Below are positions 1-64,000 of a DNA stretch of 64,000 nt, one piece after another. The DNA lies in assembly GCF_902364365.1 (NCBI RefSeq), contig NZ_CABJDN010000005.1, positions 532,170 through 596,169 of the forward strand, read 5' to 3'. The stretch is from Bacteroides intestinalis. GTDB taxonomy: Bacteria > Bacteroidota > Bacteroidia > Bacteroidales > Bacteroidaceae. Positions within the stretch are counted from its first letter, which is position 1. Every line of letters starts with the position of its first letter. Position numbers and translations under genes: made by a program. The notes under the pieces were generated by a model. That model was not told the origin of the DNA. It saw only the letters and a list, made by a program, of their open reading frames with translations, and did not search any database.

Positions 1-79
1 CTGGGTAATCAATGGTGGACAAGCGGAAGATTTAGGTTGGATCTCTAACCACACCAGCGATATCTTTGTAAAACCTTGA
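1..79 (+). CDS. C-terminal end of an LruC-domain protein (partial)
   Basis: The reading frame is open from base 2 to a TGA at 77-79 and encodes only the last 25 or so residues of a protein that begins outside the window. The end of the peptide (GWISNHTSDIFVKP) closely matches the end of the next gene (DWISNHNNDIFIKP), so this is almost certainly a paralogous LruC-domain surface or periplasmic protein arranged in tandem. Its N-terminus and signal peptide cannot be seen. A strong terminator follows 30 bases downstream. Confidence 0.7.
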   Translation, partial: WVINGGQAEDLGWISNHTSDIFVKP

Positions 80-110
80 TAAGTGAACATCAAAACAATT
101 TTTATCTTAA

Positions 111-139
111 AGCCGGAAGTGTACTTCCGGCTTTTTTTA
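111..139 (+). terminator. Intrinsic terminator after the first LruC gene
   Basis: A perfect 10-bp stem (AGCCGGAAGT / ACTTCCGGCT) with a two-base loop is followed by a run of T. It closes the transcript of the partial gene at the window edge. Confidence 0.9.
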
Positions 140-211
140 TCACAATCACCAGAAAAACAACATTCCTTTCACAAAAAAGGCTAAAAAGCCATAAAAGTTA
201 AATATTCTATT

Positions 212-219
212 TATATTTG
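212..219 (+). promoter_or_regulatory. Possible Bacteroides -7 box upstream of the second LruC gene
   Basis: TATATTTG matches the Bacteroides -7 consensus TAnnTTTG and lies about 46 bases before the ATG at 265. No clear -33 TTTG was seen at the right distance, so this is tentative. Confidence 0.4.
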
Positions 220-264
220 TTGCGTAAAAAAGCCAACCGATATTACACGATTAAAAATTATAGT

Positions 265-341
265 TATGAGAATAAGAAAACACGATTGCTTAATTAACCC
301 TTGCAGCCCCCCTATTTTTAGCAGCTTGCGCGGACAAAGAT
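265..341 (+). other. Out-of-frame start and signal peptide of the LruC gene
   Basis: An ATG at 265 opens a short frame (MRIRKHDCL...). The frame of the downstream LruC gene, read backwards from 342, encodes a classical lipoprotein signal end (LTLAAPLFLAAC followed by ADKDVYNP), but it hits a TAA at 291-293 and has no start codon. The two halves join into one normal lipoprotein leader if a single base is added near 291-294. The gene has therefore suffered a one-base deletion in its leader, or the sequence has an error there. Confidence 0.65.
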
Positions 342-2855
342 GTGTACAACCCGGACAAGGTTCGCCCTATAGCCCCTGTTGAGAATCCCTTAGGAAAAGA
401 TTTTGTAGCCCCCGACGGCTTTGACTGGTCAATGATTACCACTGTCAAATTGAACATTGAAGTCAAAGATGAATTCAACGGACAGTACAATTATCTGATA
501 GAAGTATTTACTTCCAATCCATTGTCAGACAAAACAGCAACGCCACTTGCTGCTGGATATGCCAAAAGTGGAAACAGTTATATAACAGAGATCAGTATAC
601 CTAAAAACTGCAAACAAGTCTTTGTACGCCAAACTGACCCTAACCAACGGAAAGAAATCTATCAATACACTATACCAGAAAATGGAGGTATACTAAATTG
701 TAAGTTATATTATGCTACAACGACTACACGTACCGAAACATCCGAGAGTACTTCTGCCTATGAAGCAGCAAAACAAGCCGGAATAATAGAGCCTGAAGTA
801 CCTGACTATAAAGATAATATTGACGTACCATCAAAATCTGATCAACCAACAAATGATTGGGGGTCCGGCATGACATTCGATAATGGAGCCAAATACATCA
901 TCACAGAAAATTACACAGAAGTATCTCCATTTACTAAAGATATTCAAGTAAATGGTAGAATGAGTATCTATGTGAAAGGTACATGGAAAATCAGTACCAC
1001 TTACTATGCTTTTGATATATATGTATTAGATGGTGGAAAAATCATCAGTGACAATGGACTTACATTCGATAACAAACCCAATCTGACAATAGCCCCCAAA
1101 GGACTTTTAAATATAAAAGGAACATTTAGCTTCCAGTGTAGCAAGATTGTAAATTTTGGTACTATTAAAGCTGCATCACTCATTAATCCGGGAAGTGCAG
1201 GAGAGTTCTACAACAACGGAGTTATTGAGACCACCAATCAGATAGCCCTCAATAAGACAACCTTTTTTAATTGTAATAAACTCGAAACGCCCCAATTAAA
1301 CCTAGTTGACGCAGCCTTTGTGAACAAAGCAGATCTAAATGTAAAAGGGAATATCTCCATGAACGGAGGAACTCTGTTTAATAGTGCCAATATTTCTTTC
1401 AACAATGAGCCAAGTGGCCAAATCTGGACAAACAATGGCACAGGAACAAGAATTATTAATCATGATAAAGCTCAAATCAAAGGCTATGCCGTAAATACCG
1501 GACTTGCTTTATACAATGACGGCACTATTGAAGTTTTCAATTTCAACAGTGGAGGTTCTGGAGATCTTATATACAATGCTTGCATGATGATTATTAAAAA
1601 TAATTTTTCTTTCAGAGATGTAACATTGAATCATGGTTCCATAACTGCAGGACTAGAGAATGAAGCATGGATGCCGACTCCTACTATATCTAATGAAAAT
1701 GATGCTAAATTTAATTTACTAAATGGCTCTATCATTAAAGCTAGGACGTTAACTATAAAGAGCGGAAACAACCGCTTTATCGGAGGAAACACAGGTACAA
1801 AGACTAATAAGTCTATGATAAAGGCCCAACTTATCAAATATAATTGGACAACCCATCTGGAAGGGAATTTAGTCGTAGAAGGCACTCCAGACTACTCTCA
1901 AGCAAACAATAATGCAGACTGTCTTAAATCAGATCAAGGCATCATCCAAACAGGTTTTGATGAATCTAAATACGAAATTGAAACCTGCGGTGGCATCATC
2001 AACGAAGGTAATTCCGGTGATCCCGATCCCGTAGATCCTCCCAAACCGGATACAGGCGACAACACCATCTATACTTATGCTTTTGAGGATCAATGGCCCG
2101 CTTACGGTGACTTTGACATGAACGACATCGTTATTACTATTGACAAGATGAATATAACTGATGGCAAGAAGTTAACCATTCAAGGAAATGTACGTGCCGT
2201 AGGTTCCAGCCGTAAGACTGGTGTAGGAATTCAATTCTTGAATGTAAGCAGTAGTGGAGTAACCTTAAGTGGAAAAGTACAAAATGGATCTCCTGCCTTT
2301 GAAAGCGGACAAGATCACCCGGTTGTAATTCTCTGTACTAATGCACATAAGTATTGCAATCCTTCTATTGCAGATGATAACTTTACGTTCTATTGCACGG
2401 ATCCAACTGCTGGAAGTACATACAATGGAAATGGAGCTGCGTTTGAAATCGCGATGACATTCTCTACAACTGAAGAAGCTATGGAAGCCATAAAGATCAA
2501 AAATATAGATGTATTCATTATAAGTAAAGAAAGCCAGGAAAATACAGGGCGTACAGAAATACACTTGCCCAATTATGCTCCTACCCAATTAGCCACTACT
2601 ACTTTATTTGGAATGAGTAACGATGCTTCTGCACGCAATAACATGCTTAATGTTAACCAGAAAGGGTACTATATCAGTACTGAAGGTTTAGCATGGGGCA
2701 TTTGTATACCGAGTACAGACGTATGGAAATACCCCAAAGAACGGAAAATGATTACAGATGTCTACCCTGATTTCAAAGGTTGGGTCACAAGCGGTGGAGC
2801 TAACAATACAGATTGGATATCCAATCATAATAATGACATTTTTATAAAACCCTAA
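342..2855 (+). CDS. LruC-domain lipoprotein, leader frameshifted
   Basis: The open frame of 837 residues starts at a GTG that cannot be the natural start, because it lies just after a lipobox (LAAC) encoded in the same frame upstream. The middle of the protein (about residues 200-550) is rich in short repeated beta-type segments with many Asn and Gly. The C-terminal 260 residues carry the LruC signature with the acidic stretch EDQWPAYGDFDMND, and the protein ends in NDIFIKP like its neighbour. LruC proteins are exported surface or periplasmic proteins of Bacteroidota with unknown ligand. With the leader out of frame the protein would stay in the cytoplasm or not be made, so the gene may be a recent pseudogene. 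A paralogue lies at 56177-58108. Confidence 0.75.
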   Translation: MYNPDKVRPIAPVENPLGKDFVAPDGFDWSMITTVKLNIEVKDEFNGQYNYLIEVFTSNPLSDKTATPLAAGYAKSGNSYITEISIPKNCKQVFVRQTDPNQRKEIYQYTIPENGGILNCKLYYATTTTRTETSESTSAYEAAKQAGIIEPEVPDYKDNIDVPSKSDQPTNDWGSGMTFDNGAKYIITENYTEVSPFTKDIQVNGRMSIYVKGTWKISTTYYAFDIYVLDGGKIISDNGLTFDNKPNLTIAPKGLLNIKGTFSFQCSKIVNFGTIKAASLINPGSAGEFYNNGVIETTNQIALNKTTFFNCNKLETPQLNLVDAAFVNKADLNVKGNISMNGGTLFNSANISFNNEPSGQIWTNNGTGTRIINHDKAQIKGYAVNTGLALYNDGTIEVFNFNSGGSGDLIYNACMMIIKNNFSFRDVTLNHGSITAGLENEAWMPTPTISNENDAKFNLLNGSIIKARTLTIKSGNNRFIGGNTGTKTNKSMIKAQLIKYNWTTHLEGNLVVEGTPDYSQANNNADCLKSDQGIIQTGFDESKYEIETCGGIINEGNSGDPDPVDPPKPDTGDNTIYTYAFEDQWPAYGDFDMNDIVITIDKMNITDGKKLTIQGNVRAVGSSRKTGVGIQFLNVSSSGVTLSGKVQNGSPAFESGQDHPVVILCTNAHKYCNPSIADDNFTFYCTDPTAGSTYNGNGAAFEIAMTFSTTEEAMEAIKIKNIDVFIISKESQENTGRTEIHLPNYAPTQLATTTLFGMSNDASARNNMLNVNQKGYYISTEGLAWGICIPSTDVWKYPKERKMITDVYPDFKGWVTSGGANNTDWISNHNNDIFIKP

Positions 2856-2879
2856 TCACCGATATGAAGCAAATTTCAT

Positions 2880-2909
2880 AAAAAAGTCAGAAAATATCTG
2901 ACTTTTTTA
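2880..2909 (+). terminator. Intrinsic terminator after the LruC gene
   Basis: The stem AAAAAGTCAG / CTGACTTTTT around an AAAATAT loop runs into TTTTTT. The remaining bases of the 400-base gap (2910-3255) hold the promoter and leader hairpin of the next operon, described separately. Confidence 0.8.
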
Positions 2910-3095
2910 TGTATCGCTTTACAGAACTGATCAATTACACTCTTTTCCTCCTTATCAAGAGCCTAAAAAGCGGAAAAACATTATTTGATGATTCTAAAGA
3001 GAAAGTTGTTTCATCTGACCGAGAAATATCTATTAAAAAGAGTTAATTATATGATTTTTCTCTCCCTATACAAATACAATTAGCGCAAATAAACG

Positions 3096-3103
3096 TATTT
3101 TTG
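3096..3103 (+). promoter_or_regulatory. Candidate promoter of the exopolysaccharide operon
   Basis: TATTTTTG fits the Bacteroides -7 consensus TAnnTTTG. It lies about 150 bases upstream of the first gene, which leaves a long untranslated leader containing a terminator-like hairpin. No good -33 box was found. Confidence 0.45.
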
Positions 3104-3149
3104 CTTATTATCAAACGAAACAAATGTATTGACGAAAAAAGAATAAGAT

Positions 3150-3198
3150 AAAACTGCCTTCATCGCTTGTAAAGCCCATAAAGAAAGCAGTTTTTTTT
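3150..3198 (+). promoter_or_regulatory. Terminator-like hairpin in the operon leader (possible attenuator)
   Basis: AAAACTGC (3150-3157) pairs with GCAGTTTT (3187-3194), and the second arm runs straight into further T. It sits between the candidate promoter and the receiver gene at 3256, where no gene ends. It could end transcription early unless an antiterminator acts. Bacteroides capsule operons are known to use leader antitermination by UpxY (NusG-like) proteins. No UpxY gene is seen in this window, so that link is inference. Confidence 0.5.
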
Positions 3199-3255
3199 AT
3201 GAACAAAAAACTTATAATATATAAAGCAGGTAACAGAATAATATAAATAGCAATA

Positions 3256-3615
3256 ATGAAACAGATATTATTAGTAGATGATAAAGCCTCTATAGGCAAA
3301 GTGCTCTCTATGTACTTGGGAAAAGAGTATGATTTTGTATACTGCGAAGATCCCTTGAAGGCAATTGAGTGGCTACATGAAGGTAATGAACCCGATTTGA
3401 TCATATCAGACATACGCATGCCAAAAATGAACGGTTCAGAGTTTCTTAAATACCTCAAGGACAATGAACTCTTCAAACATATCCCCGTTATGATGCTTTC
3501 GAGTGAAGAAAGTACTACCGAGCGTATCCGTTTGCTTGAAGAAGGTGCAGTAGACTACATCCTAAAGCCTTTCAATCCCATGGAATTGAAAGTACGCCTC
3601 AAAAAGTTCATCTGA
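3256..3615 (+). CDS. Stand-alone response regulator receiver protein
   Basis: The 119 residues form a single CheY-like receiver domain and nothing else. Visible are the acidic pair after strand one (LLVDDK), the phosphoacceptor aspartate in LIISDIRMPKMNG, and the conserved lysine of ILKPF near the end. There is no DNA-binding or enzymatic output domain, so it must act by binding a partner. It is the first gene of the exopolysaccharide operon and lies 27 bases before the initiating sugar transferase, whose N-terminus looks like a degenerate receiver. Control of polymer synthesis through protein contact is a reasonable inference. Confidence 0.85.
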   Translation: MKQILLVDDKASIGKVLSMYLGKEYDFVYCEDPLKAIEWLHEGNEPDLIISDIRMPKMNGSEFLKYLKDNELFKHIPVMMLSSEESTTERIRLLEEGAVDYILKPFNPMELKVRLKKFI

Positions 3616-3642
3616 ATCAACAACAAATACGCATAAAAGGAC

Positions 3643-4815
3643 ATGTTATACTACATCTATATAGGGAATAATCGGATTAGTATCGATCATCTGAGCAAAG
3701 TCACAGGGGGTATGTTCGTTGCTGTCTCTTCTCCCCAGAAAGCGGCTAAAGTAATCGATGGCATCCGAGACAGGTATAACATATCCATTCTTTATGAACA
3801 AACTGAAACTCGCGAGGCAGACTGTATTGAGATAACCTATTTGCGTAAGCGATATCCTCGGGTTTACATCACTCTCATAACTGAAGAACTGAAATCCGAG
3901 AATCGGAAAGCTTATCTGCAAGCCGGAGTAAACAATACCCTCCCTCCACATGCCGAAGAAGATAATATTCAACACATGAATACATATCTCAGGGCACGTA
4001 AAGAGAGCAAGTTGAAAGAATTTAGCGAAACGCATCGCAAGGTACTGAACACTTTCCATCTTCCTCTATGGAAACGTACATTTGATGTACTTTTTGCAAG
4101 TGCAGCCGTTATCATTCTTTCTCCTGTATTGATAGGAACTGCCATTGCCATTCGTATAGAGAGCAAAGGGAAAGTTATTTACAAATCTCAGCGAGTAGGC
4201 TCTAACTATCAGATTTTCAACTTTTTAAAATTCCGTTCCATGTACACTAATGCGGATAAGCGATTGAAGGAATTAAATGCCCTCAATCAATATCAAATAG
4301 AAGAAGTTGAAAGTTCTGACGAAGGTCCTGAAATTCGTTTCGATGATCTTTCCGGTACGCCGGATGAAGAAGAAAGCTTATTGATTTCGGATGATTTTGT
4401 GATTTCCGAAGAGGATTTCGCGAAAAAGAAAGAAAAGGCTCTGAACAATACATTCATTAAATTAGAGAACGATCCACGTGTAACGCGTGTAGGACGTATC
4501 ATTCGCAAATACAGCATTGATGAGTTGCCACAATTATTCAACATACTGAAAGGCGATATGAGTATTGTAGGAAATCGGCCACTCCCCCTCTATGAAGCAG
4601 AGTTGTTGACTAGTGATGCATATATAGACCGTTTTATGGCACCAGCGGGATTAACAGGATTGTGGCAAGTAGAGAAACGAGGTGAAGCAGGCAAAATGTC
4701 TGCTGAAGAAAGAAAACAATTGGATATAAAATATGCAAGAGATTTTTCATTTTGGCTGGATATGAAAATTCTGATCAAAACATTAACAGCATTTATCCAA
4801 AAAGAGAATGTTTAA
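3643..4815 (+). CDS. Exopolysaccharide initiating phosphoglycosyltransferase with pseudo-receiver N-terminus
   Basis: The C-terminal two thirds is a bacterial sugar transferase of the WcaJ/PglC type: [20 protein letters not shown] membrane segment, [15 protein letters not shown], the [23 protein letters not shown] core and GLTGLWQV. Such enzymes move a sugar phosphate from a nucleotide sugar to undecaprenyl phosphate to start a repeat unit. An acidic insertion of about 50 residues (near 220-265, rich in Glu and Asp) interrupts the catalytic domain. Residues 1-120 resemble a receiver fold (strand/helix pattern, [12 protein letters not shown]) without the phosphoacceptor aspartate. The pairing with a separate receiver gene just upstream is notable. 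Confidence 0.85.
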
Positions 4816-4865
4816 ACAGAGAGATAAATAAATAGCAGTTTGACACAATAGTGAATCAAAAAGAA

Positions 4866-5702
4866 ATGATAAGAAAGTGTATCGCATATATTTATAGCAT
4901 AGCCATTTGGGGGTTATTAGCTTTTCCTGCAACTATTGTTGCACAAGAACCGACTATGTCGCGTGAAGAACGCATCAAAGCTTTGGAACGTTTAAAAATG
5001 GAAGATGCACAATGGGAAAAAGCAACCTCCACTTATACAAAGAATGATGTGCCCATAGAAATCGAAAAGATGGAATTACCCCCCTTATCTATTTTTTTGG
5101 ATGCTGTTACAGAGAATGCCACAGTAAAGCGGGCACAGTCACAGATAGATCAGGTGAAAAATGAATATCGCCTGCAGAAGCGTGAATGGTGGAATTATTT
5201 CCGGTTAAGTGGTATGTATTCATATGGACGATATAATGTCATTGGTAATACCAGTGATGAATTTACTCCCATGTATCAAACCACAATGTCAAGTGCACAA
5301 CACAACTTCAATGTGGGTGCTAATGTCGGTGTTAGTCTTGGTGACTTATTTAATCGTCCATTAAAGCTAAAGAAATACAAATATAGCATCGAACAACTGG
5401 AGTATACACAAGATGAAGTAATGGAAGACCGAAAACTTAAAGTATTGGAAGCTTATAATGCAGTAACAGAGCAATTAGCTACCATTAAAGCTAAAGCTGA
5501 AACAGCTGCACTCTACAATGCACAGATGAAAATATCAGAAAATAATTTCATTCAAGGAAAGATAGATATTATTTCGCTTTCTCTGGAACGTGCACGACGT
5601 ACTGGAGCCGTTACCAATTATGAACAAAGTAGGGTCGCATTGCACAACTCTATTGTACTATTGGAGATGTTGACCAATGTAAAAATCATAAAAGACAAAT
5701 AA
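4866..5702 (+). CDS. TolC-like outer membrane protein of the exopolysaccharide operon
   Basis: The chosen ATG gives a clean signal peptide (IRKCIAYIYSIAIWGLLAF, cleavage near VAQ-EP); a GTG 15 bases upstream is an alternative start. The mature part has long amphipathic helices with TolC-family character (AVTENATVKRAQSQIDQVKNEY; KLKVLEAYNAVTEQLATIKA; ISENNFIQGKIDIISLSLERA). At about 278 residues it is shorter than a normal TolC protomer (over 400), so it covers roughly one helix-strand repeat. It lies between the sugar transferase and the chain-length protein, so it probably serves polymer export across the outer membrane. A true Wza lipoprotein is not seen in the operon. Confidence 0.65.
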   Translation: MIRKCIAYIYSIAIWGLLAFPATIVAQEPTMSREERIKALERLKMEDAQWEKATSTYTKNDVPIEIEKMELPPLSIFLDAVTENATVKRAQSQIDQVKNEYRLQKREWWNYFRLSGMYSYGRYNVIGNTSDEFTPMYQTTMSSAQHNFNVGANVGVSLGDLFNRPLKLKKYKYSIEQLEYTQDEVMEDRKLKVLEAYNAVTEQLATIKAKAETAALYNAQMKISENNFIQGKIDIISLSLERARRTGAVTNYEQSRVALHNSIVLLEMLTNVKIIKDK

Positions 5703-5708
5703 TGCCTT

Positions 5709-7874
5709 ATGGATATAATTCTATTCATATCACAATTTCTATACCGCATCCGCTATTGGCTGTTGTGGGGAACCCTTTTTGTTACAGGTTTAGTCATTTA
5801 TTTCACTCAGTTTTTACCATATAGCTATACAGTGAAAAGTAGTTTATATGCAGGAATCACTAATTCGACTTCCATTGATGGAAGTGCCATAAACTATACA
5901 GCTATTAATAGTACATTTGACAATCTTATTAATATTGCAAAATCTCGTGGTACATTGGAGAAAGTGTCTCTCCGCTTATTAGCCAATTCTTTTACTTATG
6001 GTGAAGAATGGAAAGATAACCAGTATATCCAAGCGAAACATTACCGTCAGTTATTGCAAATAACCCCTAAAGAAGTGTTAGCATTAATAGATCGGAAAGA
6101 TGTTGAAAAAACGCTTGCTAATCTCACCGCATATAGAAAAGAGAATAGTAATAACTTTATATATTCTATATTCAATCGTCCTGTACCATTTTATAGTGCC
6201 CTAGCATTAGATGAAATCACCATAAAACGTGCAGGGAACAGTGATATCCTTGAAATTTTATATACTTCCGCAGATCCCGGAATTACTCAAAAGACAGTAA
6301 GTATTTTAATAGACGAATTAATAAAATCTTATGAGATACTTCGTTTTAAATCAACCAATGATGTTATTGCTTATTTTGAGAAACAAGTTCGTTTAGCCAA
6401 AGAAGCTCTGAATAGAGAAGAGGACGATTTAATGAATTATAATGTTCAAGAACGTGTCATCAATTATCCGGAAGAAACTAAGGCTTTGGCAAATACACGT
6501 TATGATACAGAAGACCGTCTTGAAGATGTAGAACGGCTTTATGAGAGTGCGTTTGCCCTACGTAATATGCTGGAAGAAAAAATGGATATTCGGGCACAGA
6601 TCATTCGTAGTAATACAAATCTTCTGCAAGAGTTGAATAAAGTCAGCACGCTCAATCAGAGCATTATGGAACATGAAATATTTACCTCAGAAGAGAATCA
6701 GGAAGCAAATGATAAACTGAGAAGAGATAGAGATGCATTAAAAAAAGCAGAAGATCAAATCAACCATATTTCTGATAACTTAAACGAATTTAGTTTTTCT
6801 AAAGAGGGAGTCGGCATTCAAGATATGGTTACTGAATGGTTAGCAGCCTGTATTGGTGAAGCTAAAGCAAAAGCTGAGTTAGATGTGTTAAAAAGACGTC
6901 AGCAAGATATATTTGATCAGTACAGCCACATGTCTCCTATTGGTACACAAATTGGTCGTAAAGAACGTGCCATCGGCATAGCAGAAGATAACTATCGTAC
7001 CCAGCTCAAAGGATTAGCTGATGCCAATCTTCGTTTAAAGAATATTGAAATGAGTACAAGTAACTTGCAAACAGTGGCTTCTCCTGATTTTCCTCTGACA
7101 GACAATGGACGTAAACGCATACTCTACGTATTAATAGCCTTTGTTGGCAGTATTGTATTTATTGTTACTTACTTCTTGCTCATCGAAATATTAGACCGCA
7201 CCTTACGTGATCCTCTCCGCAGTAAACGTCTCAGTGGTTTACCCGTCATTGCAGCATTCAACGGTATAAACAATTTGAAATATCGTGGTTTCTTAAAAGT
7301 ATGCAATCGAATTGCCGCTGCCTATTGCTGTCGCAAGCTGGATAAGTACATGACTCCGGGACAACCGGCAGTTATCAATATGCTTAGTATCAATCCCCGC
7401 GAAGGGAAGTCATTCTTAGCAAAATATTTCATCGAGCATTGGCAATCCGAGGGAGTTCGTGTACGCTTGGTACAATATGGCGTAGACTTCGAAGTAGATG
7501 ATAAGAAATATATCCAAGCTGAACAACTATCTGATTTTTGGAAGCTAAATGAAGCGGAGCAAATTCCTGATATTATTTTGGTAGAATATCCGGCAATACA
7601 AGATAGTTCAGTACCTTTATCCGCACTTCAGAAAGCAAATGCAACCTTACTCATAGCCAACGCTCAACGTTTGTGGCGAAATAGTGACGATGCAACACTC
7701 GCTCCGATAAAAGAATATCTGGAAAATAGTCCTTTCTTCCTTTATCTGAATAATGCAGACCGCGATGTAGTTGAATCATTTACAGGTGAGTTGCCACCTA
7801 AAATGCCCGTACATTCATTCTTTAGCAGATTGGCACAATTAGGACTGACTTCACAAAAGGCGGCTGTAAAATAG
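5709..7874 (+). CDS. Wzz/GumC-type chain-length protein with degenerate BY-kinase domain
   Basis: Two membrane segments flank a large periplasmic coiled-coil region: one near residues 12-36 (LLWGTLFVTGLVIYF) and one near 475-500 (ILYVLIAFVGSIVFIVTYFLLI), as in polysaccharide co-polymerases. The cytoplasmic tail (about 550-721) resembles a bacterial tyrosine kinase or ParA-like ATPase with a P-loop remnant (NPREGKSFLAKYF). The usual Walker B aspartates and a C-terminal tyrosine cluster are not evident, so kinase activity is doubtful. The role is control of polymer length together with the Wzy-like protein encoded next. It lies six bases after the TolC-like gene, inside the operon. Confidence 0.8.
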   Translation: MDIILFISQFLYRIRYWLLWGTLFVTGLVIYFTQFLPYSYTVKSSLYAGITNSTSIDGSAINYTAINSTFDNLINIAKSRGTLEKVSLRLLANSFTYGEEWKDNQYIQAKHYRQLLQITPKEVLALIDRKDVEKTLANLTAYRKENSNNFIYSIFNRPVPFYSALALDEITIKRAGNSDILEILYTSADPGITQKTVSILIDELIKSYEILRFKSTNDVIAYFEKQVRLAKEALNREEDDLMNYNVQERVINYPEETKALANTRYDTEDRLEDVERLYESAFALRNMLEEKMDIRAQIIRSNTNLLQELNKVSTLNQSIMEHEIFTSEENQEANDKLRRDRDALKKAEDQINHISDNLNEFSFSKEGVGIQDMVTEWLAACIGEAKAKAELDVLKRRQQDIFDQYSHMSPIGTQIGRKERAIGIAEDNYRTQLKGLADANLRLKNIEMSTSNLQTVASPDFPLTDNGRKRILYVLIAFVGSIVFIVTYFLLIEILDRTLRDPLRSKRLSGLPVIAAFNGINNLKYRGFLKVCNRIAAAYCCRKLDKYMTPGQPAVINMLSINPREGKSFLAKYFIEHWQSEGVRVRLVQYGVDFEVDDKKYIQAEQLSDFWKLNEAEQIPDIILVEYPAIQDSSVPLSALQKANATLLIANAQRLWRNSDDATLAPIKEYLENSPFFLYLNNADRDVVESFTGELPPKMPVHSFFSRLAQLGLTSQKAAVK

Positions 7875-7891
7875 TGTAATAATAAAAACTA

Positions 7892-9370
7892 ATGGTATAT
7901 AGTAACCCACATAAAAGTTATGACCTGCCGCCTAAGGGCCTTACTTTCCTACTGTTAACAGTAGGATTAGTTACTATTGTGACATCTATTATTGCTCAGA
8001 AACTAATAATAGCTGCCACAGTTATATGTTTACCTTTAGCAGCGATCATACTTATCTATGGTAGTCAGTCACCTCGTTTAGGTTATATACTATATGCAAC
8101 TTATTCATATTTCCTCACAGCAATTATGCGCTATAGTCGCCAGGAAGGACTGAGTGTAGTTCTGGATATTTTGTTAGTATACATGACTATCACTATTCTT
8201 TTTGCCTCCATCCGAAAAACGTCCAATATAAAAATCTCAAATGCAATTAATGTACTTACTGTCAGCTATATTGTTTGGATGATATTTATTTTAGTTCAAC
8301 TTGGTAATCCCGGCATTCGTGACGAAGGCGTTACACTTGCCATCCGTAGCTGGATATTAGGAACGTTTGTACTTTACATAATTTCCTCTTTATTAGCGGA
8401 TAATCCCAAAGCCCTCAAAGTAGGACTAATAACCATTGGAGCATTTACTCTAATTGCTTTCCTTAAACTCTTATATCAAAAATACCGTTGGTTTGATGTA
8501 GCTGAAACAGAATGGCTCATGAAATACAGTTGGTACACCCATATATTAAGTACCGGAGTTCGCTATTTTTCAATTTTCAGTGACGCTGGTAACTTTGGTA
8601 CACACATGGGCCTTATCACTATTGTTTATTCTATTGTTGGCATCCATACTCGCAATAGGTGGTTGTCACTATTTTACATTAGTGTTGCCGTAATGGGAGC
8701 AATAGGAGTATTGATGTCCGGTACTCGTGGAGCTATAGTTGTTCCCTTTGGAGGGCTTATTTTATATTGCTTTATATGTAAAAATATGAAGGTCATGATA
8801 ATTTCCATCCTAACCGGAGCAATCATGTTTTCTTTTTTCGCTTACACTGATATAGGAGACCAGAACTCAATCATACGCCGTATGAGAACTGCCTTTCGCC
8901 CATCGGACGATGCTTCATACAACGTTCGTACTGAGAATAGAAAGCTTATTGCAGATTACCTTGAACACCATCCATGGGGTACAGGTTTAGAAAATGGTGT
9001 TCCCAGAACAGTAAGGACTCCCGAAGGGGAACTTATCAGAGAAGATTTCATTCCACCTGACTCTTATTATGTGAAATTATGGATGCAGACAGGTATCTTC
9101 GGTCTGATACTTTACATAACCATTTATACCATAGTCTTAATCAGGTGTTGTTATATCATCATGTTTCGTATACGCAACCGGGTACTCCTCCATACGCTTG
9201 CAGCTCTTTTGTGTGGTGTCTTCGGCGTATGGCTCAACGGTTATGTCGGAGAAGGTATGGGACAACCGCCTACGAATTTCGTCATAGTCGCTTCACTTGC
9301 ATTCGTGTTGAATGGCCCCTATATAGATAAACAAATTACTCAACAGAAATTAATTAAAATAAAGCAATAA
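7892..9370 (+). CDS. Wzy/O-antigen ligase-family membrane protein
   Basis: The 492-residue protein is mostly hydrophobic, with about a dozen predicted membrane helices and a large periplasmic loop. Within it lie SGTRGAIVVPFGGL and a downstream stretch with NVRTENRKLIADYLEHHPWGTGLENG, the layout of Wzy_C/O-antigen ligase proteins. In this setting, next to the Wzz-like gene and the glycosyltransferases, a repeat-unit polymerase is more likely than a lipid A core ligase. The two cannot be told apart from sequence alone. Confidence 0.75.
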   Translation: MVYSNPHKSYDLPPKGLTFLLLTVGLVTIVTSIIAQKLIIAATVICLPLAAIILIYGSQSPRLGYILYATYSYFLTAIMRYSRQEGLSVVLDILLVYMTITILFASIRKTSNIKISNAINVLTVSYIVWMIFILVQLGNPGIRDEGVTLAIRSWILGTFVLYIISSLLADNPKALKVGLITIGAFTLIAFLKLLYQKYRWFDVAETEWLMKYSWYTHILSTGVRYFSIFSDAGNFGTHMGLITIVYSIVGIHTRNRWLSLFYISVAVMGAIGVLMSGTRGAIVVPFGGLILYCFICKNMKVMIISILTGAIMFSFFAYTDIGDQNSIIRRMRTAFRPSDDASYNVRTENRKLIADYLEHHPWGTGLENGVPRTVRTPEGELIREDFIPPDSYYVKLWMQTGIFGLILYITIYTIVLIRCCYIIMFRIRNRVLLHTLAALLCGVFGVWLNGYVGEGMGQPPTNFVIVASLAFVLNGPYIDKQITQQKLIKIKQ

Positions 9371-9375
9371 TCACT

Positions 9376-10629
9376 ATGAATGATATTTTTTCCATATTCA
9401 ATCCCGACTGGTGGATGGATGAGAATAATAACGCTTTGCAGATTGCCGATGCTGTCTTATTTTTGTTATTATGCATCCCGGTGTTGTATCTCTTCATTTG
9501 TGCACTGTTCTCGCTTGGTAAGTATAAAAACCCTTATCCACCTGCCAAAGTCACACACCGTTTCCTCGTACTTTTCACAGTATTGCGTAATGGCAAAGAA
9601 GTGATAAATTCTATCAATCACTTTCTGGATTCCCAAATTTATCCGCGTAATAAGTACGATGTAGCTGTTGCAGCGACCCAATTACCAGAGGAGGATCTCG
9701 TAACTTTGCTTCAAATGCCTGTCAACATCGTTGTCCCCGATAAGGAGCAATGTACCAAGGTTTATGCTATTCAGCAAGTAATGGAGCGTTATTCTCCTGC
9801 AGAGTACGACATGGTAGTTATTTTCAACTCTGACAATCGGATTGTCCCTAATGCCTTGAGTCTCTTTAATAACGCCTATTATTCTGGATGTGACGCCATT
9901 CAGGCTCATCGTATGACAGAAAATCTGACTACCAGTATTGCTGTACTAAATGCCACCAGTGAAGAAATCAATAATAACATTTTCCGTAAAGCACACACCC
10001 GTATGGGGTTCTCATCTGCTTTAATTGGATCCGCTATGGCATTTGACTTTTCAATGTTCCATGAATTAGCTCCCAATTTAAAAGGATCCGATTTGAGTAA
10101 ATCAATGGAAACAGCACTGTTGAAACAAAATATTTTCACTGAGTATATGGAAGAAGTAGTATGCTACAGTAAGAAAGAAGAGAGTGCTGATGGCTACGAA
10201 GCGCAACGTATCGGTTGGCTCCGTTCACAATATAGTAGTACAATTTTTGCACTAAAAAAATTGCCAATAACTTTACTGAGAGGCCAATGGGACTATTCCC
10301 TTAAGCTTTTCCAATGGCTGATGCCTTCGCGTTTTCTACTAATTGCCCTTATTGTATGTTGTGCTATTGGTATTACACTGCTCGATTGGTCACTCAGCTT
10401 TAAATGGTATGCTCTTTTAACTGTTATCGCTATAACATTCTTAATGGCATTGCCCGATGGAGAAGTAAACAAACGTTTCAAACATTCAATATGGGCTTTA
10501 CCTATCCTTGTATTTGCATCTGTATTCAGCCATTTTACAAGATTCTTCCAATTCAAGAAAACTAAGAAGAAAGAGAAAAAAGTAAAAACAGAAGAAACAG
10601 AAGAAAAAAAAAACAGAAAGAAGGACTGA
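9376..10629 (+). CDS. Membrane-bound family 2 glycosyltransferase
   Basis: An N-terminal membrane helix (LQIADAVLFLLLCIPVLYLF) is followed by a GT2 domain (LVLFTVLRNGKEVINSINHFLDSQ, VVIFNSDNRI with the metal-binding acidic residue) and two or three C-terminal membrane helices near 315-375. The C-terminus is extremely lysine rich (KKTKKKEKKVKTEET) and its codons include a run of ten adenines at about 10604-10613. The protein resembles the one at 53281-54483 on the other side of the mobile element (shared pattern SEEINNxIFRxxH, GxSAALIGSxMAFxxSxF), so the two are paralogues. It probably adds one sugar to the lipid-linked repeat unit. Confidence 0.75.
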   Translation: MNDIFSIFNPDWWMDENNNALQIADAVLFLLLCIPVLYLFICALFSLGKYKNPYPPAKVTHRFLVLFTVLRNGKEVINSINHFLDSQIYPRNKYDVAVAATQLPEEDLVTLLQMPVNIVVPDKEQCTKVYAIQQVMERYSPAEYDMVVIFNSDNRIVPNALSLFNNAYYSGCDAIQAHRMTENLTTSIAVLNATSEEINNNIFRKAHTRMGFSSALIGSAMAFDFSMFHELAPNLKGSDLSKSMETALLKQNIFTEYMEEVVCYSKKEESADGYEAQRIGWLRSQYSSTIFALKKLPITLLRGQWDYSLKLFQWLMPSRFLLIALIVCCAIGITLLDWSLSFKWYALLTVIAITFLMALPDGEVNKRFKHSIWALPILVFASVFSHFTRFFQFKKTKKKEKKVKTEETEEKKNRKKD

Positions 10630-10676
10630 AGATAGCTATTGAAGCCCAACGCATCTTTCGTCCAAACAAACACGGT

Positions 10677-11747
10677 ATGGATTTCGTTGCACTGGAAACC
10701 ATTCGTGAATTGCAGAAAAGGAATGACGGCAACCAGTATTTCGTTATCGTTGCTCCAGGAGAAGATCGCTGCTTAAAAGAGTCTCCCAATCTTTCCATAA
10801 TAGAGTTGAAAAGTTCAACTTATCCACTTTGGGAACAAGTGGCTCTTCCACGCATAGTGAAGCGTTTAGGCGTCGATTTATTGCATTGCACTTCGAATAC
10901 GGCTCCTTTAAGATGCCCTGTTCCTCTTGTGTTAACTCTTCATGATATTATATATCTGGAACCCAGACAACATCGCAGTCCATCTCTTTATCAAGAGATG
11001 GGCTGGCATTATCGTCGCTTAGTAGTTCCTCGTATCCTTAAAAAATGTAAGAAGATTATCACGGTATCACAGTTTGAATGTGACCGCATACGCCAAGCCT
11101 TGAATATTCCATCCGAACATATTACAGCTATTTACAATGGCTACAGTACCCATTTTACCCAGCAAACTGCAATAGATTTAGACATTGTTCAAAAGTATAT
11201 TCCCCATAATGATTTTCTATTCTTTTTGGGTAATACCGACCCAAAGAAAAACGCTGCGCGAACTTTAAAAGCGTACAGCCTTTATTTGCAACAATCTGAA
11301 GTTAAACGTCCGCTACTCATTGCAGACCTGAAAGAAGATTATATCGACCATCTATTAAATCAGGAAAAAATAGTGGGAATCAAATCCTACCTCTATTATC
11401 CGGGATACATTGCCAATAAAGATTTGGCAACGCTCTATAATGCCGCTTTCGCCTTTCTTTATCCTTCGCTCCGCGAAAGTTTTGGTATTCCGATGATTGA
11501 AGCCATGGCTTGCGGAACCCCTATTATTATAGGCAATACTTCAGCCATGCCCGAAGTTGCCGGAGGAGGCGCCATGTCTGTCGATCCCTATAAACCGGAA
11601 GAAATATCAAATGCTATATTGAAACTGGAGACTGATAGTGTGTTATACCAAAGACAAAAAGAATATGGGATAGCTCGAGCCAGTTTGTTTTCGTGGAAGA
11701 AAACGGCAGATGAATGTGTAGAAATATACCAATCGTTACATTTATAA
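10677..11747 (+). CDS. Family 4 glycosyltransferase, true start probably upstream and non-standard
   Basis: This is a GT-B fold glycosyltransferase of family 4, with an LFFLGNTDPKKN hinge strand and the C-terminal donor site (LRESFGIPMIEAMACGTPII). The ATG at 10677 is used here because it is the first standard start. However, the frame continues upstream with KIAIEAQRIFRPNKHG, the expected first strand of such enzymes, beginning at a CTG (10626-10628) that overlaps the TGA of the previous gene in a CTGA pattern. Either CTG is used, an ATG was lost by one substitution, or ribosomes shift -1 on the upstream ten-adenine run and make a fusion with the preceding enzyme. Confidence 0.8.
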   Translation: MDFVALETIRELQKRNDGNQYFVIVAPGEDRCLKESPNLSIIELKSSTYPLWEQVALPRIVKRLGVDLLHCTSNTAPLRCPVPLVLTLHDIIYLEPRQHRSPSLYQEMGWHYRRLVVPRILKKCKKIITVSQFECDRIRQALNIPSEHITAIYNGYSTHFTQQTAIDLDIVQKYIPHNDFLFFLGNTDPKKNAARTLKAYSLYLQQSEVKRPLLIADLKEDYIDHLLNQEKIVGIKSYLYYPGYIANKDLATLYNAAFAFLYPSLRESFGIPMIEAMACGTPIIIGNTSAMPEVAGGGAMSVDPYKPEEISNAILKLETDSVLYQRQKEYGIARASLFSWKKTADECVEIYQSLHL

Positions 11748-11763
11748 AAGCTATCATACGCTT

Positions 11764-12909
11764 ATGGAAACTCTATTTTTAGTCTTTTATGGTTTTCAAG
11801 AGTACAATGGTATCAGTAAAAAAATAAGATATCAGATATCAGCTCTTGAAAAATGCGGAATGAATGTCCATACTTGCCATTATGAAGTGATGCCGGATGG
11901 ACAAAGACAATGGATGATTGACAACTCGGTATTGGAGAGCCTAGGTAAAGGAATGATTGCTAAACTCAAGAAACGGGTATCGTTTCATGCTATCATCCAC
12001 TATATTATAGAAAAGAATATTCCATTCGTTTATATTCGCTCTTATCACAATGCCAATCCTTTTACCATACATTTGGTGAAAATGCTAAAAAAACATGGAG
12101 TGATAATATTCTTAGAGATACCAACATACCCCTATGATCAAGAATATTCCTCAATTACAGAAAAAATAGAATTATATACGGACAAGTTATTCCGTCATAC
12201 ATTCAGCAAGTATATTGATGCTATTGTCACCTATTCAAATGACACGGAAATTTTCGGTCAGCGTACTATACAACTTTCCAATGGCATAGATTTCAGCAAC
12301 ATCCCTTTACGAAACAAAACCAATGACACAAGCCGTGAACTTCATTTGATAGGTGTTGCCGAAATACACTTCTGGCATGGATTCGATCGCCTAATCAGAG
12401 GTTTGGGAGAATATTACGACAATCATCCTAAATACAAGGTATACTTTCACCTCGTAGGCAATTTTAGCGGAAAACGTGAACGAGATGAAATAATGACTCC
12501 TATCAAAGAATATGAATTAGAACCATACGTCATTTTGTATGGGGCACTCCACGGAGAAGAATTGAATAGGCTTTTTAATCATGCGGACTTTGCTATTGGC
12601 AGCCTGGGACGTCATCGAAGTGGTATATATAATATTAAAACTCTAAAAAACAGAGAATATGCAGCACGTGGATTTGCATTCACCTACTCTGAAACAGATG
12701 ACGATTTCGATCACATGCCATACGTATTGAAAATTCCAGCAAATGAAAGTCACGTAAATATTACACAAATAATTGATTTTTTTCATTCGATGTCAATGCC
12801 ACCAAGTGATATTAGAGCATCCATTCAACACCTGTCATGGGATGAACAAATGAAAAAAGTACATGAAGAAGTGATTCAAAAAAGACAGACAATTAATTCT
12901 GAATTATAA
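11764..12909 (+). CDS. Putative glycosyltransferase (GT-B type)
   Basis: The 381 residues have the two-lobed pattern of GT-B enzymes: an N-terminal lobe beginning LFLVFYGFQEYNGISKKIRYQ, a middle strand (ELHLIGVAEIHFWHGFDRLI) where family 4 enzymes start their donor lobe, and YVILYGALHGEELNRLFNHADFAIG, which matches the donor-lobe helix region. The usual EGFG/E-x7-E motif is weak; the corresponding stretch reads RSGIYNIKTLKNREYAARG. It follows the previous gene by 16 bases in the operon and probably acts on the same repeat unit. The sugar is unknown. Confidence 0.65.
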   Translation: METLFLVFYGFQEYNGISKKIRYQISALEKCGMNVHTCHYEVMPDGQRQWMIDNSVLESLGKGMIAKLKKRVSFHAIIHYIIEKNIPFVYIRSYHNANPFTIHLVKMLKKHGVIIFLEIPTYPYDQEYSSITEKIELYTDKLFRHTFSKYIDAIVTYSNDTEIFGQRTIQLSNGIDFSNIPLRNKTNDTSRELHLIGVAEIHFWHGFDRLIRGLGEYYDNHPKYKVYFHLVGNFSGKRERDEIMTPIKEYELEPYVILYGALHGEELNRLFNHADFAIGSLGRHRSGIYNIKTLKNREYAARGFAFTYSETDDDFDHMPYVLKIPANESHVNITQIIDFFHSMSMPPSDIRASIQHLSWDEQMKKVHEEVIQKRQTINSEL

Positions 12910-12930
12910 ACTATAAGCAATAAATTGTAA

Positions 12931-13701
12931 ATGAAAACAGCTACTCCGTATAGTCAATATGACTTAAAAATTCGCAGAAGAGATAAAGTTGTTGAAGTAG
13001 GCTCCGGTCATAATCCGACTTATCGCGCCAATGTCATTGTAGAAAGATATATTGACAGCAATCTCCATAGATGTGGAGACGTAAAAATATATCCGCATCA
13101 AATCTTTATAAATGCTGATGGAGAGCATCTCCCTTTTAAAGATAAAGAGTTCGATTATATAATATGTAACCAAACCCTTGAACATGTAAATGATCCCACA
13201 CAGTTCATAAAAGAACATTGCCGTGTTGCCAAACGCGGATATATGGAAACTCCCAGCTTTCTAGGTGAATTTTTGCATCCAAAAAAATCCCACAAATGGG
13301 TAATATTAGCTATTGATGGAAAACTGGTGCTTTTTGAAAAAAGTAAGATGCCGGATTATGGGCATGACTATGGAATGTTATTTCTAAATTATCTGCCTTA
13401 TCAATCATTGACTTATAAGATTCTTCAAATGTCAGATCCACAACTGACAACTAACCGATATGAGTGGAAAGACGATATAGATTTTATTGTTAATCCAACA
13501 GATGAATACTATCGTTCATTCTTCACTCAACCATGGACGAGAGAAATGGTAGAAAAAATTTTCCCACGAAGTAATTTTTTTAAAGAATTCGGGAAGCTAA
13601 TAAAAGGCATCGGATATCTCATAAAATATGAACTGAAGAAATTTACTCCTCGTAAAAAACTTCTTTCATTAGACGAATACAAACAGTTAAAAGGTATTTA
13701 G
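12931..13701 (+). CDS. SAM-dependent methyltransferase-like protein
   Basis: A class I methyltransferase core is visible in the first half: motif I VVEVGSGHNPTYRANVIVE, then GDVKIYPHQIFINADGEHLPF and the post-motif FDYIICNQTLEHVNDP, as in Methyltransf_11 proteins. The C-terminal half (about 140-256) has no motif that I recognise and ends with a lysine-rich stretch. Placed as the last rightward gene before a bidirectional terminator, it may methylate a sugar of the polymer or cap the chain. That role is inferred from context. Confidence 0.7.
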   Translation: MKTATPYSQYDLKIRRRDKVVEVGSGHNPTYRANVIVERYIDSNLHRCGDVKIYPHQIFINADGEHLPFKDKEFDYIICNQTLEHVNDPTQFIKEHCRVAKRGYMETPSFLGEFLHPKKSHKWVILAIDGKLVLFEKSKMPDYGHDYGMLFLNYLPYQSLTYKILQMSDPQLTTNRYEWKDDIDFIVNPTDEYYRSFFTQPWTREMVEKIFPRSNFFKEFGKLIKGIGYLIKYELKKFTPRKKLLSLDEYKQLKGI

Positions 13702-13729
13702 CAAGAAAATAGAATAAAAAAGGTATACC

Positions 13730-13758
13730 ATAAGTGTTCACTAAAAGTGGACACTTAT
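13730..13758. terminator. Bidirectional terminator between convergent genes
   Basis: ATAAGTGTTCACT and AGTGGACACTTAT form a near-perfect stem (one mismatch) around AAA. A-rich and T-rich flanks lie on both sides, between the methyltransferase gene (+) and the glycosyltransferase gene (-). Confidence 0.75.
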
Positions 13759-13766
13759 AAAAAATA

Positions 13767-14753
13767 TTATAATTTTATTTTAGTTTTCCTATATTTAAAG
13801 TAATATTTAGGAGACAATACTATAAAAAACAAGGCTCCAATCATACTCAATCCACATTTTCCATGGTATTTTATCAATGCTCTCTTGTGAGAATTAATGT
13901 ATTCAAACGCTTGTAAATAATAAGGCAAAGTATCCTTATATTCAAACATAGCAGCTCTCCCTATCATTAAATTGTAGTATTGAAGACAGTGAACTGTGCA
14001 AATTTCATTCAAAGCAGGAAAAGATTCTTTTACTTTATCATTAGTTAATTTTAATCGAAAGGTCATATTACAAAGAAAATTCTGTATATGAGATATATAA
14101 TATTCCCGTGATAAAGAAGATGTCCTATGAGTGTATATATAGAGCGGTTTATCAACAATTGTCACCACATTACTTTTCATAAAGACCTCTAGGTTGAAAA
14201 TAAAATCTTCTTCGGTCTTAAGTCCATCAATAAAACGAATATGATATCTATCCAAAAGGCTTTTCTTATAAATTTTTGTCCAACACTGAGAATAGATCAT
14301 GTTTTTTTCCAATAAATGTCTTAATCCCTCTTCTTGATTTAAAACAAAATCTCTACCAGTACAACCTTCATGAGATTTATTCCCAACTTCATCGATTTGC
14401 AGATAAGAACAACAAGCTACATCTGCATCATTGTGCATCGCATTGTCAAGTAGCAAAGCATACATTTTGGGGTTAAGTTCATCATCACTATCTATAAATG
14501 AAATATATTCTCCTTGAGCCAGTTCATACCCTTTATTCTTAGCTGTAGCAGGACCAGAATTATCAATATGAATGCATTGGATAAAATCGTATTTCAATTC
14601 ATAATTACTACATATTTCAGATGAGGAGTCTTTTGAGCCATCGTCAACTAAAATAATTTCTAAGTCTTTTTCGTCTTGAGCCAAGATGCTGCCAAGACAT
14701 TTATCGAGATACTTTTCTGTATTATATACCGGAATTATAATGCTCAGTTTCAT
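13767..14753 (-). CDS. Family 2 glycosyltransferase
   Basis: This is a typical GT2 domain at the N-terminus: SIIIPVYNTEKYLDKCLGSI, LEIILVDDGSKDSS, NSGPATAKNKGYELAQGEY and the DXD-like SFIDSDDELNPKMY. The C-terminal 120 residues are helical and basic. It is the only gene on the minus strand within this block and has its own divergent promoter region, so it may be a later addition to the locus. Base composition is AT rich, like that of many capsule glycosyltransferases. Confidence 0.8.
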   Translation of the reverse strand: MKLSIIIPVYNTEKYLDKCLGSILAQDEKDLEIILVDDGSKDSSSEICSNYELKYDFIQCIHIDNSGPATAKNKGYELAQGEYISFIDSDDELNPKMYALLLDNAMHNDADVACCSYLQIDEVGNKSHEGCTGRDFVLNQEEGLRHLLEKNMIYSQCWTKIYKKSLLDRYHIRFIDGLKTEEDFIFNLEVFMKSNVVTIVDKPLYIYTHRTSSLSREYYISHIQNFLCNMTFRLKLTNDKVKESFPALNEICTVHCLQYYNLMIGRAAMFEYKDTLPYYLQAFEYINSHKRALIKYHGKCGLSMIGALFFIVLSPKYYFKYRKTKIKL

Positions 14754-14818
14754 AATGATACATTTAATGTTTAATTCAGAATTAAGACTAAAAACATCAA
14801 AGAATGATGCATATATAA

Positions 14819-14889
14819 CAAAGATACACTATTAAATCAAAAAATACAACTATTAGCTATCACTTTAAATAATATTTTTACTACCTTTG
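14819..14889. promoter_or_regulatory. Divergent promoters between two glycosyltransferase genes
   Basis: On the minus strand TATCTTTG (complement of 14819-14826) faces the gene ending at 13767. On the plus strand TACCTTTG (14882-14889) faces the gene at 14912. Both match TAnnTTTG. The leftward one has a GTTG 20 bases upstream. The rightward one lacks an evident -33 box. Confidence 0.55.
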
Positions 14890-14911
14890 TAAGTATCAAA
14901 CAACCAAAGGA

Positions 14912-15859
14912 ATGAATCATTGCATCAAAAATAGCAATCCATCCCCAAAAGTTTCCGTCATAATACCTGTATACAATACAGGCGACTACCTGCGTGAAAC
15001 ATTAAACAGTATATGTACCCAGACATTGGAAGAACAGGAAATCATCCTGCTCAATGATGGTTCCACAGATGGCAGTATGAAGATCATTGAAGAATACGCG
15101 ACAAAGGACTCACGGATTCAATATCATACACAACCCAACCAAGGACTATCCGTTGCACGGAATCAAGCCATGAAACATGCCACAGGAAAATATATATATT
15201 TCATGGACAGTGATGATCTCCTGGATCGAAATGCATTGCAACAATGTTACCAGACTTGTGAGAAGGACAATTTAGACTTCGTGTTTTTCGATGCTGAACC
15301 CATCCTTGACTCTGCAAGAACTGAAAACATTCCGGACTACAACCGGAAAGAAAAAATTGATGAAAACGTATGGAAGGGAATAGACCTGCTGAATTATGAG
15401 TTAGACAATCAGCTGTTTAGAACTCCCGTTTGGCTATGCTTTGTTAATCGCCAGTTTCTAAATAAGTTTTTTAAAAGATTCCCTCCCGGAACTATCCATG
15501 AAGATCATCCTTTCGCCTTACAAATATATTTGTATGCGGAACGCATACGCTACATTCCACAGCCATTTTTTAAAAGGAGGATACGAAGCGGTTCTATCAT
15601 GACGCAACGCTTCAGTATGCGAAATATAGAAGGGTATACGGCTGCTTTCACCGAAATATGCAATTTGCTGCCACAGCATCCTGAATGGGCATCCGTCATC
15701 AACAAATATCTGTTTCAAACTTTGAACGATGTGATATGGGCAGGACACAGAATGACTTTTTTAGAAAAAATAGAAACAGCCTGCCGTTTCCGGCGTTTAG
15801 CTATCGGTAAGTATATCACCTTTAGAAACTGGGCAGTATTCTGGTTGAAAAGAAAATAA
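14912..15859 (+). CDS. Family 2 glycosyltransferase
   Basis: GT2 motifs are clear: KVSVIIPVYNTGDYLRETLN, QEIILLNDGSTDGSM, NQGLSVARNQAMKHATGKYI and YFMDSDDLLDRNALQ. The second half contains IHEDHPFALQIYL, a pattern common in galactosyl- or glucosyl-transferases of capsule loci, and the protein ends in basic residues (FWLKRKK-like). It precedes the next glycosyltransferase by eight bases, so the two are probably co-transcribed. The sugar specificity is unknown. Confidence 0.82.
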   Translation: MNHCIKNSNPSPKVSVIIPVYNTGDYLRETLNSICTQTLEEQEIILLNDGSTDGSMKIIEEYATKDSRIQYHTQPNQGLSVARNQAMKHATGKYIYFMDSDDLLDRNALQQCYQTCEKDNLDFVFFDAEPILDSARTENIPDYNRKEKIDENVWKGIDLLNYELDNQLFRTPVWLCFVNRQFLNKFFKRFPPGTIHEDHPFALQIYLYAERIRYIPQPFFKRRIRSGSIMTQRFSMRNIEGYTAAFTEICNLLPQHPEWASVINKYLFQTLNDVIWAGHRMTFLEKIETACRFRRLAIGKYITFRNWAVFWLKRK

Positions 15860-15867
15860 GAAGAGTT

Positions 15868-16740
15868 ATGGTCTCCATCATCACCGTCAATTACAACGGC
15901 CTTGCCGATACCTGCGAAATGATAGATTCATTCCGCAAGTATGAAACCTATCCCTATGAAATCATAGTGGTAGATAATGGTTCGCGCGCTCCCGAAGGCG
16001 AAGAAATCAAAAAGCGATATCCGGAAATAAAGGTTGTACAAAATACCAACACCGGATTTGCCGGAGGCAACAACGCAGGCCTGAAGGTAGCCCAAGGAGA
16101 ATACCTCTTCTTTCTCAATAACGACACACTGATACAAGAACCCATACTGGAAGCACTGGTGAGACGGCTGGAAGCCGATAAAATGAACGGTGGTGTCTCC
16201 CCCATGCTGAAATTCAGCTATGCACCCGATACGTTGCAATATGCAGGCTTCACCCCCCTCAGTCCCACCACACTGCGAAATGCAGCCATAGGGTTCAACG
16301 AAAAAGACCAACCCTGCTATCGGATGGCACGCGAAACAGCCTCACTGCATGGTGCCGCCATGATGGTATCGCGTCAAGTTCTGCAGCAAGTAGGTCCCAT
16401 GACGGAAATTTACTTCCTCTTTTATGAAGAACTCGACTGGTCGGCCCGCATGCATCGCGCCGGATACAAACTGTGGTATGAGCCGGCCGCCATAGTCTAC
16501 CACAAAGAAAGTATGACAGCCCGGAAAGGGAGCCCATTAAGAGAGTTTTACTTATCGCGCGCGCGTATCCTCTATGCACGCCGAAACGTACAGGGAACTG
16601 GAAAAATCCTGTCATGCCTCTATCTCTCCCTCATCGCCGCTCCCAAGAAAGCTGTAATGTATCTGCTTCATGGCAAATGCCGGTTAACAAGATCTGTTCT
16701 CCACGGTACACTCCGAGGACTTATCACTTCAAAATTGTAG
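15868..16740 (+). CDS. Rhamnosyltransferase-like family 2 glycosyltransferase
   Basis: The protein has the layout of WbbL/RfbF-type GT2 enzymes: VSIITVNYNGLADTCEMIDS, IIVVDNGSRAPEGEEI, NTGFAGGNNAGLKVAQGEY, FLNNDTLI, and the later LHGAAMMVSRQVLQQVGPM with EELDWSARMHRAGYKLWYEP. A C-terminal hydrophobic stretch (ILSCLYLSLIAAPKKAVMYLL) could anchor it. It ends the rightward glycan genes before the DUF4373/primase module. Its base composition is noticeably more GC rich than the preceding genes, nearer to that of the following module. Confidence 0.8.
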   Translation: MVSIITVNYNGLADTCEMIDSFRKYETYPYEIIVVDNGSRAPEGEEIKKRYPEIKVVQNTNTGFAGGNNAGLKVAQGEYLFFLNNDTLIQEPILEALVRRLEADKMNGGVSPMLKFSYAPDTLQYAGFTPLSPTTLRNAAIGFNEKDQPCYRMARETASLHGAAMMVSRQVLQQVGPMTEIYFLFYEELDWSARMHRAGYKLWYEPAAIVYHKESMTARKGSPLREFYLSRARILYARRNVQGTGKILSCLYLSLIAAPKKAVMYLLHGKCRLTRSVLHGTLRGLITSKL

Positions 16741-16787
16741 CTTACTAAAAAACATCTGAAATTCAAGATATTCTAACCGGAAAACAC

Positions 16788-16795
16788 TATCTTTG
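16788..16795 (+). promoter_or_regulatory. Candidate promoter of the small frameshifted gene
   Basis: TATCTTTG matches the Bacteroides -7 box and lies 22 bases before the ATG at 16818. No clear -33 box was seen. Confidence 0.5.
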
Positions 16796-16817
16796 CACTT
16801 TTTTATATCGTTTTATT

Positions 16818-17059
16818 ATGAATAAAAATGTACTTTAACTCTCTGCATAGAAGGCAGAGAAGAACTTCGCTTTGAATGCGAAGCAAAACACAAGAAGAAT
16901 CCGTTACTGGACCAGTTGGAAATTATCTCAGAAGTTATTCCTTATCTGTTGGCAGACAAAGACAAGAAGCATCTCTCTGACAGTGAAAAACGAATGTTAG
17001 GACACATTCGCAGAAGCACAAGAGAAATTGGTGAACACAAGACGAGTAATAACCAGTAA
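16818..17059 (+). pseudogene. Small conserved-looking gene broken by a one-base frameshift
   Basis: The ATG at 16818 reads MNKNVL and stops. From 16829 a second frame, with no start codon of its own, encodes about 75 coding-like residues (CTLTLCIEGREELRF..., LLDQLEIISEVIPYLLAD, SDSEKRMLGHIRRSTREIG) to a TAA at 17057. Adding one A to the A-run at 16825-16828 joins both into one protein of about 80 residues. I do not recognise the family. Its place, just before the DUF4373-primase module and after capsule genes, suggests a locus-associated regulator, but that is inference. A sequencing error in the A-run is possible. Confidence 0.55.
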
Positions 17060-17239
17060 AGTTGTGTAACACAAAAGATTATGATACACAACCACATAAA
17101 CCTACCGGCAAGAAGAGCTCCTCCATTTATTTTATTTGAAAAAAAATGCGCAAAAACAGTTCTGTAGGGATTATACTCCATAATGAATTTTAAAAAGCCC
17201 CGACAACTACAACAGAGCCTGTTAGTCATTCATTAACCC

Positions 17240-17247
17240 TACATTTG
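17240..17247 (+). promoter_or_regulatory. Candidate promoter of the DUF4373-primase module
   Basis: TACATTTG matches the -7 consensus and lies about 140 bases upstream of the ATG at 17388, implying a long leader. The rest of 17060-17387 shows no gene and no strong hairpin. Confidence 0.45.
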
Positions 17248-17387
17248 TACGTTTTTATACATCAATAATAATATGTAATTTCGCACCATATTTAAGAACG
17301 ATACAACTGCCGAACAGCTTTCCCCCACACTATGAAGCCCTTCTATCCTTCCTGAATAAAAACTAAAAATTAACCAACTCATTAAAC

Positions 17388-18407
17388 ATGAAAAAATTTG
17401 CATGGTTTAAACACCCAAACGACCTGTCGAACGACAAAAGGTTATCCGCACTCATTGACCATGAAGGCGGAAGAGGATACGGAACGTATTTGTATATCAT
17501 CGAAACCCTTCACATCCAACCAGATGGAAAACTCTCTTTCCAGCAACTGAACACCATGAAGAGAAAGGGATTCGGAAAAGCATACATGGAAAAAATCATC
17601 CGGAACTACAAGCTTTTCGTTATAAAAGGAAAGGAGTTCGAGTCAACCATCAACTACAACTCACCTGCCAAAAACAGCTCGGAAACTGCACCGGAATTGC
17701 CAGACAATTCGCAAGAAACTAATAGAGAACTACCAAACAACATGGAAACTCTTGATAAAAACGAAGAGGTTCAAAACAACGATAACAACCAGTATATCAG
17801 CAATGAATACAGAAAACTAACCCTCGCGCACGTAAGAGAAGATAAGAGTAGAAAAGAGAAGAGCAGAGAAGATGAGAATAGAAAAAACGACTTCGTCGTC
17901 AAAAAGAACGACGACGACGGAGAAGTACAAGTTGCGCAAAATACCATGCCGCCTTTCCGTCCTTGGCGGGAGTTGATAGCCAACCTTGCACAAGACAGCG
18001 AATGGAAGGACAGAGTCTGCATGACAAGCAACTTCAGTTCTTTGTTGAACAGGCGATTCAAAGAGGCTCTGGAAATATTTGAAGAACATGTGCTCCTCCA
18101 CGGGAAAGAAAAAAACATAGACAGCCGGGAAGAAGCCCGCAACTACTTCAACAACTATACCAAAGAGCCGCGCACCTCGCAAACCCTGTATGCAGCTCTG
18201 CTTGCCATCGACGCCCGGCAGCAGTCCGCCGCCCCACCCGACCCTCATCGCTACGAACAGCTCGTCAACGGCCGACGCACCTATCTGGGCTGCCCCATTC
18301 CCGATGATGCCCCGCCCCGACCGGATGCAACTGCTTTCTGGAACGAAGCAACGCATTCGTGGAGCTCACAAAACGCTACACCTAAGCACCCCAAACGCCA
18401 CACCTGA
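17388..18407 (+). CDS. DUF4373 (Lin1244/Lin1753-like) domain protein
   Basis: The N-terminal 90 residues (KKFAWFKHPNDLSNDKRLSALIDHEGGRGYGTYLYIIETL) match the DUF4373/Lin1244-Lin1753 type, a winged-helix-like region found in phage and replication-associated proteins of Firmicutes and Bacteroidota. A charged linker (about 120-185, many Lys, Arg, Glu, Asp) leads to a C-terminal domain with NRRFKEALEIFEEHVL, which resembles the C-terminal part of replication-initiation proteins. The gene precedes a primase-helicase, so a replication role for a phage-like module is plausible. This gene and its neighbours recur next to capsule loci in Bacteroides. Confidence 0.7.
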   Translation: MKKFAWFKHPNDLSNDKRLSALIDHEGGRGYGTYLYIIETLHIQPDGKLSFQQLNTMKRKGFGKAYMEKIIRNYKLFVIKGKEFESTINYNSPAKNSSETAPELPDNSQETNRELPNNMETLDKNEEVQNNDNNQYISNEYRKLTLAHVREDKSRKEKSREDENRKNDFVVKKNDDDGEVQVAQNTMPPFRPWRELIANLAQDSEWKDRVCMTSNFSSLLNRRFKEALEIFEEHVLLHGKEKNIDSREEARNYFNNYTKEPRTSQTLYAALLAIDARQQSAAPPDPHRYEQLVNGRRTYLGCPIPDDAPPRPDATAFWNEATHSWSSQNATPKHPKRHT

Positions 18408-18428
18408 GCAGGGTAAATACCACACTTC

Positions 18429-18503
18429 AACGCCCGCAATGCCACACTTCACGGTCGTCCAAGTGTGGCATCGGCACCCGCGAGATGTGGCATCGCGGGC
18501 GTT
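18429..18503 (+). promoter_or_regulatory. Long two-part hairpin upstream of the primase-helicase gene
   Basis: AACGCCCGC (18429-18437) pairs with GCGGGCGTT (18495-18503). Inside it ATGCCACACTT (18439-18449) pairs with AAGTGTGGCAT (18461-18471). Further copies of GTGGCAT at 18487-18493 and 18510-18515, and CCACAC at 18399-18404 and 18419-18424, could form competing pairs. It fills the gap between two co-oriented genes with no T-run. A translational or attenuation switch, or a protein-binding origin-like structure, would both fit. Confidence 0.55.
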
Positions 18504-18561
18504 AAGCTGTGGCATTAGAAAACATTCATCAAAAATAAACTTAAAAACAATTCGACTGAAA

Positions 18562-20376
18562 ATGAGAAACTTTCACCAGTACGGAATCGACACCAAAGGC
18601 CGCAACAGCGGCAAAATCAAAACCATCTGCCCCCAGTGCAACGACACCCGCGGACACAAAGGAGACAAATCGCTCTCCGTCAACCTGAGCGAAGGAGTAT
18701 GCTACTGCCATCACTGTGGCTACAAACTCTACGTGCCCGACGATGCCGAAGAACGCCAACGTCAACAACGCCAGGAACAACGCCGGAAAGCCAGCCAACT
18801 GCCCTCGCACTTCCGTCGCCCCACATTTGACCCCGCAAAAGCAAAGTTGAGTGAAAAGCTGGAAAAATACTGGACGCAAAAACGCTGTCTTGCCCAGCAT
18901 CTGCTCGCCGAACTGCGCATCACTGAAGAATGCATCAAACTACCGGGTAGCAATGAAATAGAGAATTGCCTCTGCTTCAATTACTTCGAGAACGGTGTAC
19001 TCATCAACACCAAATACCGCAGCGCACTGAAACACTTCAAAATGGTGACCGGCGCCGAACTCATTCCCTACAATATCGACGCCATTGCCGACACTCCGGA
19101 GTGCATCATCACCGAAGGTGAATTTGATGCCTGCGCCTTCATGACTGCCGGACGGAAAGACGTCATCTCCGTACCTGCCGGTGCGCAGAGCAACCTCACA
19201 TGGATGGACAGGTTTGTGGAGACGCACTTCGAACCAAAGAAGGTAATTTACATCGCTGCCGACGAGGACGGAGCCGGACAATCGCTACGTCATGAACTCG
19301 TTCGCCGCCTGGGAGCGGAACGTTGCCGTCTGGTACACTTCGGCCCCGGATGCAAGGACGCCAATGAACATTTAGTTCTTTATGGCGCTCAAAGTCTCCT
19401 CATCACTCTGGCACAAGCCGAAGAGATCCCGCTGGAAGGCGTATTCACCGCCGAGGATTACCGGGAAGACCTGCGTACGCTCTTCGAAAACGGACTGTGC
19501 CGCGGTGCCGATACGGGTTGGGAAAACTTTGATGCGAACTGCACTTTCGAGACCGGGCGGAACGTAGTGGTATCGGGAATGCCGGGACACGGGAAATCCG
19601 AATTTGTCGACGAACTTGTCTTGCGTCTCTGCCTGCGCCATGAGTGGAAGATAGCCTACTTCAGCCCCGAAAACTCGCCGGTCAATTATCATCATGCCAA
19701 GTTGATTGAAAAGTTGACAGGACTGCAATTCGGCACCAGTCCGGGCATGACGGAAGAGTTATACAACCACGCTGTGAACTGGCTGGCAGCCAACGTGACG
19801 CACATCTTGCCGGGCACCGAGGCCTGTACCATCGACCATATCCTGGAGAAAGCCCGCCAACTGGTGTACCGCCGCGGAGTGCGCATCCTCGTCATCGACC
19901 CGCTGAACCGCCTGGACCAGCAATTGGAACCGGGACAGACAGAACTGATGTACATCACTTCGCTGCTGGGCAAGCTGGGGCGTTTCGCCGCACAACATAA
20001 ATGCCTGGTCATTCTCGTGGCGCACCCGCGCAAGATGAACCGCAACACCGCCACCGGAGAACTGCGCCGGGTGGAGATGAACGACATCAACGGTTCGGCC
20101 AACTTCGGAAATATGTCCGACTACTGTCTCTGCGTGAGTCGCGACGATGCCAAGCAACTCGTCACCGTCTACATTGACAAAGTCCGTTTCAAGCACTTGG
20201 GTAGCGGTTATACGCATGCGAAGTTTGTCTACAACCGCATCAACGGACGCTACTGGCCTTGCGAGGAAGATATTGTGCATGGACCGGACGGCGACAAGCC
20301 GGGACCGATAAACACCAAATTCGATAACGAAAATTGGTTAAAAAACAACCCCGATCAAGGTTGTTTATTCGATTAA
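18562..20376 (+). CDS. Primase-helicase (TOPRIM plus DnaB-like; T7 gp4/Twinkle type)
   Basis: The ATG at 18562 gives an N-terminal zinc-binding region with paired cysteines (CPQC ... CHHC, about residues 24-53). A TOPRIM domain follows (IITEGEFDACAFMTAG; IYIAADEDGAGQSL; about 180-275). A RecA-like helicase domain then has Walker A GMPGHGKS near residue 338 and Walker B ILVIDPLNRL, plus VIVAHP-type and DINGSANFGNMSDYCLCV segments. The order Zn finger, TOPRIM, DnaB helicase is that of T7 gp4. The long in-frame extension upstream to 18190 is the shadow of the previous gene. The protein would prime and unwind DNA for a phage-like replicon that is not itself visible. Confidence 0.85.
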   Translation: MRNFHQYGIDTKGRNSGKIKTICPQCNDTRGHKGDKSLSVNLSEGVCYCHHCGYKLYVPDDAEERQRQQRQEQRRKASQLPSHFRRPTFDPAKAKLSEKLEKYWTQKRCLAQHLLAELRITEECIKLPGSNEIENCLCFNYFENGVLINTKYRSALKHFKMVTGAELIPYNIDAIADTPECIITEGEFDACAFMTAGRKDVISVPAGAQSNLTWMDRFVETHFEPKKVIYIAADEDGAGQSLRHELVRRLGAERCRLVHFGPGCKDANEHLVLYGAQSLLITLAQAEEIPLEGVFTAEDYREDLRTLFENGLCRGADTGWENFDANCTFETGRNVVVSGMPGHGKSEFVDELVLRLCLRHEWKIAYFSPENSPVNYHHAKLIEKLTGLQFGTSPGMTEELYNHAVNWLAANVTHILPGTEACTIDHILEKARQLVYRRGVRILVIDPLNRLDQQLEPGQTELMYITSLLGKLGRFAAQHKCLVILVAHPRKMNRNTATGELRRVEMNDINGSANFGNMSDYCLCVSRDDAKQLVTVYIDKVRFKHLGSGYTHAKFVYNRINGRYWPCEEDIVHGPDGDKPGPINTKFDNENWLKNNPDQGCLFD

Positions 20377-20391
20377 AAATCAGTATATTTG
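20345..20391 (+). promoter_or_regulatory. Terminator hairpin and promoter between primase and DUF4248 genes
   Basis: AACAACC (20345-20350 region) and GGTTGTTTATT form a short hairpin over the end of the primase gene. Then GTTG (20360-20363), 20 bases, and TATATTTG (20384-20391) make a good Bacteroides promoter for the gene at 20431. Confidence 0.6.
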
Positions 20392-20430
20392 TACATATTT
20401 TAAAACAGTAAATAACCTAAACTTTAACGC

Positions 20431-20676
20431 ATGAAAGAAGAAGATGATTCAAACCTTGACGCCCACTTCCCGATACGTACTTACGGAAAAGGCGAACTGG
20501 CTATGTGCTACATTCGCGGGGTGTGCCAGCATACCGCTGTCAAACAATTCAACGAGTGGATACGCACAGCTCCGGGACTGGAACAACGTTTGCTGGCCAC
20601 GGGTATGAAGCGCGGTAGCAGGCATTATACGCCTGCACAAGTACAACTCATCGTCAATGTTTTCGGGGAACCTTAG
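20431..20676 (+). CDS. DUF4248-like small protein
   Basis: The 81-residue protein has a helix-turn-helix-like shape: YGKGELAMCYIRGVCQHTAVKQFNEWI followed by a basic RGSRHYTPAQVQLIVNVFGEP. Small proteins of this kind (DUF4248) recur in Bacteroides between primase and HU-like genes. A DNA-binding role is likely but not proven. It has its own promoter and a terminator that overlaps its stop codon. Confidence 0.65.
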   Translation: MKEEDDSNLDAHFPIRTYGKGELAMCYIRGVCQHTAVKQFNEWIRTAPGLEQRLLATGMKRGSRHYTPAQVQLIVNVFGEP

Positions 20677-20692
20677 GGTTCCCCGTTTTTTT
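20664..20692 (+). terminator. Intrinsic terminator overlapping the DUF4248 stop codon
   Basis: CGGGGAACC / GGTTCCCCG with loop TTAG, followed by seven T. The TAG stop lies in the loop. Confidence 0.9.
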
Positions 20693-20704
20693 CCACACTC
20701 TATG

Positions 20705-20765
20705 GTCCTTTATCGTCCCTTATTCTCCCGTAACGTCCTGTAGCGTCCCTTAACGTCCCTCCTCC
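20705..20765 (+). repeat. Degenerate CGTCCCTTA direct repeats
   Basis: About six consecutive copies of a 10-11 base unit (GGTCCTTTAT, CGTCCCTTAT, CGTAACGTCC, CGTCCCTTAA and variants) cover this stretch just upstream of the HU-like gene promoter. One-helical-turn spacing suggests a protein-binding array, possibly for the HU-like product itself. Confidence 0.6.
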
Positions 20766-20779
20766 CTTGCCTCATGCTG

Positions 20780-20787
20780 TATCTTTG
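20780..20787 (+). promoter_or_regulatory. Promoter of the HU-like gene
   Basis: TATCTTTG fits the -7 consensus and lies 51 bases upstream of the ATG. The expected -33 position falls inside the CGTCCCT repeats, where no TTTG is present, so an activator may be needed. Confidence 0.55.
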
Positions 20788-20837
20788 TTGCATCAACGTT
20801 GAAAAATTAATTATTAACGATTAAAACATTACTCAAC

Positions 20838-21344
20838 ATGTCAAACGCTTTAGTAGTGCGCACACAGCGCCACAAAAAAATCGGAGATGCAGATTCTCCA
20901 ATGGTGTTTACCTTGAAGCGCAAATCGAAAGATGCAAAAATCTTCGACCTTGAACGCATCGCACAGGACATTGAAGCCCTGGGCGGAATGTCGGCTGAAG
21001 ACGTGGTACACGTCGGTAAAGCCATCGTGCGCCAGATGCGCCAAGTGATGACCGACGGTAACAGTGTCCGCCTGGACGGTTTCGGGATTTTCCACACCAC
21101 CTTTAAATGTCGCGCCACCGAAGTGGCGAAGGACTGTACGGTGAAGAATATTGAACGTGTAAATATTCGCTTCAAGGTGGCCAACACCTTGCGTCTGGTG
21201 AACGACAGCAATGCCAGTACCAGAGGGGGTGCGAATAATATCACCTTCGAATTAGTGTCCGAAGACGGCAGCTCGTCCGGTGGAAATTCCGGTGGCGGAA
21301 ATTCCGGAGGTGATGGCGGAATTGAAGGTGATCCGCTGGGATAA
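20838..21344 (+). CDS. HU-like DNA-binding protein with glycine-rich tail
   Basis: Residues 30-125 read as an HU/IHF-type fold: FDLERIAQDIEALGGMSAEDVVHVGKAIVRQMRQVM, then SVRLDGFGIFHTTFKCRATEV, followed by NIERVNIRFKVANTLRL, as in the Bacteroidota 'HU-like' family that is longer than true HU. The C-terminus is a low-complexity tail of Gly, Asn and Ser (GGNSGGGNSGGDGG). Such proteins are found beside the smalltalk-amidase pair. It probably shapes DNA; specific targets are unknown. Confidence 0.8.
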   Translation: MSNALVVRTQRHKKIGDADSPMVFTLKRKSKDAKIFDLERIAQDIEALGGMSAEDVVHVGKAIVRQMRQVMTDGNSVRLDGFGIFHTTFKCRATEVAKDCTVKNIERVNIRFKVANTLRLVNDSNASTRGGANNITFELVSEDGSSSGGNSGGGNSGGDGGIEGDPLG

Positions 21345-21454
21345 GATCCAAAGCCTCCGGCCTTGGAAATTAAAAATTAAAGAATTAAAAATTAAAGGCT
21401 GCGCAGCCTGCTTATCATTTATCACTAATCGCTAATCACTAAAAAAACTCTCTT

Positions 21455-21550
21455 ATGAAAAAAACGACTTGGGACAAGATTTTGAAAGTAATTATCGCAG
21501 TGGCTTCGGCTATAATAGGTGCTTTTAGTGCCAATGCGATGAATATGTGA
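21455..21550 (+). CDS. Smalltalk-type peptide (31 residues)
   Basis: ATG at 21455 to TGA at 21548-21550 encodes a lysine-start peptide with a single membrane-like helix (KTTWDKILKVIIAVASAIIG). It fits the 'smalltalk' family of tiny proteins that occur in Bacteroides between an HU-like gene and an N-acetylmuramoyl-alanine amidase. Its function is unknown; a holin-like role beside the amidase is a guess. The stretch before it (21355-21440) holds AAATTAAAAATT and ATCACTAATCGCTAATCACT repeats and no gene. Confidence 0.75.
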   Translation: MKKTTWDKILKVIIAVASAIIGAFSANAMNM

Positions 21551-21555
21551 TCTGT

Positions 21556-21999
21556 ATGAGAAGGATTGATTTAATCGTCATCCATTGTAGTGCCACCCGT
21601 GAGGACCATCCCTTTACCGAGCACGACTTGGACACCGCCCACCGCCTCCGTGGCTTTGATGGCATTGGCTATCATTTCTACGTTCGCCGTAACGGTGACA
21701 TCAAGTCCACACGCGCGGTCGAGAGGGTTGGCGCCCACGCGCGTGGGTACAATGCTCACTCGATTGGCATCTGCTACGAGGGTGGATTGGACAGTCACGG
21801 ACTGGCAAAGGACACCCGGACGGAATGGCAACGACATTCGTTGCGGGTACTGATGCGGGCATTGATGATGGACTATCCGGAGGCACGGGTGGTGGGACAT
21901 CGGGATTTGAGTCCGGATGTAAATGGAAACGGGGAGGTGGAACCGATGGAGTGGACGAAGGAGTGTCCGTGCTTTGAAGTGGAGAAAGAGGGGTGGTAA
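21556..21999 (+). CDS. N-acetylmuramoyl-L-alanine amidase
   Basis: This is an amidase_2/PGRP-type domain of about 147 residues: DLIVIHCSATRE with the first zinc histidine, GIGYHFYVRRNGDI with the second, and ARVVGHRDLSPDVNGNGEVEP with the third, close to the T7 lysozyme plan. There is no signal peptide, so export would need another route (phage-type lysis or the preceding small membrane peptide). The ATG at 21556 is preferred over a GTG nine bases upstream. The gene starts six bases after the smalltalk stop and its own stop lies in a terminator hairpin. Confidence 0.88.
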   Translation: MRRIDLIVIHCSATREDHPFTEHDLDTAHRLRGFDGIGYHFYVRRNGDIKSTRAVERVGAHARGYNAHSIGICYEGGLDSHGLAKDTRTEWQRHSLRVLMRALMMDYPEARVVGHRDLSPDVNGNGEVEPMEWTKECPCFEVEKEGW

Positions 22000-22013
22000 A
22001 CCCCTCTTTCTCC
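21981..22013 (+). terminator. Hairpin at the end of the amidase gene
   Basis: A perfect 13-bp stem (GGAGAAAGAGGGG / CCCCTCTTTCTCC) with a seven-base loop that contains the stop codon. A T-rich but broken tract follows. Confidence 0.8.
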
Positions 22014-22612
22014 ATTATTCTTCTATCCTATGTGCCATATAAAAGAAATAAAACATTCTGTATATAAACTCAAGAGAGAGAAAAGCACAAATATCAGCTA
22101 ATAATCAACAAGTTAAACAGGACAGTCTCTTACGAATGAAATCAAATCGAATGGTTGCACCAGACTACATTGTTATCGCTAAATACAGAAATAAGCAAAA
22201 GAAGGATAAGGATGCAAAATGCCATAAGTGTTAAATGAGGAGTTGAGGATACCGTTGGGGATACTTAGTTGGGAAGACAATTATGTCTCGATCAATTACC
22301 AAGATGAAGGTTGGGGATACTTTTTTACCATTAAAAGCAGAGTCTTCTTGAAGTGATATTTCTTTCGACACAGTATCTTTAAACGCTTTAAATGGACTTT
22401 TGCAGGGGGATAATACAGCACAACAAGAGAAAGAATAAGACTATAAAATTAATATAATTGACTGATTTTGAGCCACAATATACGTTTTAGATGGTATTAT
22501 TGTGATGAAAATGTGTGCGCCACAAGGTATGCAGATTAATTATCACATGAATCCACAATCTGTTCAAAAAGACAATAGCAGAAGCGGCAGAGTCGGAGTC
22601 GGCTGCAAAGTG
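22014..22612 (+). other. Gene-free left-end region of the Mu-like element
   Basis: No convincing gene is present. Three copies of an 11-base motif (GTTGAGGATAC at 22242-22252, GTTGGGGATAC at 22254-22264 and 22310-22320) stand out. They may be transposase or repressor binding sites near the left end, which in Mu-family elements precedes the repressor gene. The exact end was not found. Confidence 0.5.
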
Positions 22613-23107
22613 TTACTTTATAGTAGCAGGTATCACAGTCTCCGACGAGGCTAAAACCGAATGACGCTCCTTATACTTTTCCGGTTGTGACTCATATTGC
22701 AATAGCTCGGATTCAAAATGTCGGAGACGTTCTTTCAAACCACCAAGCTCTTCTATAAGGGATTTGTTCTCATCGTCCTTCTCTTTATACATCCTATATA
22801 AAAAAGAAGCACTTTCAGGTGCGGATAAGAAGTCTGTCTGAAGAGAACCTGATGCATCTCCTGTCTCTTCACTATCACGAAACATACAGCCACGGCCAGT
22901 GAGGAGCCAATCCGAATCAATAGGGAATGTTAATACAGTGTTTTGGATAGCCGTCAATCCAACATTACTCCTTCCTTTTGAAATTTCCGTAATCAAAGAA
23001 GCGCTGACTGATATTTTTGATGCAAAATCTTTATTATCAGACACATATTTTTTATCAATTAGGAATTCCAATACCTTCAGAAAACGCACAGAGAGCTCAT
23101 TTAGCAT
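22613..23107 (-). CDS. CI/Mu-c-like repressor (HTH)
   Basis: The N-terminal 65 residues form an XRE-type helix-turn-helix (SDNKDFASKISVSASLITEISKGRSNVGLTAIQ) followed by FPIDSDWLLTGRGCMF, a signature of Bacteroidota phage repressors. The C-terminal half ends in a coiled coil (KDDENKSLIEELGGLKERLRHFE) likely used for dimerisation. It is transcribed away from the early genes, as in Mu, with two matching palindromes in the gap. It probably keeps transposition and lysis genes off. No LexA-type peptidase domain is visible, so release may not follow RecA-driven cleavage. Confidence 0.8.
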   Translation of the reverse strand: MLNELSVRFLKVLEFLIDKKYVSDNKDFASKISVSASLITEISKGRSNVGLTAIQNTVLTFPIDSDWLLTGRGCMFRDSEETGDASGSLQTDFLSAPESASFLYRMYKEKDDENKSLIEELGGLKERLRHFESELLQYESQPEKYKERHSVLASSETVIPATIK

Positions 23108-23114
23108 ATAAAAA

Positions 23115-23178
23115 TACAGTTTACTGTAAAAATAATTATCATTCCCCTTTGTTTGGTACAGAATACTGTATACCTTTG
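23115..23178 (+). promoter_or_regulatory. Early promoter with paired repressor operators
   Basis: Two palindromes of the same type, TACAGTTTACTGTA (23115-23128) and TACAGAATACTGTA (23157-23170), lie between the repressor and the early genes. The second fills the spacer of a strong Bacteroides promoter, TTTG (23148-23151), 19 bases, TACCTTTG (23171-23178). The first lies next to the repressor start. They are the natural operator pair for the repressor encoded leftward. Confidence 0.8.
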
Positions 23179-23360
23179 CATCAGGTTAAACGTTTACAAC
23201 GCACAAAGAAACAAAAAAAGGCGCATAAAAACAATAACCCAAGAGTGGAATATGAAAAAGAAAAAGGGCGGTTGATGCAAAATACTTGCCATGGGAGAAA
23301 AAGAAATGACCTCATAGCAAGAAAGAATGATGACGAACAAACAATTAAACCATTGATAGT

Positions 23361-23624
23361 ATGAAGAAAATAGAATGGGAAAATCCGAAAAAAAAAGGTG
23401 AAGCTTATACTCACCTTATGAAGGTGTTTAAAGTGAGCAGACCTACCGTCAGCCTGGCGATGAGTTTCAAACGGAATAGTTTGGAAGCGGCACGCATGAG
23501 ACATGTGGCACTGACACAACTTGGCGCGAAGCTGCTGAGTGATGAGGGAAAGACCCCACAAATAGTCAGGATACTAAATGCGAAAGGAGAAACCGTAAAG
23601 GCGGTGGTAACGAAAGAATTGTGA
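23361..23624 (+). CDS. Ner/Cro-like small HTH protein
   Basis: The 87 residues contain a likely helix-turn-helix (YTHLMKVFKVSRPTVSLAMSFKRNS) and a short C-terminal beta stretch. It is the first substantial gene of the early operon and lies opposite the repressor, the place of ner in Mu, where the product dampens early and repressor transcription. Family membership is inferred from position and the helix pattern, not from a diagnostic motif. Confidence 0.6.
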   Translation: MKKIEWENPKKKGEAYTHLMKVFKVSRPTVSLAMSFKRNSLEAARMRHVALTQLGAKLLSDEGKTPQIVRILNAKGETVKAVVTKEL

Positions 23625-23625
23625 T

Positions 23626-23832
23626 ATGGACAGGAAACTGACAGGTAAAGAGCGGGTATTTCTCGCAGATCTGGCTGCATTGTTACAGCAATATGACTGC
23701 CTGATGCATATAGAGAATAATGAAATCTGCTTCGATATGGAAGAAGAAACGGACGATGAACGAAAGGCGATACACTTGCCGGGAGTGTACGCTTGGTTCG
23801 ATATTGAATATTTCATGAATAAGAACTCTTGA
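23626..23832 (+). CDS. Small acidic early protein of unknown function
   Basis: The 68-residue protein (LADLAALLQQYDCLMHIENNEICF) starts one base after the preceding stop and is strongly acidic in its second half. No family is recognised. Its place between the Ner-like and transposase genes points to an early regulatory or transposition-accessory role, but no motif supports a specific one. Confidence 0.55.
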   Translation: MDRKLTGKERVFLADLAALLQQYDCLMHIENNEICFDMEEETDDERKAIHLPGVYAWFDIEYFMNKNS

Positions 23833-23850
23833 AAAATAAAATTTCTGACT

Positions 23851-25950
23851 ATGGAAATGTTTGGAAAAATACCGTGTGTGACGTTTGACGAGCTTGTAGG
23901 AAGCGGAATAATGAGTCGGGCGAATTACAAAAAACATGTTCGTGACGGGAAGTTCCGCGTACTCAGAAGAGGAGGAAACGGTCGGAAGGCGCAAATTGCC
24001 TACGAAAGTCTGCCGGAAGCCATCCGTGCCGCTTATGACGCAAGAAATCCACGGGCCAAAGAACAGTTCATACAACCACAGCTCTCCATGAACGAGCGCT
24101 TGAACAGTGACAGCAAAGCTGTGGAATTCTTTAAAAGGTACACGCCGAAAATCACACTGGAACGGCAGGCGGAATATACACTGAATGCTAAAGTATTGAA
24201 TGCCATGAAGGCCAAAGAAGCGGATATGACCTGTCGGCACAGTACTTGCGGATTTAGGAACAAGAAACTGGTGCGCAACACTCTCCTCGCCCTTTGCGAG
24301 CACCTGCGGCAGCGATACGGGCACACACTGCCTCGAAGTACACCGCGTCTGTTGGAAAAATTCGATGCATACAAACAGTATGGCTATCAGGTACTTGTGA
24401 ATGGAAATTCGGGTAACCAGTCCGCCCGCAAAGTAGGCATGCGCGAAGGACGTCTGTTACTGAAACTGAAACGTAGCAAGTTTCCGGTATACACCGATAT
24501 GCAGATATTTGAAGAGTACAACCGGCAGGCGAAAATAAGAGGGCTGAACCGGATTGAATCTCCGCAAACTGTGAACAATTACCTCTACAAGACCAATATT
24601 AAGCTGTGGTGGTATGCTGCAGTCCACGGCGAAGTGGCCTTTAAGAATGAGTTCATGCCGCAGTTCGACACCAAATTACCGGAAATGCCGAACACGCTAT
24701 GGTACGGCGATGGTACAAAGCTCAACCTCTATTATAAGGCATATGACAAAAAGCAGAAGCGCATGGTGGCACGCACCACCGACGTATATGAAGTAATGGA
24801 TGCCTGCACGGAAGTTTTTCTGGGCTACGCTTTCGGGACTGAGAATTTCCTCACCCAATACGACGCCTACCGCATGGCACTGGAAACCTGGAAAGTGAAA
24901 CCGCACGAAATTGTGACCGATAACCAAGGTGGGCACAAGAAACCTGAAGCACAGGCTTTCTTCAGTAAAATATGCCATCTGCACAAGACGACCATGCCCC
25001 ACAACGGCCAGTCCAAGAGCATAGAGAGCGCCTTCGGACGTTTCCAGCAACAGGTGCTCCACAAGCTGTATAACTTCACCGGGCAGAACATCACCGCCGT
25101 GAAACCGAACAGCCACATCAACCTCGACCTCGTGATGGCCAACATTTCCCAATTACCCACACTGGAAGAAATGAAAGAACAGTATATCCGTTGCCGCCGG
25201 GAGTGGAACGACATGGAACACCCTACTTCGGAAACCGGGATGACCCGCATGGAGATGTACACTACCTTCAACAGTCCGAATGCCGAACTGCTGGACGCCT
25301 ATGAGGTGCAGGAACTCTTCAAACTCGTCAGCCGAGATAGCGTGAAATACAGCAAACAAGGCTTCATCTTCGAACAGAACCGCCAGCAATACCGCTACAT
25401 GGTGTATACCGAAAGCGGGCTGGTGAACATGAACTTCCACATCCAAAATGTGGGCAACAGTTTCCATTATCGCTACGACCCACAGGATATGACGATTATA
25501 GAACTTTGGCAGAGCACTCCCTCCGGACTGGTTTATGCCGCCACCGCCACGCCGAAAATAGTCATCCATCGCGCCACAGCCGACCGCACACCGGAGGAAA
25601 ACACGCTCCTATTCGCCCAGATACGCGAAAATGAACGTGCCCGCGCCGCCCACCACATTGCTTGCGAAGAACTGATGCTGGAAGAGTGCATAAGCGAGGC
25701 CTATGTTCGACTAAGGGTACCACGTCCCATAGGCATCTCTCAGAAAGGCATGGAAAACTACCGCGAAGAGTACGCTGACGAGAGATTAATTCCACCGGTA
25801 GAATTCCCTGAAGGGATGGGGCCCGGAACATACAAAGAGGAAGAAGCTGAAACAGAGAGGATTGAAGGAATCGCTTCCATAGGCGAATATACCAAGGCAA
25901 CGTCTCAACTGACGAAAGCGGACTTCTACCAAAGTTTTTTTAATAATTAA
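23851..25950 (+). CDS. MuA-type DDE transposase
   Basis: The 699-residue protein has an N-terminal Mu-type DNA-binding start (VTFDELVGSGIMSRANYKKHV), a helix-rich end-binding region, and a retroviral-integrase-fold catalytic core. The acidic triad is visible as D287 in LWYGDGTKL, D357 in IVTDNQGGH and E392 in KSIESAFGRFQ. The last two are separated by 34 residues, as in IS and retroviral enzymes, shorter than in phage Mu itself. The C-terminus has a Mu-transpos_C-like beta region (KQGFIFEQNRQQYRYMVY) and a helical tail for MuB contact. It would cut and join element ends during replicative transposition. Confidence 0.92.
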   Translation: MEMFGKIPCVTFDELVGSGIMSRANYKKHVRDGKFRVLRRGGNGRKAQIAYESLPEAIRAAYDARNPRAKEQFIQPQLSMNERLNSDSKAVEFFKRYTPKITLERQAEYTLNAKVLNAMKAKEADMTCRHSTCGFRNKKLVRNTLLALCEHLRQRYGHTLPRSTPRLLEKFDAYKQYGYQVLVNGNSGNQSARKVGMREGRLLLKLKRSKFPVYTDMQIFEEYNRQAKIRGLNRIESPQTVNNYLYKTNIKLWWYAAVHGEVAFKNEFMPQFDTKLPEMPNTLWYGDGTKLNLYYKAYDKKQKRMVARTTDVYEVMDACTEVFLGYAFGTENFLTQYDAYRMALETWKVKPHEIVTDNQGGHKKPEAQAFFSKICHLHKTTMPHNGQSKSIESAFGRFQQQVLHKLYNFTGQNITAVKPNSHINLDLVMANISQLPTLEEMKEQYIRCRREWNDMEHPTSETGMTRMEMYTTFNSPNAELLDAYEVQELFKLVSRDSVKYSKQGFIFEQNRQQYRYMVYTESGLVNMNFHIQNVGNSFHYRYDPQDMTIIELWQSTPSGLVYAATATPKIVIHRATADRTPEENTLLFAQIRENERARAAHHIACEELMLEECISEAYVRLRVPRPIGISQKGMENYREEYADERLIPPVEFPEGMGPGTYKEEEAETERIEGIASIGEYTKATSQLTKADFYQSFFNN

Positions 25951-26028
25951 CGTGAATTCGGTAATAGTAGAATTATCTTTTTCTTACAATTACCCCCATT
26001 CAGTAATCATTTATATATTATATAAGCC

Positions 26029-26922
26029 ATGAAAGAACTTACCAAACAGGATAAGGACTCTATCCGCGACGCCCTAATAGAGTATTGCAGTAACTACCCC
26101 TCGCAGAATCGTGCCGGCGAGAGTCTGAACGGAGTGAGTACCGCCACAGTATCACAAATCTGCAATTCGAAGTACACCAGCATCAGCGATGACATGTTCA
26201 GCCGGATAGCCGCACAGATAGGCCATAACCTTGAGCGTTGGACACTGACCGAGAGCAGCACCTTTTCGCGCATAACTTTTGCTATGACCGATGCACAAGC
26301 TTATAAAAATACCACCTGGATAGTGGGCGATGCCGGTTGCGGTAAAACCACGGCCGCAATCGAGTACCGCCGTGCACACCGCAACGTCTTCTACCTCCTT
26401 TGCAGCGAGGACATGAAGAAAAGCGATTTCGTGCGGGAGATAGCCCGCCAAGTGGGTGCCCCCACCGATGGGACTAATCTGAGAGACACGCTGGACTACG
26501 CTATCTCCCTCATCACCTTCCTCAACACCCCGCTCATCATCTTCGACGAGGGCGACAAACTGACTGACTCCGTTTTCAGCTACTTCATCAGCATTTATAA
26601 CCGGCTGGAGAACAAAAGCGGCATTGTCTTCCTCTCCACCAATTACATCAAACGACGCATAGAGAACGGTCTGCGCTACAACAAGAAGGGATATAAGGAA
26701 ATACACAGCCGCATCGGCCGCAAGTTCTTCGACATAAATGTGGTCACCGAACAAGATGTCTACGCCATCTGCCGGGCAAATGGTCTGACGGATATGACCG
26801 AAATAAAGCGGGTGCAGCGCGAAGCTGCACAAGGCGAATACGACCTTCGACGGGTAAAGCGTGTGGTGCATGCCTGCAAGCGCATCCTCGAAGCCAAACG
26901 GATGGAAGAGGGACGGACATGA
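26029..26922 (+). CDS. MuB-type AAA+ ATPase (target selector)
   Basis: An N-terminal helix-turn-helix (SLNGVSTATVSQICNSKYTSISD) is followed by an AAA ATPase with Walker A GDAGCGKT at residues 100-107 and Walker B LIIFDEGDKL. FLSTNYIKRRI serves as sensor, and IHSRIGRKFF is an arginine-finger region. Length (297) and order match Mu B, which binds target DNA and activates MuA. It follows the transposase by 78 bases and overlaps the next gene by four bases (ATGA). Confidence 0.9.
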   Translation: MKELTKQDKDSIRDALIEYCSNYPSQNRAGESLNGVSTATVSQICNSKYTSISDDMFSRIAAQIGHNLERWTLTESSTFSRITFAMTDAQAYKNTTWIVGDAGCGKTTAAIEYRRAHRNVFYLLCSEDMKKSDFVREIARQVGAPTDGTNLRDTLDYAISLITFLNTPLIIFDEGDKLTDSVFSYFISIYNRLENKSGIVFLSTNYIKRRIENGLRYNKKGYKEIHSRIGRKFFDINVVTEQDVYAICRANGLTDMTEIKRVQREAAQGEYDLRRVKRVVHACKRILEAKRMEEGRT

Positions 26923-27578
26923 GCAAAGAAGAGAACAGCAAGAAAACCTTTGTACGCAACGCCAAAGGTGTGCGCGAGGTACTGAATATGAAATTCAACA
27001 CACTTGCCTTCGAAGGTGCATGGCATGATGCCTTCGGCACTCCCGAACGCCGGGGTGTATGGCTCGTATGGGGCAATACCGGAAATGGAAAGACTTCTTT
27101 CGTGATGCAGCTCTGCAAGGAATTGTGCCGCTTCGGTCGCGTAGCCTACGACAGCCTGGAAGAAGGTGCCTGCCTGACGATGCAGAACACCCTGAAACGC
27201 TATAACATGCAGGACGTCAACCGCCGCTTCCTGTTGTTGGATGCCGAACCGCTGGACGAACTCAGTCTGCGCCTGAAACGCCAGAAGGCTCCCGACTTCG
27301 TAGTGATAGACAGTTTTCAATATACACAGATGACGTATGCCCAATACATCAAGTTCCGCGAACAACACCGTAATAAATTACTCATCTTCATCAGTCACGC
27401 CAGCGGTCGAAACCCGGACGGGCGCAGTGCCAGGAAGGTGGCATTCGATGCCTCATTGAAGATTTATGTGGAAGGATACCGCGCACATTCCAAGGGGCGT
27501 TTCATCGGTCCAAAGGGTCACTTTGATATCTGGCCTGAAGAGGCAGCCAAGTATTATGGAGAAGACTTGAACGATTAA
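26919..27578 (+). CDS. RecA-like P-loop ATPase of the transposition operon
   Basis: The 219-residue protein has Walker A GNTGNGKTS at residues 52-60, Walker B FVVIDSFQ, and LIFISHASGRNPDG, a sensor-like stretch. This is the core of RecA/RadA or DnaB-type ATPases without extra domains. It overlaps the MuB gene, so the two are translated together. Two ATPases after MuA are typical of Bacteroides transposable phages; a role in replication or target choice is likely but unproven. Confidence 0.7.
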   Translation: MSKEENSKKTFVRNAKGVREVLNMKFNTLAFEGAWHDAFGTPERRGVWLVWGNTGNGKTSFVMQLCKELCRFGRVAYDSLEEGACLTMQNTLKRYNMQDVNRRFLLLDAEPLDELSLRLKRQKAPDFVVIDSFQYTQMTYAQYIKFREQHRNKLLIFISHASGRNPDGRSARKVAFDASLKIYVEGYRAHSKGRFIGPKGHFDIWPEEAAKYYGEDLND

Positions 27579-27601
27579 CTATATAGAAAAGGAGGTTTAT
27601 C

Positions 27602-27898
27602 ATGGGATTTGTGAAACGTTATGGCAATAATGCCGATTATCGCCGTCGACTGGAGGTAAAGTTACAAAAGAGCAGTGAGCACATCGAAGAGTTGGCCGAA
27701 TGGCTGTATGTGCACACGTCGGATATTGAAAGCACGGAATATGAAAGGCGATATGCCGAGTATAATTCGGAACTCCGCCGTCACGACATCTTCTCCGATG
27801 AACTGCAATGCTACGACAACCCCGCCCAAGCCTGGCGGGACAATCCGGAACGATGGCAAGGTCTGAATTGGGATTGCAGGAACAAAATCAGGTATTAG
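27602..27898 (+). CDS. Small hypothetical protein, end of early operon
   Basis: The 98 residues begin after a good Shine-Dalgarno (AAAAGGAGG, 27589-27597), unusual for this genome. The sequence is helical and charged (RLEVKLQKSSEHIEELAEWLYVH; STEYERRYAEYNSELRRHDI). No family is recognised. A strong terminator follows, so it closes the early transcript. Confidence 0.6.
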   Translation: MGFVKRYGNNADYRRRLEVKLQKSSEHIEELAEWLYVHTSDIESTEYERRYAEYNSELRRHDIFSDELQCYDNPAQAWRDNPERWQGLNWDCRNKIRY

Positions 27899-27916
27899 CT
27901 ACCCGGTAAAAAAACA

Positions 27917-27952
27917 ATCCGGTAGTAGTGTCTCCATCCACTACTACCGGAT
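27917..27952 (+). terminator. Early-operon terminator hairpin
   Basis: A perfect 14-bp stem (ATCCGGTAGTAGTG / CACTACTACCGGAT) around an eight-base loop. The downstream tract is only weakly T rich. Confidence 0.75.
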
Positions 27953-27970
27953 AATTTCCTGCCCCTCCTT

Positions 27971-28002
27971 CTTGCAAGCGTACATCATTTCCGGTACCTT
28001 TG
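27971..28002 (+). promoter_or_regulatory. Promoter of the gene at 28046
   Basis: CTTG (27971-27974), 20 bases, then TACCTTTG (27995-28002), a good Bacteroides promoter between the early terminator and the next small gene. Confidence 0.65.
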
Positions 28003-28045
28003 CAATAGAGAGCTAACTGACAAAATTAACATCAACTTTCAGATT

Positions 28046-28282
28046 ATGAAAAAGAGACGTAACATCATCGGAATGAGCTATGCGCATAGAGTGACGGAAG
28101 TGCTGCGTATATACGAAGAACACGCACGTAGCGGATTGTCGAACCGCGAAATCCTGCGCCGCTACATCTGGCCTGTGTATCCCATCTGCGAAAAGACATT
28201 CTACAACATCATCAATGCCAGTGCCGACCCGCGCATCAAGGCCCGGCAAAGCGAACTGGATGCTCAACTCACGCTGTTCTGA
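28046..28282 (+). CDS. Small HTH-like hypothetical protein
   Basis: The 78 residues include SYAHRVTEVLRIYEEHARSGLS and REILRRYIWPVYPICEKTF, consistent with a small helical DNA-binding protein. It sits alone behind its own promoter between the early and late regions, where Mu carries its middle/late activators (Mor, C). A late-gene activator role is therefore worth considering, but there is no sequence match to claim. It converges on and overlaps the end of the next gene by 14 bases. Confidence 0.55.
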   Translation: MKKRRNIIGMSYAHRVTEVLRIYEEHARSGLSNREILRRYIWPVYPICEKTFYNIINASADPRIKARQSELDAQLTLF

Positions 28283-28727
28283 CTTCTCTCTCGATGACCA
28301 TAACAGCATATTGCTGTTCGTACACTTTGACATTACCCGGTTCCACCGTCTGCACACTCTTGGTACGCACCGCCGCCGACCGGCAACCTTCAAAGCCCCA
28401 TCCTTGTACCGCGTCGTTCAGGCGTTTCACCAACTGATAACGCTGCGTCGCACGCTCCACAGCCGTGCTTTCGTCGACAGGCGGCTGTACTCCGCAGTCG
28501 AAAGCCAAACGTACGCTCAACGTAGGTTCACCACGCTGCGTGTCGGCCTTAAGATTCCCCCAAACCGTTTCGGGAATACCCACTAATACACACGGAAAAG
28601 CAACCGGATAGACCGGCTCCCCATTCTTCAGGGCATCAAGCTGCCCGTAATCTTCGTCCACCACCTCTACGAGGTTTCCCATCTTCTCGGCAATCTGCCG
28701 CAGTAAGTCACTCATTAATTGTTCCAT
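28269..28727 (-). CDS. Tail-terminator-like protein on the opposite strand
   Basis: The 152-residue protein starts with a helix (MSDLLRQIAEKMGNLVEVVDED), continues with beta strands (YPVAFPCVLVGIPETVWGNL; GEPTLSVRLAFDCG) and ends in YEQQYAVMVIEREV. This is the order of tail-terminator and tail-completion proteins of siphophages (gpU or Mu gp37-like). The call is by shape and context. Running against every other structural gene is unusual and means it needs its own promoter, which I could not identify. Confidence 0.5.
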   Translation of the reverse strand: MEQLMSDLLRQIAEKMGNLVEVVDEDYGQLDALKNGEPVYPVAFPCVLVGIPETVWGNLKADTQRGEPTLSVRLAFDCGVQPPVDESTAVERATQRYQLVKRLNDAVQGWGFEGCRSAAVRTKSVQTVEPGNVKVYEQQYAVMVIEREVRTA

Positions 28728-28874
28728 ATCAGGAGATTTTTAATTGAAAAATAAGTATTTCACTTTTGACATCTGCGAAGTACGGCAATACCCGCCTGAA
28801 ACGGAAAAAACAGTGTACCCCTTACCCACAACACTGCAACCGTTACGCAATGTTTGGAAAGCGTTACACACTAT

Positions 28875-28906
28875 TTTGCACCCCTCCACCCTACATCGTA
28901 TGTTTG
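28875..28906 (+). promoter_or_regulatory. Late promoter for lysis and tail genes
   Basis: TTTG (28875-28878), 20 bases, then TATGTTTG (28899-28906) is a strong Bacteroides promoter. Just upstream a direct repeat (CGTTACGCAATGTTTGGA near 28843 and CGTTACACACTATTTTGCA near 28862) overlaps the -33 box and could be an activator site. The gap 28728-28990 holds no gene. Confidence 0.65.
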
Positions 28907-28990
28907 CAGCAACAAAATCGCAACCGATATGATACAGAAAAGGATTCATCATAACTCCCCCATCGGGGAAGCAGGGAAAGGAGGCCGGTC

Positions 28991-29386
28991 ATGACCCGTG
29001 GACTAAGGAACAACAACCCCGGCAACATCCGCCTCTCCGCCACTCCGTGGCAAGGTGAGATACGCCCCTCACAGGACAGCTCATTCTGCCAATTCACCAG
29101 TATGGCCCACGGCTACCGTGCCCTCCTCAAACTGCTACGCAACTACGGCCACCTGCACGGTTGCCGCACGGTGGCCGACTTCATCAGCCGCTGGGCCCCC
29201 CCGCACGAAAACAACACATCGGCCTACATCAGCCGAGTGTGTTCCACCATGCACGTGCCCGCCACCTACCAGCCCGACACGGACGATCACGACACTCTGT
29301 GCGCCCTGGCCGCCGCCATCTCGCTGGTAGAGAACGGCACCCCCGCCCTTATGGCGGACGTAGAGGCCGGATGGGCATTATTATAA
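28991..29386 (+). CDS. P5-like peptidoglycan hydrolase
   Basis: The 131-residue protein opens with RGLRNNNPGNIRLSATPWQG and continues FTSMAHGYRALLKLLRNY and HENNTSAYISRVC, the pattern of 'structural protein P5'/phage lysozyme-like proteins related to lytic transglycosylases. It has no signal peptide. It is the first gene after the late promoter, directly upstream of spanin-like genes, so it is most likely the endolysin of the lysis cassette. A virion-associated tail lysin is the alternative. Confidence 0.7.
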   Translation: MTRGLRNNNPGNIRLSATPWQGEIRPSQDSSFCQFTSMAHGYRALLKLLRNYGHLHGCRTVADFISRWAPPHENNTSAYISRVCSTMHVPATYQPDTDDHDTLCALAAAISLVENGTPALMADVEAGWALL

Positions 29387-29403
29387 GAGAAAAGACGGAA
29401 AAT

Positions 29404-29886
29404 ATGAATGCACTGGAATATACGAAACTTGCCTGCGGGTTGCTCACCGCCATCATAGGCGTAGGAGGCTTCAAGGTGTACACCGACAAGCAACGCTACC
29501 TGCAGGAAGTGGAGAAACTCAAAGCCGACGTCCGGGCTGCCGATTCAAACGTGCGCAGCAACGAACTGGATAATGTGAAGAAAGCCATGCAGATAGTCAT
29601 GGACGAAATAGTGGAACCATTAAAAGAAGAGATCAATGCCATCAGAGAAGAACTTGGCAAACTGCGACGGGCAGTGGAGAAAGCAGGCGATTGCCGCCTG
29701 GCTACTGATTGCCCTGTGCGCATCGAGTTGCAAGGCACCACTGAAAGTGGAGCAGAGCTACCTCGGCGACACACTGCACCGGGTGGACGGATACGCGCTA
29801 ATACAGCAGCCCGTGCCGCCAAGCATCGCCACCACAACATTTCCGGCCGGGACGTTGAAGGCGATACCAGTGGGGACAGGGTTTAG
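29404..29886 (+). CDS. Membrane coiled-coil protein, i-spanin/Rz-like or holin-associated
   Basis: One N-terminal membrane segment (LACGLLTAIIGVGGF) is followed by a periplasmic coiled coil (YLQEVEKLKADVRAADSNVRS, then LKEEINAIREELGKL), the plan of Rz-type inner-membrane spanins. The last 80 residues lie over the start of the next gene in another frame and look less protein-like, as expected for an overlapping pair. The start chosen is the ATG at 29404; the open frame upstream is the shadow of the hydrolase gene. Confidence 0.6.
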   Translation: MNALEYTKLACGLLTAIIGVGGFKVYTDKQRYLQEVEKLKADVRAADSNVRSNELDNVKKAMQIVMDEIVEPLKEEINAIREELGKLRRAVEKAGDCRLATDCPVRIELQGTTESGAELPRRHTAPGGRIRANTAARAAKHRHHNISGRDVEGDTSGDRV

Positions 29887-30154
29887 CTTCCGCAGCGGGC
29901 AGGCCACGGTCAGCGTGAAGCGCCTCACGGGCGACTCCATACAGGCCACAGCCACCTGCGACAGCCTCGCACGCCAGGTCATCCTCCTGAGCCGGGAACT
30001 CTCCCGCGTCAGCCGGCAGACTGCAACCACGGTCAGCCAAGTGCCGCCACAGGTGATTCGCCAGCCCTCAGCATGGCAATGGTTTTGGATAAGGACAGGG
30101 CAGATAGCCGTTGCCGCCCTCCTCCTTATATTGATTAAACGGCGACTTTTTTAA
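29636..30154 (+). CDS. Lipoprotein with C-terminal membrane helix, u-spanin-like
   Basis: Read in a different frame from the gene it overlaps by 251 bases. It starts with a short basic leader and a lipobox (WLLIALCASSC), then a beta- and Ser/Thr-rich middle and a coiled stretch (CDSLARQVILLSRELSRVS). It ends in a membrane helix and basic tail (IAVAALLLILIKRRLF). A lipid anchor at one end and an inner-membrane helix at the other is the plan of unimolecular spanins such as T1 gp11, which bridge both membranes during lysis. Nesting in the preceding gene resembles the Rz/Rz1 arrangement. Confidence 0.6.
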   Translation: MPSEKNLANCDGQWRKQAIAAWLLIALCASSCKAPLKVEQSYLGDTLHRVDGYALIQQPVPPSIATTTFPAGTLKAIPVGTGFSFRSGQATVSVKRLTGDSIQATATCDSLARQVILLSRELSRVSRQTATTVSQVPPQVIRQPSAWQWFWIRTGQIAVAALLLILIKRRLF

Positions 30155-30179
30155 TTATCTTAAATTAATAAACAAAATT

Positions 30180-30680
30180 ATGGCAGTAAAAGAAAACAAC
30201 GGCCTCATCTACGGTGTAGGTAAAGTCATGTTCAATGGTAAAGAAATCGGCTGGGTCAGCCAAGATGGTTTGCAACCCAAAGGCGAAGCAAAACAGACAA
30301 CTCCTGTTTACGCAGCACAAGTGCACGACGGTCCGGTGGACGAATTGGTGAGCACTCCGAGCACCATCGCTTTCGGCTTCAAGCTGATTCAGTTGATTCC
30401 CGAAATGTGTAAAGACTTGTTTGGCGGCACGATCAGCAGCGTAGACGGTGCTTACGAAGCACCCGAAGGATTCAAAGACCTGGAAGGCGCCTTCAAGGTA
30501 GAGTGCGTCAGTGGCCACACTATCGAAATTCCACGTGCCCGCCTCAGCGGTGAACTGGCGGACTCCATCAACATGAGTGGCGTATTGAGCTACGACTGTA
30601 CGGTGAAGTGCCTCAAGCCGACTGAAGCCGGAAAAGCCCGCTACCGCATCGTGCCTCCTCAAACCGAAGCAGAAGGATAA
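30180..30680 (+). CDS. Major tail tube protein
   Basis: The 166 residues are beta-rich with the plan of siphophage tail tube proteins (ENNGLIYGVGKVMFNGKEIGWV; a loop with EGFKDLEGAFKVECVSGHTIEI; SGVLSYDCTVKCLKPTEAG). It lies immediately before the two-frame chaperone genes and the tape measure gene, the usual slot of the tube protein. No sheath gene is adjacent, so the tail is of the flexible non-contractile type. It overlaps the next gene by one base (TAATG). Confidence 0.7.
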   Translation: MAVKENNGLIYGVGKVMFNGKEIGWVSQDGLQPKGEAKQTTPVYAAQVHDGPVDELVSTPSTIAFGFKLIQLIPEMCKDLFGGTISSVDGAYEAPEGFKDLEGAFKVECVSGHTIEIPRARLSGELADSINMSGVLSYDCTVKCLKPTEAGKARYRIVPPQTEAEG

Positions 30681-31165
30681 TGATGGAAAGCCGACTGAAA
30701 GAACAACTGAAAGCGTCGGCGCTGATACTTGACATGGGTGTGGCAATTCCTGTCCGCCCATTCAAGTACCTCACCCGCAAGCGCAGGCCCATGCACGTGG
30801 TGATGCGTACCCCCGGACTGGGCGGATTGATGCGCATAGCCAACCTCTATCTCTCGATGGGCGTCACCTACGCAGAAATAAAAGACTATGACTGCGAGCA
30901 AAACATGCGTCTCATGCAGCAGCATGGCGTCATCATCAGTCGCATAGTGGCCTACGCACTCGTTCGTGGCAGGCTCGCGGGCCGATGTCTCAACCGCCTC
31001 GTGGCCTGGTGGCTTCGCTGGCGCGTGCATCCCCTGTTCCTACAAGAGGCCATGTTCCAGTTACTTACCATGCTCAACCCACAGTCTTTTCAGACTATTA
31101 TCAACTCGGTGGAACTCATCAATCCGATGAAGCCGAGTTTGAGCCCATCAGAAAGCGGGAGTTAA
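30680..31165 (+). CDS. Tail assembly chaperone, G-type frame
   Basis: The protein of 161 residues is helical and basic (RPFKYLTRKRRPMHVVMRTPG; IVAYALVRGRLAGRCL; FLQEAMFQLLTML) and sits directly upstream of the tape measure gene. In siphophages this position holds two overlapping chaperone frames, of which the longer is made by a programmed frameshift. The next frame (30985-31422) lies at -1 relative to this one and overlaps by 181 bases. The start ATG overlaps the tube gene stop, so translation is coupled. Confidence 0.65.
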   Translation: MMESRLKEQLKASALILDMGVAIPVRPFKYLTRKRRPMHVVMRTPGLGGLMRIANLYLSMGVTYAEIKDYDCEQNMRLMQQHGVIISRIVAYALVRGRLAGRCLNRLVAWWLRWRVHPLFLQEAMFQLLTMLNPQSFQTIINSVELINPMKPSLSPSESGS

Positions 31166-31422
31166 AAGGCTACACAGAAGGCCCTCATAGCCCGTTCGGT
31201 TTAGTATGGCAGGTGGCCACGGCAACCGGTTGGAGCCTGCGCTACATCTTGTGGCAAGTGCCCTACCCCTTGCTATTACTCATGGCTCAGGATGCCCCAC
31301 GCTACATTTCGCCCGAGGAACAACAACGGCGCAATATGATGAAAATGATTAAAAACCAGAAGAAGGTCCCCGAAGCAACAGATCCGGTGGCATTTTTCCA
31401 AACCCATATCTCAAAATACTAA
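30985..31422 (+). CDS. Tail assembly chaperone, T-type frame (probable -1 frameshift product)
   Basis: The downstream part of this frame (RKRELKGYTEGPHSPFGLVW, VATATGWSLRYILWQV, SPEEQQRRNMMKMIK) looks like real protein, while its first 45 residues look like noise over the end of the G-type gene. The likely product is therefore a G-T fusion made by a -1 shift within about 31060-31165, as in lambda gpGT. No canonical X-XXY-YYZ slippery heptamer was found in frame; TCTTTTC near 31085 and C-CCA near 31144 are the closest candidates. The frame ends in TAATG with the tape measure gene. Confidence 0.6.
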   Translation: MSQPPRGLVASLARASPVPTRGHVPVTYHAQPTVFSDYYQLGGTHQSDEAEFEPIRKRELKGYTEGPHSPFGLVWQVATATGWSLRYILWQVPYPLLLLMAQDAPRYISPEEQQRRNMMKMIKNQKKVPEATDPVAFFQTHISKY

Positions 31423-34400
31423 TGGCCCCTGTAAATTTAACTCAAATACAGCGCAATGATCTCACAGAGAAAATAGCGCTTGATGAAGCCAGAAAATCAA
31501 TGGAAAAGTTGGCAGACAGTAGCAGGCATATCAAAGCCACTGAAGAAGCTCTCAGCGGATTATCGGCTACCATCAAGGCTACCAATAGCGCCGCCTCCCT
31601 TCTGGGACTCAAATCGGACAATCTGACTCACGTGCAAGCCAAACTGAAAACGGCCGTCGAAATGACCTCGGCAGCCCAGCAAGTGGCCGACACCGTGACC
31701 AAGAACAGTTACTTCAACCTTGTCATCGTAGATAATGCCAAGAAAGCACTTGCCGCCACCAACACCTATCTGGCCCGAACACTCAACATATCCACCGTGG
31801 CCGCCAAAGCACTGACGGGAACCCTCACACTGGGGATATCGGTTGGCATCACAGCCGCCATTGCCGCCTGGGACAAGTACATCGACAACCAGGAAAAAGC
31901 AGCCGAAAAAGCTCGCGAACAAGCTGAAACCGAACGGCAGGCAAACGCCATAAAGCTACAAACCCGCGTGGAACTGGACAGGCTGACAGACTCCCTGAAA
32001 GACTTTGACGGAACCAAGGAGCAGGAGAAAGCCAAGATTGACGAACTGAACGATAAGTACGGCGAAACCTTCGGGCAATACGATACCCTGGCACAGTGGT
32101 ATCAGGTGCTCTCACAGAAAGGCGAAGCCTACATCCAGATGCTGTATCTACAGGCAAAAGCGCAAAGTCTCGTAAGCAAGGCAGTGGATGCCGATGCCAA
32201 AGTGAACGAAATAGAACTCACACCCGAAGATAACTTCGATACCAAATGGATTGGCAATAATGGCAAAGAGAAGAAAGAAGAAGCACTGAAAGCTGCGAAA
32301 GCCAAACGCGACGCCTATAAGGAACAGGCGGAAGCTGCCTATAACGAGTCGGTAAAACTCAGCAAAGAAAGCGGAATAGACGATTTCTCCCCTAAGAAAA
32401 GTAATACCGGAAGTAGTGAAAACAGCAACGCATCCGCCGAAGCGAAACAGAAGCAGGAAGAAGAACGCCAGAAGCGGCAAGCCGAATGGCGGCAAAAGAT
32501 AGCGGACGACGACCTCAAAGTCCGGAAAGAAATTCAAGACAAGCTCTTGGCAGCTATGAAAGAAGGTGATGAAACCGAAGAAACATTAGCCCGGGAAGCC
32601 TTCGACAAAGAAATGGACCGCATAGAGCAGCAACGTCAGGAACGGCAAGCCAAACTGGAAGAAGCACAGAAGGACGGCGTAAATATCACTCCCGAACAAG
32701 TATCCAATGTGGACAACGAGGCGGTACAACAAAGCAACATCGCCGCCGCAAACTACCAGAAGGCACTTGACGACATGGAGAAGCGCCGCCAGCAGGAAGA
32801 GCTACAGGCAAAGAACAATTACCTCAAAGAATATGGCTCGTACGAACAAAAACGCCTTGCCATCACAACAGATTATCAGCAACGCATAGCCGATGCCAAG
32901 ACCCAAGGTGAAAAAGACACCTTGCAGAAAAAAGAAAATGAAGCCGTAGATGCACTGGACAAAGGCATGCTCCAGAAGTCGGACCTCTGGACACGCCTCT
33001 TTGAAGAAGCCGGTACCCACACCAGCGGCTACATACAGCAAACCATCGACCAAGCTCGGCTACTGCTGGAATATCTCGAAGACGTAGATGGCAAGAAGAA
33101 CATCCAACTTCCCGACAGCATCAAAGATTACGCCAAGTCACTGAAGCCCGAAGATGCGAAAGGCATCATAGCTGCAATGACGAAACAGAGCGCCGCCCTG
33201 AACAAGCAAAACCCCTTCATGGGACTCATCAACGGTTTCAAGGCCCTGAAAGATGCCGGTAGCGACACTGAAAAGCAGTTTGCCGCCACCCAAAACATCC
33301 TCGAAAGCTTCAAGGGCGCATCCGCCATCGTCAGCGAAGTGGGCGGCGCCATCAGCAAAATGGGCGGTTCCGCCGGAGAAACTATGCAGAAAGTGAGCGG
33401 CGTTGCCAACTCCACCCTCTCCATGGCATCTACCGGAGCTTCCATAGGCGGCCCGTGGGGAGCAGCTATCGGCGGCGCACTGGGACTTGCCTCCGGACTG
33501 GTGGGTGCATTCGGCGCCGACTACTCCGGCTACAACGCCATGGTGCAGAAGTACGATGTCCTGATGGATGTGTGGGATCAGCTTCTCGACAAGAAGAAAG
33601 CTTACATCAAAGAGTCTTACGGTGCTGAAGCTACCCAAGCCGGATCCGAAGCACTGCAACTGCTAAATTCGGAGAAAGAAGTCACCAAGCAACTGGCCAA
33701 ATCCCGCCTGAGTTCGGGTAGCAGCGGAGGCAGCCACTCCCTATGGTATCGCATGTGGAAAGGCTCCTATAAATGGGAGGGTCAGAACTGGCGCGACGTG
33801 GCAGGCGACATTTCCCAGTCATTGGGCGGCGTGAAGTTCACCCAGATGGAAGACATGCTTAACATGAGCAGCAAACAACTGGAATGGATCAAGACCAACT
33901 ACAGCGGCCTCTGGTCGGCAATGGACGGTGACTTCCGTGGCTACCTGGACAATATCATCCAATACGGCGACACGGAAAAAGAAATCATCGCCTCGGTCAA
34001 GGAACAGTTAACGGGCGTCTCGCTCGACAGCTTCCAGGACAGCTACCTCAGCCTGCTGGACAACATGGACAGCAGCAGCGAAGACTTTGCCAACAACTTC
34101 GAAAAGTATCTGCGCAAGTCCATCTTGCAATCCGTCCTTGCCACTAAATACAGTTCGCAGATAAAATCCCTCTACGATAACTGGGCAAAGTATGGCGAAG
34201 ACGGCACCCTCACCGAAGAAGAAGTGAGAAAACTGCGTGAAGAGCAACAGAAGATAAGCGACGCCATGCTGGCCGAACGTGACCGACTGGCCGAAACCTT
34301 CAGCTGGGAGTCGGAAAATAATACCGGAGGCTCATCACAGTCGGGACACACCGGTGCCGTGACCACCGTCACCGAAGAAACAGCCGGCAAACTGGAAGGC

Positions 34401-34589
34401 ATCGGCCTCTCCATCCAGACCCACGTGATAAGCATGGACGAGAAGATGGCCGACCTCTCGCGCTACTCTTACGAAGCCATCGGCCTGCTGGGCAGCATTG
34501 CCGAAAATACCGGCTACTGCCGCTGCCTGAAAGACATAGCCGAGATAGTGAACAGATTGGAAAGAGACGGAATGAAAATAAAAGGATAA
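31422..34589 (+). CDS. Tail tape measure protein
   Basis: At 1055 residues it is the longest late gene product before the fibres. It has long coiled coils (about 1-95, 150-330 and 330-560, rich in Ala, Lys, Glu and Gln) and hydrophobic segments typical of tape measures (TGTLTLGISVGITAAIAAW; GAAIGGALGLASGLVGAFGA). A Ser/Gly-rich linker near 770 leads to a helical C-terminus. It would set tail length and lie inside the tube. By the usual relation of about 1.5 Angstrom per residue the tail would be of the order of 150 nm; this is an estimate. Confidence 0.85.
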   Translation: MAPVNLTQIQRNDLTEKIALDEARKSMEKLADSSRHIKATEEALSGLSATIKATNSAASLLGLKSDNLTHVQAKLKTAVEMTSAAQQVADTVTKNSYFNLVIVDNAKKALAATNTYLARTLNISTVAAKALTGTLTLGISVGITAAIAAWDKYIDNQEKAAEKAREQAETERQANAIKLQTRVELDRLTDSLKDFDGTKEQEKAKIDELNDKYGETFGQYDTLAQWYQVLSQKGEAYIQMLYLQAKAQSLVSKAVDADAKVNEIELTPEDNFDTKWIGNNGKEKKEEALKAAKAKRDAYKEQAEAAYNESVKLSKESGIDDFSPKKSNTGSSENSNASAEAKQKQEEERQKRQAEWRQKIADDDLKVRKEIQDKLLAAMKEGDETEETLAREAFDKEMDRIEQQRQERQAKLEEAQKDGVNITPEQVSNVDNEAVQQSNIAAANYQKALDDMEKRRQQEELQAKNNYLKEYGSYEQKRLAITTDYQQRIADAKTQGEKDTLQKKENEAVDALDKGMLQKSDLWTRLFEEAGTHTSGYIQQTIDQARLLLEYLEDVDGKKNIQLPDSIKDYAKSLKPEDAKGIIAAMTKQSAALNKQNPFMGLINGFKALKDAGSDTEKQFAATQNILESFKGASAIVSEVGGAISKMGGSAGETMQKVSGVANSTLSMASTGASIGGPWGAAIGGALGLASGLVGAFGADYSGYNAMVQKYDVLMDVWDQLLDKKKAYIKESYGAEATQAGSEALQLLNSEKEVTKQLAKSRLSSGSSGGSHSLWYRMWKGSYKWEGQNWRDVAGDISQSLGGVKFTQMEDMLNMSSKQLEWIKTNYSGLWSAMDGDFRGYLDNIIQYGDTEKEIIASVKEQLTGVSLDSFQDSYLSLLDNMDSSSEDFANNFEKYLRKSILQSVLATKYSSQIKSLYDNWAKYGEDGTLTEEEVRKLREEQQKISDAMLAERDRLAETFSWESENNTGGSSQSGHTGAVTTVTEETAGKLEGIGLSIQTHVISMDEKMADLSRYSYEAIGLLGSIAENTGYCRCLKDIAEIVNRLERDGMKIKG

Positions 34590-34591
34590 TT

Positions 34592-35059
34592 ATGGAAATA
34601 CTTGAATCATTACTTACCATCAATGGTAAAGACATCTATAAGGAATATCGCGCCTTTCTGGCCGAAGACAAGTCAGGAGGACACGATAACTACAACGCCC
34701 TCCTGCAAGTGCCCACCATGAAAGCCTACACCGCAGTGACATTCCGCGAGCAGAACGGCGAAAACCTGCCCGACTCCCTACCCGCCCCTCACTACGAGGC
34801 ACGCGACGTAACCTTACAATTCGGCATCTTGGCAGACACCCCGGCAGAGTGGTACACCCACTACATCGCCTTCATCAACTTCCTGAAAAGCGGATGGCTG
34901 GTGTTTGCCCTACCCGAACTGGGTACCCAATACCGCATGTATTTCAAGAGTGCCACCTCGCACGACATGTCCTCCCCGCTTACAGTAGAAGACAAAGTGT
35001 ACGGCAAGATGAAACTGAAGTTCAGAGAACCAAACCCTTATCAGGCTATTGACCTTTAA
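34592..35059 (+). CDS. Distal tail (Dit-like) protein
   Basis: The 155 residues form a beta-rich domain (LLTINGKDIYKEYRAFLAEDK; ARDVTLQFGILADTPAEWYTHY; FLKSGWLVFALPELGTQYRMYF) similar in order to the N-terminal ring domain of Dit proteins. Its position between tape measure and Tal-like genes supports the role of hub at the tail tip. Confidence 0.65.
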   Translation: MEILESLLTINGKDIYKEYRAFLAEDKSGGHDNYNALLQVPTMKAYTAVTFREQNGENLPDSLPAPHYEARDVTLQFGILADTPAEWYTHYIAFINFLKSGWLVFALPELGTQYRMYFKSATSHDMSSPLTVEDKVYGKMKLKFREPNPYQAIDL

Positions 35060-35076
35060 ACAGCAAATAAACGAGT

Positions 35077-37311
35077 ATGGAACTGAAAATATACAACCAG
35101 AACGGAAAGCTGAAACTGACCGTGAACACCGCCGACTCATCAACTTGGAACACCGAGCTGATGGCGGAGAACACAGTGTCCGCCACCTTCACCCATCCCT
35201 TCTTCGTAGCGCTGGACGTGAACGACTACGTGATGCTGAAAGGCGTAAAGTTCAGCATCAACAAGGAGTACAAGCCCAAGCAGGTGTCTACACAAGAATA
35301 CAACTACACGGTTAAGCTCTACGGCCCCGAACACGATGCGGAGCGGGTGATGTTCCTCAATCTGACGGACGGACAATATGAATTACAATTCTACCTCGAC
35401 GACAGTCCCGCGATGCACCTTCAGAGATGGATAGACAACATGAACCGTGTGTACGGCGAAAAGCGATGGAGCATGGGAAACGTTCTTGACGCCCCGAAGA
35501 AGACCGTTGAATACAACAACACAACCTGCTGGGACGCCCTCTCACTGATATCAGATGCCTTCGAGGCTGAATGGTGGACGGACGGTTTCAAAATAAACCT
35601 CACTCGTTGCGAACGTGGCGACCGCGTGGAACTGGGCTATATGCAAGGGCTCACCTCACTGACTCAATCAGAAAACAGCAGTGATGTGAAGTTTTTCACC
35701 CGCCTCTTTCCGCTGGGCAGCACCCGGAACATCGACCGCAAGCGCTATGGTTTCTCCCGGCTGCAACTCCCGAACCGGGCTAAGTATGTGGACAGAAACA
35801 CCCGATACGGGCTTTACGAATACGTGGAAGAGGCCGCATTTGCAGATATCTATCCACACTATCGCGGCACTGTCCACACCGTGCGCCAAGAGGAAAAAAC
35901 GGATGAAAACGATAAGAAGATTACAGTCTACTATTTCGACGACATCGGTATGACGTTCGACCCGAACGACTTTGAGATAGGCGGGTTAGCCAAACATATA
36001 ACCTTCCAGACAGGCGAGCTTGCCGGACGAGAGTTCGAAGTAAAATACGATTCGAAGGCGATGGAGTGGGAAATCATCAACACTTACCCTTCGGAAACAG
36101 AGCAGATACCAGGTAAAAACCTTATCCCCGCCCCCGGAGATGAATATATTCCCTGGAACTTCAGTCTGCCCACAGGGCTTGAGAAAGAAGCAGAAGCAGC
36201 GTATGAAACCGCCGTCAACAGCTATCTGGAAAAGTACAGCGAGGACATGTCTAAATATGGAGGCGAAACGGACTACACCTATATCGACAAGAACAACATC
36301 CCGTTACAGTTAGGTCAAAACGTGCGTTTGCTGAGCGACAAGTTCTTCAACGAAGGGTTCAGTGATACCCGAATCACCAAAGTTGTGCGCAAGCTGGACA
36401 ACCTGAGCATGGCCACCATAGAATGTACCAACATGGTGGGCAAAGGCTGGAAGCGAACGGTGGATGCCAGTTTGGCCCAGTTGCAATATGTGATGTCTTC
36501 AGGCAGTAACCCTTCTTCCGGAAACAGTTCCTCCACTTCAATCGAAGTCTCGGACAAGTTGAAAAAGAACATCGTTGTCAACTCTAACGATGTCGGCTAT
36601 TTCAAGAAAAAAGACGTCCTGCTTGCCGGTCAAACCTGGGAAACCATTTTCCGCAAGATGCTGTACAAGCCCATGGGCGGAGAGTTGAGCCATAGTATAT
36701 CAACTTCTGACAGTGTAGAATATGGCACAAAAAAAGGACGCATCACCTACACCGCCACCCGCAACGGACAGGGCGAGATGACCAAAGCTTTCTATGATGA
36801 CAATGAAAACAATAAGCTGGTCTTCTCAACAGAGAGCCAAGGCATTCAGACAGCCGTACGGACACTGTCGGGTACCTATACCCAACGGGAAACACATAAG
36901 GCGACAGTGGTATATGCCTCCAGCGACATACTTCCCGAAAAGACATTGACTGATATTATCACTGTGAATGTATATCGAAAATGGTTTGCAGGGGTGGTCA
37001 GTGCGATTCCTACGACGTCAGCGCAGGTACGTGCGTTGTCTGCAAGTGGGTTATTTGACGGTAGTTCATACGGATTCACGATAAGCAATTATAGGACCTT
37101 TGTCATTTGCATACCATCCGGAACAATCAAGGAGGTATCATTAGAAGAGAGGTATCAATACAACTTTATGGATTTGGATTCGGCTGCCAATCCCAAAAAA
37201 ATCAGCGTGGAAGGTGCTAACGGGTCGGCAGCAATAGAATACACCATGTATATATTCACCACTACCACAGCAAGTACCGAGACGGACAAATTTACCTTTA
37301 AAATGAATTAG
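35077..37311 (+). CDS. Tail tip hub protein, Tal/gp37-like
   Basis: The first 440 residues show the plan of siphophage tail-associated (Tal, Prophage_tail) proteins: MELKIYNQNGKLKLTVNTAD, KPKQVSTQEYNYTVKLYGPE, CWDALSLISDAFEAEWW and FPLGSTRNIDRKRYG. YIDKNNIPLQLGQNVRLLSD and ARITKVVRKL-type strands (about 400-450) close the hub. After a Ser-rich linker (near 480-495) comes a different beta domain of about 230 residues that may bind a receptor or scaffold fibres. No peptidase motif is obvious. Confidence 0.7.
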   Translation: MELKIYNQNGKLKLTVNTADSSTWNTELMAENTVSATFTHPFFVALDVNDYVMLKGVKFSINKEYKPKQVSTQEYNYTVKLYGPEHDAERVMFLNLTDGQYELQFYLDDSPAMHLQRWIDNMNRVYGEKRWSMGNVLDAPKKTVEYNNTTCWDALSLISDAFEAEWWTDGFKINLTRCERGDRVELGYMQGLTSLTQSENSSDVKFFTRLFPLGSTRNIDRKRYGFSRLQLPNRAKYVDRNTRYGLYEYVEEAAFADIYPHYRGTVHTVRQEEKTDENDKKITVYYFDDIGMTFDPNDFEIGGLAKHITFQTGELAGREFEVKYDSKAMEWEIINTYPSETEQIPGKNLIPAPGDEYIPWNFSLPTGLEKEAEAAYETAVNSYLEKYSEDMSKYGGETDYTYIDKNNIPLQLGQNVRLLSDKFFNEGFSDTRITKVVRKLDNLSMATIECTNMVGKGWKRTVDASLAQLQYVMSSGSNPSSGNSSSTSIEVSDKLKKNIVVNSNDVGYFKKKDVLLAGQTWETIFRKMLYKPMGGELSHSISTSDSVEYGTKKGRITYTATRNGQGEMTKAFYDDNENNKLVFSTESQGIQTAVRTLSGTYTQRETHKATVVYASSDILPEKTLTDIITVNVYRKWFAGVVSAIPTTSAQVRALSASGLFDGSSYGFTISNYRTFVICIPSGTIKEVSLEERYQYNFMDLDSAANPKKISVEGANGSAAIEYTMYIFTTTTASTETDKFTFKMN

Positions 37312-37313
37312 TT

Positions 37314-40097
37314 ATGGAGATAAAAGGAGACAGCTTTGCAGGTCGATACAAAAGAGTGAATGATTACCCTATTGATACTACAGATATATGGGATACATAC
37401 AATCACGCTCTTGTATATGCACGTAATACAGATAGTGTAGCGTATGTGCCTTATGCCGGGCAGATTATTTCCGTGGTGGAAGATGGGACGATTTATAAGT
37501 TGGAGAAAGATGACAGCATACCGGAAACTGACGGTAAGAAACATTTTAAACTGGTTCTTATTGGTAGCAAAAATGATAATGATGACCGCTATCTACGTCG
37601 GGATGTAGCAGAAACAGTTCAAAAGCTGATGACCTTTTTGGAAGGTATCAACGTAAAAGGTACTGCTACACTTGAAGAGATCACTTTGCTAAAGAATATG
37701 GTATCGAAGAACTTTGCTGCCGGTGGTAGTGGTTTTGGCATCTATCAGGATGCGGATGGAAACTATCATCTGGATATTGACTTCGTGGATATCAGGAAGA
37801 AATTAAATGTCGAAGAGATCCAGGTCCAACGTTCAACCTATATCGGTGGAAAACAATACAATACGGCCGCAGGTATTATCTGTAAGAAAGTGGAGGATAC
37901 AGGTGGAAGTTACAGATGCTATTTTAGCACAACAGATGCTGAGGGCAGAACAGTCAGAAATACTTTTGCAGTAGGCGACCTGGCGATCAGTGAGACTTTT
38001 GCCTTAAAAACCGGAACAACTTTTTATTGGCGTTACGTGAGTGGCTGTGGCGATGACTACATCGACTTATCCAAGACAGATTGCGCATCAGGAAGTGATG
38101 TGCCTGCGGTGGGAGACAATATCGTACAGTTGGGCAACCGGACGGATACAAGTCGTCAAGGCGCAATTGTCTGGGACAGCGTAACGGCAGGAGGTCCTTA
38201 TGTGCGGATATATAATGGAATTGGAGCTGACAAAACTTACACGATGCCGAAACCGCAAATTGATTTCAATACGGTGCTGAGTGAAATTGCGGCAAAGTTC
38301 GTAAATCAGGCAACCGGAAAGGATATCGACGAAACCATTGAAGACTTAAAAACTGATGTAGACCTTGTTAAGGAACAAACAGACAAGGAATATACACTTT
38401 GGTTTTTTGATTACGTTCCAACACTGAATAATATACCAGCTTCAGAATGGACAACAGAAGCTCTAAAAACGATGCACGACCAAGACATGTTTTATAACCG
38501 TTTGACAGGGAAAGGTTATCGCTTTGAATCAGGAGTTTGGAATGAAATTACCGACCATCTGACGTTGAAGGCTCTGGAAGATGCTGCCAAAGCGCAAGAT
38601 ACAGCCGACGGTAAGCGGCGTGTTTTTGTGGAGCAGCCTACTGATTCGCAAGAATATGATATGGGTGACATGTGGGCAAATGCAACTTATTCTGATGGTA
38701 CAGTTAAGTATAAGAATGATTCACTTGTCTGTAAGACAGCAAAGAAAGCAGGGGTAGCTTTTAGCATTTCACATTGGGAGCCTTCGTCTACTGCTACAAC
38801 GGCCTATCTTGAAAACCTTAGCGATCAGATTATACTTGCTGTGACTAATTCTAATGATGGAATAGAGGCTGCAAAAGAACTTGCCAGACAAGGTATCAGT
38901 GATGCATACGATGCTGCTCAGGATGCCTTGAAAGCATTGGGTATCGCACAAGGAGCTCAGAATGCAGCAGATAAGAATACTTCCGCTATCCAAGTGACAG
39001 AAAAATCCATTGCTGCACTTGTGGAAGGAATTCATTTCAATAGCGCAGGCAATATTACGAATATCAATACATCCGGATTAATAACCACAGCAGACTTTTC
39101 GGCACTGTATGGGAAAGAAATCGTGTATGACAAGGATGGGCATGTAGACATGACGAAGATGTCCGGTATTATCACAGAGGCTGGCTTAACAGGGATGTTT
39201 TCACAGATAGCTGATAATAAGGGTTATGTAAAAAAGGCGTATATCGACCTTTTTGTAACTGCGCTTCCTGAAGGTGGATTTCAGAGTAATGCAGTAGTCA
39301 ATGCTGACCAGATTCGCTTTAATGGCAATATTGTGGCGAATAATACTTTCGTTGTGGATACAGAGGGAAACTTAACGCTTAATAATATAACTGCTAATAA
39401 TGGCACATTTAGTGGCATATTGAACGGCGTTAGCGGCTCATTTACAGACTTCTGGGCAGAATACTCTTTGGGCGAAAGTTTCACTTCAACACATATTACC
39501 CCTGCTGCTATTCAAATAGGGAAAGACTACGACGGTAATACTTTAATGAATCTTGGAGTAGAATATGTAAGCAACACATACGGCGCAGTAATGAATTTGT
39601 GTGGAAATGTTCGCAACGTTCGAACTCTTATTAGTCTTGGTTACGGTGAAATTGACCTTACTGCAGACGGGTGGACTAGTAGCCGATTATATGCAACCTT
39701 GAGTGCAATTAATGGTCTATCATTATCTGCAGGAAGTAAGATTGCTTTTATTGATGACAACAATGCTTTAAAGAACAGATTTGGTAGTGAATATGCCTAT
39801 TTCCAAGGACTAAGTGTCAGTACGCGCATAGTTACATCATCTGGGAATATTAATACGAATGATGATTTTTTGCGCTTTACCACCCATGACAATATTACAA
39901 TGAAAATGCCATCTCCTTCATCTTGCCCCGGAAAGGTGTATTATATCAAACAGACAGATGGTAGCGTTACTTTTACGAATGGTCCGTTCGTTGCTCCTGA
40001 TGGGTGGGAACCCAAGGCTACTTATTCACTTTCCGGCACGTATGCAATGATGCTCGTGTCCGATGGTAGCTGTTGGTTCTTCTTTTATTGTGGATAG
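37314..40097 (+). CDS. Tail fibre/central appendage protein
   Basis: The 927-residue protein follows the hub gene by two bases. It has an N-terminal part with short repeats (GTATLEEITLLKNMVSK, GTTFYWRYVSGCGDDYI) and a coiled-coil and helical stretch (about 505-590: AAKELARQGISDAYDAAQDAL). A shaft-like beta region follows (NVVNADQIRFNGNIVANN-type repeats), then a C-terminal domain of about 200 residues ending LVSDGSCWFFFYCG, which may be a tip or trimerisation domain. It probably bridges the hub and the large fibre. No enzyme motif is seen. Confidence 0.65.
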   Translation: MEIKGDSFAGRYKRVNDYPIDTTDIWDTYNHALVYARNTDSVAYVPYAGQIISVVEDGTIYKLEKDDSIPETDGKKHFKLVLIGSKNDNDDRYLRRDVAETVQKLMTFLEGINVKGTATLEEITLLKNMVSKNFAAGGSGFGIYQDADGNYHLDIDFVDIRKKLNVEEIQVQRSTYIGGKQYNTAAGIICKKVEDTGGSYRCYFSTTDAEGRTVRNTFAVGDLAISETFALKTGTTFYWRYVSGCGDDYIDLSKTDCASGSDVPAVGDNIVQLGNRTDTSRQGAIVWDSVTAGGPYVRIYNGIGADKTYTMPKPQIDFNTVLSEIAAKFVNQATGKDIDETIEDLKTDVDLVKEQTDKEYTLWFFDYVPTLNNIPASEWTTEALKTMHDQDMFYNRLTGKGYRFESGVWNEITDHLTLKALEDAAKAQDTADGKRRVFVEQPTDSQEYDMGDMWANATYSDGTVKYKNDSLVCKTAKKAGVAFSISHWEPSSTATTAYLENLSDQIILAVTNSNDGIEAAKELARQGISDAYDAAQDALKALGIAQGAQNAADKNTSAIQVTEKSIAALVEGIHFNSAGNITNINTSGLITTADFSALYGKEIVYDKDGHVDMTKMSGIITEAGLTGMFSQIADNKGYVKKAYIDLFVTALPEGGFQSNAVVNADQIRFNGNIVANNTFVVDTEGNLTLNNITANNGTFSGILNGVSGSFTDFWAEYSLGESFTSTHITPAAIQIGKDYDGNTLMNLGVEYVSNTYGAVMNLCGNVRNVRTLISLGYGEIDLTADGWTSSRLYATLSAINGLSLSAGSKIAFIDDNNALKNRFGSEYAYFQGLSVSTRIVTSSGNINTNDDFLRFTTHDNITMKMPSPSSCPGKVYYIKQTDGSVTFTNGPFVAPDGWEPKATYSLSGTYAMMLVSDGSCWFFFYCG

Positions 40098-40120
40098 TTT
40101 TAATTATAATTTATAAGAAT

Positions 40121-40396
40121 ATGAAAATCAAATTTAGGCAGATCGAGGCACAGACCTCTTTCGAAGGTGGAAAACAGATTTTTGATGCTGCCGAGACAGT
40201 CGGCAATGAAATGATGTACAACGGAAGTATTCTTCTGGATATTGGATTTGAAGAGCTTGCAAAGGAAATCTATTATTCAAAAGATGAAGTAGAAATCCCG
40301 GAACGCTACTGTAAAGCTCTTGAACTTGTCGTGAAGAACTCGCGTCTTATCGCCGCCGTAAAGCGTGAAATAATAAATCAGCTAAACAGCAAGTAA
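40121..40396 (+). CDS. Small phage-type hypothetical protein
   Basis: The ATG at 40121 gives 91 residues (KIKFRQIEAQTSFEGGKQIF; LAKEIYYSKDEVEIPERYC). The longer open frame upstream overlaps the fibre gene and is not credible. It lies between two fibre genes together with the next small gene. A fibre-assembly chaperone would fit the position, but nothing specific can be shown. Confidence 0.55.
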   Translation: MKIKFRQIEAQTSFEGGKQIFDAAETVGNEMMYNGSILLDIGFEELAKEIYYSKDEVEIPERYCKALELVVKNSRLIAAVKREIINQLNSK

Positions 40397-40397
40397 G

Positions 40398-40616
40398 ATG
40401 GGATACATCAAATTCATATTGAGCACCCGTAAAACGAATGCCGATGGCAACGCCACCTATGCCCGAATCAGCCGTATCGAATCGGATATGGCTGATACAA
40501 GCATGCTCGAGACGAATTTAATAATGCATGCGCTTGCGGCCCGCGGGGGAAAAGTAATTGAAACGCTTGAATTCATATTGGACTCGAGCAGATTGGACAA
40601 CGATATATTAGGATAA
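40398..40616 (+). CDS. Small hypothetical protein between fibre genes
   Basis: The 72 residues (GYIKFILSTRKTNADGNATY; LETNLIMHALAARGGKVIE) start one base after the previous stop and end five bases before the large fibre gene, so they are translated with it. No family is recognised. Confidence 0.5.
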   Translation: MGYIKFILSTRKTNADGNATYARISRIESDMADTSMLETNLIMHALAARGGKVIETLEFILDSSRLDNDILG

Positions 40617-40621
40617 ACTGT

Positions 40622-43600
40622 ATGGACAAATTAAATAAGAATTTCCTCAAAGGCAATGTGCTTAAAGCTGAGGAGTTGAACGAGATTGTTACTAAACTGA
40701 ATGAGTTTGCCACGTGCATCAATGACAACGATGTTGAGACCAGCAAGGCGACAATTCAGAGTATAAAGAATAAGATGCTTGTCATCGGTGACACCGCAGG
40801 CACTGCCTATGATGGTGCTGCCGGCGCGGCATTGGAGCAAACCGTCAGAGAACTGGCAGGCGGAGCAGGAACCATGTATAGTGTATACGTTAGGAATAAT
40901 CTGAATTCACTGGGCTTTGCCGCACAATACGGAGAAGAATGTGTCTTGGATTTCACCTTCGTCTCCCAGTATCGGGATAATATCAATGAACCGTACAAGC
41001 CGACGGGAGAACTCGGGCTGTGTACAATCATGATAAAGAACTCGAAGTTTGCAGACTTCACCACAGTGAAGCAAATGGAAGTTTCTTCTAATGTATCCAT
41101 CAAACAGGACATAACCGAGTGGCTGACAAGCGGCAGCAACAATATCAAAATAAGTATCAAGGGAGAGAACACCGACCAGACTACGGCCCCGATCACCTAT
41201 GTTGTACAACTCACTTCATTGGGAATCAGTGCCCCTAACTTCGCTTGGTGGACCGCCTTTGCCGGGGATATTTCAATTCCAATGATTATCAACGGTAATA
41301 TCAACAAAGTGCTTCATGTCACCGTTACCGGTGATAATTACAATCAAGGCTATACCCAAAATCTGGGAACAGCCATCTATATGGATACACCTTATAACTA
41401 TGTACTTCCTCATCCCGAAGCAACCGGAATATACAATGTGAATTTCTATCTGTCCAACTCAGATAATACCATTCAGACCAAATCTGTATCGGTAAATATC
41501 ATGTGTATTGCCACATCCGGGGAAATAGTGAAACTGATGTGCGTGAATAATGTGACCTCACAACTCATCAACTGGCAGGATAATGTGGTATTTGATTATG
41601 CGATTTATGACGGACAGGCTACTCTTACAGATGCCATCTTCACCATTACGAAGGACGGAACAGAAGTGTATAGTTCTGAGAATGACACCATAGTGGCAAA
41701 CTCCAAAAACACATTTACTTATCCGATGGAGGTGGAGACGGATGACGACAGCAATTTTGAAGTCATTATAAAGGCAACCAGTGGAGAAGACGCTCTGATA
41801 GATCCGATTACGGTAGCTGTCAATAACTCACTGGGATATTCGGCTACAGCAGGTGCAGTACTCTATATCAATCCACGCACCCGTAGCAACTCGCAGACAA
41901 ACTACAAGAGTATCGTTAATGAAGTGGATAAATCAGTCATCCCCGTGACCTGGAATAACCTCAACTGGGGTAACGACGGCTGGGTGACCGATGATGACGG
42001 TGTGAAAGCACTGAAGATATTTGCACGGAGTTCGGCCGTGATAGATTACCAACCCTTTGCCACAGAACCGGCCCGCAGAGGTAAGACAATCGAAATCGAT
42101 TTCAAGATTGAGAATGCTTCGGATGCTGGAAAGAATATTATCAGCATCGCAGAAGATAAGCCGGACGGTAACCACGTTGGATTAAAGGTATCCGGTGAGA
42201 ATATCTCTCTGTTCTCACAATCTGAACACGAAAGTACTAAACAGGATGTTCCTACCGATAATGGGGTACGCCTACGCCTCACAGCAGTTATCATGCCTGA
42301 CACTTATGGTAATGCCGGCTTCAACATTGTTGCCATATACATCAACGGAAAGAAAAATCGCCAGTATACCTACGAGAGCAACGATTACTTCCGCAACACC
42401 GGCAAGATAACGTTAGGGAATGATTATGCCAATCTCTATTTATATGGATTGCGTGTGTATGACAGTGCATTGACTTCCGAGGCCGTCCAGAAGAATTACA
42501 TAAACCAGCTTGTGACGACCAGCGAGAAGCAAATGGAAAAGAATATCAATTCGGTACTGGACGGCGAAGGTGTAAACATTGACTTCAATGCCACAAAGCT
42601 GCTCTATAATGTATTTGTAGTGAACAAGCCCTTCCCTAACCTAAACAACCCTTCAGGTGTAGCAGGTGATCTGGAAGTACTCTTCAAGAACAAGCCGGAG
42701 CGGAACTTCACACTCACCAACCTGTTAATAGAAGGTCAGGGAACTTCATCAAAGAAATATCTGGAGTGGAACATCCGCTTCAAAATGAAGGGATTGAAAG
42801 ATACAGAGGGTAACAAGATAAACTCCATTGCCACGTATGCCGATGGAACGACGGACAAGAACAAAGTCCTTATGTTTGAAGGTGTGCCTAAGTCCGGGCG
42901 CCTGACAGCCAAGAAGAACTGGGCGAGTTCCATGCAGGACCACAAGGCCGGATGTGTGGCTGCATTCAATGATTTATACAAGGAAATAGGCATGAGAAAC
43001 GAGGCTATGGCCACTGATAGCGAAATACGTGTCGCGGTGTACCAAGAGCCTTTCATCGGTTTCTCAAAATCCGTCAATGAAGAAGGCCAGGACATATATA
43101 CCTGTATGGGAGAATTTACATTCGGTCCGGATAAAGGAGATGATCTTTGTTTCGGCTATGACACAGAAACTTTTCCGGCCTTGCTATCCGTGGAAGGTTC
43201 GGACAATGCGCCGTTGGGTGCGCTTTTCCGCGTTCCTTGGAACAGCGATAAACCTTACTGGGCATATAATCCGGAGGAAGAGGCTTTTCAGTATAACAAC
43301 ACTAATTGCTGGGATTTCGATGCCGGTGAACTGAATGCCGATGAAACGGAACCACTCTCTGCACAGAAATGGATAGATGCTTACAACGCCGTGTATGTAT
43401 GCAACAACCGTATCCGTCCATTCACCGGTACTCTGGATGAACTGAATGCAGCCGTAACTGAATACCGCAGTACAGGTTATGAGTACTGGATTGCCAAAAG
43501 TGGTGATGCTAACCAGTACAATCTCTACTATTATGAAGCTACCGAAGGAAAGTTCATACCCTCCGACATAGGTGATGGTGCAATAAATCTGAGAACACAG

Positions 43601-46183
43601 TTAACTGCATATCTTCCATCAGATCTGAATACATTCACCACTGACCAGTTGAATGAGAAGTTCATTTCAGCCCGCACAAGCTTATTCCATGCAACCATAC
43701 CCGCTATATTCGATATTGACGATGCAGTATTCCATCATAACTTTGTGGAGTTCACTGCCGGAACCGACCAGCGTGCCAAGAATACTTATCCGTATAGCTT
43801 CTGCCAGGAAGGTAGTAAATGGAGGTGGAGACTGGATGATGCCGACACTATATTCCCGATTGACAATCAGGGACAGGATCGGAAACCCTATCACTGCGAA
43901 ATGCATGACTCTTACGACAATGACCAGCCTATTTGGAATGGTGAGACATCTGTCTTCTGGAATCTGCTGGAGCAGGCTTTCAGTGCTGAAATTACAGCCG
44001 GAATGCGCAAAATGTTCACAGCAATGGAAGCATTGTGCGGCCAGTCTTCAGGTACGCCTTATGACAAGGTTTATGCTTTCTATAAGAAGTATTTCCTTGG
44101 CATAAAAGAATATTTCCCCGCTACGTTGGTGAATTCTGATGCCAAACGATATGAACTCGCAAAGATAGCATACAATAATGGTTCCTACACTAACGATACT
44201 GACCCTATAACACAGAGCCACGGTGATTTCTATTCCGCAGAAACTGCATGGGTGAAGAAACGTATCATGTACATCATGTCGAAGTATAATTATGGCTTGT
44301 TCTCCGCCAATGGCACAGATACAATCATCGTACGTGCTGCCGGTGATCTGATAGACTACGATATAACCCCGGCTTTCGATATGTATCCGGCCATTGCAAA
44401 TGGTACATCCATTGTACAAGGAAAACGCACTAAAGCAGGAGATATTTGTAAAATAACCATTGACCTTGGTGGTAGCGCTGACCAGCAAAATGCCATACAA
44501 GCAGCAAGTTGGTTATTAAGCATCGGAGACTGGCATAAAAAGAATGTTTCCGGTACCATGGTAGTACGCGGAAAGCGATTGAACGAACTCATACTCGGTA
44601 GTAAGGAAGATAACGTAATCATCTCTATTACAGGACTTACACTTGCAGATTGTAGTAGTATGCAGAAGCTACTTCTATCCAATATCACCACATTACAAGG
44701 TACACTCGATTTAAGCACAATTATCAACATTCGTGAGATATATGCCGACGGAACTAACTTAAGTCAGATAAAGCTTCCGAATGGTGGCGGACTTGAAATC
44801 ATCGAATATCCGGCCAACAACAGATACATAACTTTCCAGAACTTCCCGATGCTGACAACAGAGGGCTTGAGAATCGGTCAATGTGCTGAAAAAATAACCG
44901 ACTTCCTAATTGAAAACTGCCCTAAATTAGAGCCTATGCAATTGTTATCTAATATTATAGAGGCGCAACAATCACAAGGTACCGAACATGCACTAAAACA
45001 TATCCGTGCAGTAGGTTTCGAGGAAGAATATTACACCGCCGACGCCCTTGACATGCTTGCAAAACTTGCTGATGGAACCTACGAAGGTTTATCTGCAGAA
45101 GGAATTGCCGGAAAGGATGAAATTCCGGTATTGGAAGGTAAGATAACTGTACACTCAAAGTACTATCAGGACTCTGTGGATAAATTGAGGGAAATCTTTA
45201 ACAGGTTAACCCTAATAATGGAGGGTGAAGCTGCTATAAGATTCATTGATCTGGTAGTATTTAGCATTTGTCTTCCGTTGTGGGATAGTGATGGCGACGG
45301 GTATATAACAGAAGATGAGGCATTGGCAATAAAAATGTTTCCTTCTAATAGTTTTTCGGGTAAAAGCGATATAACCAGCCTTGACGATTTGGCAAAACTT
45401 GCCGGCTACATGTTTAATGGTGCCTTTAGTAATATGCCGATGTTAAAAACGGCTCACACAGGTAAACGTTATTCAGGAAGTAGTCTTGTAACAAGTACGA
45501 TCTATCAGGGGTATATAAATTGTACAGCACTTGAACGAATCACCATCGATGAGAGTATCAAATCTATTGAGCGCATGTGTTTCTACAATTGCTCATCACT
45601 AAAACAGGTTATATGGAACGGAAATGAAACGGCGATAGGTAATAGTGCTTTTTATGGATGTACCAGCCTTGAAGAAATTTCATTTCCACCCGGTATTACG
45701 AGCTTGGAGAGTAATGAAATCTTCTTCAACTGTACATCTTTGAAAGATATCCAGTTATCTCAAATGACGGCCATCGGATATAGGTGCTTTTGCAACTGTA
45801 CAAATTTGAAGATTGATGTCAATATTCCCTTACTGGAAACGACATCCTCACAAGTCTTTGCGAGCAGTGGTGTCATTAGTGCATCTAACTTAGGAAAATT
45901 GCAGACTATTAGCGTATCAATGTTCAGTAACTGCGCAAACTTGATCTATGCAATTATACCTGATACAGTAATGGTAATAGAGCAGGATGTGTTCTACAAA
46001 TGTTCGGCGTTGCAATATGTAGTATGTAATGCACTAACCCCGCCAACACTGAATAGTACTTCGGTTTTTGGTGGTACATCGTGTTTAATATATGTTCCTG
46101 ATGGCTCAGTGGATGCTTATAAGGCAGCAACCAATTGGGCATCATTCTCAACTCGGATAAAGTCGATTAGTGAGAAAGAATAG
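40622..46183 (+). CDS. Large tail fibre/adhesin with exchangeable EF-hand and LRR tip
   Basis: The 1853-residue protein starts with a small helical tail-attachment part, then several Ig-like beta domains. A LamG/concanavalin-like domain follows (about 400-640, ending LYGLRVYDSALTSEAVQKNY). A long region comes next with GQGTSSKKYLEWNIRFKMKG and ANQYNLYYYEATEGKF that resembles CotH-like or other adhesin parts. From about residue 1515 the protein is encoded by the exchangeable cassette: YQDSVDKLREIFNRL, an EF-hand loop DSDGDGYITEDE, then BspA-type leucine-rich repeats. It is likely the receptor-binding fibre. Confidence 0.75.
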   Translation: MDKLNKNFLKGNVLKAEELNEIVTKLNEFATCINDNDVETSKATIQSIKNKMLVIGDTAGTAYDGAAGAALEQTVRELAGGAGTMYSVYVRNNLNSLGFAAQYGEECVLDFTFVSQYRDNINEPYKPTGELGLCTIMIKNSKFADFTTVKQMEVSSNVSIKQDITEWLTSGSNNIKISIKGENTDQTTAPITYVVQLTSLGISAPNFAWWTAFAGDISIPMIINGNINKVLHVTVTGDNYNQGYTQNLGTAIYMDTPYNYVLPHPEATGIYNVNFYLSNSDNTIQTKSVSVNIMCIATSGEIVKLMCVNNVTSQLINWQDNVVFDYAIYDGQATLTDAIFTITKDGTEVYSSENDTIVANSKNTFTYPMEVETDDDSNFEVIIKATSGEDALIDPITVAVNNSLGYSATAGAVLYINPRTRSNSQTNYKSIVNEVDKSVIPVTWNNLNWGNDGWVTDDDGVKALKIFARSSAVIDYQPFATEPARRGKTIEIDFKIENASDAGKNIISIAEDKPDGNHVGLKVSGENISLFSQSEHESTKQDVPTDNGVRLRLTAVIMPDTYGNAGFNIVAIYINGKKNRQYTYESNDYFRNTGKITLGNDYANLYLYGLRVYDSALTSEAVQKNYINQLVTTSEKQMEKNINSVLDGEGVNIDFNATKLLYNVFVVNKPFPNLNNPSGVAGDLEVLFKNKPERNFTLTNLLIEGQGTSSKKYLEWNIRFKMKGLKDTEGNKINSIATYADGTTDKNKVLMFEGVPKSGRLTAKKNWASSMQDHKAGCVAAFNDLYKEIGMRNEAMATDSEIRVAVYQEPFIGFSKSVNEEGQDIYTCMGEFTFGPDKGDDLCFGYDTETFPALLSVEGSDNAPLGALFRVPWNSDKPYWAYNPEEEAFQYNNTNCWDFDAGELNADETEPLSAQKWIDAYNAVYVCNNRIRPFTGTLDELNAAVTEYRSTGYEYWIAKSGDANQYNLYYYEATEGKFIPSDIGDGAINLRTQLTAYLPSDLNTFTTDQLNEKFISARTSLFHATIPAIFDIDDAVFHHNFVEFTAGTDQRAKNTYPYSFCQEGSKWRWRLDDADTIFPIDNQGQDRKPYHCEMHDSYDNDQPIWNGETSVFWNLLEQAFSAEITAGMRKMFTAMEALCGQSSGTPYDKVYAFYKKYFLGIKEYFPATLVNSDAKRYELAKIAYNNGSYTNDTDPITQSHGDFYSAETAWVKKRIMYIMSKYNYGLFSANGTDTIIVRAAGDLIDYDITPAFDMYPAIANGTSIVQGKRTKAGDICKITIDLGGSADQQNAIQAASWLLSIGDWHKKNVSGTMVVRGKRLNELILGSKEDNVIISITGLTLADCSSMQKLLLSNITTLQGTLDLSTIINIREIYADGTNLSQIKLPNGGGLEIIEYPANNRYITFQNFPMLTTEGLRIGQCAEKITDFLIENCPKLEPMQLLSNIIEAQQSQGTEHALKHIRAVGFEEEYYTADALDMLAKLADGTYEGLSAEGIAGKDEIPVLEGKITVHSKYYQDSVDKLREIFNRLTLIMEGEAAIRFIDLVVFSICLPLWDSDGDGYITEDEALAIKMFPSNSFSGKSDITSLDDLAKLAGYMFNGAFSNMPMLKTAHTGKRYSGSSLVTSTIYQGYINCTALERITIDESIKSIERMCFYNCSSLKQVIWNGNETAIGNSAFYGCTSLEEISFPPGITSLESNEIFFNCTSLKDIQLSQMTAIGYRCFCNCTNLKIDVNIPLLETTSSQVFASSGVISASNLGKLQTISVSMFSNCANLIYAIIPDTVMVIEQDVFYKCSALQYVVCNALTPPTLNSTSVFGGTSCLIYVPDGSVDAYKAATNWASFSTRIKSISEKE
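45163..45181 (+). repeat. Cassette exchange site, active copy
   Basis: The 19 bases CTATCAGGACTCTGTGGAT occur here inside the fibre gene and again at 46263-46281 (same direction) and 47929-47947 (opposite direction), each time in the same codon phase (TAT CAG GAC TCT GTG GAT). Similarity between the copies ends abruptly on the upstream side and fades gradually downstream, as expected for a recombination site at the start of a cassette. Confidence 0.75.
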
Positions 46184-46262
46184 TCATCATTTATAAGCAC
46201 CTGACTTTCTACTATAAAAATAAAATGCCCTCTATATATAGCTGTGAGGCTTAAAAACGGTT

Positions 46263-47079
46263 CTATCAGGACTCTGTGGATGAGCTGAGGAAAGTGTTTA
46301 ACAGGTTAGTACTAAAACTGATTGGTGAACCATTCATTCGCTTTTCCAATAATCTATTTTTTGAATTGTGTCTGCCATTATGGGATGCAGACAAAGATGG
46401 TGGAATTACGTATGCAGAAGCTGAAGCTGCTGTGACTATTTCAGACGAAACCTTTGGCGGAAGAACAGATATTATAGATGCTACTGATTTCAAATATCTC
46501 AATTGGAAACCTGGACAAAATAGTGAAAGAAACAGTGTCTGTGGAGTGTTCAAGAATTGTACAAATCTTAGATACGCTGCTATTAAAGACGGAACATATT
46601 TAAGAGGTGCAATGTTTCTAAATTGCACCTCTCTTGAACAGGTAGAACTACCTGTAACAGTACTTGATTATTTAAGCAATGATGGTGGAGCTTTCCAGAA
46701 TTGCAGTTCGTTGAAACATATAACTCTGCCATTGAATAAGCAGAAATATGCATCGCATTATTTTGAAGAATCGGGCTTAGAAAAACTGGAATTTCCCGAT
46801 GCAGTCATTGAAATTAGTGACTCTGTATGTTTTAAATGCAAGTCTTTAGTAGAAGTGGTTATCGGAACTGGAATTACTACTATTAAAAATATAGCATTCA
46901 ACTCATGTTCAAGCATGGTATCTTGCTATATTAAAGCTGTTATTCCACCATCTATTACGCAATGGACATTTGATAACAATCCCTGCAATTTCTATGTACC
47001 TCGTTCCAGCGTAGATGCTTACAAGACAGCTACAAACTGGAGTAAGTATACATCTCGGATATATGGATATGACTTCTAA
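46263..47079 (+). CDS. Silent fibre-tip cassette 1 (direct orientation)
   Basis: The frame is open from just after a TAA at 46252-46254 through the exchange site to a stop at 47077-47079, with no start codon of its own except an internal GTG at 46276. Encoded are YQDSVDELRKVFNRL, an EF-hand loop DADKDGGITYAE and BspA-like repeats ending AYKTATNWSKYTSRI. These are homologous but clearly different from the active tip (about 272 against 340 residues). It appears to be a promoterless donor that is expressed only after recombination with the fibre gene. Confidence 0.7.
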
Positions 47080-47093
47080 ATGTTGGCTGAAAC

Positions 47094-47128
47094 TTCCGGA
47101 GCACTATCAAGAGGTCGATGCTCCGGAA
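47094..47128. terminator. Hairpin between the two silent cassettes
   Basis: TTCCGGAGCA (47094-47103) pairs perfectly with TGCTCCGGAA (47119-47128). It lies between the convergent ends of cassettes 1 and 2, so it would end transcription from either direction whichever cassette is joined to the fibre gene. Confidence 0.7.
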
Positions 47129-47133
47129 AATAT

Positions 47134-47951
47134 TTAGAAATCATACTCATAAATTCTATTTGCCCAAACACTCCAGTTGGTAGCAGCTTTATAAGCTGCA
47201 CCACTACCACGAGGCACATAGATCGGAAATGTGGTATTAGCAAATGAGTTTTGGTCTACGAGTGTCGGTGGAGTGACAGCTTTTATATAGAAACCTTCCA
47301 TAGAGGTGCAACCATTCCAACATTGATTACCGATGGAGATTATATTCTTACCTATACGTACCTCACGTAAAGAAGTACATCTGAAACAGACATAACCATT
47401 AATTGTAGTAACAACATCCGAAAATTCCAATACTTCCAAACCAGATTCTTGAAAGAAGGAGACACCATATATACTCTTATTTTTAGGCAGATTCACAGTT
47501 TTTAAGGATGTGCAACCTTGAAAAACATTGCCATAATACGAATCTGGATTGGATACATTCTCCGGGAGTTCTACATATTCAAGCGATGTACAATTCATAA
47601 ATACCCCTGATCCCAAAAGTGTGTTATTTCGAAAAGCCACACGCCTAAGATTTGTACATTCTCGGAATAACTGCATTTGTCCATGACCGTATGGAGTCCA
47701 ATTGAGATATTTAAAATCAGTAGCATCAATTATATTATCATTATAAGAAAACGGAGAGTTGGAAGAATTAAGTTCGACAGCAATATCCGCCTCTTCTTGT
47801 GTGATGCCTCCATCTCTGTCGCTATCCCACAAGGGCAAGCACAGAGCAAAAAATATATCATCTTTGAATCTTATCCAAGGCTCACCGTCCATTATCAGTT
47901 CCAATTTGTTGAAAGTATTCCTCAGCTCATCCACAGAGTCCTGATAGAACC
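47134..47951 (-). CDS. Silent fibre-tip cassette 2 (inverted)
   Basis: On the minus strand this encodes YQDSVDELRNTFNKLELIM, EF-hand loop DSDRDGGITQEE and BspA-like repeats ending AYKAATNWSVWANRI, in the same phase as the fibre tip. Its 5' end (47918-47951) is identical over 34 bases to the start of cassette 1 (46259-46292), forming a 34-bp inverted repeat around the two cassettes. Inversion between its site and that of the fibre gene would place this tip on the fibre. Without inversion it has no start or promoter. Confidence 0.7.
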
Positions 47952-48259
47952 TGAAATGTACCGATAAAATTAATCAAAAATAACTCCTGAAATTTGAAAA
48001 AGTATAAAAGAACATGATTTGAAAAAGTATGTTCTTAGGAAAAATTACTAAGCAGGAAAGAAAAAGAAGTGAAATTTCACAAATCATTTTATACTAACAA
48101 TTGTAATATCCTCACAAACTATTTTTTAGAAGAAGCACAAACCATTTTCACAGTGATACACTCACCAATGTGGATATAGCTAGAGAAAGCCTTGGAAGAA
48201 GGAATCGTTTTATCAATAGCTTCTGTTAAGGTATTGTGTCACAACCTTTTCCTATGCAA

Positions 48260-48306
48260 CGATTTATTTCCGTGTCAGGGATTAAGTCTGACACGGAAAT
48301 AAATCG
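48260..48306. repeat. Perfect 19-bp inverted repeat
   Basis: CGATTTATTTCCGTGTCAG (48260-48278) and its exact complement (48288-48306) surround a nine-base loop. There is no T-run after it, so it is not an obvious terminator. It may be a protein-binding site at the element end or a bidirectional RNA hairpin. Confidence 0.75.
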
Positions 48307-48390
48307 AAGGTTATGGCAAGAGGGAGTTAAGTTTACGGTAACTGCCGCATAAATGTTAATTGAATATTTAACGAACTATTGTCAAGAGAA

Positions 48391-48410
48391 TCCTCAAATT
48401 AATTTGAGGA
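48391..48410. repeat. Perfect 20-bp palindrome
   Basis: TCCTCAAATTAATTTGAGGA is fully self-complementary and followed by an A-run. Possible operator or terminator for leftward transcription ends. Confidence 0.6.
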
Positions 48411-48497
48411 AAAAAGATTGAGCATTGAGCTATGTAATATACTATGAAAACGCTCATAAAAACTCTTGGAAGCATACCAAATAGAATTTAAGGAGGA

Positions 48498-48539
48498 GGA
48501 AAAAGTTCGCCAAATCCAATAATCAGATTTAGCGAACTT
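48498..48539 (-). terminator. Terminator of the leftward glycosyltransferase gene
   Basis: On the minus strand AAGTTCGCTAAATCT ... AGATTTGGCGAACTT-type arms (48503-48510 with 48531-48539 and inner bases) are followed by TTTTT. It lies 70 bases downstream of the gene ending at 48610 and marks sequence that belongs to the host side. Confidence 0.7.
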
Positions 48540-48609
48540 AATTATAGCATATCAGCAAAAGGAGGCGCTGAAATAAAGGAACTTTTTCAGTGTCCTCAAA
48601 CCCCTTCCT

Positions 48610-49383
48610 CTATTTTTTAGCCTTAAATATCTTACGATAAAAATTAATCCTTGTCAGAAACGCTCTCAACAAAGTACGTTTCCGCCAGCTACCTTTACTA
48701 AGGTGAACTGCCACAGTGGCATCGGTAACCTGACAGTAGGCCGCTCCAAAAATCTTTGTAGGATAAATTACCATCCTTTCTTCTAAATGCTGCTCACCAT
48801 CTTTGTTATACTTTAGCCCGAATTTCTCAGCAGCCAAAGCAAGCACATCTGGTGCTATTTCTTTCGTATACCAACTTCCATCCTCTTGGATAAAATGACG
48901 CTTTTCATAAAATTTCATAGCTTCAACCAAAAAAGGATGCCCCTCTTCCGCCGCCAACACAGCAGACAGCAAACCTACTCCCGGTACACGTGTTCCTGGA
49001 AACCTATTTGTACCATCCAATTCCAGACGTTCATCAGACAGCTCGTCATCTGCAATCATTTCCGGATGGAACTCGATGGCTGTAAAAAATCCATTTGATA
49101 AAAAAGGGTCAAACGACTTCTTCACCAGTACATCTGTATCCATATAAATTCCACCTTCCGTATACAATGCATACAAGCGTACATAATCGGCAACAAAAGC
49201 CCATGCACCAGCTTCGCACGCTTCTTTAGTCCATGGCAATGAATTTACATTGAAATCCCGAAGACTCCATCTTTTCCATTCATAGTCAGGAAGCACTTTT
49301 TTCCACGAGTCCATACACATACGCAAACTTGGCGGTATAGGAGTATCATTAAACCAACAGTAATGAATCTTTTTAGGTATCAT
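48610..49383 (-). CDS. DXD-type glycosyltransferase (GT32/Gly_transf_sug)
   Basis: IPKKIHYCWFNDTPIPPSLR, WAFVADYVRLYALYTEGGIYMDTDVLV with the DXD motif, and a later FPGTRVPGVGLLSA are diagnostic of capsular glycosyltransferases of the sugar-binding DXD family (GT32-like). At 257 residues it has the usual length. It stands alone on the minus strand, facing the flippase gene with divergent promoters, and is the first host gene right of the mobile element. Confidence 0.88.
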   Translation of the reverse strand: MIPKKIHYCWFNDTPIPPSLRMCMDSWKKVLPDYEWKRWSLRDFNVNSLPWTKEACEAGAWAFVADYVRLYALYTEGGIYMDTDVLVKKSFDPFLSNGFFTAIEFHPEMIADDELSDERLELDGTNRFPGTRVPGVGLLSAVLAAEEGHPFLVEAMKFYEKRHFIQEDGSWYTKEIAPDVLALAAEKFGLKYNKDGEQHLEERMVIYPTKIFGAAYCQVTDATVAVHLSKGSWRKRTLLRAFLTRINFYRKIFKAKK

Positions 49384-49406
49384 ATATTTAATACTTAATT
49401 AAGCAA

Positions 49407-49443
49407 CAAAGATAGACTTTTTTCTGATTTTTTTATATATTTG
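49407..49443. promoter_or_regulatory. Divergent promoters of the DXD glycosyltransferase and flippase genes
   Basis: Minus strand TATCTTTG (complement of 49407-49414) lies 24 bases before the leftward ATG. Plus strand TATATTTG (49436-49443) lies 20 bases before the rightward ATG. Both match the -7 consensus. Confidence 0.65.
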
Positions 49444-49463
49444 CATAAAAAAACGCAGATATT

Positions 49464-51035
49464 ATGCCATACGAGTCACGCGTCAAAAAGTCATTGCTTA
49501 ACGCCCGAGTTAACCTGGTCTTTTATTTCTTGAGCCTTGCAGTCGCTTTTTTCTCGCGAAAGATCTTTTTAGATACATTAAGTGCTGATTTTCTTGGACT
49601 CACAGGTACATTAAACAATCTTCTTGGCTTTCTCAATTTAGCAGAACTAGGTATTAATAGTGCTATTGGCTATGTACTTTACAAACCTATTTTTGAGCAT
49701 AATACAGATAAAATCAATGAAATAATTTCCGTCTTCGGCTATATCTATCGTTGGATTGGCTTCATCATTTTAGGAACCGGATGTATACTCGCATGTTTTT
49801 TACCACTGATTTTTCCTAATAACATTTTCAATTTACACATTATTTACTTCGCCTATTTCTCTTACTTAACAAGTTCCTTGATTGGTTATTTCGCTAACTA
49901 TAAGCAAACATTATTGGGAGCTGACCAAAAGAACTATGTAGTGACAGCATATTTCCAAAGTGCAATGTTACTAAAAACACTCTTTCAAATAGGCGTAGCC
50001 TATTACACTCGTAACTATTATTTATGGATCGGATTAGAATTATTATTAGGTATTACTTACTCCATCATATTGAATTTTAAAATAAATCAAACCTACCCTT
50101 GGTTAAAAGCAAATATAAAATTAGGAAAAAAGTTACTGAAAAAATATCCAGAAGTAAAAACATACACAAAACAGTTATTTGTTCATAAAATAGGAAGTTT
50201 CGTGCAATATCAAACTGCCCCCTTTCTCATATATACATTTGCCTCACTAAAAACAGTAGCTTTTTATGGCAATTATACTATTATTATAGATAAAATAACA
50301 CAATTGGTCAATAACTTATTAAGCAGTACAAATGCGGGGGTTGGAAACCTAATAGCCGAAGGAGACCAAAAGAAAATTATACAGGTATTCTGGGAATTAT
50401 TAGGAATACGTTTTTTTATCGCCGGCATCATCTCTTTTGCGCTACTTCAATTAACTTCTCCTTTTATTTACCTATGGTTAGGTGAGGAATATGTACTTCC
50501 ACATTATGTATTGGTTATTATAATTCTCAATGCTTTCATTGGCTACACACGAGGTGCGACAGATCAATTTCTGTACGGCTATGGATTATTCAGCGACACA
50601 TGGTCTCCTATTGCAGAAGTTTGCATTAATCTGGCCGTAGCATTAATAGGTGGCTCTCTATGGGGACTTCCAGGAGTATTGTTGGGAGGATCTGCGAGTT
50701 TGTTTTTTATCATTGGAATTTGGAAACCCTATTTTTTATATAGCCGGGGATTCAAAATGTCTGTTATACATTATTGGATAAATTATATTAAGCATTTAGC
50801 CATACTCATCCTTGTAGGTATTTTATGCTATAATATTATTCCTGCTGAACATTTCTCACCGGAAGTTTCTTTTATGCATTGGATAAAATACGGAGTACTG
50901 CTCACATCAACCTATTTAACCCTCACGTACATTCTGCTCTATCTTGCCACTCCCGGTATAAGAGCATTCACAAAACGTATCGTAAAAAAGGAAGGACGAT
51001 TATACAAATTCATAAATAAACTAATCCACAGATAA
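49464..51035 (+). CDS. Wzx-type polysaccharide flippase
   Basis: The 523-residue protein has about 12-14 membrane helices with the MOP-superfamily pattern, starting SLLNARVNLVFYFLSLAVAFFSRKIFLD and FLNLAELGINSAIGYVLYKP, as in RfbX/Wzx of Bacteroides capsule loci. It would move lipid-linked repeat units across the inner membrane before polymerisation. The Wzy- and Wzz-like partners lie 40 kb away on the other side of the mobile element, and no second flippase is seen there. Confidence 0.85.
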   Translation: MPYESRVKKSLLNARVNLVFYFLSLAVAFFSRKIFLDTLSADFLGLTGTLNNLLGFLNLAELGINSAIGYVLYKPIFEHNTDKINEIISVFGYIYRWIGFIILGTGCILACFLPLIFPNNIFNLHIIYFAYFSYLTSSLIGYFANYKQTLLGADQKNYVVTAYFQSAMLLKTLFQIGVAYYTRNYYLWIGLELLLGITYSIILNFKINQTYPWLKANIKLGKKLLKKYPEVKTYTKQLFVHKIGSFVQYQTAPFLIYTFASLKTVAFYGNYTIIIDKITQLVNNLLSSTNAGVGNLIAEGDQKKIIQVFWELLGIRFFIAGIISFALLQLTSPFIYLWLGEEYVLPHYVLVIIILNAFIGYTRGATDQFLYGYGLFSDTWSPIAEVCINLAVALIGGSLWGLPGVLLGGSASLFFIIGIWKPYFLYSRGFKMSVIHYWINYIKHLAILILVGILCYNIIPAEHFSPEVSFMHWIKYGVLLTSTYLTLTYILLYLATPGIRAFTKRIVKKEGRLYKFINKLIHR

Positions 51036-51042
51036 CAACAAG

Positions 51043-52209
51043 TTAATTTAATCTTTCAAAAATAGCCTCCCATTGATCTGCAATGGTAGTTATATCAAAA
51101 CGGCGTACCGACTGCATACATGCTTGTGACATTCTGTTACGCAAGCTCTCATCACTCATTAATGTTTCCAACGCACGGGCAAACCTAGCCGATGAGAAAG
51201 GAGGTACCAATAATCCAGTCTTACCATCATCTATAATGTCAGTTACGGCTGCATAAGAATTGAAAACCACAGGTATTGTACCAAAGGTCATAGCTTCCGT
51301 CAAGACCATTCCCCAACCTTCCGCATCACTTGTTAGGCATATAATACTGGCATCCTTATAGTACTGCTCCGGATCTTGATAACCCGCAAACACCACTCTT
51401 TCCTGTTTCGCAAACTTGCATTCAAGTTCTTTCTTTATCGGTCCATCTCCCACAAATATTAATTCCCAATCCGGAAATTTCTTATATAATCGCTTCCAGA
51501 TGCCAACTAAGCGATCTACTCGTTTCAGATGCCATGCAATTCGTCCCACATAAAGTATTTGTTTCCTTTTTGCATAACCCGTCAATTGTTGGGGACGATA
51601 TGTATTCGGGTCAGGTATCGCTATTAATTTATCTAAAGAATTCGGATATATTCTTTTTAATTCCGGAATGAATTTGGACGAAAGCAAACACACTAAATCT
51701 GAATAAGCAAAGCTATCTTCATAACCTCTTTTTAACATTTGCCAATAATCACGCTTTATTTTAGGTACCTTTATTATGCGAGCTATTCTTTTAATCTTCT
51801 CAATAAATGTATCATTCCTTAACCGCATCGTAAGCTTCCACAAATAATCATATACAAGAAGCGGATTTCCGTGCATTACTGATATGGTATGAACAGTTTT
51901 CAGTTCAGTAGAAAAGCTACAGATTGCATGATAAGCCAAAAGATCTTGGTTAATCACTATTTCAATGCGGTTCTCGATTAAGAAATCATGATAAAATTTA
52001 CCATTTCGTTCCACGTCTTCTTGAGGAAAAGGGAAAAAAGAAAGTGGTGCTGGGTATGGATAATCCAATAAAGTCTCATCTCTAATTGTATGTAAAAAGA
52101 ATACATTATGCCCTCTCTTTAAAAATTCCCGACTGAGAAGATCACTTACTCTCTCAATTCCTCCATGATGGGGATGAAACATTCTCAAATATAAAAATAA
52201 TATATTCAT
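51043..52209 (-). CDS. Family 4 glycosyltransferase
   Basis: GT4 hallmarks: FHPHHGGIERVSDLLSREFLKRGHNV at the N-terminus, ILYVGRIAWHLKRVDRLVGIW at the start of the donor lobe, and SDAEGWGMVLTEAMTFGTIPVV with the E-x7-E motif. It converges on the flippase gene with seven bases between stops and is the last gene of a leftward set of three. The sugar is unknown. Confidence 0.87.
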   Translation of the reverse strand: MNILFLYLRMFHPHHGGIERVSDLLSREFLKRGHNVFFLHTIRDETLLDYPYPAPLSFFPFPQEDVERNGKFYHDFLIENRIEIVINQDLLAYHAICSFSTELKTVHTISVMHGNPLLVYDYLWKLTMRLRNDTFIEKIKRIARIIKVPKIKRDYWQMLKRGYEDSFAYSDLVCLLSSKFIPELKRIYPNSLDKLIAIPDPNTYRPQQLTGYAKRKQILYVGRIAWHLKRVDRLVGIWKRLYKKFPDWELIFVGDGPIKKELECKFAKQERVVFAGYQDPEQYYKDASIICLTSDAEGWGMVLTEAMTFGTIPVVFNSYAAVTDIIDDGKTGLLVPPFSSARFARALETLMSDESLRNRMSQACMQSVRRFDITTIADQWEAIFERLN

Positions 52210-52218
52210 TTCGTTTTA

Positions 52219-53259
52219 TTATTCACTACCAAACATCCTTTTAAACTTCATATACAATAAAAAACGCATCCAGCCATCAAAGGCAGTTACCCCCACGTAG
52301 GAAAGTAAGAATTTACCAATAATGTCCACTTTATATTGAGGACTAAAATAGTTCTTAATCCACTTCTTGTTAGATGAAAGCAACTCACGCAAAAAGCATA
52401 GCCGATCTTTTCGGGTATAACGATTCTCGACTTTATAGATTGCCAATATAACTCTATGAAAAAATGCAGTCAGTGACCTCCAAACCTTATTCAATTCTCG
52501 TTGATTCAAAGCATACTTTTTCTTATAAAAATATACTCGATCTAAATAATTAACAAATGCAGCATATTCACTTCGAAAATCGCTACTATATGTAGATAAG
52601 GAATTTAGAGAATATCCAACTCGATAAATATAATCTGAATTATCACGAATAAATAAAAATTTTGAATAGAGTAAATAATCAAGCATAAAAAACATATCTT
52701 CAAAACATGATATAGAAGGAATAAACTGTATATTCCATTTTTGAATAAGCCGATTATCATACAATTTTGAACATGTATACTTAATATTTTGTTCCAGCAG
52801 TTCAGTCAGCACACGATAATAATCTGATGGGAATATATTCAACTCAGGAACATGAACTATTTGAGTGCTACCATCAGGCAACAGTTTACTAAATCCCCCC
52901 ACTACCATTCCTTGGCTACTACTATCAATCGGTAACATATCACTCAAATTCTTCAAATAATCAGGAGTAACATAATCATCTGAATCTATAAAAGTAATAT
53001 AAGTACCTTTTGCATAATATAAACCAACATTTCGAGCACTACTTACTCCGGCATTCTGTTGATGATAAGTTCTTATTCGCCCATCTTTCTCCACATATTT
53101 ATCACAGATATCACCACTACGATCAAGGCTACCATCATCTATTAGTAACACCTCAAAATCAGTAAATGTCTGCTCTAAAATGCTATCTAAACATTGGGAC
53201 AGATACTTTTCAACGTTATAAACAGGAACGATGATAGAAATTACAGGATTATTATTCAT
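52219..53259 (-). CDS. Family 2 glycosyltransferase
   Basis: ISIIVPVYNVEKYLSQCLDSIL, FEVLLIDDGSLDRSGDI, QQNAGVSSARNVGLYYAKG and TFIDSDDYVTPDY give an unmistakable GT2 core. The C-terminal 150 residues are helical and basic, ending in a short hydrophobic stretch. It follows the membrane glycosyltransferase gene by 21 bases on the same strand. AT-rich codon use resembles that of the gene at 13767-14753. Confidence 0.87.
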   Translation of the reverse strand: MNNNPVISIIVPVYNVEKYLSQCLDSILEQTFTDFEVLLIDDGSLDRSGDICDKYVEKDGRIRTYHQQNAGVSSARNVGLYYAKGTYITFIDSDDYVTPDYLKNLSDMLPIDSSSQGMVVGGFSKLLPDGSTQIVHVPELNIFPSDYYRVLTELLEQNIKYTCSKLYDNRLIQKWNIQFIPSISCFEDMFFMLDYLLYSKFLFIRDNSDYIYRVGYSLNSLSTYSSDFRSEYAAFVNYLDRVYFYKKKYALNQRELNKVWRSLTAFFHRVILAIYKVENRYTRKDRLCFLRELLSSNKKWIKNYFSPQYKVDIIGKFLLSYVGVTAFDGWMRFLLYMKFKRMFGSE

Positions 53260-53280
53260 AACATTTGCTTAATTAAGATT

Positions 53281-54483
53281 TCACTCCTCTATTCCATGTT
53301 CTGTATGAATAAATCTTTTATTCGCCTCTTTCAGACGGAATAAATTAGCAAACATCAATAAAAATGAATATGGAATAAAGCATATCGCTTTAACCAAGCG
53401 CCATTGCCAGAAACGACGAGGTATTGCTGCTATCAACGCAAGCAGTAATAGCCCTAAAATTACCCACCATTTATAGGCCAATGAAGGAAACCATATAGAA
53501 GAACATACGGAAAAAATAAATGTAAATCCTAACAATAACACCCGTGAAAGTGCTGCCTGTTGGAATAGTTTGTCACAAAAATCCCATTTACGATGACGAA
53601 TAGCAGGTAATAAATGATGCACAAATTCGCCCAGACTATAGTATTGCGCCGACAGCCAGCGACGGCGCTGTTGATAAAAGTTTTTTGCCTTCTGTATTTT
53701 TTCATCCAGTACATACGTATCAGGCAAGTAATGAAAGAAAACACGGTGATAAAGCAACTTCATTTCTAAAACTCGGTCAAAACCTCCAACCGAAGTATTA
53801 CTCATCATTGCTTTATAGAATAGTGAATATTCAAACGCCATGCCGGAACCAATCAAAGCTGCCGACATGCCTAAATTCACATGTCCTAAACGGAATATAG
53901 AATTATTTATTTCTTCACTGATAGCATCCAAATAGGCCATATTGGTATTCAAGTTCTTTGCAACGCGATGCGTTTGAACCACCTGCACTTTGGAATCAGC
54001 AAAAGCATTATTTAATTCCACAAGATAAGAAGAATTGATTATATTATCAGCATCTATTATCAAAGCAATATCGTAGGAATCCTTACCCAAATATTCAAGA
54101 GCAGCTTTCAGCGATTTTGTATTCGTACTTTTCTCGAAATCTACCTGAAGCAGTTTTATAGGCAATACACGCAGTTTCTCATTCGTAGAAGGTTGCATGT
54201 GATCCGAAATCACTACCACATCATATCTGTCACTTGGATAATCTTGTGCCAAACAAGCTTGCACCGTATCCATAATAACAGCATCTTCCCGATACGCCGC
54301 AATCAATAATGCAATCCGTTTATATTCCTTCGCCGGAGCCATTTTAACTGGTCTACGGCGAAGTGATGCTAAGCTATAAACTAATAAATACAATATGTTT
54401 ATCGCAAACAATACATATAAAACCCAATCGAGTATAAGCAGTATCTGTTCCAAAATTAATTTTTTATGTAGATGATGCCACAA
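53281..54483 (-). CDS. Membrane-bound family 2 glycosyltransferase, paralogue of the 9376 gene
   Basis: An N-terminal membrane helix (ILDWVLYVLFAINILYLLVY), a GT2 core (RIALLIAAYREDAVIMDTVQ, DIALIIDADNIIN) and two C-terminal membrane regions are visible. It includes QQRRRWLSAQY, the Q-x-x-R-W motif of processive GT2 enzymes, and shares SEEINNSIFRLGHVNLGMSA with the protein at 9376-10629. The longest frame begins at a TTG (54483) that lies inside the probable -7 box, so the true start is more likely the TTG at 54453 (reading EQILLILDW). It is the first gene of a leftward three-gene set. Confidence 0.78.
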   Translation of the reverse strand: MWHHLHKKLILEQILLILDWVLYVLFAINILYLLVYSLASLRRRPVKMAPAKEYKRIALLIAAYREDAVIMDTVQACLAQDYPSDRYDVVVISDHMQPSTNEKLRVLPIKLLQVDFEKSTNTKSLKAALEYLGKDSYDIALIIDADNIINSSYLVELNNAFADSKVQVVQTHRVAKNLNTNMAYLDAISEEINNSIFRLGHVNLGMSAALIGSGMAFEYSLFYKAMMSNTSVGGFDRVLEMKLLYHRVFFHYLPDTYVLDEKIQKAKNFYQQRRRWLSAQYYSLGEFVHHLLPAIRHRKWDFCDKLFQQAALSRVLLLGFTFIFSVCSSIWFPSLAYKWWVILGLLLLALIAAIPRRFWQWRLVKAICFIPYSFLLMFANLFRLKEANKRFIHTEHGIEE

Positions 54484-54488
54484 ATATA
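54481..54488 (-). promoter_or_regulatory. Candidate promoter of the leftward glycosyltransferase set
   Basis: TATATTTG on the minus strand matches the -7 consensus and overlaps the first possible start codon of the downstream gene, which argues for a start further inside. No clear -33 box was found. Confidence 0.5.
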
Positions 54489-54962
54489 CAAAGAATGACT
54501 GGAATAATCATCATTTCTAAAAAAAAGAAAATGTCCTATATTTCATTTCAGGACACAAAAAAACGAGCAAGCTCTCACGAACCTCTCGCCTCTGTAAGAA
54601 AAGCCTTAGAGGCTTTTCTTTTAAACTTCATCATTGTTACCTAAAAATCAATCTTCTTTTTACCCAAAATAAATTTCTAATTACCTATAAAAATAAACTT
54701 TTTTCTTTTACCTTTATACCTAATTACCTATTTTTTTAATCCAAATTTTAGCCTATGAAAAAACTATTAACTAAATCTTTTTACCCTAACTAATCCTTTA
54801 TTGAAAACTAAAAACTAATTTATTTAAAAGTCAAAATCATGAGCAGTTTCCCAACTGCGATACAAAGGTATGAAAAAATTCCGTGTACGCAAACAGCCAC
54901 ACGAAAAAACGTGTGTTTTATAACATCTTTTTAAGTTTATCCAGCTTTGTTTACGGTTACAG
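54489..54962. other. AT-rich intergenic region with terminators
   Basis: A stem AAAAGCCT / AGGCTTTT (54599-54606 with 54610-54617) can end the leftward cytochrome gene, and TGTCCT / AGGACA arms (near 54534-54556) lie beside it. Between 54640 and 54800 the sequence is extremely AT rich with a repeated CTAATTACCTA (54677 and 54720). A 12-codon frame MKKLLTKSFYPN at 54755 looks like the start of a lost lipoprotein gene. No real gene is seen. Confidence 0.5.
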
Positions 54963-56066
54963 TTAGTTTTGAACGCCTTTAAAATCATCTGTTAACGTTT
55001 TCATGAATGCTACAAGGTCGGCTTCTTCTTCAGGAGTTAAACCAAGGTTTCCCAACTCATCACGATTGACTGTGGCAGGACACTCGGCAGGAGGAAATTC
55101 ATCACTCACATCACGTACATTATAGAAGTGAACGATTTCTTCAAGAGTTTTGAAATAGCCATTATGTCCATAAGGAGCGGTCAAGGCAATATTGCGCAAA
55201 GTAGGGACACGGAATTTGCCATTTTCTTCTTCTTTGCCCACAATGGGACCTAATCCCAAGTCAATACTATCCGGAGTAAGAAGAAAATAGTCGGCGGGCA
55301 CACGAAGATGCGGATTTTCCGGATTACGCGGAATGCCAAGATTGTCATAGGTATGATCGGTAAAAAGAACACGTCCGGCACGCTCATCTTTATCCAGGAT
55401 ATGGCATTCAGCACACATTCCCTTATCTTTGAAAAGATCCATGCCGCGTGATTCTGTTTCAGTAAAAACATATTCACCTCTCTCCCAAGCATCATATTTG
55501 GAAGAAAAAGAATTCACTTCTTTGGATTGCTGGTAAATGGAAAGTGCATCTGTTATATGAGCATAAAGAGAATCAACATTGGCAGTTTCACCATAGAGAC
55601 GCACTAATTCAGGATAATACGATGCACGACGCACCTTTTTCACAACAGAACTCCTATCTGGGTTTCCCATCTCTACAGGATTAAGAAACGGTTCACCTGC
55701 CTGATGCTGCAATGAAGGGGAACGTCCATCCCAAAAGAGCCCACCTACATAAGTTTCCTCCTCATCATCAAAATAGAGCGAGGGAACATACATAGAATAG
55801 CAGATAGTCATGGAATTACGCTGGGAATAAAGACCACGGACAGCACCTTCGGATACAATGCGGGAATCACGGTCTGCAAATCCTTTATCGGCTGTATGGC
55901 AAGTTGCGCAAGATTGTCCTGCAGGCTCAGATAGCTGGGTATCTTGAAAAATGAGTTTACCTAAAGCCTCCTTCCGGGTTCGAAGTGAAGAAGAATGATT
56001 ACAGGAGATGAATCCTCCAATTACTCCGCTACAAAATAAGATAGAAAATAGTGTTTGCAATTTCAT
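54963..56066 (-). CDS. Di-haem cytochrome c peroxidase (MauG/CcpA family) lipoprotein
   Basis: The signal sequence ends in a lipobox (GVIGGFISC). Two haem-binding motifs are present, CATCH (in GQSCATCHTADKGFADRD) and CAECH (in DKGMCAECHILDKD), the order of bacterial di-haem peroxidases. FRVPTLRNIALTAPYGHNGYF is typical of the C-terminal domain. The 367 residues match the family. It would act in the periplasm or at the membrane, reducing hydrogen peroxide or modifying a partner protein. It is followed leftward by a terminator and preceded by the LruC gene with a terminator between, so it has its own transcript. Confidence 0.88.
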   Translation of the reverse strand: MKLQTLFSILFCSGVIGGFISCNHSSSLRTRKEALGKLIFQDTQLSEPAGQSCATCHTADKGFADRDSRIVSEGAVRGLYSQRNSMTICYSMYVPSLYFDDEEETYVGGLFWDGRSPSLQHQAGEPFLNPVEMGNPDRSSVVKKVRRASYYPELVRLYGETANVDSLYAHITDALSIYQQSKEVNSFSSKYDAWERGEYVFTETESRGMDLFKDKGMCAECHILDKDERAGRVLFTDHTYDNLGIPRNPENPHLRVPADYFLLTPDSIDLGLGPIVGKEEENGKFRVPTLRNIALTAPYGHNGYFKTLEEIVHFYNVRDVSDEFPPAECPATVNRDELGNLGLTPEEEADLVAFMKTLTDDFKGVQN

Positions 56067-56114
56067 ACAATAGTGTTTTTCTGTTATTCATCATTGACAA
56101 GACAAAAGTATAAA

Positions 56115-56158
56115 AAAAAGAGTTTTATCTATGGCAAAACATAGATAAAACTCTTTTT
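56115..56158. terminator. Strong bidirectional terminator between LruC and cytochrome genes
   Basis: A perfect 19-bp stem (AAAAAGAGTTTTATCTATG / complement) around GCAAAA, flanked by A- and T-runs, active in either direction. Confidence 0.9.
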
Positions 56159-56176
56159 ACTTAAAGAAGCTATTAT

Positions 56177-58108
56177 TTACTTCTTATTCTTGTACCAATT
56201 CGTATTTGATGTACCTTTTGATTTTACCCACTCAATAAAATCAGGATAGGTATCATATATCTTCACACCTTCTGTAGGAATACTAAAATTGAGAATAGGA
56301 AGATTAATAGCAAACGGCATGATATCTACTTCTTCTCCATAACGGGTGATATAATAAATGCCTGCATCGACATTCGACATATCATCACTCGTATTGAAAA
56401 GTGACTTATCAGCTTTATCCGTAGGTGCGTAATTTACCAGATGCACTTCCCTGCTTCTACCATTAACAAATATGAAAGGATTATAAGGAGGTGTCACTTG
56501 GCTCAACTCCACATCTGCCAATTCAATGGTAACAGTAAACTTCTGATTTAAAACACTCTTAATATTATCAAACAAGATAACAGTAGGATGCGATTGATCT
56601 GTCTCTATTTTCCAACCGTCAGGACCTGAAACTTCGATACTTCTTACTCGGTCGGGTGTAAGATTATGGAGTTGGTATCCAAAACCACAAATGTGTGTAC
56701 CTCCACTATGGAGGGGAGTAAACTCATCTACAATCTTATATATTTTGCTGCTTACAACATTCCGGTAAAGAGTAGATTGATAAGTCATCATCACATCATT
56801 CATATCATAATCTTTTTGCGCCGGCCATTGGTCTTCGTAAGCTAAAGTTCCCTTATAGGTAGTGGTAACATTGCTGGGAGGATCTACCGGAGGTAATTCC
56901 GGACCACCCGGATCAATAGCATTTGCTTCTGCAATCTTCAGATAGAAGGTGGCATCACAATAATCAAAATCTACATTATCCTCAAAGCCGATAGCTACAA
57001 TCTGATCCGTACCTCCATCACGCAAAGCTACTACCCGCTGTGAATTATCATAATTCATAGTACTATATGAATAACGAATTCCAATACCTTTCAAAATATC
57101 ACCAGATTTAAATGCATTTGCCTGCAAAGACCACCCAACAGTAACACCAGCAGGAAATTTATCCTCAAATTTCTGCTCAGCCTCATTCCAATATTTAAGT
57201 TTCACCTCATGTCCACACAGCAATGATCCTAAACGTTCTCCCGTATTTTTGTCAGTTTTAGAAATAGGAGAAGCATTGGGGAATGCAAGCACTTTTTGAA
57301 CTGTTTCCGGAGTAGGAACAGTTCCTGATTTATAAGTGAAATATCCTACTGTATTATTAAAACTGGCACTACTTGCAACAAAAACAAGGCTCAGCTCTGT
57401 ATCTTTGATTATTTTAATTTCAGAAGTAGTATTATTATTAAGCCAGTCAGGATGTAAATCTTTAATTTGTTTTCCACTGATATTACTATATGTACTCCGA
57501 ATACTATATAAGATTTCTGCCGGTGGCGCACTCAAAGCAGCCTCCATATTATTGGGCATACCGTATCCATCCCAGTCTACACCAGGCATAAGCATCCAAT
57601 CATCCAAATAATTATGGCCACCAGTCGTTGTGCCCCTTGTCTTGGTTTGCAGCGATGCAATGTACGCGCTCTGATTATAGTTTATCTCACCATTAGAAAT
57701 AGTCAACTTAACCGGTGAAATAGCACCTAAATAATCAGTGTAAAGCCATACTTCCGTAATGTCTGAAGGGATTTCAACCGTACCTGAATATCGTCCTTTC
57801 TTGTCAGTAGGAGCCGAATAAACAGGAGACAGTGATTCATCTTTTATCCATGAATCATTTTCTTCCTTCATAGGGTCTTGACTATAAAGGTCAAAAGTGA
57901 TATAATAATCACTTGTAAACCCGTAGTCCACATTTACTTTTACCTGCTGCATCATGCTGAAGTCAAAAACTTCCGAAGGCTTGAGAGGGGTGTTCTTACC
58001 GGTCTCCTCTCCTCCTCCCTGATACACATCTCTATCCGTGCAGCTACCCAGTAGAAGCATTGACATAAGGGACAGGAACACAATCTGTTTCATCTTTCGT
58101 TGTTTCAT
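56177..58108 (-). CDS. LruC-domain lipoprotein
   Basis: An intact lipoprotein leader (MSMLLLGSC lipobox) opens this 643-residue protein. Residues 60-130 match the second domain of the gene at 342 (VNVDYGFTSDYYITFDLYSQDP; ITEVWLYTDYLGA). The C-terminal 210 residues carry the LruC signature with EDQWPAQKDYDMNDVMMTYQ and end GTSNTNWYKNKK. It is a surface or periplasmic protein of unknown ligand; the acidic EDxWP-DxDxND motif suggests a metal site, which is inference. It shows what the frameshifted paralogue near the left edge should look like at its start. Confidence 0.85.
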   Translation of the reverse strand: MKQRKMKQIVFLSLMSMLLLGSCTDRDVYQGGGEETGKNTPLKPSEVFDFSMMQQVKVNVDYGFTSDYYITFDLYSQDPMKEENDSWIKDESLSPVYSAPTDKKGRYSGTVEIPSDITEVWLYTDYLGAISPVKLTISNGEINYNQSAYIASLQTKTRGTTTGGHNYLDDWMLMPGVDWDGYGMPNNMEAALSAPPAEILYSIRSTYSNISGKQIKDLHPDWLNNNTTSEIKIIKDTELSLVFVASSASFNNTVGYFTYKSGTVPTPETVQKVLAFPNASPISKTDKNTGERLGSLLCGHEVKLKYWNEAEQKFEDKFPAGVTVGWSLQANAFKSGDILKGIGIRYSYSTMNYDNSQRVVALRDGGTDQIVAIGFEDNVDFDYCDATFYLKIAEANAIDPGGPELPPVDPPSNVTTTYKGTLAYEDQWPAQKDYDMNDVMMTYQSTLYRNVVSSKIYKIVDEFTPLHSGGTHICGFGYQLHNLTPDRVRSIEVSGPDGWKIETDQSHPTVILFDNIKSVLNQKFTVTIELADVELSQVTPPYNPFIFVNGRSREVHLVNYAPTDKADKSLFNTSDDMSNVDAGIYYITRYGEEVDIMPFAINLPILNFSIPTEGVKIYDTYPDFIEWVKSKGTSNTNWYKNKK

Positions 58109-58154
58109 ACCTATATATATTAGTAGTATAATTCGACAAACTCTTATCTGGCTA

Positions 58155-58186
58155 CAAATATAAATACAAATAACAAGATATACAAG
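58155..58186 (-). promoter_or_regulatory. Promoter of the LruC lipoprotein gene
   Basis: Minus strand TATATTTG (complement of 58155-58162) with CTTG about 20 bases upstream (complement of 58183-58186). It lies 47 bases before the ATG. The stretch 58190-58354 is AT rich and shows nothing else. Confidence 0.5.
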
Positions 58187-58354
58187 TTTTAGTTCAAATA
58201 AAAAAGTAACATATACAACTTATAGAAAAATGCGCAGCACAAAATATACAAGTTTATTAGCAAGAAGAATGATTTAATGAGAGTTTCCCGAATAAAGGCT
58301 ATAAAACCTGATAAATTCTAAAAAATAGCTTGTCGAAAAAAAACTATATATTAT

Positions 58355-58402
58355 AAAAAAACAAACCATTGGAGTAGCAACAATCTGCCAACTCCAACGG
58401 TT
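58355..58402 (-). terminator. Terminator of the KDG operon
   Basis: On the minus strand AACCGTTGGAGT and ACTCCAATGGTT arms (58391-58402 with 58364-58375) are followed by a T-run (complement of 58355-58360). It ends leftward transcription from the aldolase gene. Confidence 0.8.
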
Positions 58403-58435
58403 GTCCCCTTTAAACACCTTTAAACAAAATGGAAT

Positions 58436-58524
58436 TCATTTACAATATACAATGTACAATGTACAATTTTACTATGCAGATTATAGCGCAGCCTAAATTG
58501 TAAATTGTAAATTGTAAATTGTAC
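58436..58524. repeat. Small inverted-repeat element, empty short copy (A)
   Basis: The left arm is built of TACAATATACAATGTACAAT units and the right arm of AAATTGTAAATTGTAAATT units, around a centre with CTATGCAGAT. It directly abuts the end of the aldolase gene. Related copies occur at 59201-59675 and 60938-61075. Confidence 0.7.
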
Positions 58525-59193
58525 TTATTTTCTTGCTTCTGCTATATAAGCCAGCGCTTCTTTACATTTTTCAGTAACATAAGCCCAATCTTCCGCAGCA
58601 ACTTTATCGTTCGGGAAGAGTTTTGAGCCCATACCTACGCAGAATACACCTGCTTTAATCCAGGAAGTCAAGTTTTCCTGAGTAGGTTCTACTCCACCGG
58701 TCACCATCAGTTTAGACCAAGGCATCGGAGCCAGCAAACCTTTTACAAGTTTTGCTCCGAGAACATCACCCGGGAATATCTTGCAGAGATCGCAGCCTGC
58801 TTCTTGTGCAAAGCCAACTTCCGACACACTTCCGCATCCCGGAGTGTAAGCCACCAGACGACGATTGCAAATCTTAGCGATTTCAGGATTGAACAACGGA
58901 CCTACGACAAAGTTAGCACCCAATTGTAAATAAAGGGCAGCCGTTGCAGGATCTACAATAGAGCCCACACCCATTGCCATTTCAGGACATTCCTTTGCTG
59001 CAAACTTCACAACTTCTGCAAATACTTCATGAGCAAAGTCGCCACGATTGGTAAATTCGAATGCACGAACACCACCTTCATAACAAGCTTTCACTACTTT
59101 TTTTGCAACTTCTGCATCTTTATGGTAAAATACAGGAACCATGCCGGTTGAACCAATTTTGTTCAGCACAGCTATTTTATCAAACTTTGCCAT
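58525..59193 (-). CDS. eda: KDPG/KHG aldolase
   Basis: The 222-residue TIM-barrel aldolase has the catalytic lysine region [17 protein letters not shown], the phosphate-binding [14 protein letters not shown], the FEFTNRG strand and [16 protein letters not shown]. It cleaves 2-keto-3-deoxy-6-phosphogluconate to pyruvate and glyceraldehyde 3-phosphate, the last step after the kinase encoded at 59680. The two genes are read in the same direction, separated only by an inserted repeat element with a four-helix-bundle gene. Regulation is probably by the divergent LacI-type protein. Confidence 0.92.
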
Positions 59194-59200
59194 TTTATGA

Positions 59201-59675
59201 TTTACAATTTACAATGTACAATGTACAATTTAACCATGCGGACATTATACAGAGACATCTGTTATTATTACTTTATTTCTATATTCTGCTTATTGCGCAT
59301 AGTGATTATAGACTTTACAATTATGCTAACCAGCTCCTTATTTTCATGATGCAAATCTTGCAGCAATTCGGGTTTCACAAGTTCAAGTTCCATTATCAGT
59401 TCCAACCAATATGCAGTTTCATCAAGTTCTTCTTCTACCATTTTCAATTTATTCAGAAAATCCTTATCAGACTTTCCAATGCAAGCGGCTCTATAGTTTG
59501 CTCCGGGGGAAGTTCCTGAACGAACTACTTGGTTTCCGATAGCTCTTCCTGCCGGAGTATTAGGAAGTTTATCTACCAACTTTATAACTCGTACCGCAAA
59601 TACCTTTAAGCGGTTTTTCATCTCCTCTCTCGTCATTTGCCGCTATTTGTACATTGTAAATGGTAAATTGTACAT
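59201..59675 (-). mobile_element. Inverted-repeat element carrying a four-helix-bundle gene (B-C)
   Basis: The left arm has TTTACAATTTACAATGTACA-type repeats (59201-59231) followed by CCATGCGGAC. The right arm is the inverse type, GTACATTGTAAATGGTAAAT (59649-59668). Between them is one gene. The same arms, with little or nothing inside, occur at 58436-58524 and 60938-61075. This suggests that a small mobile element inserted between the aldolase and kinase genes. Confidence 0.6.
59268..59636 (-). CDS. Four-helix-bundle protein (S23/IVP, Avd-like family)
   Basis: The 122 residues show the family pattern: FAVRVIKLVDKLPNTPAGRAIGNQVVRSGTS, GANYRAACIGKSDKDFLNKL, EEELDETAYWLELIME. These proteins were first known from intervening sequences in 23S rRNA genes and are related in fold to the Avd protein of diversity-generating retroelements. 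Its function is unknown. It is read in the direction of the KDG genes but has nothing to do with the pathway. It lies between inverted repeats, so it was probably brought in by them. Confidence 0.85.
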   Translation of the reverse strand: MTREEMKNRLKVFAVRVIKLVDKLPNTPAGRAIGNQVVRSGTSPGANYRAACIGKSDKDFLNKLKMVEEELDETAYWLELIMELELVKPELLQDLHHENKELVSIIVKSIITMRNKQNIEIK

Positions 59676-59679
59676 GAAA

Positions 59680-60705
59680 TTAGCGTTGAACACGTCCACT
59701 TGCATCACCACCAGCCAGTGATTCAACTTCTTCTACAGATACCAGGTTAAAGTCACCATTGATAGTATGCTTCAATGCAGAAGCGGCTACTGCAAATTCA
59801 AGAGCGGCACCCTGATTGGGTTTCGTCAGCAAACCGTGGATGATACCACCAGAGAAAGAGTCACCACCACCTACACGGTCGATAATCGGGTTGATATCAT
59901 AACGCTTGGATTCGTAGAATTCTTCACCGTTATAAATCATTGCCTTCCAGCCATTGTGACTTGCAGAGAATGATTCACGCAAAGTAGAGATTACATATTT
60001 AAAGCCGAATTCTTTAGCCATTGCCTTGAAAATACCTTTGTATCCTTCAGCATCTGTCTTTCCGCCTTCTACGTCAGCATCGGGTTTAAAGCCTAAGCAG
60101 AGTTCTGCATCTTCTTCATTGCCAATACAAACATCTACGTACTGCATCAAAGGCTTCATGATAGACTGAGCTTTCTCTTTTGTCCAGAGTTTCTTACGGA
60201 AGTTGAGGTCAACAGAAACCGTAACACCGTGACGTTTTGCAGCTTCACAAGCCAATTTGGTAAGTTCGGCAGCTTTATCAGAGATAGCAGGAGTAATACC
60301 TGACCAGTGGAACCAATCGGCACCTTCCATGATAGCATCGAAGTCGAAATCAGCTGCATCAGCTTCAGCGATAGCAGAATGCGCACGGTCGTAGATTACT
60401 TTGCTGGGACGCATGGAAGCACCTGTTTCAAGATAGTAGATACCCACGCGATCGCCGCCACGGGCAATGAAATCTGTTTTTACACCATATTTGCGCAATG
60501 CATTTACAGCAGATTGTCCGATTTCGTGTTTCGGCAATTTAGTCACAAAGTAAGCATCATGTCCGTAATTGGCACAGCTGACAGCAACATTTGCTTCACC
60601 ACCACCATATACTACGTCAAATGAATCAGACTGAACAAAACGAGTGTTTCCCGGAGTGGACAGTCTCAACATGATCTCGCCTAATGTAACGACTTTCTTT
60701 CCCAT
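59680..60705 (-). CDS. kdgK: 2-keto-3-deoxygluconate kinase (PfkB family)
   Basis: The 341-residue ribokinase-type enzyme has the PfkB signatures: GEIMLRLSTPGNTRFVQSD and YGGGEANVAVSCANYG at the N-terminus, DLNFRKKLW, and RVGGGDSFSGGIIHGLL with the catalytic aspartate. It phosphorylates KDG to KDPG for the aldolase encoded downstream. The neighbouring aldolase and altronate dehydratase support KDG over other sugars. It has a promoter in the divergent gap with the LacI-type gene. Confidence 0.9.
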   Translation of the reverse strand: MGKKVVTLGEIMLRLSTPGNTRFVQSDSFDVVYGGGEANVAVSCANYGHDAYFVTKLPKHEIGQSAVNALRKYGVKTDFIARGGDRVGIYYLETGASMRPSKVIYDRAHSAIAEADAADFDFDAIMEGADWFHWSGITPAISDKAAELTKLACEAAKRHGVTVSVDLNFRKKLWTKEKAQSIMKPLMQYVDVCIGNEEDAELCLGFKPDADVEGGKTDAEGYKGIFKAMAKEFGFKYVISTLRESFSASHNGWKAMIYNGEEFYESKRYDINPIIDRVGGGDSFSGGIIHGLLTKPNQGAALEFAVAASALKHTINGDFNLVSVEEVESLAGGDASGRVQR

Positions 60706-60845
60706 AATCTTATTTATTTTTTAATATGTGATTAATTTAGAACTTTCAATTTGTCATTTTAGAGCCAAAAACAGCCTTAATCACCTGATACTATGGAGAG
60801 TAAACTAAAATACGGTTCGTTCTTCATAGTCTTCGTGTGCGGGCA

Positions 60846-60891
60846 CAAAGATACAACAATTTTCGTAATTACAAAAATTGTCATATATTTG
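60846..60891. promoter_or_regulatory. Divergent promoters of the KDG operon and regulator gene
   Basis: Leftward: TATCTTTG (complement of 60846-60853) with TTTG 18 bases upstream (complement of 60872-60875). Rightward: TATATTTG (60884-60891), without a good -33 box. Operators for the LacI-type protein would be expected here; the short dyad TGTGTGCGAACACA-like stretch at about 60917-60930 is a candidate. Confidence 0.6.
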
Positions 60892-60937
60892 TGCTGAAAA
60901 TATTAAGATTATTATTGTGTGCGAACACAAGAGGAAG

Positions 60938-61075
60938 TACAATTTACCATTTACAATGTACAATTTGGCTATGCAGATGAAAGCTGAGACAGGCAGTGAC
61001 TTCTAAAAAGCACAGATGATAAATGGTAAATAAGTAAATGATAACTTGTGAAATTGTACATTGTAAATTGTAAAT
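60938..61075. repeat. Small inverted-repeat element, empty copy (D-E)
   Basis: The left arm GTACAATTTACCATTTACAA followed by TGTACAATTT and CTATGCAGAT (60938-60977) faces the right arm AAATTGTACATTGTAAATTG (61051-61070). About 75 bases without a gene lie between. It sits in the leader of the regulator gene and ends seven bases before its ATG, so it may affect expression. Confidence 0.65.
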
Positions 61076-61081
61076 AACCTA

Positions 61082-62137
61082 ATGGCAGAAAGAATTAGAA
61101 TCAAAGATATCGCCAAAATGGCGGATGTATCAGTGGGGACAGTAGATCGTGTGATACACGGCCGTAGCGGTGTGTCGGAAGCCAGCCGGAAACGGGTGGA
61201 AGAAATCCTGAAGCAACTGGATTACCAGCCTAATATGTACGCCAGCGCACTGGCATCCAACAAAAAATACACATTTTCCTGCCTGCTGCCGCAACATGAG
61301 GAAGGCGAATACTGGACTGCGGTAGAAGCCGGCATTCACGATGCACTGATAGCGTATTCGGATTTCAATATCTCCGTAGACCTCTCCTTTTACGATCCGT
61401 TTGATTATCATTCATTCGTAGATGTCGCCCAAGGTATCCTGGAACAGGAACCAGACGGCGTCATGTTTGCCCCCACCGTGCCGCAGCATACGAAATCTTT
61501 CACAGAGGAATTGAACCGACGTTCTACACCTTATATATATATAGACTCAAATCTGAAAGATCAACCCGCCCTTTCCTTCTTTGGACAGAATTCTCACCAA
61601 AGCGGATATTTCGCCGCAAAAATGTTGATGCTACTTGCAGGAAACGAGCAGGAAGTAGTAATCTTCCGCAAGATAAACGAGGGTATTGTGGGATCTAACC
61701 AGCAGGAACGCCGCGAAATCGGTTTCCGGGAGTATATGTTGAAGCATCACCCCAACTGCCGCATTTGGGAATTGGACTTACATGCCAAGCGGGACAGTGA
61801 TGATGCACAGATGCTGGACGATTTTTTCAGAAAACATCCGAACGTAAAGAATGGTATCACTTTCAATTCAAAAGTGTATATCGTTGGAGAGTACTTGTTG
61901 AAACAAGGGAAAACAGCTTTTAATCTGATGGGGTATGACTTGCTGGAACGTAACGTGAAATGTCTGATGGAGGGCAGCGTATCTTTCCTCATAGCCCAAC
62001 AGCCGGAGTTACAGGGATTCGACGGAATCAAGGCACTATGTGACTACCTGATTTTCAAAAAGGAAGTTCCAAGAGAGAACTTTATGCCGATTGACTTGTT
62101 GACGAAGGAAAATATTGAATTTTATCATAATAAATAA
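61082..62137 (+). CDS. LacI-family transcriptional regulator
   Basis: The N-terminal LacI helix-turn-helix (RIKDIAKMADVSVGTVDRVI, then SRKRVEEILKQLDYQPNMYA) is followed by a periplasmic-binding-protein fold of about 290 residues (FSCLLPQHEEGEYWTAVEAG). That fold resembles sugar-binding regulators of the subgroup with a long C-terminal domain. It is divergent from the kinase-aldolase operon and 11 bases upstream of altronate dehydratase, so it is the likely local regulator responding to a hexuronate or KDG. Confidence 0.88.
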   Translation: MAERIRIKDIAKMADVSVGTVDRVIHGRSGVSEASRKRVEEILKQLDYQPNMYASALASNKKYTFSCLLPQHEEGEYWTAVEAGIHDALIAYSDFNISVDLSFYDPFDYHSFVDVAQGILEQEPDGVMFAPTVPQHTKSFTEELNRRSTPYIYIDSNLKDQPALSFFGQNSHQSGYFAAKMLMLLAGNEQEVVIFRKINEGIVGSNQQERREIGFREYMLKHHPNCRIWELDLHAKRDSDDAQMLDDFFRKHPNVKNGITFNSKVYIVGEYLLKQGKTAFNLMGYDLLERNVKCLMEGSVSFLIAQQPELQGFDGIKALCDYLIFKKEVPRENFMPIDLLTKENIEFYHNK

Positions 62138-62148
62138 TAAGAGTAATT

Positions 62149-63639
62149 ATGGAAACTAAGTACCTTAAAATCAACCCTGCTGATAATGTAGCCGTAGCTA
62201 TTGTAACGCTGCCGGCAGGAGAAAAACTCACTGTGGACGGGGTGGAAATCACTCTGAACGAGGAAGTACCCGCCGGACACAAATTTGCATTAAAAGATTT
62301 TGCAGAGGGCGAAAACGTCATTAAATATGGGTACCCTATCGGCCATGCACGTATGGCCAAGAAACAAGGGGACTGGATGAACGAAAATAATATTCAGACG
62401 AACCTGGCAGGATTGCTGGACTATACTTACAATCCGACAAGTGTTACGCTGGATATTCCGCACAAAGATCTGACATTCAAAGGGTATCGCCGCAAAAATG
62501 GCGAAGTGGGTATTCGTAACGAAGTTTGGATTATACCGACTGTAGGTTGCGTGAACGGTATCATCAACCAGCTGGCCGAAGGTTTGCGCCGGGAAACAGG
62601 CGGTAAGGGCGTGGATGCAATCATGGCTTATCCGCATAATTATGGCTGCTCACAGTTGGGTGACGACCATGAAAATACAAAGAAGATTCTGCGTGATATG
62701 GTATTACACCCCAATGCCGGCGCAGTTCTGGTAGTGGGCTTGGGTTGTGAAAACAATCAGCCGGATGTATTCCGCGAATTCCTGGGAGAGTACGATGAGG
62801 ATCGCGTAAAATTCATGGTTACTCAAAAGGTGGGCGACGAGTACGAAGAAGGTATGGAGTTGCTGCGCGAACTATACGAAAAAGCAAGTAAGGACGAGCG
62901 CGTGGATGTTCCTCTGAGTGAATTGCGCGTGGGATTGAAGTGCGGTGGTTCGGACGGCTTCTCAGGCATCACGGCCAATCCGTTACTGGGAATGTTCTCC
63001 GACTTCCTGGTGGCACAAGGCGGTACAAGCGTATTGACGGAAGTTCCGGAAATGTTCGGTGCGGAAACCATTTTAATGAACCGTTGCCGCAACGAGGAAC
63101 TATTTGAAGAAACAGTGAAATTGATTAATGACTTCAAGGAATATTTCCTCTCACATGGCGAACCGGTAGGCGAAAACCCATCTCCGGGAAACAAAGCGGG
63201 TGGTATCTCTACCCTGGAAGACAAGGCACTGGGATGTACGCAGAAATGCGGCAAGAGCTATGTGGAAGGCGTATTACCGTATGGTGAACGTCTGAAAGTG
63301 AAAGGCTTGAACCTGCTGTCGGCACCGGGAAATGACCTTGTTGCTGCCACAGCACTGGCTTCCTGCGGTTGCCACATGGTACTGTTCACTACAGGACGCG
63401 GAACCCCGTTCGGAACCTACGTACCGACCATGAAGATTTCAACGAACTCCACATTGGCAAAAAACAAACCGGGCTGGATTGATTTCAACGCAGGAGTCAT
63501 CGTAGAAAATGAACCGATGGAAAAGACTTGTGAACGGTTCATTGATTATATAATCCAAGTAGCAAGTGGCGAATTCGTAAACAACGAAAAGAAAGGTTAT
63601 AAGGAAATTGCAATCTTCAAGACAGGAGTAACTTTATAA
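62149..63639 (+). CDS. uxaA: Altronate dehydratase
   Basis: The 496-residue protein joins an N-terminal SAF-like domain (VAIVTLPAGEKLTVDG, KDFAEGENVIKYGYPIGHA) to a large catalytic domain with PTVGCVNGIINQLAEGLR, VVGLGCENNQPDVF, LKCGGSDGFSGITANPLLG and CGCHMVLFTTGRGTPFG, as in UxaA. It dehydrates D-altronate to 2-keto-3-deoxygluconate, the substrate of the kinase encoded at 59680. It is co-transcribed with the regulator. Confidence 0.93.
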   Translation: METKYLKINPADNVAVAIVTLPAGEKLTVDGVEITLNEEVPAGHKFALKDFAEGENVIKYGYPIGHARMAKKQGDWMNENNIQTNLAGLLDYTYNPTSVTLDIPHKDLTFKGYRRKNGEVGIRNEVWIIPTVGCVNGIINQLAEGLRRETGGKGVDAIMAYPHNYGCSQLGDDHENTKKILRDMVLHPNAGAVLVVGLGCENNQPDVFREFLGEYDEDRVKFMVTQKVGDEYEEGMELLRELYEKASKDERVDVPLSELRVGLKCGGSDGFSGITANPLLGMFSDFLVAQGGTSVLTEVPEMFGAETILMNRCRNEELFEETVKLINDFKEYFLSHGEPVGENPSPGNKAGGISTLEDKALGCTQKCGKSYVEGVLPYGERLKVKGLNLLSAPGNDLVAATALASCGCHMVLFTTGRGTPFGTYVPTMKISTNSTLAKNKPGWIDFNAGVIVENEPMEKTCERFIDYIIQVASGEFVNNEKKGYKEIAIFKTGVTL

Positions 63640-63721
63640 ATTGACATTTAAGAACCCGTTGGCGGAATTAATTCATAACGGTACAATAATGAGCTAAATG
63701 ATAATTTATCGGGCTGAATTT

Positions 63722-63909
63722 TAAGCCTGAAAGGCTTGCATTATATAGCGTAGGGCATCGCCCTACGTAATATACATCCCCATTTTTGAGCCCTGAAAGG
63801 GCGAGATAAAGCGTGTATGCTTGATTGCGCCCTTTCAGGGCTTAAATAGAGATATACATAATCACGTAGGGCGTTGCCCTACGCTATGTAATCTCAGGCT
63901 TTCAGCCTT
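63722..63909. repeat. Nested-palindrome intergenic repeat (REP/MITE-like)
   Basis: Six short palindromes follow one another, such as GCCTGAAAGGC, CGTAGGGCATCGCCCTACG, GCCCTGAAAGGGC and CGTAGGGCGTTGCCCTACG. The first half is roughly the inverse of the second, so the whole forms a long imperfect hairpin of about 188 bases. This is the look of REP-type or non-autonomous transposable repeats. The rest of 63640-64000 shows no gene; the window ends in unannotated sequence. Confidence 0.75.
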
Positions 63910-64000
63910 ATAAAATCCGCGTTCGTCCGCCTTGTCCGCGTATCAATTTAGCTCATAACCATATAGAAAGAAATTATTTCCGCCAACAGGTAATTATAAG

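Follow-up and report, generated by a model that had tools for sequence, protein, structure and literature searches.

The 64,000-nt stretch of Bacteroides intestinalis DNA analysed here (the window) contains a headless element that carries three LRR tips for its tail fibre, one in frame and two without a start, and we judge it probable (about 0.6) that these tips are exchanged by site-specific inversion at a 19-bp sequence, retargeting the tail. All tips begin at this one short sequence, CTATCAGGACTCTGTGGAT, so the element would likely swap them and thereby change the bacteria that it binds. The window holds three exact copies of the 19-mer and no further copy at up to three mismatches, against a chance expectation of 0 (100 dinucleotide shuffles of the window). 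The fibre gene, the tips and the putative exchange sites are arranged as follows:

40622–46183, + strand: tail fibre gene, 1853 aa (LRR_5, E 6e-39), with a constant part to 45162 and the present LRR tip from 45163
45163–45181, + strand: putative exchange site, fibre copy; exact 19-mer inside a 24-nt run (45158–45181) invariant across six fibres
46263–46281, + strand: putative exchange site, silent copy 1 (direct); exact 19-mer
46264–47079, + strand: silent tip cassette 1, 271 codons, LRR_5
47134–47946, − strand: silent tip cassette 2, 270 codons, LRR_5; predicted LRR solenoid (mean pLDDT 90.6)
47929–47947, − strand: putative exchange site, silent copy 2 (inverted); exact 19-mer, with the element's estimated right end ~210 bp away

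The reading phase is the same at all three sites (YQDSVD...), and the frame stays open from site to stop for 339 codons at the fibre copy and 271 and 270 codons at the silent copies; all three tips match Pfam LRR_5. The silent copies have 34 identical bases in common (46259–46292 and the complement of 47918–47951); identity between the fibre copy and the silent copies is exactly 19 nt, the preceding base being already different (left run 0). In-frame stops lie 12 and 30 nt 5′ of the silent copies with no start codon between stop and site, and silent copy 1 has an internal GTG at 46276. An earlier note on this DNA is borne out on these points: it had described a 19-bp sequence recurring at two silent cassettes, one direct and one inverted and in a common codon phase, a 34-base inverted repeat between them, a sharp upstream loss of similarity and an absence of starts. 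A promoter scan with the E. coli sigma-70 consensus, a motif not suited to Bacteroides promoters, returned 6 candidates versus 9.3 expected. No clear dyad was seen by eye in the 19-mer.

The site recurs in related elements. Six distinct ones have a silent tip in inverted orientation (the window, B. oleiciplenus L017, B. timonensis L018, B. stercorirosoris L021 and metagenome L009 and L011), and all six have the exact 19-mer at the fibre junction. Ten related fibres, for which ~10 kb gave no silent tip, all lack it (4–9 mismatches). The association (one-sided Fisher, 1.2e-4) ignores kinship, the ten being for the most part more distant. L026, 84% like L018 over the 300 nt before the site, nevertheless has 4 mismatches and no detected silent tip. 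The search for silent tips used 14 known tips as tblastn queries (E 1e-6) and reaches relatives of those tips only. The comparison excludes loci that break off at the site or no more than 0.6 kb from it (L015, L029 with 3 mismatches, L047 with 4), L097 (8 mismatches, just 1.6 kb behind the site), L030 (N run before the site), L094–L096 (junction not found) and L003 (19-mer in an unrelated, lysozyme-like frame), as well as duplicates of one element (L001=L009, L002=L008=L018, L004/L006/L007=L017, L005=L011, L010=L019 and L016=L026, 100% where compared) and the copies L012 and L013 of L014 (98%). Silent sites are exact in six of seven cases; the exception, in B. stercorirosoris, has 3 mismatches and an exact run of 11 nt, and the L009 silent site lies beyond its contig. 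In an alignment of the six fibre genes (4953 columns), the junction is the sole invariant run of at least 14 nt, with a length of 24 nt. Its codons are frozen at 8/8 positions, versus 63 of 629 conserved residues elsewhere (10%), and the conservation is thus of the DNA itself.

Exact 19-mers in whole genomes (three in B. oleiciplenus, two in B. timonensis, one in B. stercorirosoris and none in B. cellulosilyticus) all fall within an element or phage, and a host-wide site was rejected on this ground. The only 2-mismatch matches, in B. cellulosilyticus and B. timonensis, sit in one type of frame, presumably a TPR gene from its motif, and were judged to be chance. Among 399 genomes of the family, the exact 19-mer was present in one, the query genome itself, and the first 19 nt of the junction had no match at up to two mismatches in five genomes (G439, G524, G422, G010 and G008). 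The near site of L029, which is cut 48 nt into the junction, could mark a carrier with another site; its junction, sought in its own genome, gave one copy.

The B. timonensis fibre tip occurs silent in L011 (89% aa) and in B. oleiciplenus (85%), while over the 300 nt ahead of the site the joined and silent contexts of this tip are 73–76% alike; likewise, the L009 fibre tip occurs silent in B. stercorirosoris (74%). The one tip joined or silent in different elements, the frozen codons of six fibres and the association with silent tips support the earlier view of the site as a DNA exchange point. Judged by dN/dS, silent tips are shown to be under purifying selection: among the pairs compared, four with at least one silent tip gave 0.08–0.15 (0.13 for silent L011 versus silent L017) and the two window tips gave 0.19, with dS of ~2, near saturation, in two of the five pairs. 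Of seven silent tips that can be read from the site onward, six keep an uninterrupted frame throughout. B. oleiciplenus carries a silent tip broken by 4 stops as well as a heavily altered joined tip, for which a search of four genomes gave no unaltered donor. A retroelement was considered as a possible cause of this altered segment; the genome has RVT_1 matches, none of them near the element. Tip relatives are sparse in IMG/VR, with none for silent tip 2 and only distant ones for the present tip of the window (27 loci, best segments 26–39% identical); the relatives search gave none for the B. stercorirosoris fibre tip and only the L009 contig for its silent tip. Each element is known in one arrangement, and neither a second arrangement of any element nor an inverted form was found in the collections searched. 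The IMG/VR record L015, 99.99% identical to L021 over 11 kb, ends 7 nt into the site, and such contig ends (L015, and L029 at 48 nt) may reflect assembly branching.

By gene content the carrier falls short of a complete prophage, with MuA, MuB, lysis and tail genes kept and the head-packaging block absent. Its map reads as follows:

22492–48160, + strand: headless transposable-phage-derived element, approximate, with candidate ends
22613–23107, − strand: repressor-like regulator (weak; PHROG transcription-regulator match, E 4e-4)
23851–25950, + strand: MuA-like transposase (phrog_310 transposase, E 1e-85)
26029–26922, + strand: MuB-like transposition ATPase (phrog_296, E 2.5e-60; Pfam AAA_22; MuB_C slightly below cut-off)
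26919–27578, + strand: ATPase, weakly RadA/Sak4-like (phrog_6891, E 1.4e-95; Sak4-like phrog_124, E 0.057; RadA chains, E 9e-5)
28269–28727, − strand: tail-completion protein (28% over 119 aa to the tail completion protein of Porphyromonas phage006a; phrog_6911, unknown function)
28728–28990, no strand: point of head-block absence, 263 nt versus 7.6–8.7 kb in four relatives with both flanking genes found
28991–29386, + strand: endolysin (phrog_873, E 6.5e-50)
30180–30680, + strand: major tail (tube) protein (phrog_117, E 8e-5; 35% to the major tail protein of phage006a)
31422–34589, + strand: tape measure protein (phrog_9959, E 4e-36)
34592–40097, + strand: tail-region genes, of which 34592–35059 and 37314–40097 match PHROG tail families and 35077–37311 only phage families of unknown function

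The candidate ends were chosen by eye as similar sequences, TGGTATTATTGTGATGAAAATG at the left (22492) and the complement of TGTATCACTGTGAAAATGG at the right (48160); homology to the B. oleiciplenus element stops near 48158, and no target duplication was found at these ends. The missing block comprises neck, portal, adaptor, terminase, protease and capsid, which in full relatives lie between the tail-completion and endolysin genes, and the headless state is common to the window element and two relatives. Seven head and packaging proteins of phage006a found no match in the three headless elements. Besides phage006a itself, neck, portal, adaptor and both terminase genes were matched in 7/7 full relatives, the protease in three of the seven and the capsid in two; because these last two are seldom matched even in full relatives, their absence rests on the gap of 240–276 nt in the headless elements. 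The element thus has the siphophage-type tail and lysis genes of an F-type tailocin and lacks capsid, portal and terminase; the loss of mobility and replication genes expected of that class has not occurred, as MuA and MuB are kept and constrained. Set against a transposable (Mu-like) phage, it has the MuA and MuB genes and no head or packaging genes. Retention of MuA and MuB is unusual for a tailocin. From this gene content, the carrier probably derives from a transposable phage and resembles an F-type tailocin whose tips can be switched; as head and packaging genes are absent, what is switched is probably a free tail particle and not a phage that infects.

Scans of the element's likely genes in the window (Pfam and/or PHROGs, antisense open frames lying outside the scan) revealed no recombinase. 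MuA and MuB are the only integration-class genes there, and a phage-encoded invertase was rejected on that result. Neither Resolvase nor Phage_integrase was matched in the scanned window genes or in any of four viral records, which may be fragments, and Phage_integrase was absent within the B. oleiciplenus elements and from the B. timonensis contig; the early regions of L018 and L009 fall outside their contigs. The three host genomes gave many Resolvase and Phage_integrase matches (15 and 107), of which only the ordinary integrase of the B. stercorirosoris phage lies inside an element, and so many host matches single out no candidate for an enzyme in trans. The fibre gene is the only part that the B. 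stercorirosoris phage and the window have in common, so no common enzyme is visible. The locus resembles a shufflon in that a short site is repeated at each alternative C-terminal segment, in phase with the expressed gene, and differs in having no dedicated tyrosine recombinase beside the array; the shufflon-like character proposed earlier therefore stands for arrangement, common site and silent state, and falls in the strict sense because no recombinase of known type was found in the element. The serine invertase gene that adjoins the segment in Gin, Cin and Min systems was likewise absent from the scanned window genes and the four viral records. Of the two hallmarks that a diversity-generating retroelement would place next to the fibre gene, a reverse transcriptase and a template repeat, neither was found: the scanned window genes gave no RVT match, and 42000–50500 showed no template-type repeat among the 20 of 29 direct repeat families listed.

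Since no invertase was found in the element, we infer an enzyme in trans. A sequence-specific recombinase, probably supplied by the host, would cut at the 19-bp site. Inversion between 45163 and 47929 would join cassette 2 to the fibre, and inversion between 46263 and 47929 followed by 45163 and 47929 would join cassette 1. If the direct copies at 45163 and 46263 recombined, the present tip would be lost, an outcome absent from the earlier note. The product of the element would be a free tail of F-type-tailocin-like character, and each change of tip would bring a change of target.

The same tips might be exchanged by homologous recombination or gene conversion at short repeats, through RecA or the element's RadA-like ATPase, with no site-specific recombinase involved. 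Relaxed recombination by phage proteins is known, as described in PMC3945230, and an element in which no recombinase was found and which encodes a weakly RadA/Sak4-like ATPase would fit. The fibre/silent matches within L017, L018 and L011 (64, 45 and 37 nt) exceed any between-element match above the 30-nt print threshold, so that the copies look homogenised, as homologous exchange would leave them. However, such a process requires identity only within an element and would not account for a 24-nt junction that is frozen from one element to the next. In the window, fibre and silent copies have only the 19 nt in common, and the left boundary falls at one and the same base in six of seven fibre/silent pairs, the base before the site differing in these six. 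Moreover, the fetched stretches of full transposable relatives contain the ATPase but neither the 19-mer nor a tip match. We regard homologous exchange as unlikely. Still less probable is that the silent tips are relics of past exchange between phages and that switching has been lost. The single arrangement per element, the broken silent tip of B. oleiciplenus and the drifted silent site of B. stercorirosoris would be expected of relics, but the constraint on the silent tips, their open frames and the near-uniform exactness of their sites described above are not.

The carrier, too, could be read differently, as a decaying prophage or as a satellite that takes heads from a helper phage, so that switching would serve a relic or a helper-dependent infection. 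Either carrier would accord with the retention and constraint of MuA and MuB (dN/dS 0.05–0.07 and 0.03–0.06, respectively, across the three headless elements), and B. oleiciplenus has, on a separate contig, a relative carrying packaging genes that could serve as helper. Decay is opposed by three elements that combine an equal absence of the head block with constrained tail and lysis genes; the satellite reading keeps some probability, and we hold the pair together to be rather doubtful. A fuller version of the preferred reading, site-specific switching on a headless tail, is offered only tentatively: a self-mobile tailocin that has shed the whole head, kept MuA/MuB transposition and shuffles LRR tips with a host recombinase, its site module having moved between unrelated backbones. 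The backbones concerned are transposable headless elements and an integrase-type phage.

Xenorhabdicin, a Xenorhabdus tailocin, is P2-like and contractile. Its fibre region is invertible, with no DNA invertase in the locus as described and an enzyme proposed elsewhere in the genome (PMC13280938). Its C-terminal fibre fragments are exchanged by inversion on a headless particle, as we propose here; xenorhabdicin belongs to Gammaproteobacteria and its inversion was seen between isolates, whereas the present case concerns Bacteroides, a siphophage-type tail, a MuA/MuB element and a proposed inversion. Carotovoricin Er is likewise a tailocin whose invertible fibre region changes its killing spectrum, but it has an invertase alongside the region (PMC12090994), and none was found in the window element. 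Among bifidophages (PMC6109161), the Rin shufflon uses an asymmetric 11-bp repeat and a second inverted locus of tRNA-Met prophages one of 8 bp; as here, the short repeat opens each alternative C-terminal segment. The second locus is reported without a flanking recombinase and with a suggested trans enzyme, as we propose, whereas Rin has an adjacent tyrosine recombinase, and those prophages keep full structural genes and differ in site and host. Hankyphage, a transposable phage of Bacteroides, also diversifies its tail fibre, but through a diversity-generating retroelement, and it packages DNA, incompletely in the laboratory (PMC12135933); neither reverse transcriptase nor head block occurs in the genes scanned here. 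In B. fragilis phage ATCC 51477-B1, the fibre is polymorphic and a tail protein gene is rearranged relative to phage B40-8, with one section inverted (PMC2535602); the description consulted gives no site, cassette or mechanism. Mu Gin, P1 Cin and p15B Min invert tail-fibre ends, and Mu is also a transposable phage, but these systems have their own serine-family invertase (PMC6109161), none being found here.

The short site is frozen across different backbones, and an enzyme acting on it could thus be hunted. If the proposed switching is correct, it would be a genetically simple form of fibre switching with a trans enzyme, joining xenorhabdicin and one bifidophage locus, and tailocin-like elements would arise from transposable phages with the transposase still under selection. 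Gut Bacteroides would then have a mobile headless tail weapon, or a tail-donor satellite, whose target could flip within a clone.

The earlier note placed a 19-bp sequence at the fibre gene and at two silent cassettes, one direct and one inverted, always in the same codon phase, and held that the silent donors lack a start; each of these points was borne out. Exact copies of the 19-mer CTATCAGGACTCTGTGGAT lie at 45163 (+), 46263 (+) and 47929 (-), and no further copy within 3 mismatches was found in the whole window, nor in shuffles. The frames concerned are as follows.

40622-46183: fibre gene, 1853 aa; its copy of the site, at 45163 (plus strand), begins at a codon third base
46263, plus strand: silent tip 1, a start-less frame of 271 codons with an in-frame stop 12 nt upstream
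47929, minus strand: silent tip 2, a start-less frame of 270 codons with an in-frame stop 30 nt upstream

Both silent frames keep the codon phase of the fibre copy, neither holds a start codon between the upstream in-frame stop and the site, and all three tips encode BspA-type leucine-rich repeats (LRRs; Pfam LRR_5).

The fibre part directly preceding the site was used as a query and recovered 10 loci in IMG/VR and 14 in a one-genome-per-species set, which were compared after setting aside truncated contigs and duplicates of the same element. An inverted silent tip lies downstream of the fibre gene in six distinct elements, namely those of the window, L017 (B. oleiciplenus), L018 (B. timonensis), L021 (B. 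stercorirosoris) and the metagenome contigs L009 and L011. They share a layout of fibre tip followed by an outermost silent tip facing back toward it, to which the window adds one direct cassette and B. oleiciplenus one inverted cassette. The exact 19-mer occurs at all six fibre junctions and at none of the ten fibres lacking a detected silent tip in the ~10 kb behind each (L014, L019, L020 and L022-L028), which carry 4-9 junction mismatches, part synonymous and part not. This contrast is weakened by kinship, because most of the ten fibres are more distant; the informative case is L026 (B. cellulosilyticus), which is 84% like L018 over the 300 nt preceding the site and has no detected silent tip. 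The readable silent sites are exact in 6/7 cases, the remaining one (L021) having 3 mismatches.

Across a codon alignment of the six fibre genes (4953 columns, 1824 invariant), the 24-nt junction AAGTACTATCAGGACTCTGTGGAT is the only invariant run of at least 14 nt. Residues are identical in all six at 637 codons (M and W excluded), and a single codon is kept in 71 of these; all 8 junction codons are frozen, compared with 63/629 elsewhere, for which the chance would be roughly (71/637)^8 = 2.4e-8 if independence is assumed. Protein similarity between the joined tips does not exceed 55%, and the 300 nt ahead of the site are 72-91% alike; since the junction is identical between elements that differ to this extent, the comparison points to a sequence-specific factor. 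Homologous exchange would require identity inside one element only, yet the junction is identical between elements. In its favour, and against a strict site reading, the rightward match from the site start is of unequal length (L017 64 nt, L018 45, L011 37, window 19, L021 11). The sharp stop of upstream similarity described in the earlier note holds in 6/7 fibre/silent pairs, where the preceding base differs and the copies begin matching at the same base; the L011 pair matches 6 nt further. In the silent/silent pairs of the window and L017 the match is longer by GGTT.

Three recombination routes would be open at these sites; inverted forms were not observed. A 45163/47929 inversion would bring silent tip 2 into line with the fibre and send the present tip to the right end. 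In a second route, an inversion at 46263/47929 would make tips 1 and 2 trade places, so that a later 45163/47929 inversion joins tip 1. In a third, the direct copies at 45163 and 46263 would recombine, joining tip 1 at the cost of the present tip. Silent tip 2 is modelled by AlphaFold2 (12-sequence alignment, mean pLDDT 90.6) as short strands in series, resembling an LRR solenoid, and a profile search matches solved bacterial LRR proteins, e.g. 4fs7. Because the model opens with a helix (residues 2-13, where confidence is lower), the exchange point is predicted to sit in a neck ahead of the tip.

Two related contigs stop at the site, L015 (IMGVR_UViG_2585427867_000006) 7 nt and L029 48 nt into it; over 11 kb, L015 and L021 are 99.99% identical, and L021 continues past the site. 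Assembly branching there is a possible cause. The exact 19-mer also occurs at L003 2570-2588, within a frame of an unrelated viral contig that we take, from a motif, to be lysozyme-like; this is probably a chance occurrence.

Among the scanned genes of the window element, MuA and MuB are the only integration-class proteins. Resolvase and Phage_integrase gave no match in four viral records, and their matches in three host genomes all lie outside the elements; the one exception is an integrase carried by the B. stercorirosoris phage. Over the length of the element, the window is closely related to L011 and B. oleiciplenus. The B. stercorirosoris phage has protease, portal and integrase genes and only the fibre gene in common with the window. 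What B. timonensis has in common with the window, over the 12.5 kb that its contig extends upstream of the fibre gene, is that gene plus two tail-region genes next to it; in B. timonensis and L009 the early region falls off the contig. Since no enzyme was found in the element and no single backbone is common to the carriers, we infer that the enzyme works in trans. The B. fragilis invertases Mpi, Tsr0667 and Tsr19 are described as acting on many distant sites (PMC4747536), and an enzyme in trans has likewise been proposed in print for two fibre loci that lack one nearby (PMC6109161, PMC13280938). A B. fragilis phage with a rearranged, partly inverted tail gene is on record (PMC2535602); judged by title and abstract opening, none of the open-licence PMC papers that full-text searches turned up deals with switching of tips at a site of this kind or an F-type tailocin in Bacteroides.

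The element (ends estimated near 22492 and 48160) runs repressor, MuA, MuB, ATPase, tail completion (minus strand; assigned at 28% identity over 119 aa), endolysin, tail tube, tape measure, tail and fibre. This is the order of full transposable siphophages such as Porphyromonas phage006a, which, between tail completion and endolysin, carry neck, portal, adaptor and terminase (minus) and protease and capsid (plus) genes. These seven phage006a proteins gave no tblastn match in the elements of the window, B. oleiciplenus contig 1 or L011, in which 240-276 nt separate the tail-completion and endolysin genes. Fifteen sequences were examined for head genes, phage006a being the query source; 7 full relatives, one in the same B. 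oleiciplenus genome, match neck, portal, adaptor and both terminase genes (protease in 3/7, capsid in 2/7), and 4 are cut too short for a verdict, one of them with a match to the neck gene. With dN/dS of 0.02-0.22, the three headless elements keep MuA, MuB and their tail and lysis genes under constraint. Simple decay of the carrier is disfavoured; the gene content suggests the genome of a tailocin-like particle that retained its transposase, or of a tail-donating satellite.

On its contigs C1 and C2, one B. oleiciplenus genome (G005) has both the headless element and a transposable relative equipped with packaging genes (MuA 70-72% aa), which may form a helper pair. Window 17388-22490 and the related locus L049 13504-18652 carry DUF7833, DnaB-like primase-helicase, HU and amidase genes in the same order; these genes, left of the element in the window and beside the B. 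oleiciplenus element, are 41-89% alike (aa), so both elements may occupy the same chromosomal place, and their right flanks gave no match when compared. Since L011 5399-6199, upstream of the fibre gene, encodes an LRR tip resembling the window's present one (38% aa), a second tail protein may also bear LRR tips.

Segment L017 about 11078-12560 (NZ_JH992940.1), between two 64-bp inverted arms, is skewed on one strand (about 50% T, 10% A), and the composition is normal beyond it. In a codon alignment with relatives the segment retains A at 18% of positions, versus 58% between unaltered relatives; A to T is the most frequent change, C and G have also shifted to T, and the altered tip still has its C-terminal motif. 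The alteration is strand-biased and has the exchange sites as its limits.

L011 (89% aa) and B. oleiciplenus (85%) carry in silent form the tip that is joined in B. timonensis, and L021 (74%) does so for the tip joined in L009. Joined versus silent pairs gave dN/dS of 0.08, 0.15 and 0.09 (dS about 2 in the last, near saturation), the L011 and L017 tips, both silent, 0.13, and the window's two silent tips 0.19 (dS about 2, near saturation). Not all copies work: in B. oleiciplenus, 4 stops interrupt one of the two silent tips, and the joined tip shows heavy alteration. The sharing of tips between joined and silent states, together with the low dN/dS, indicates that silent tips are maintained as working proteins, which agrees with periodic use, whether a lineage inverts its own tips or different lineages exchange them.
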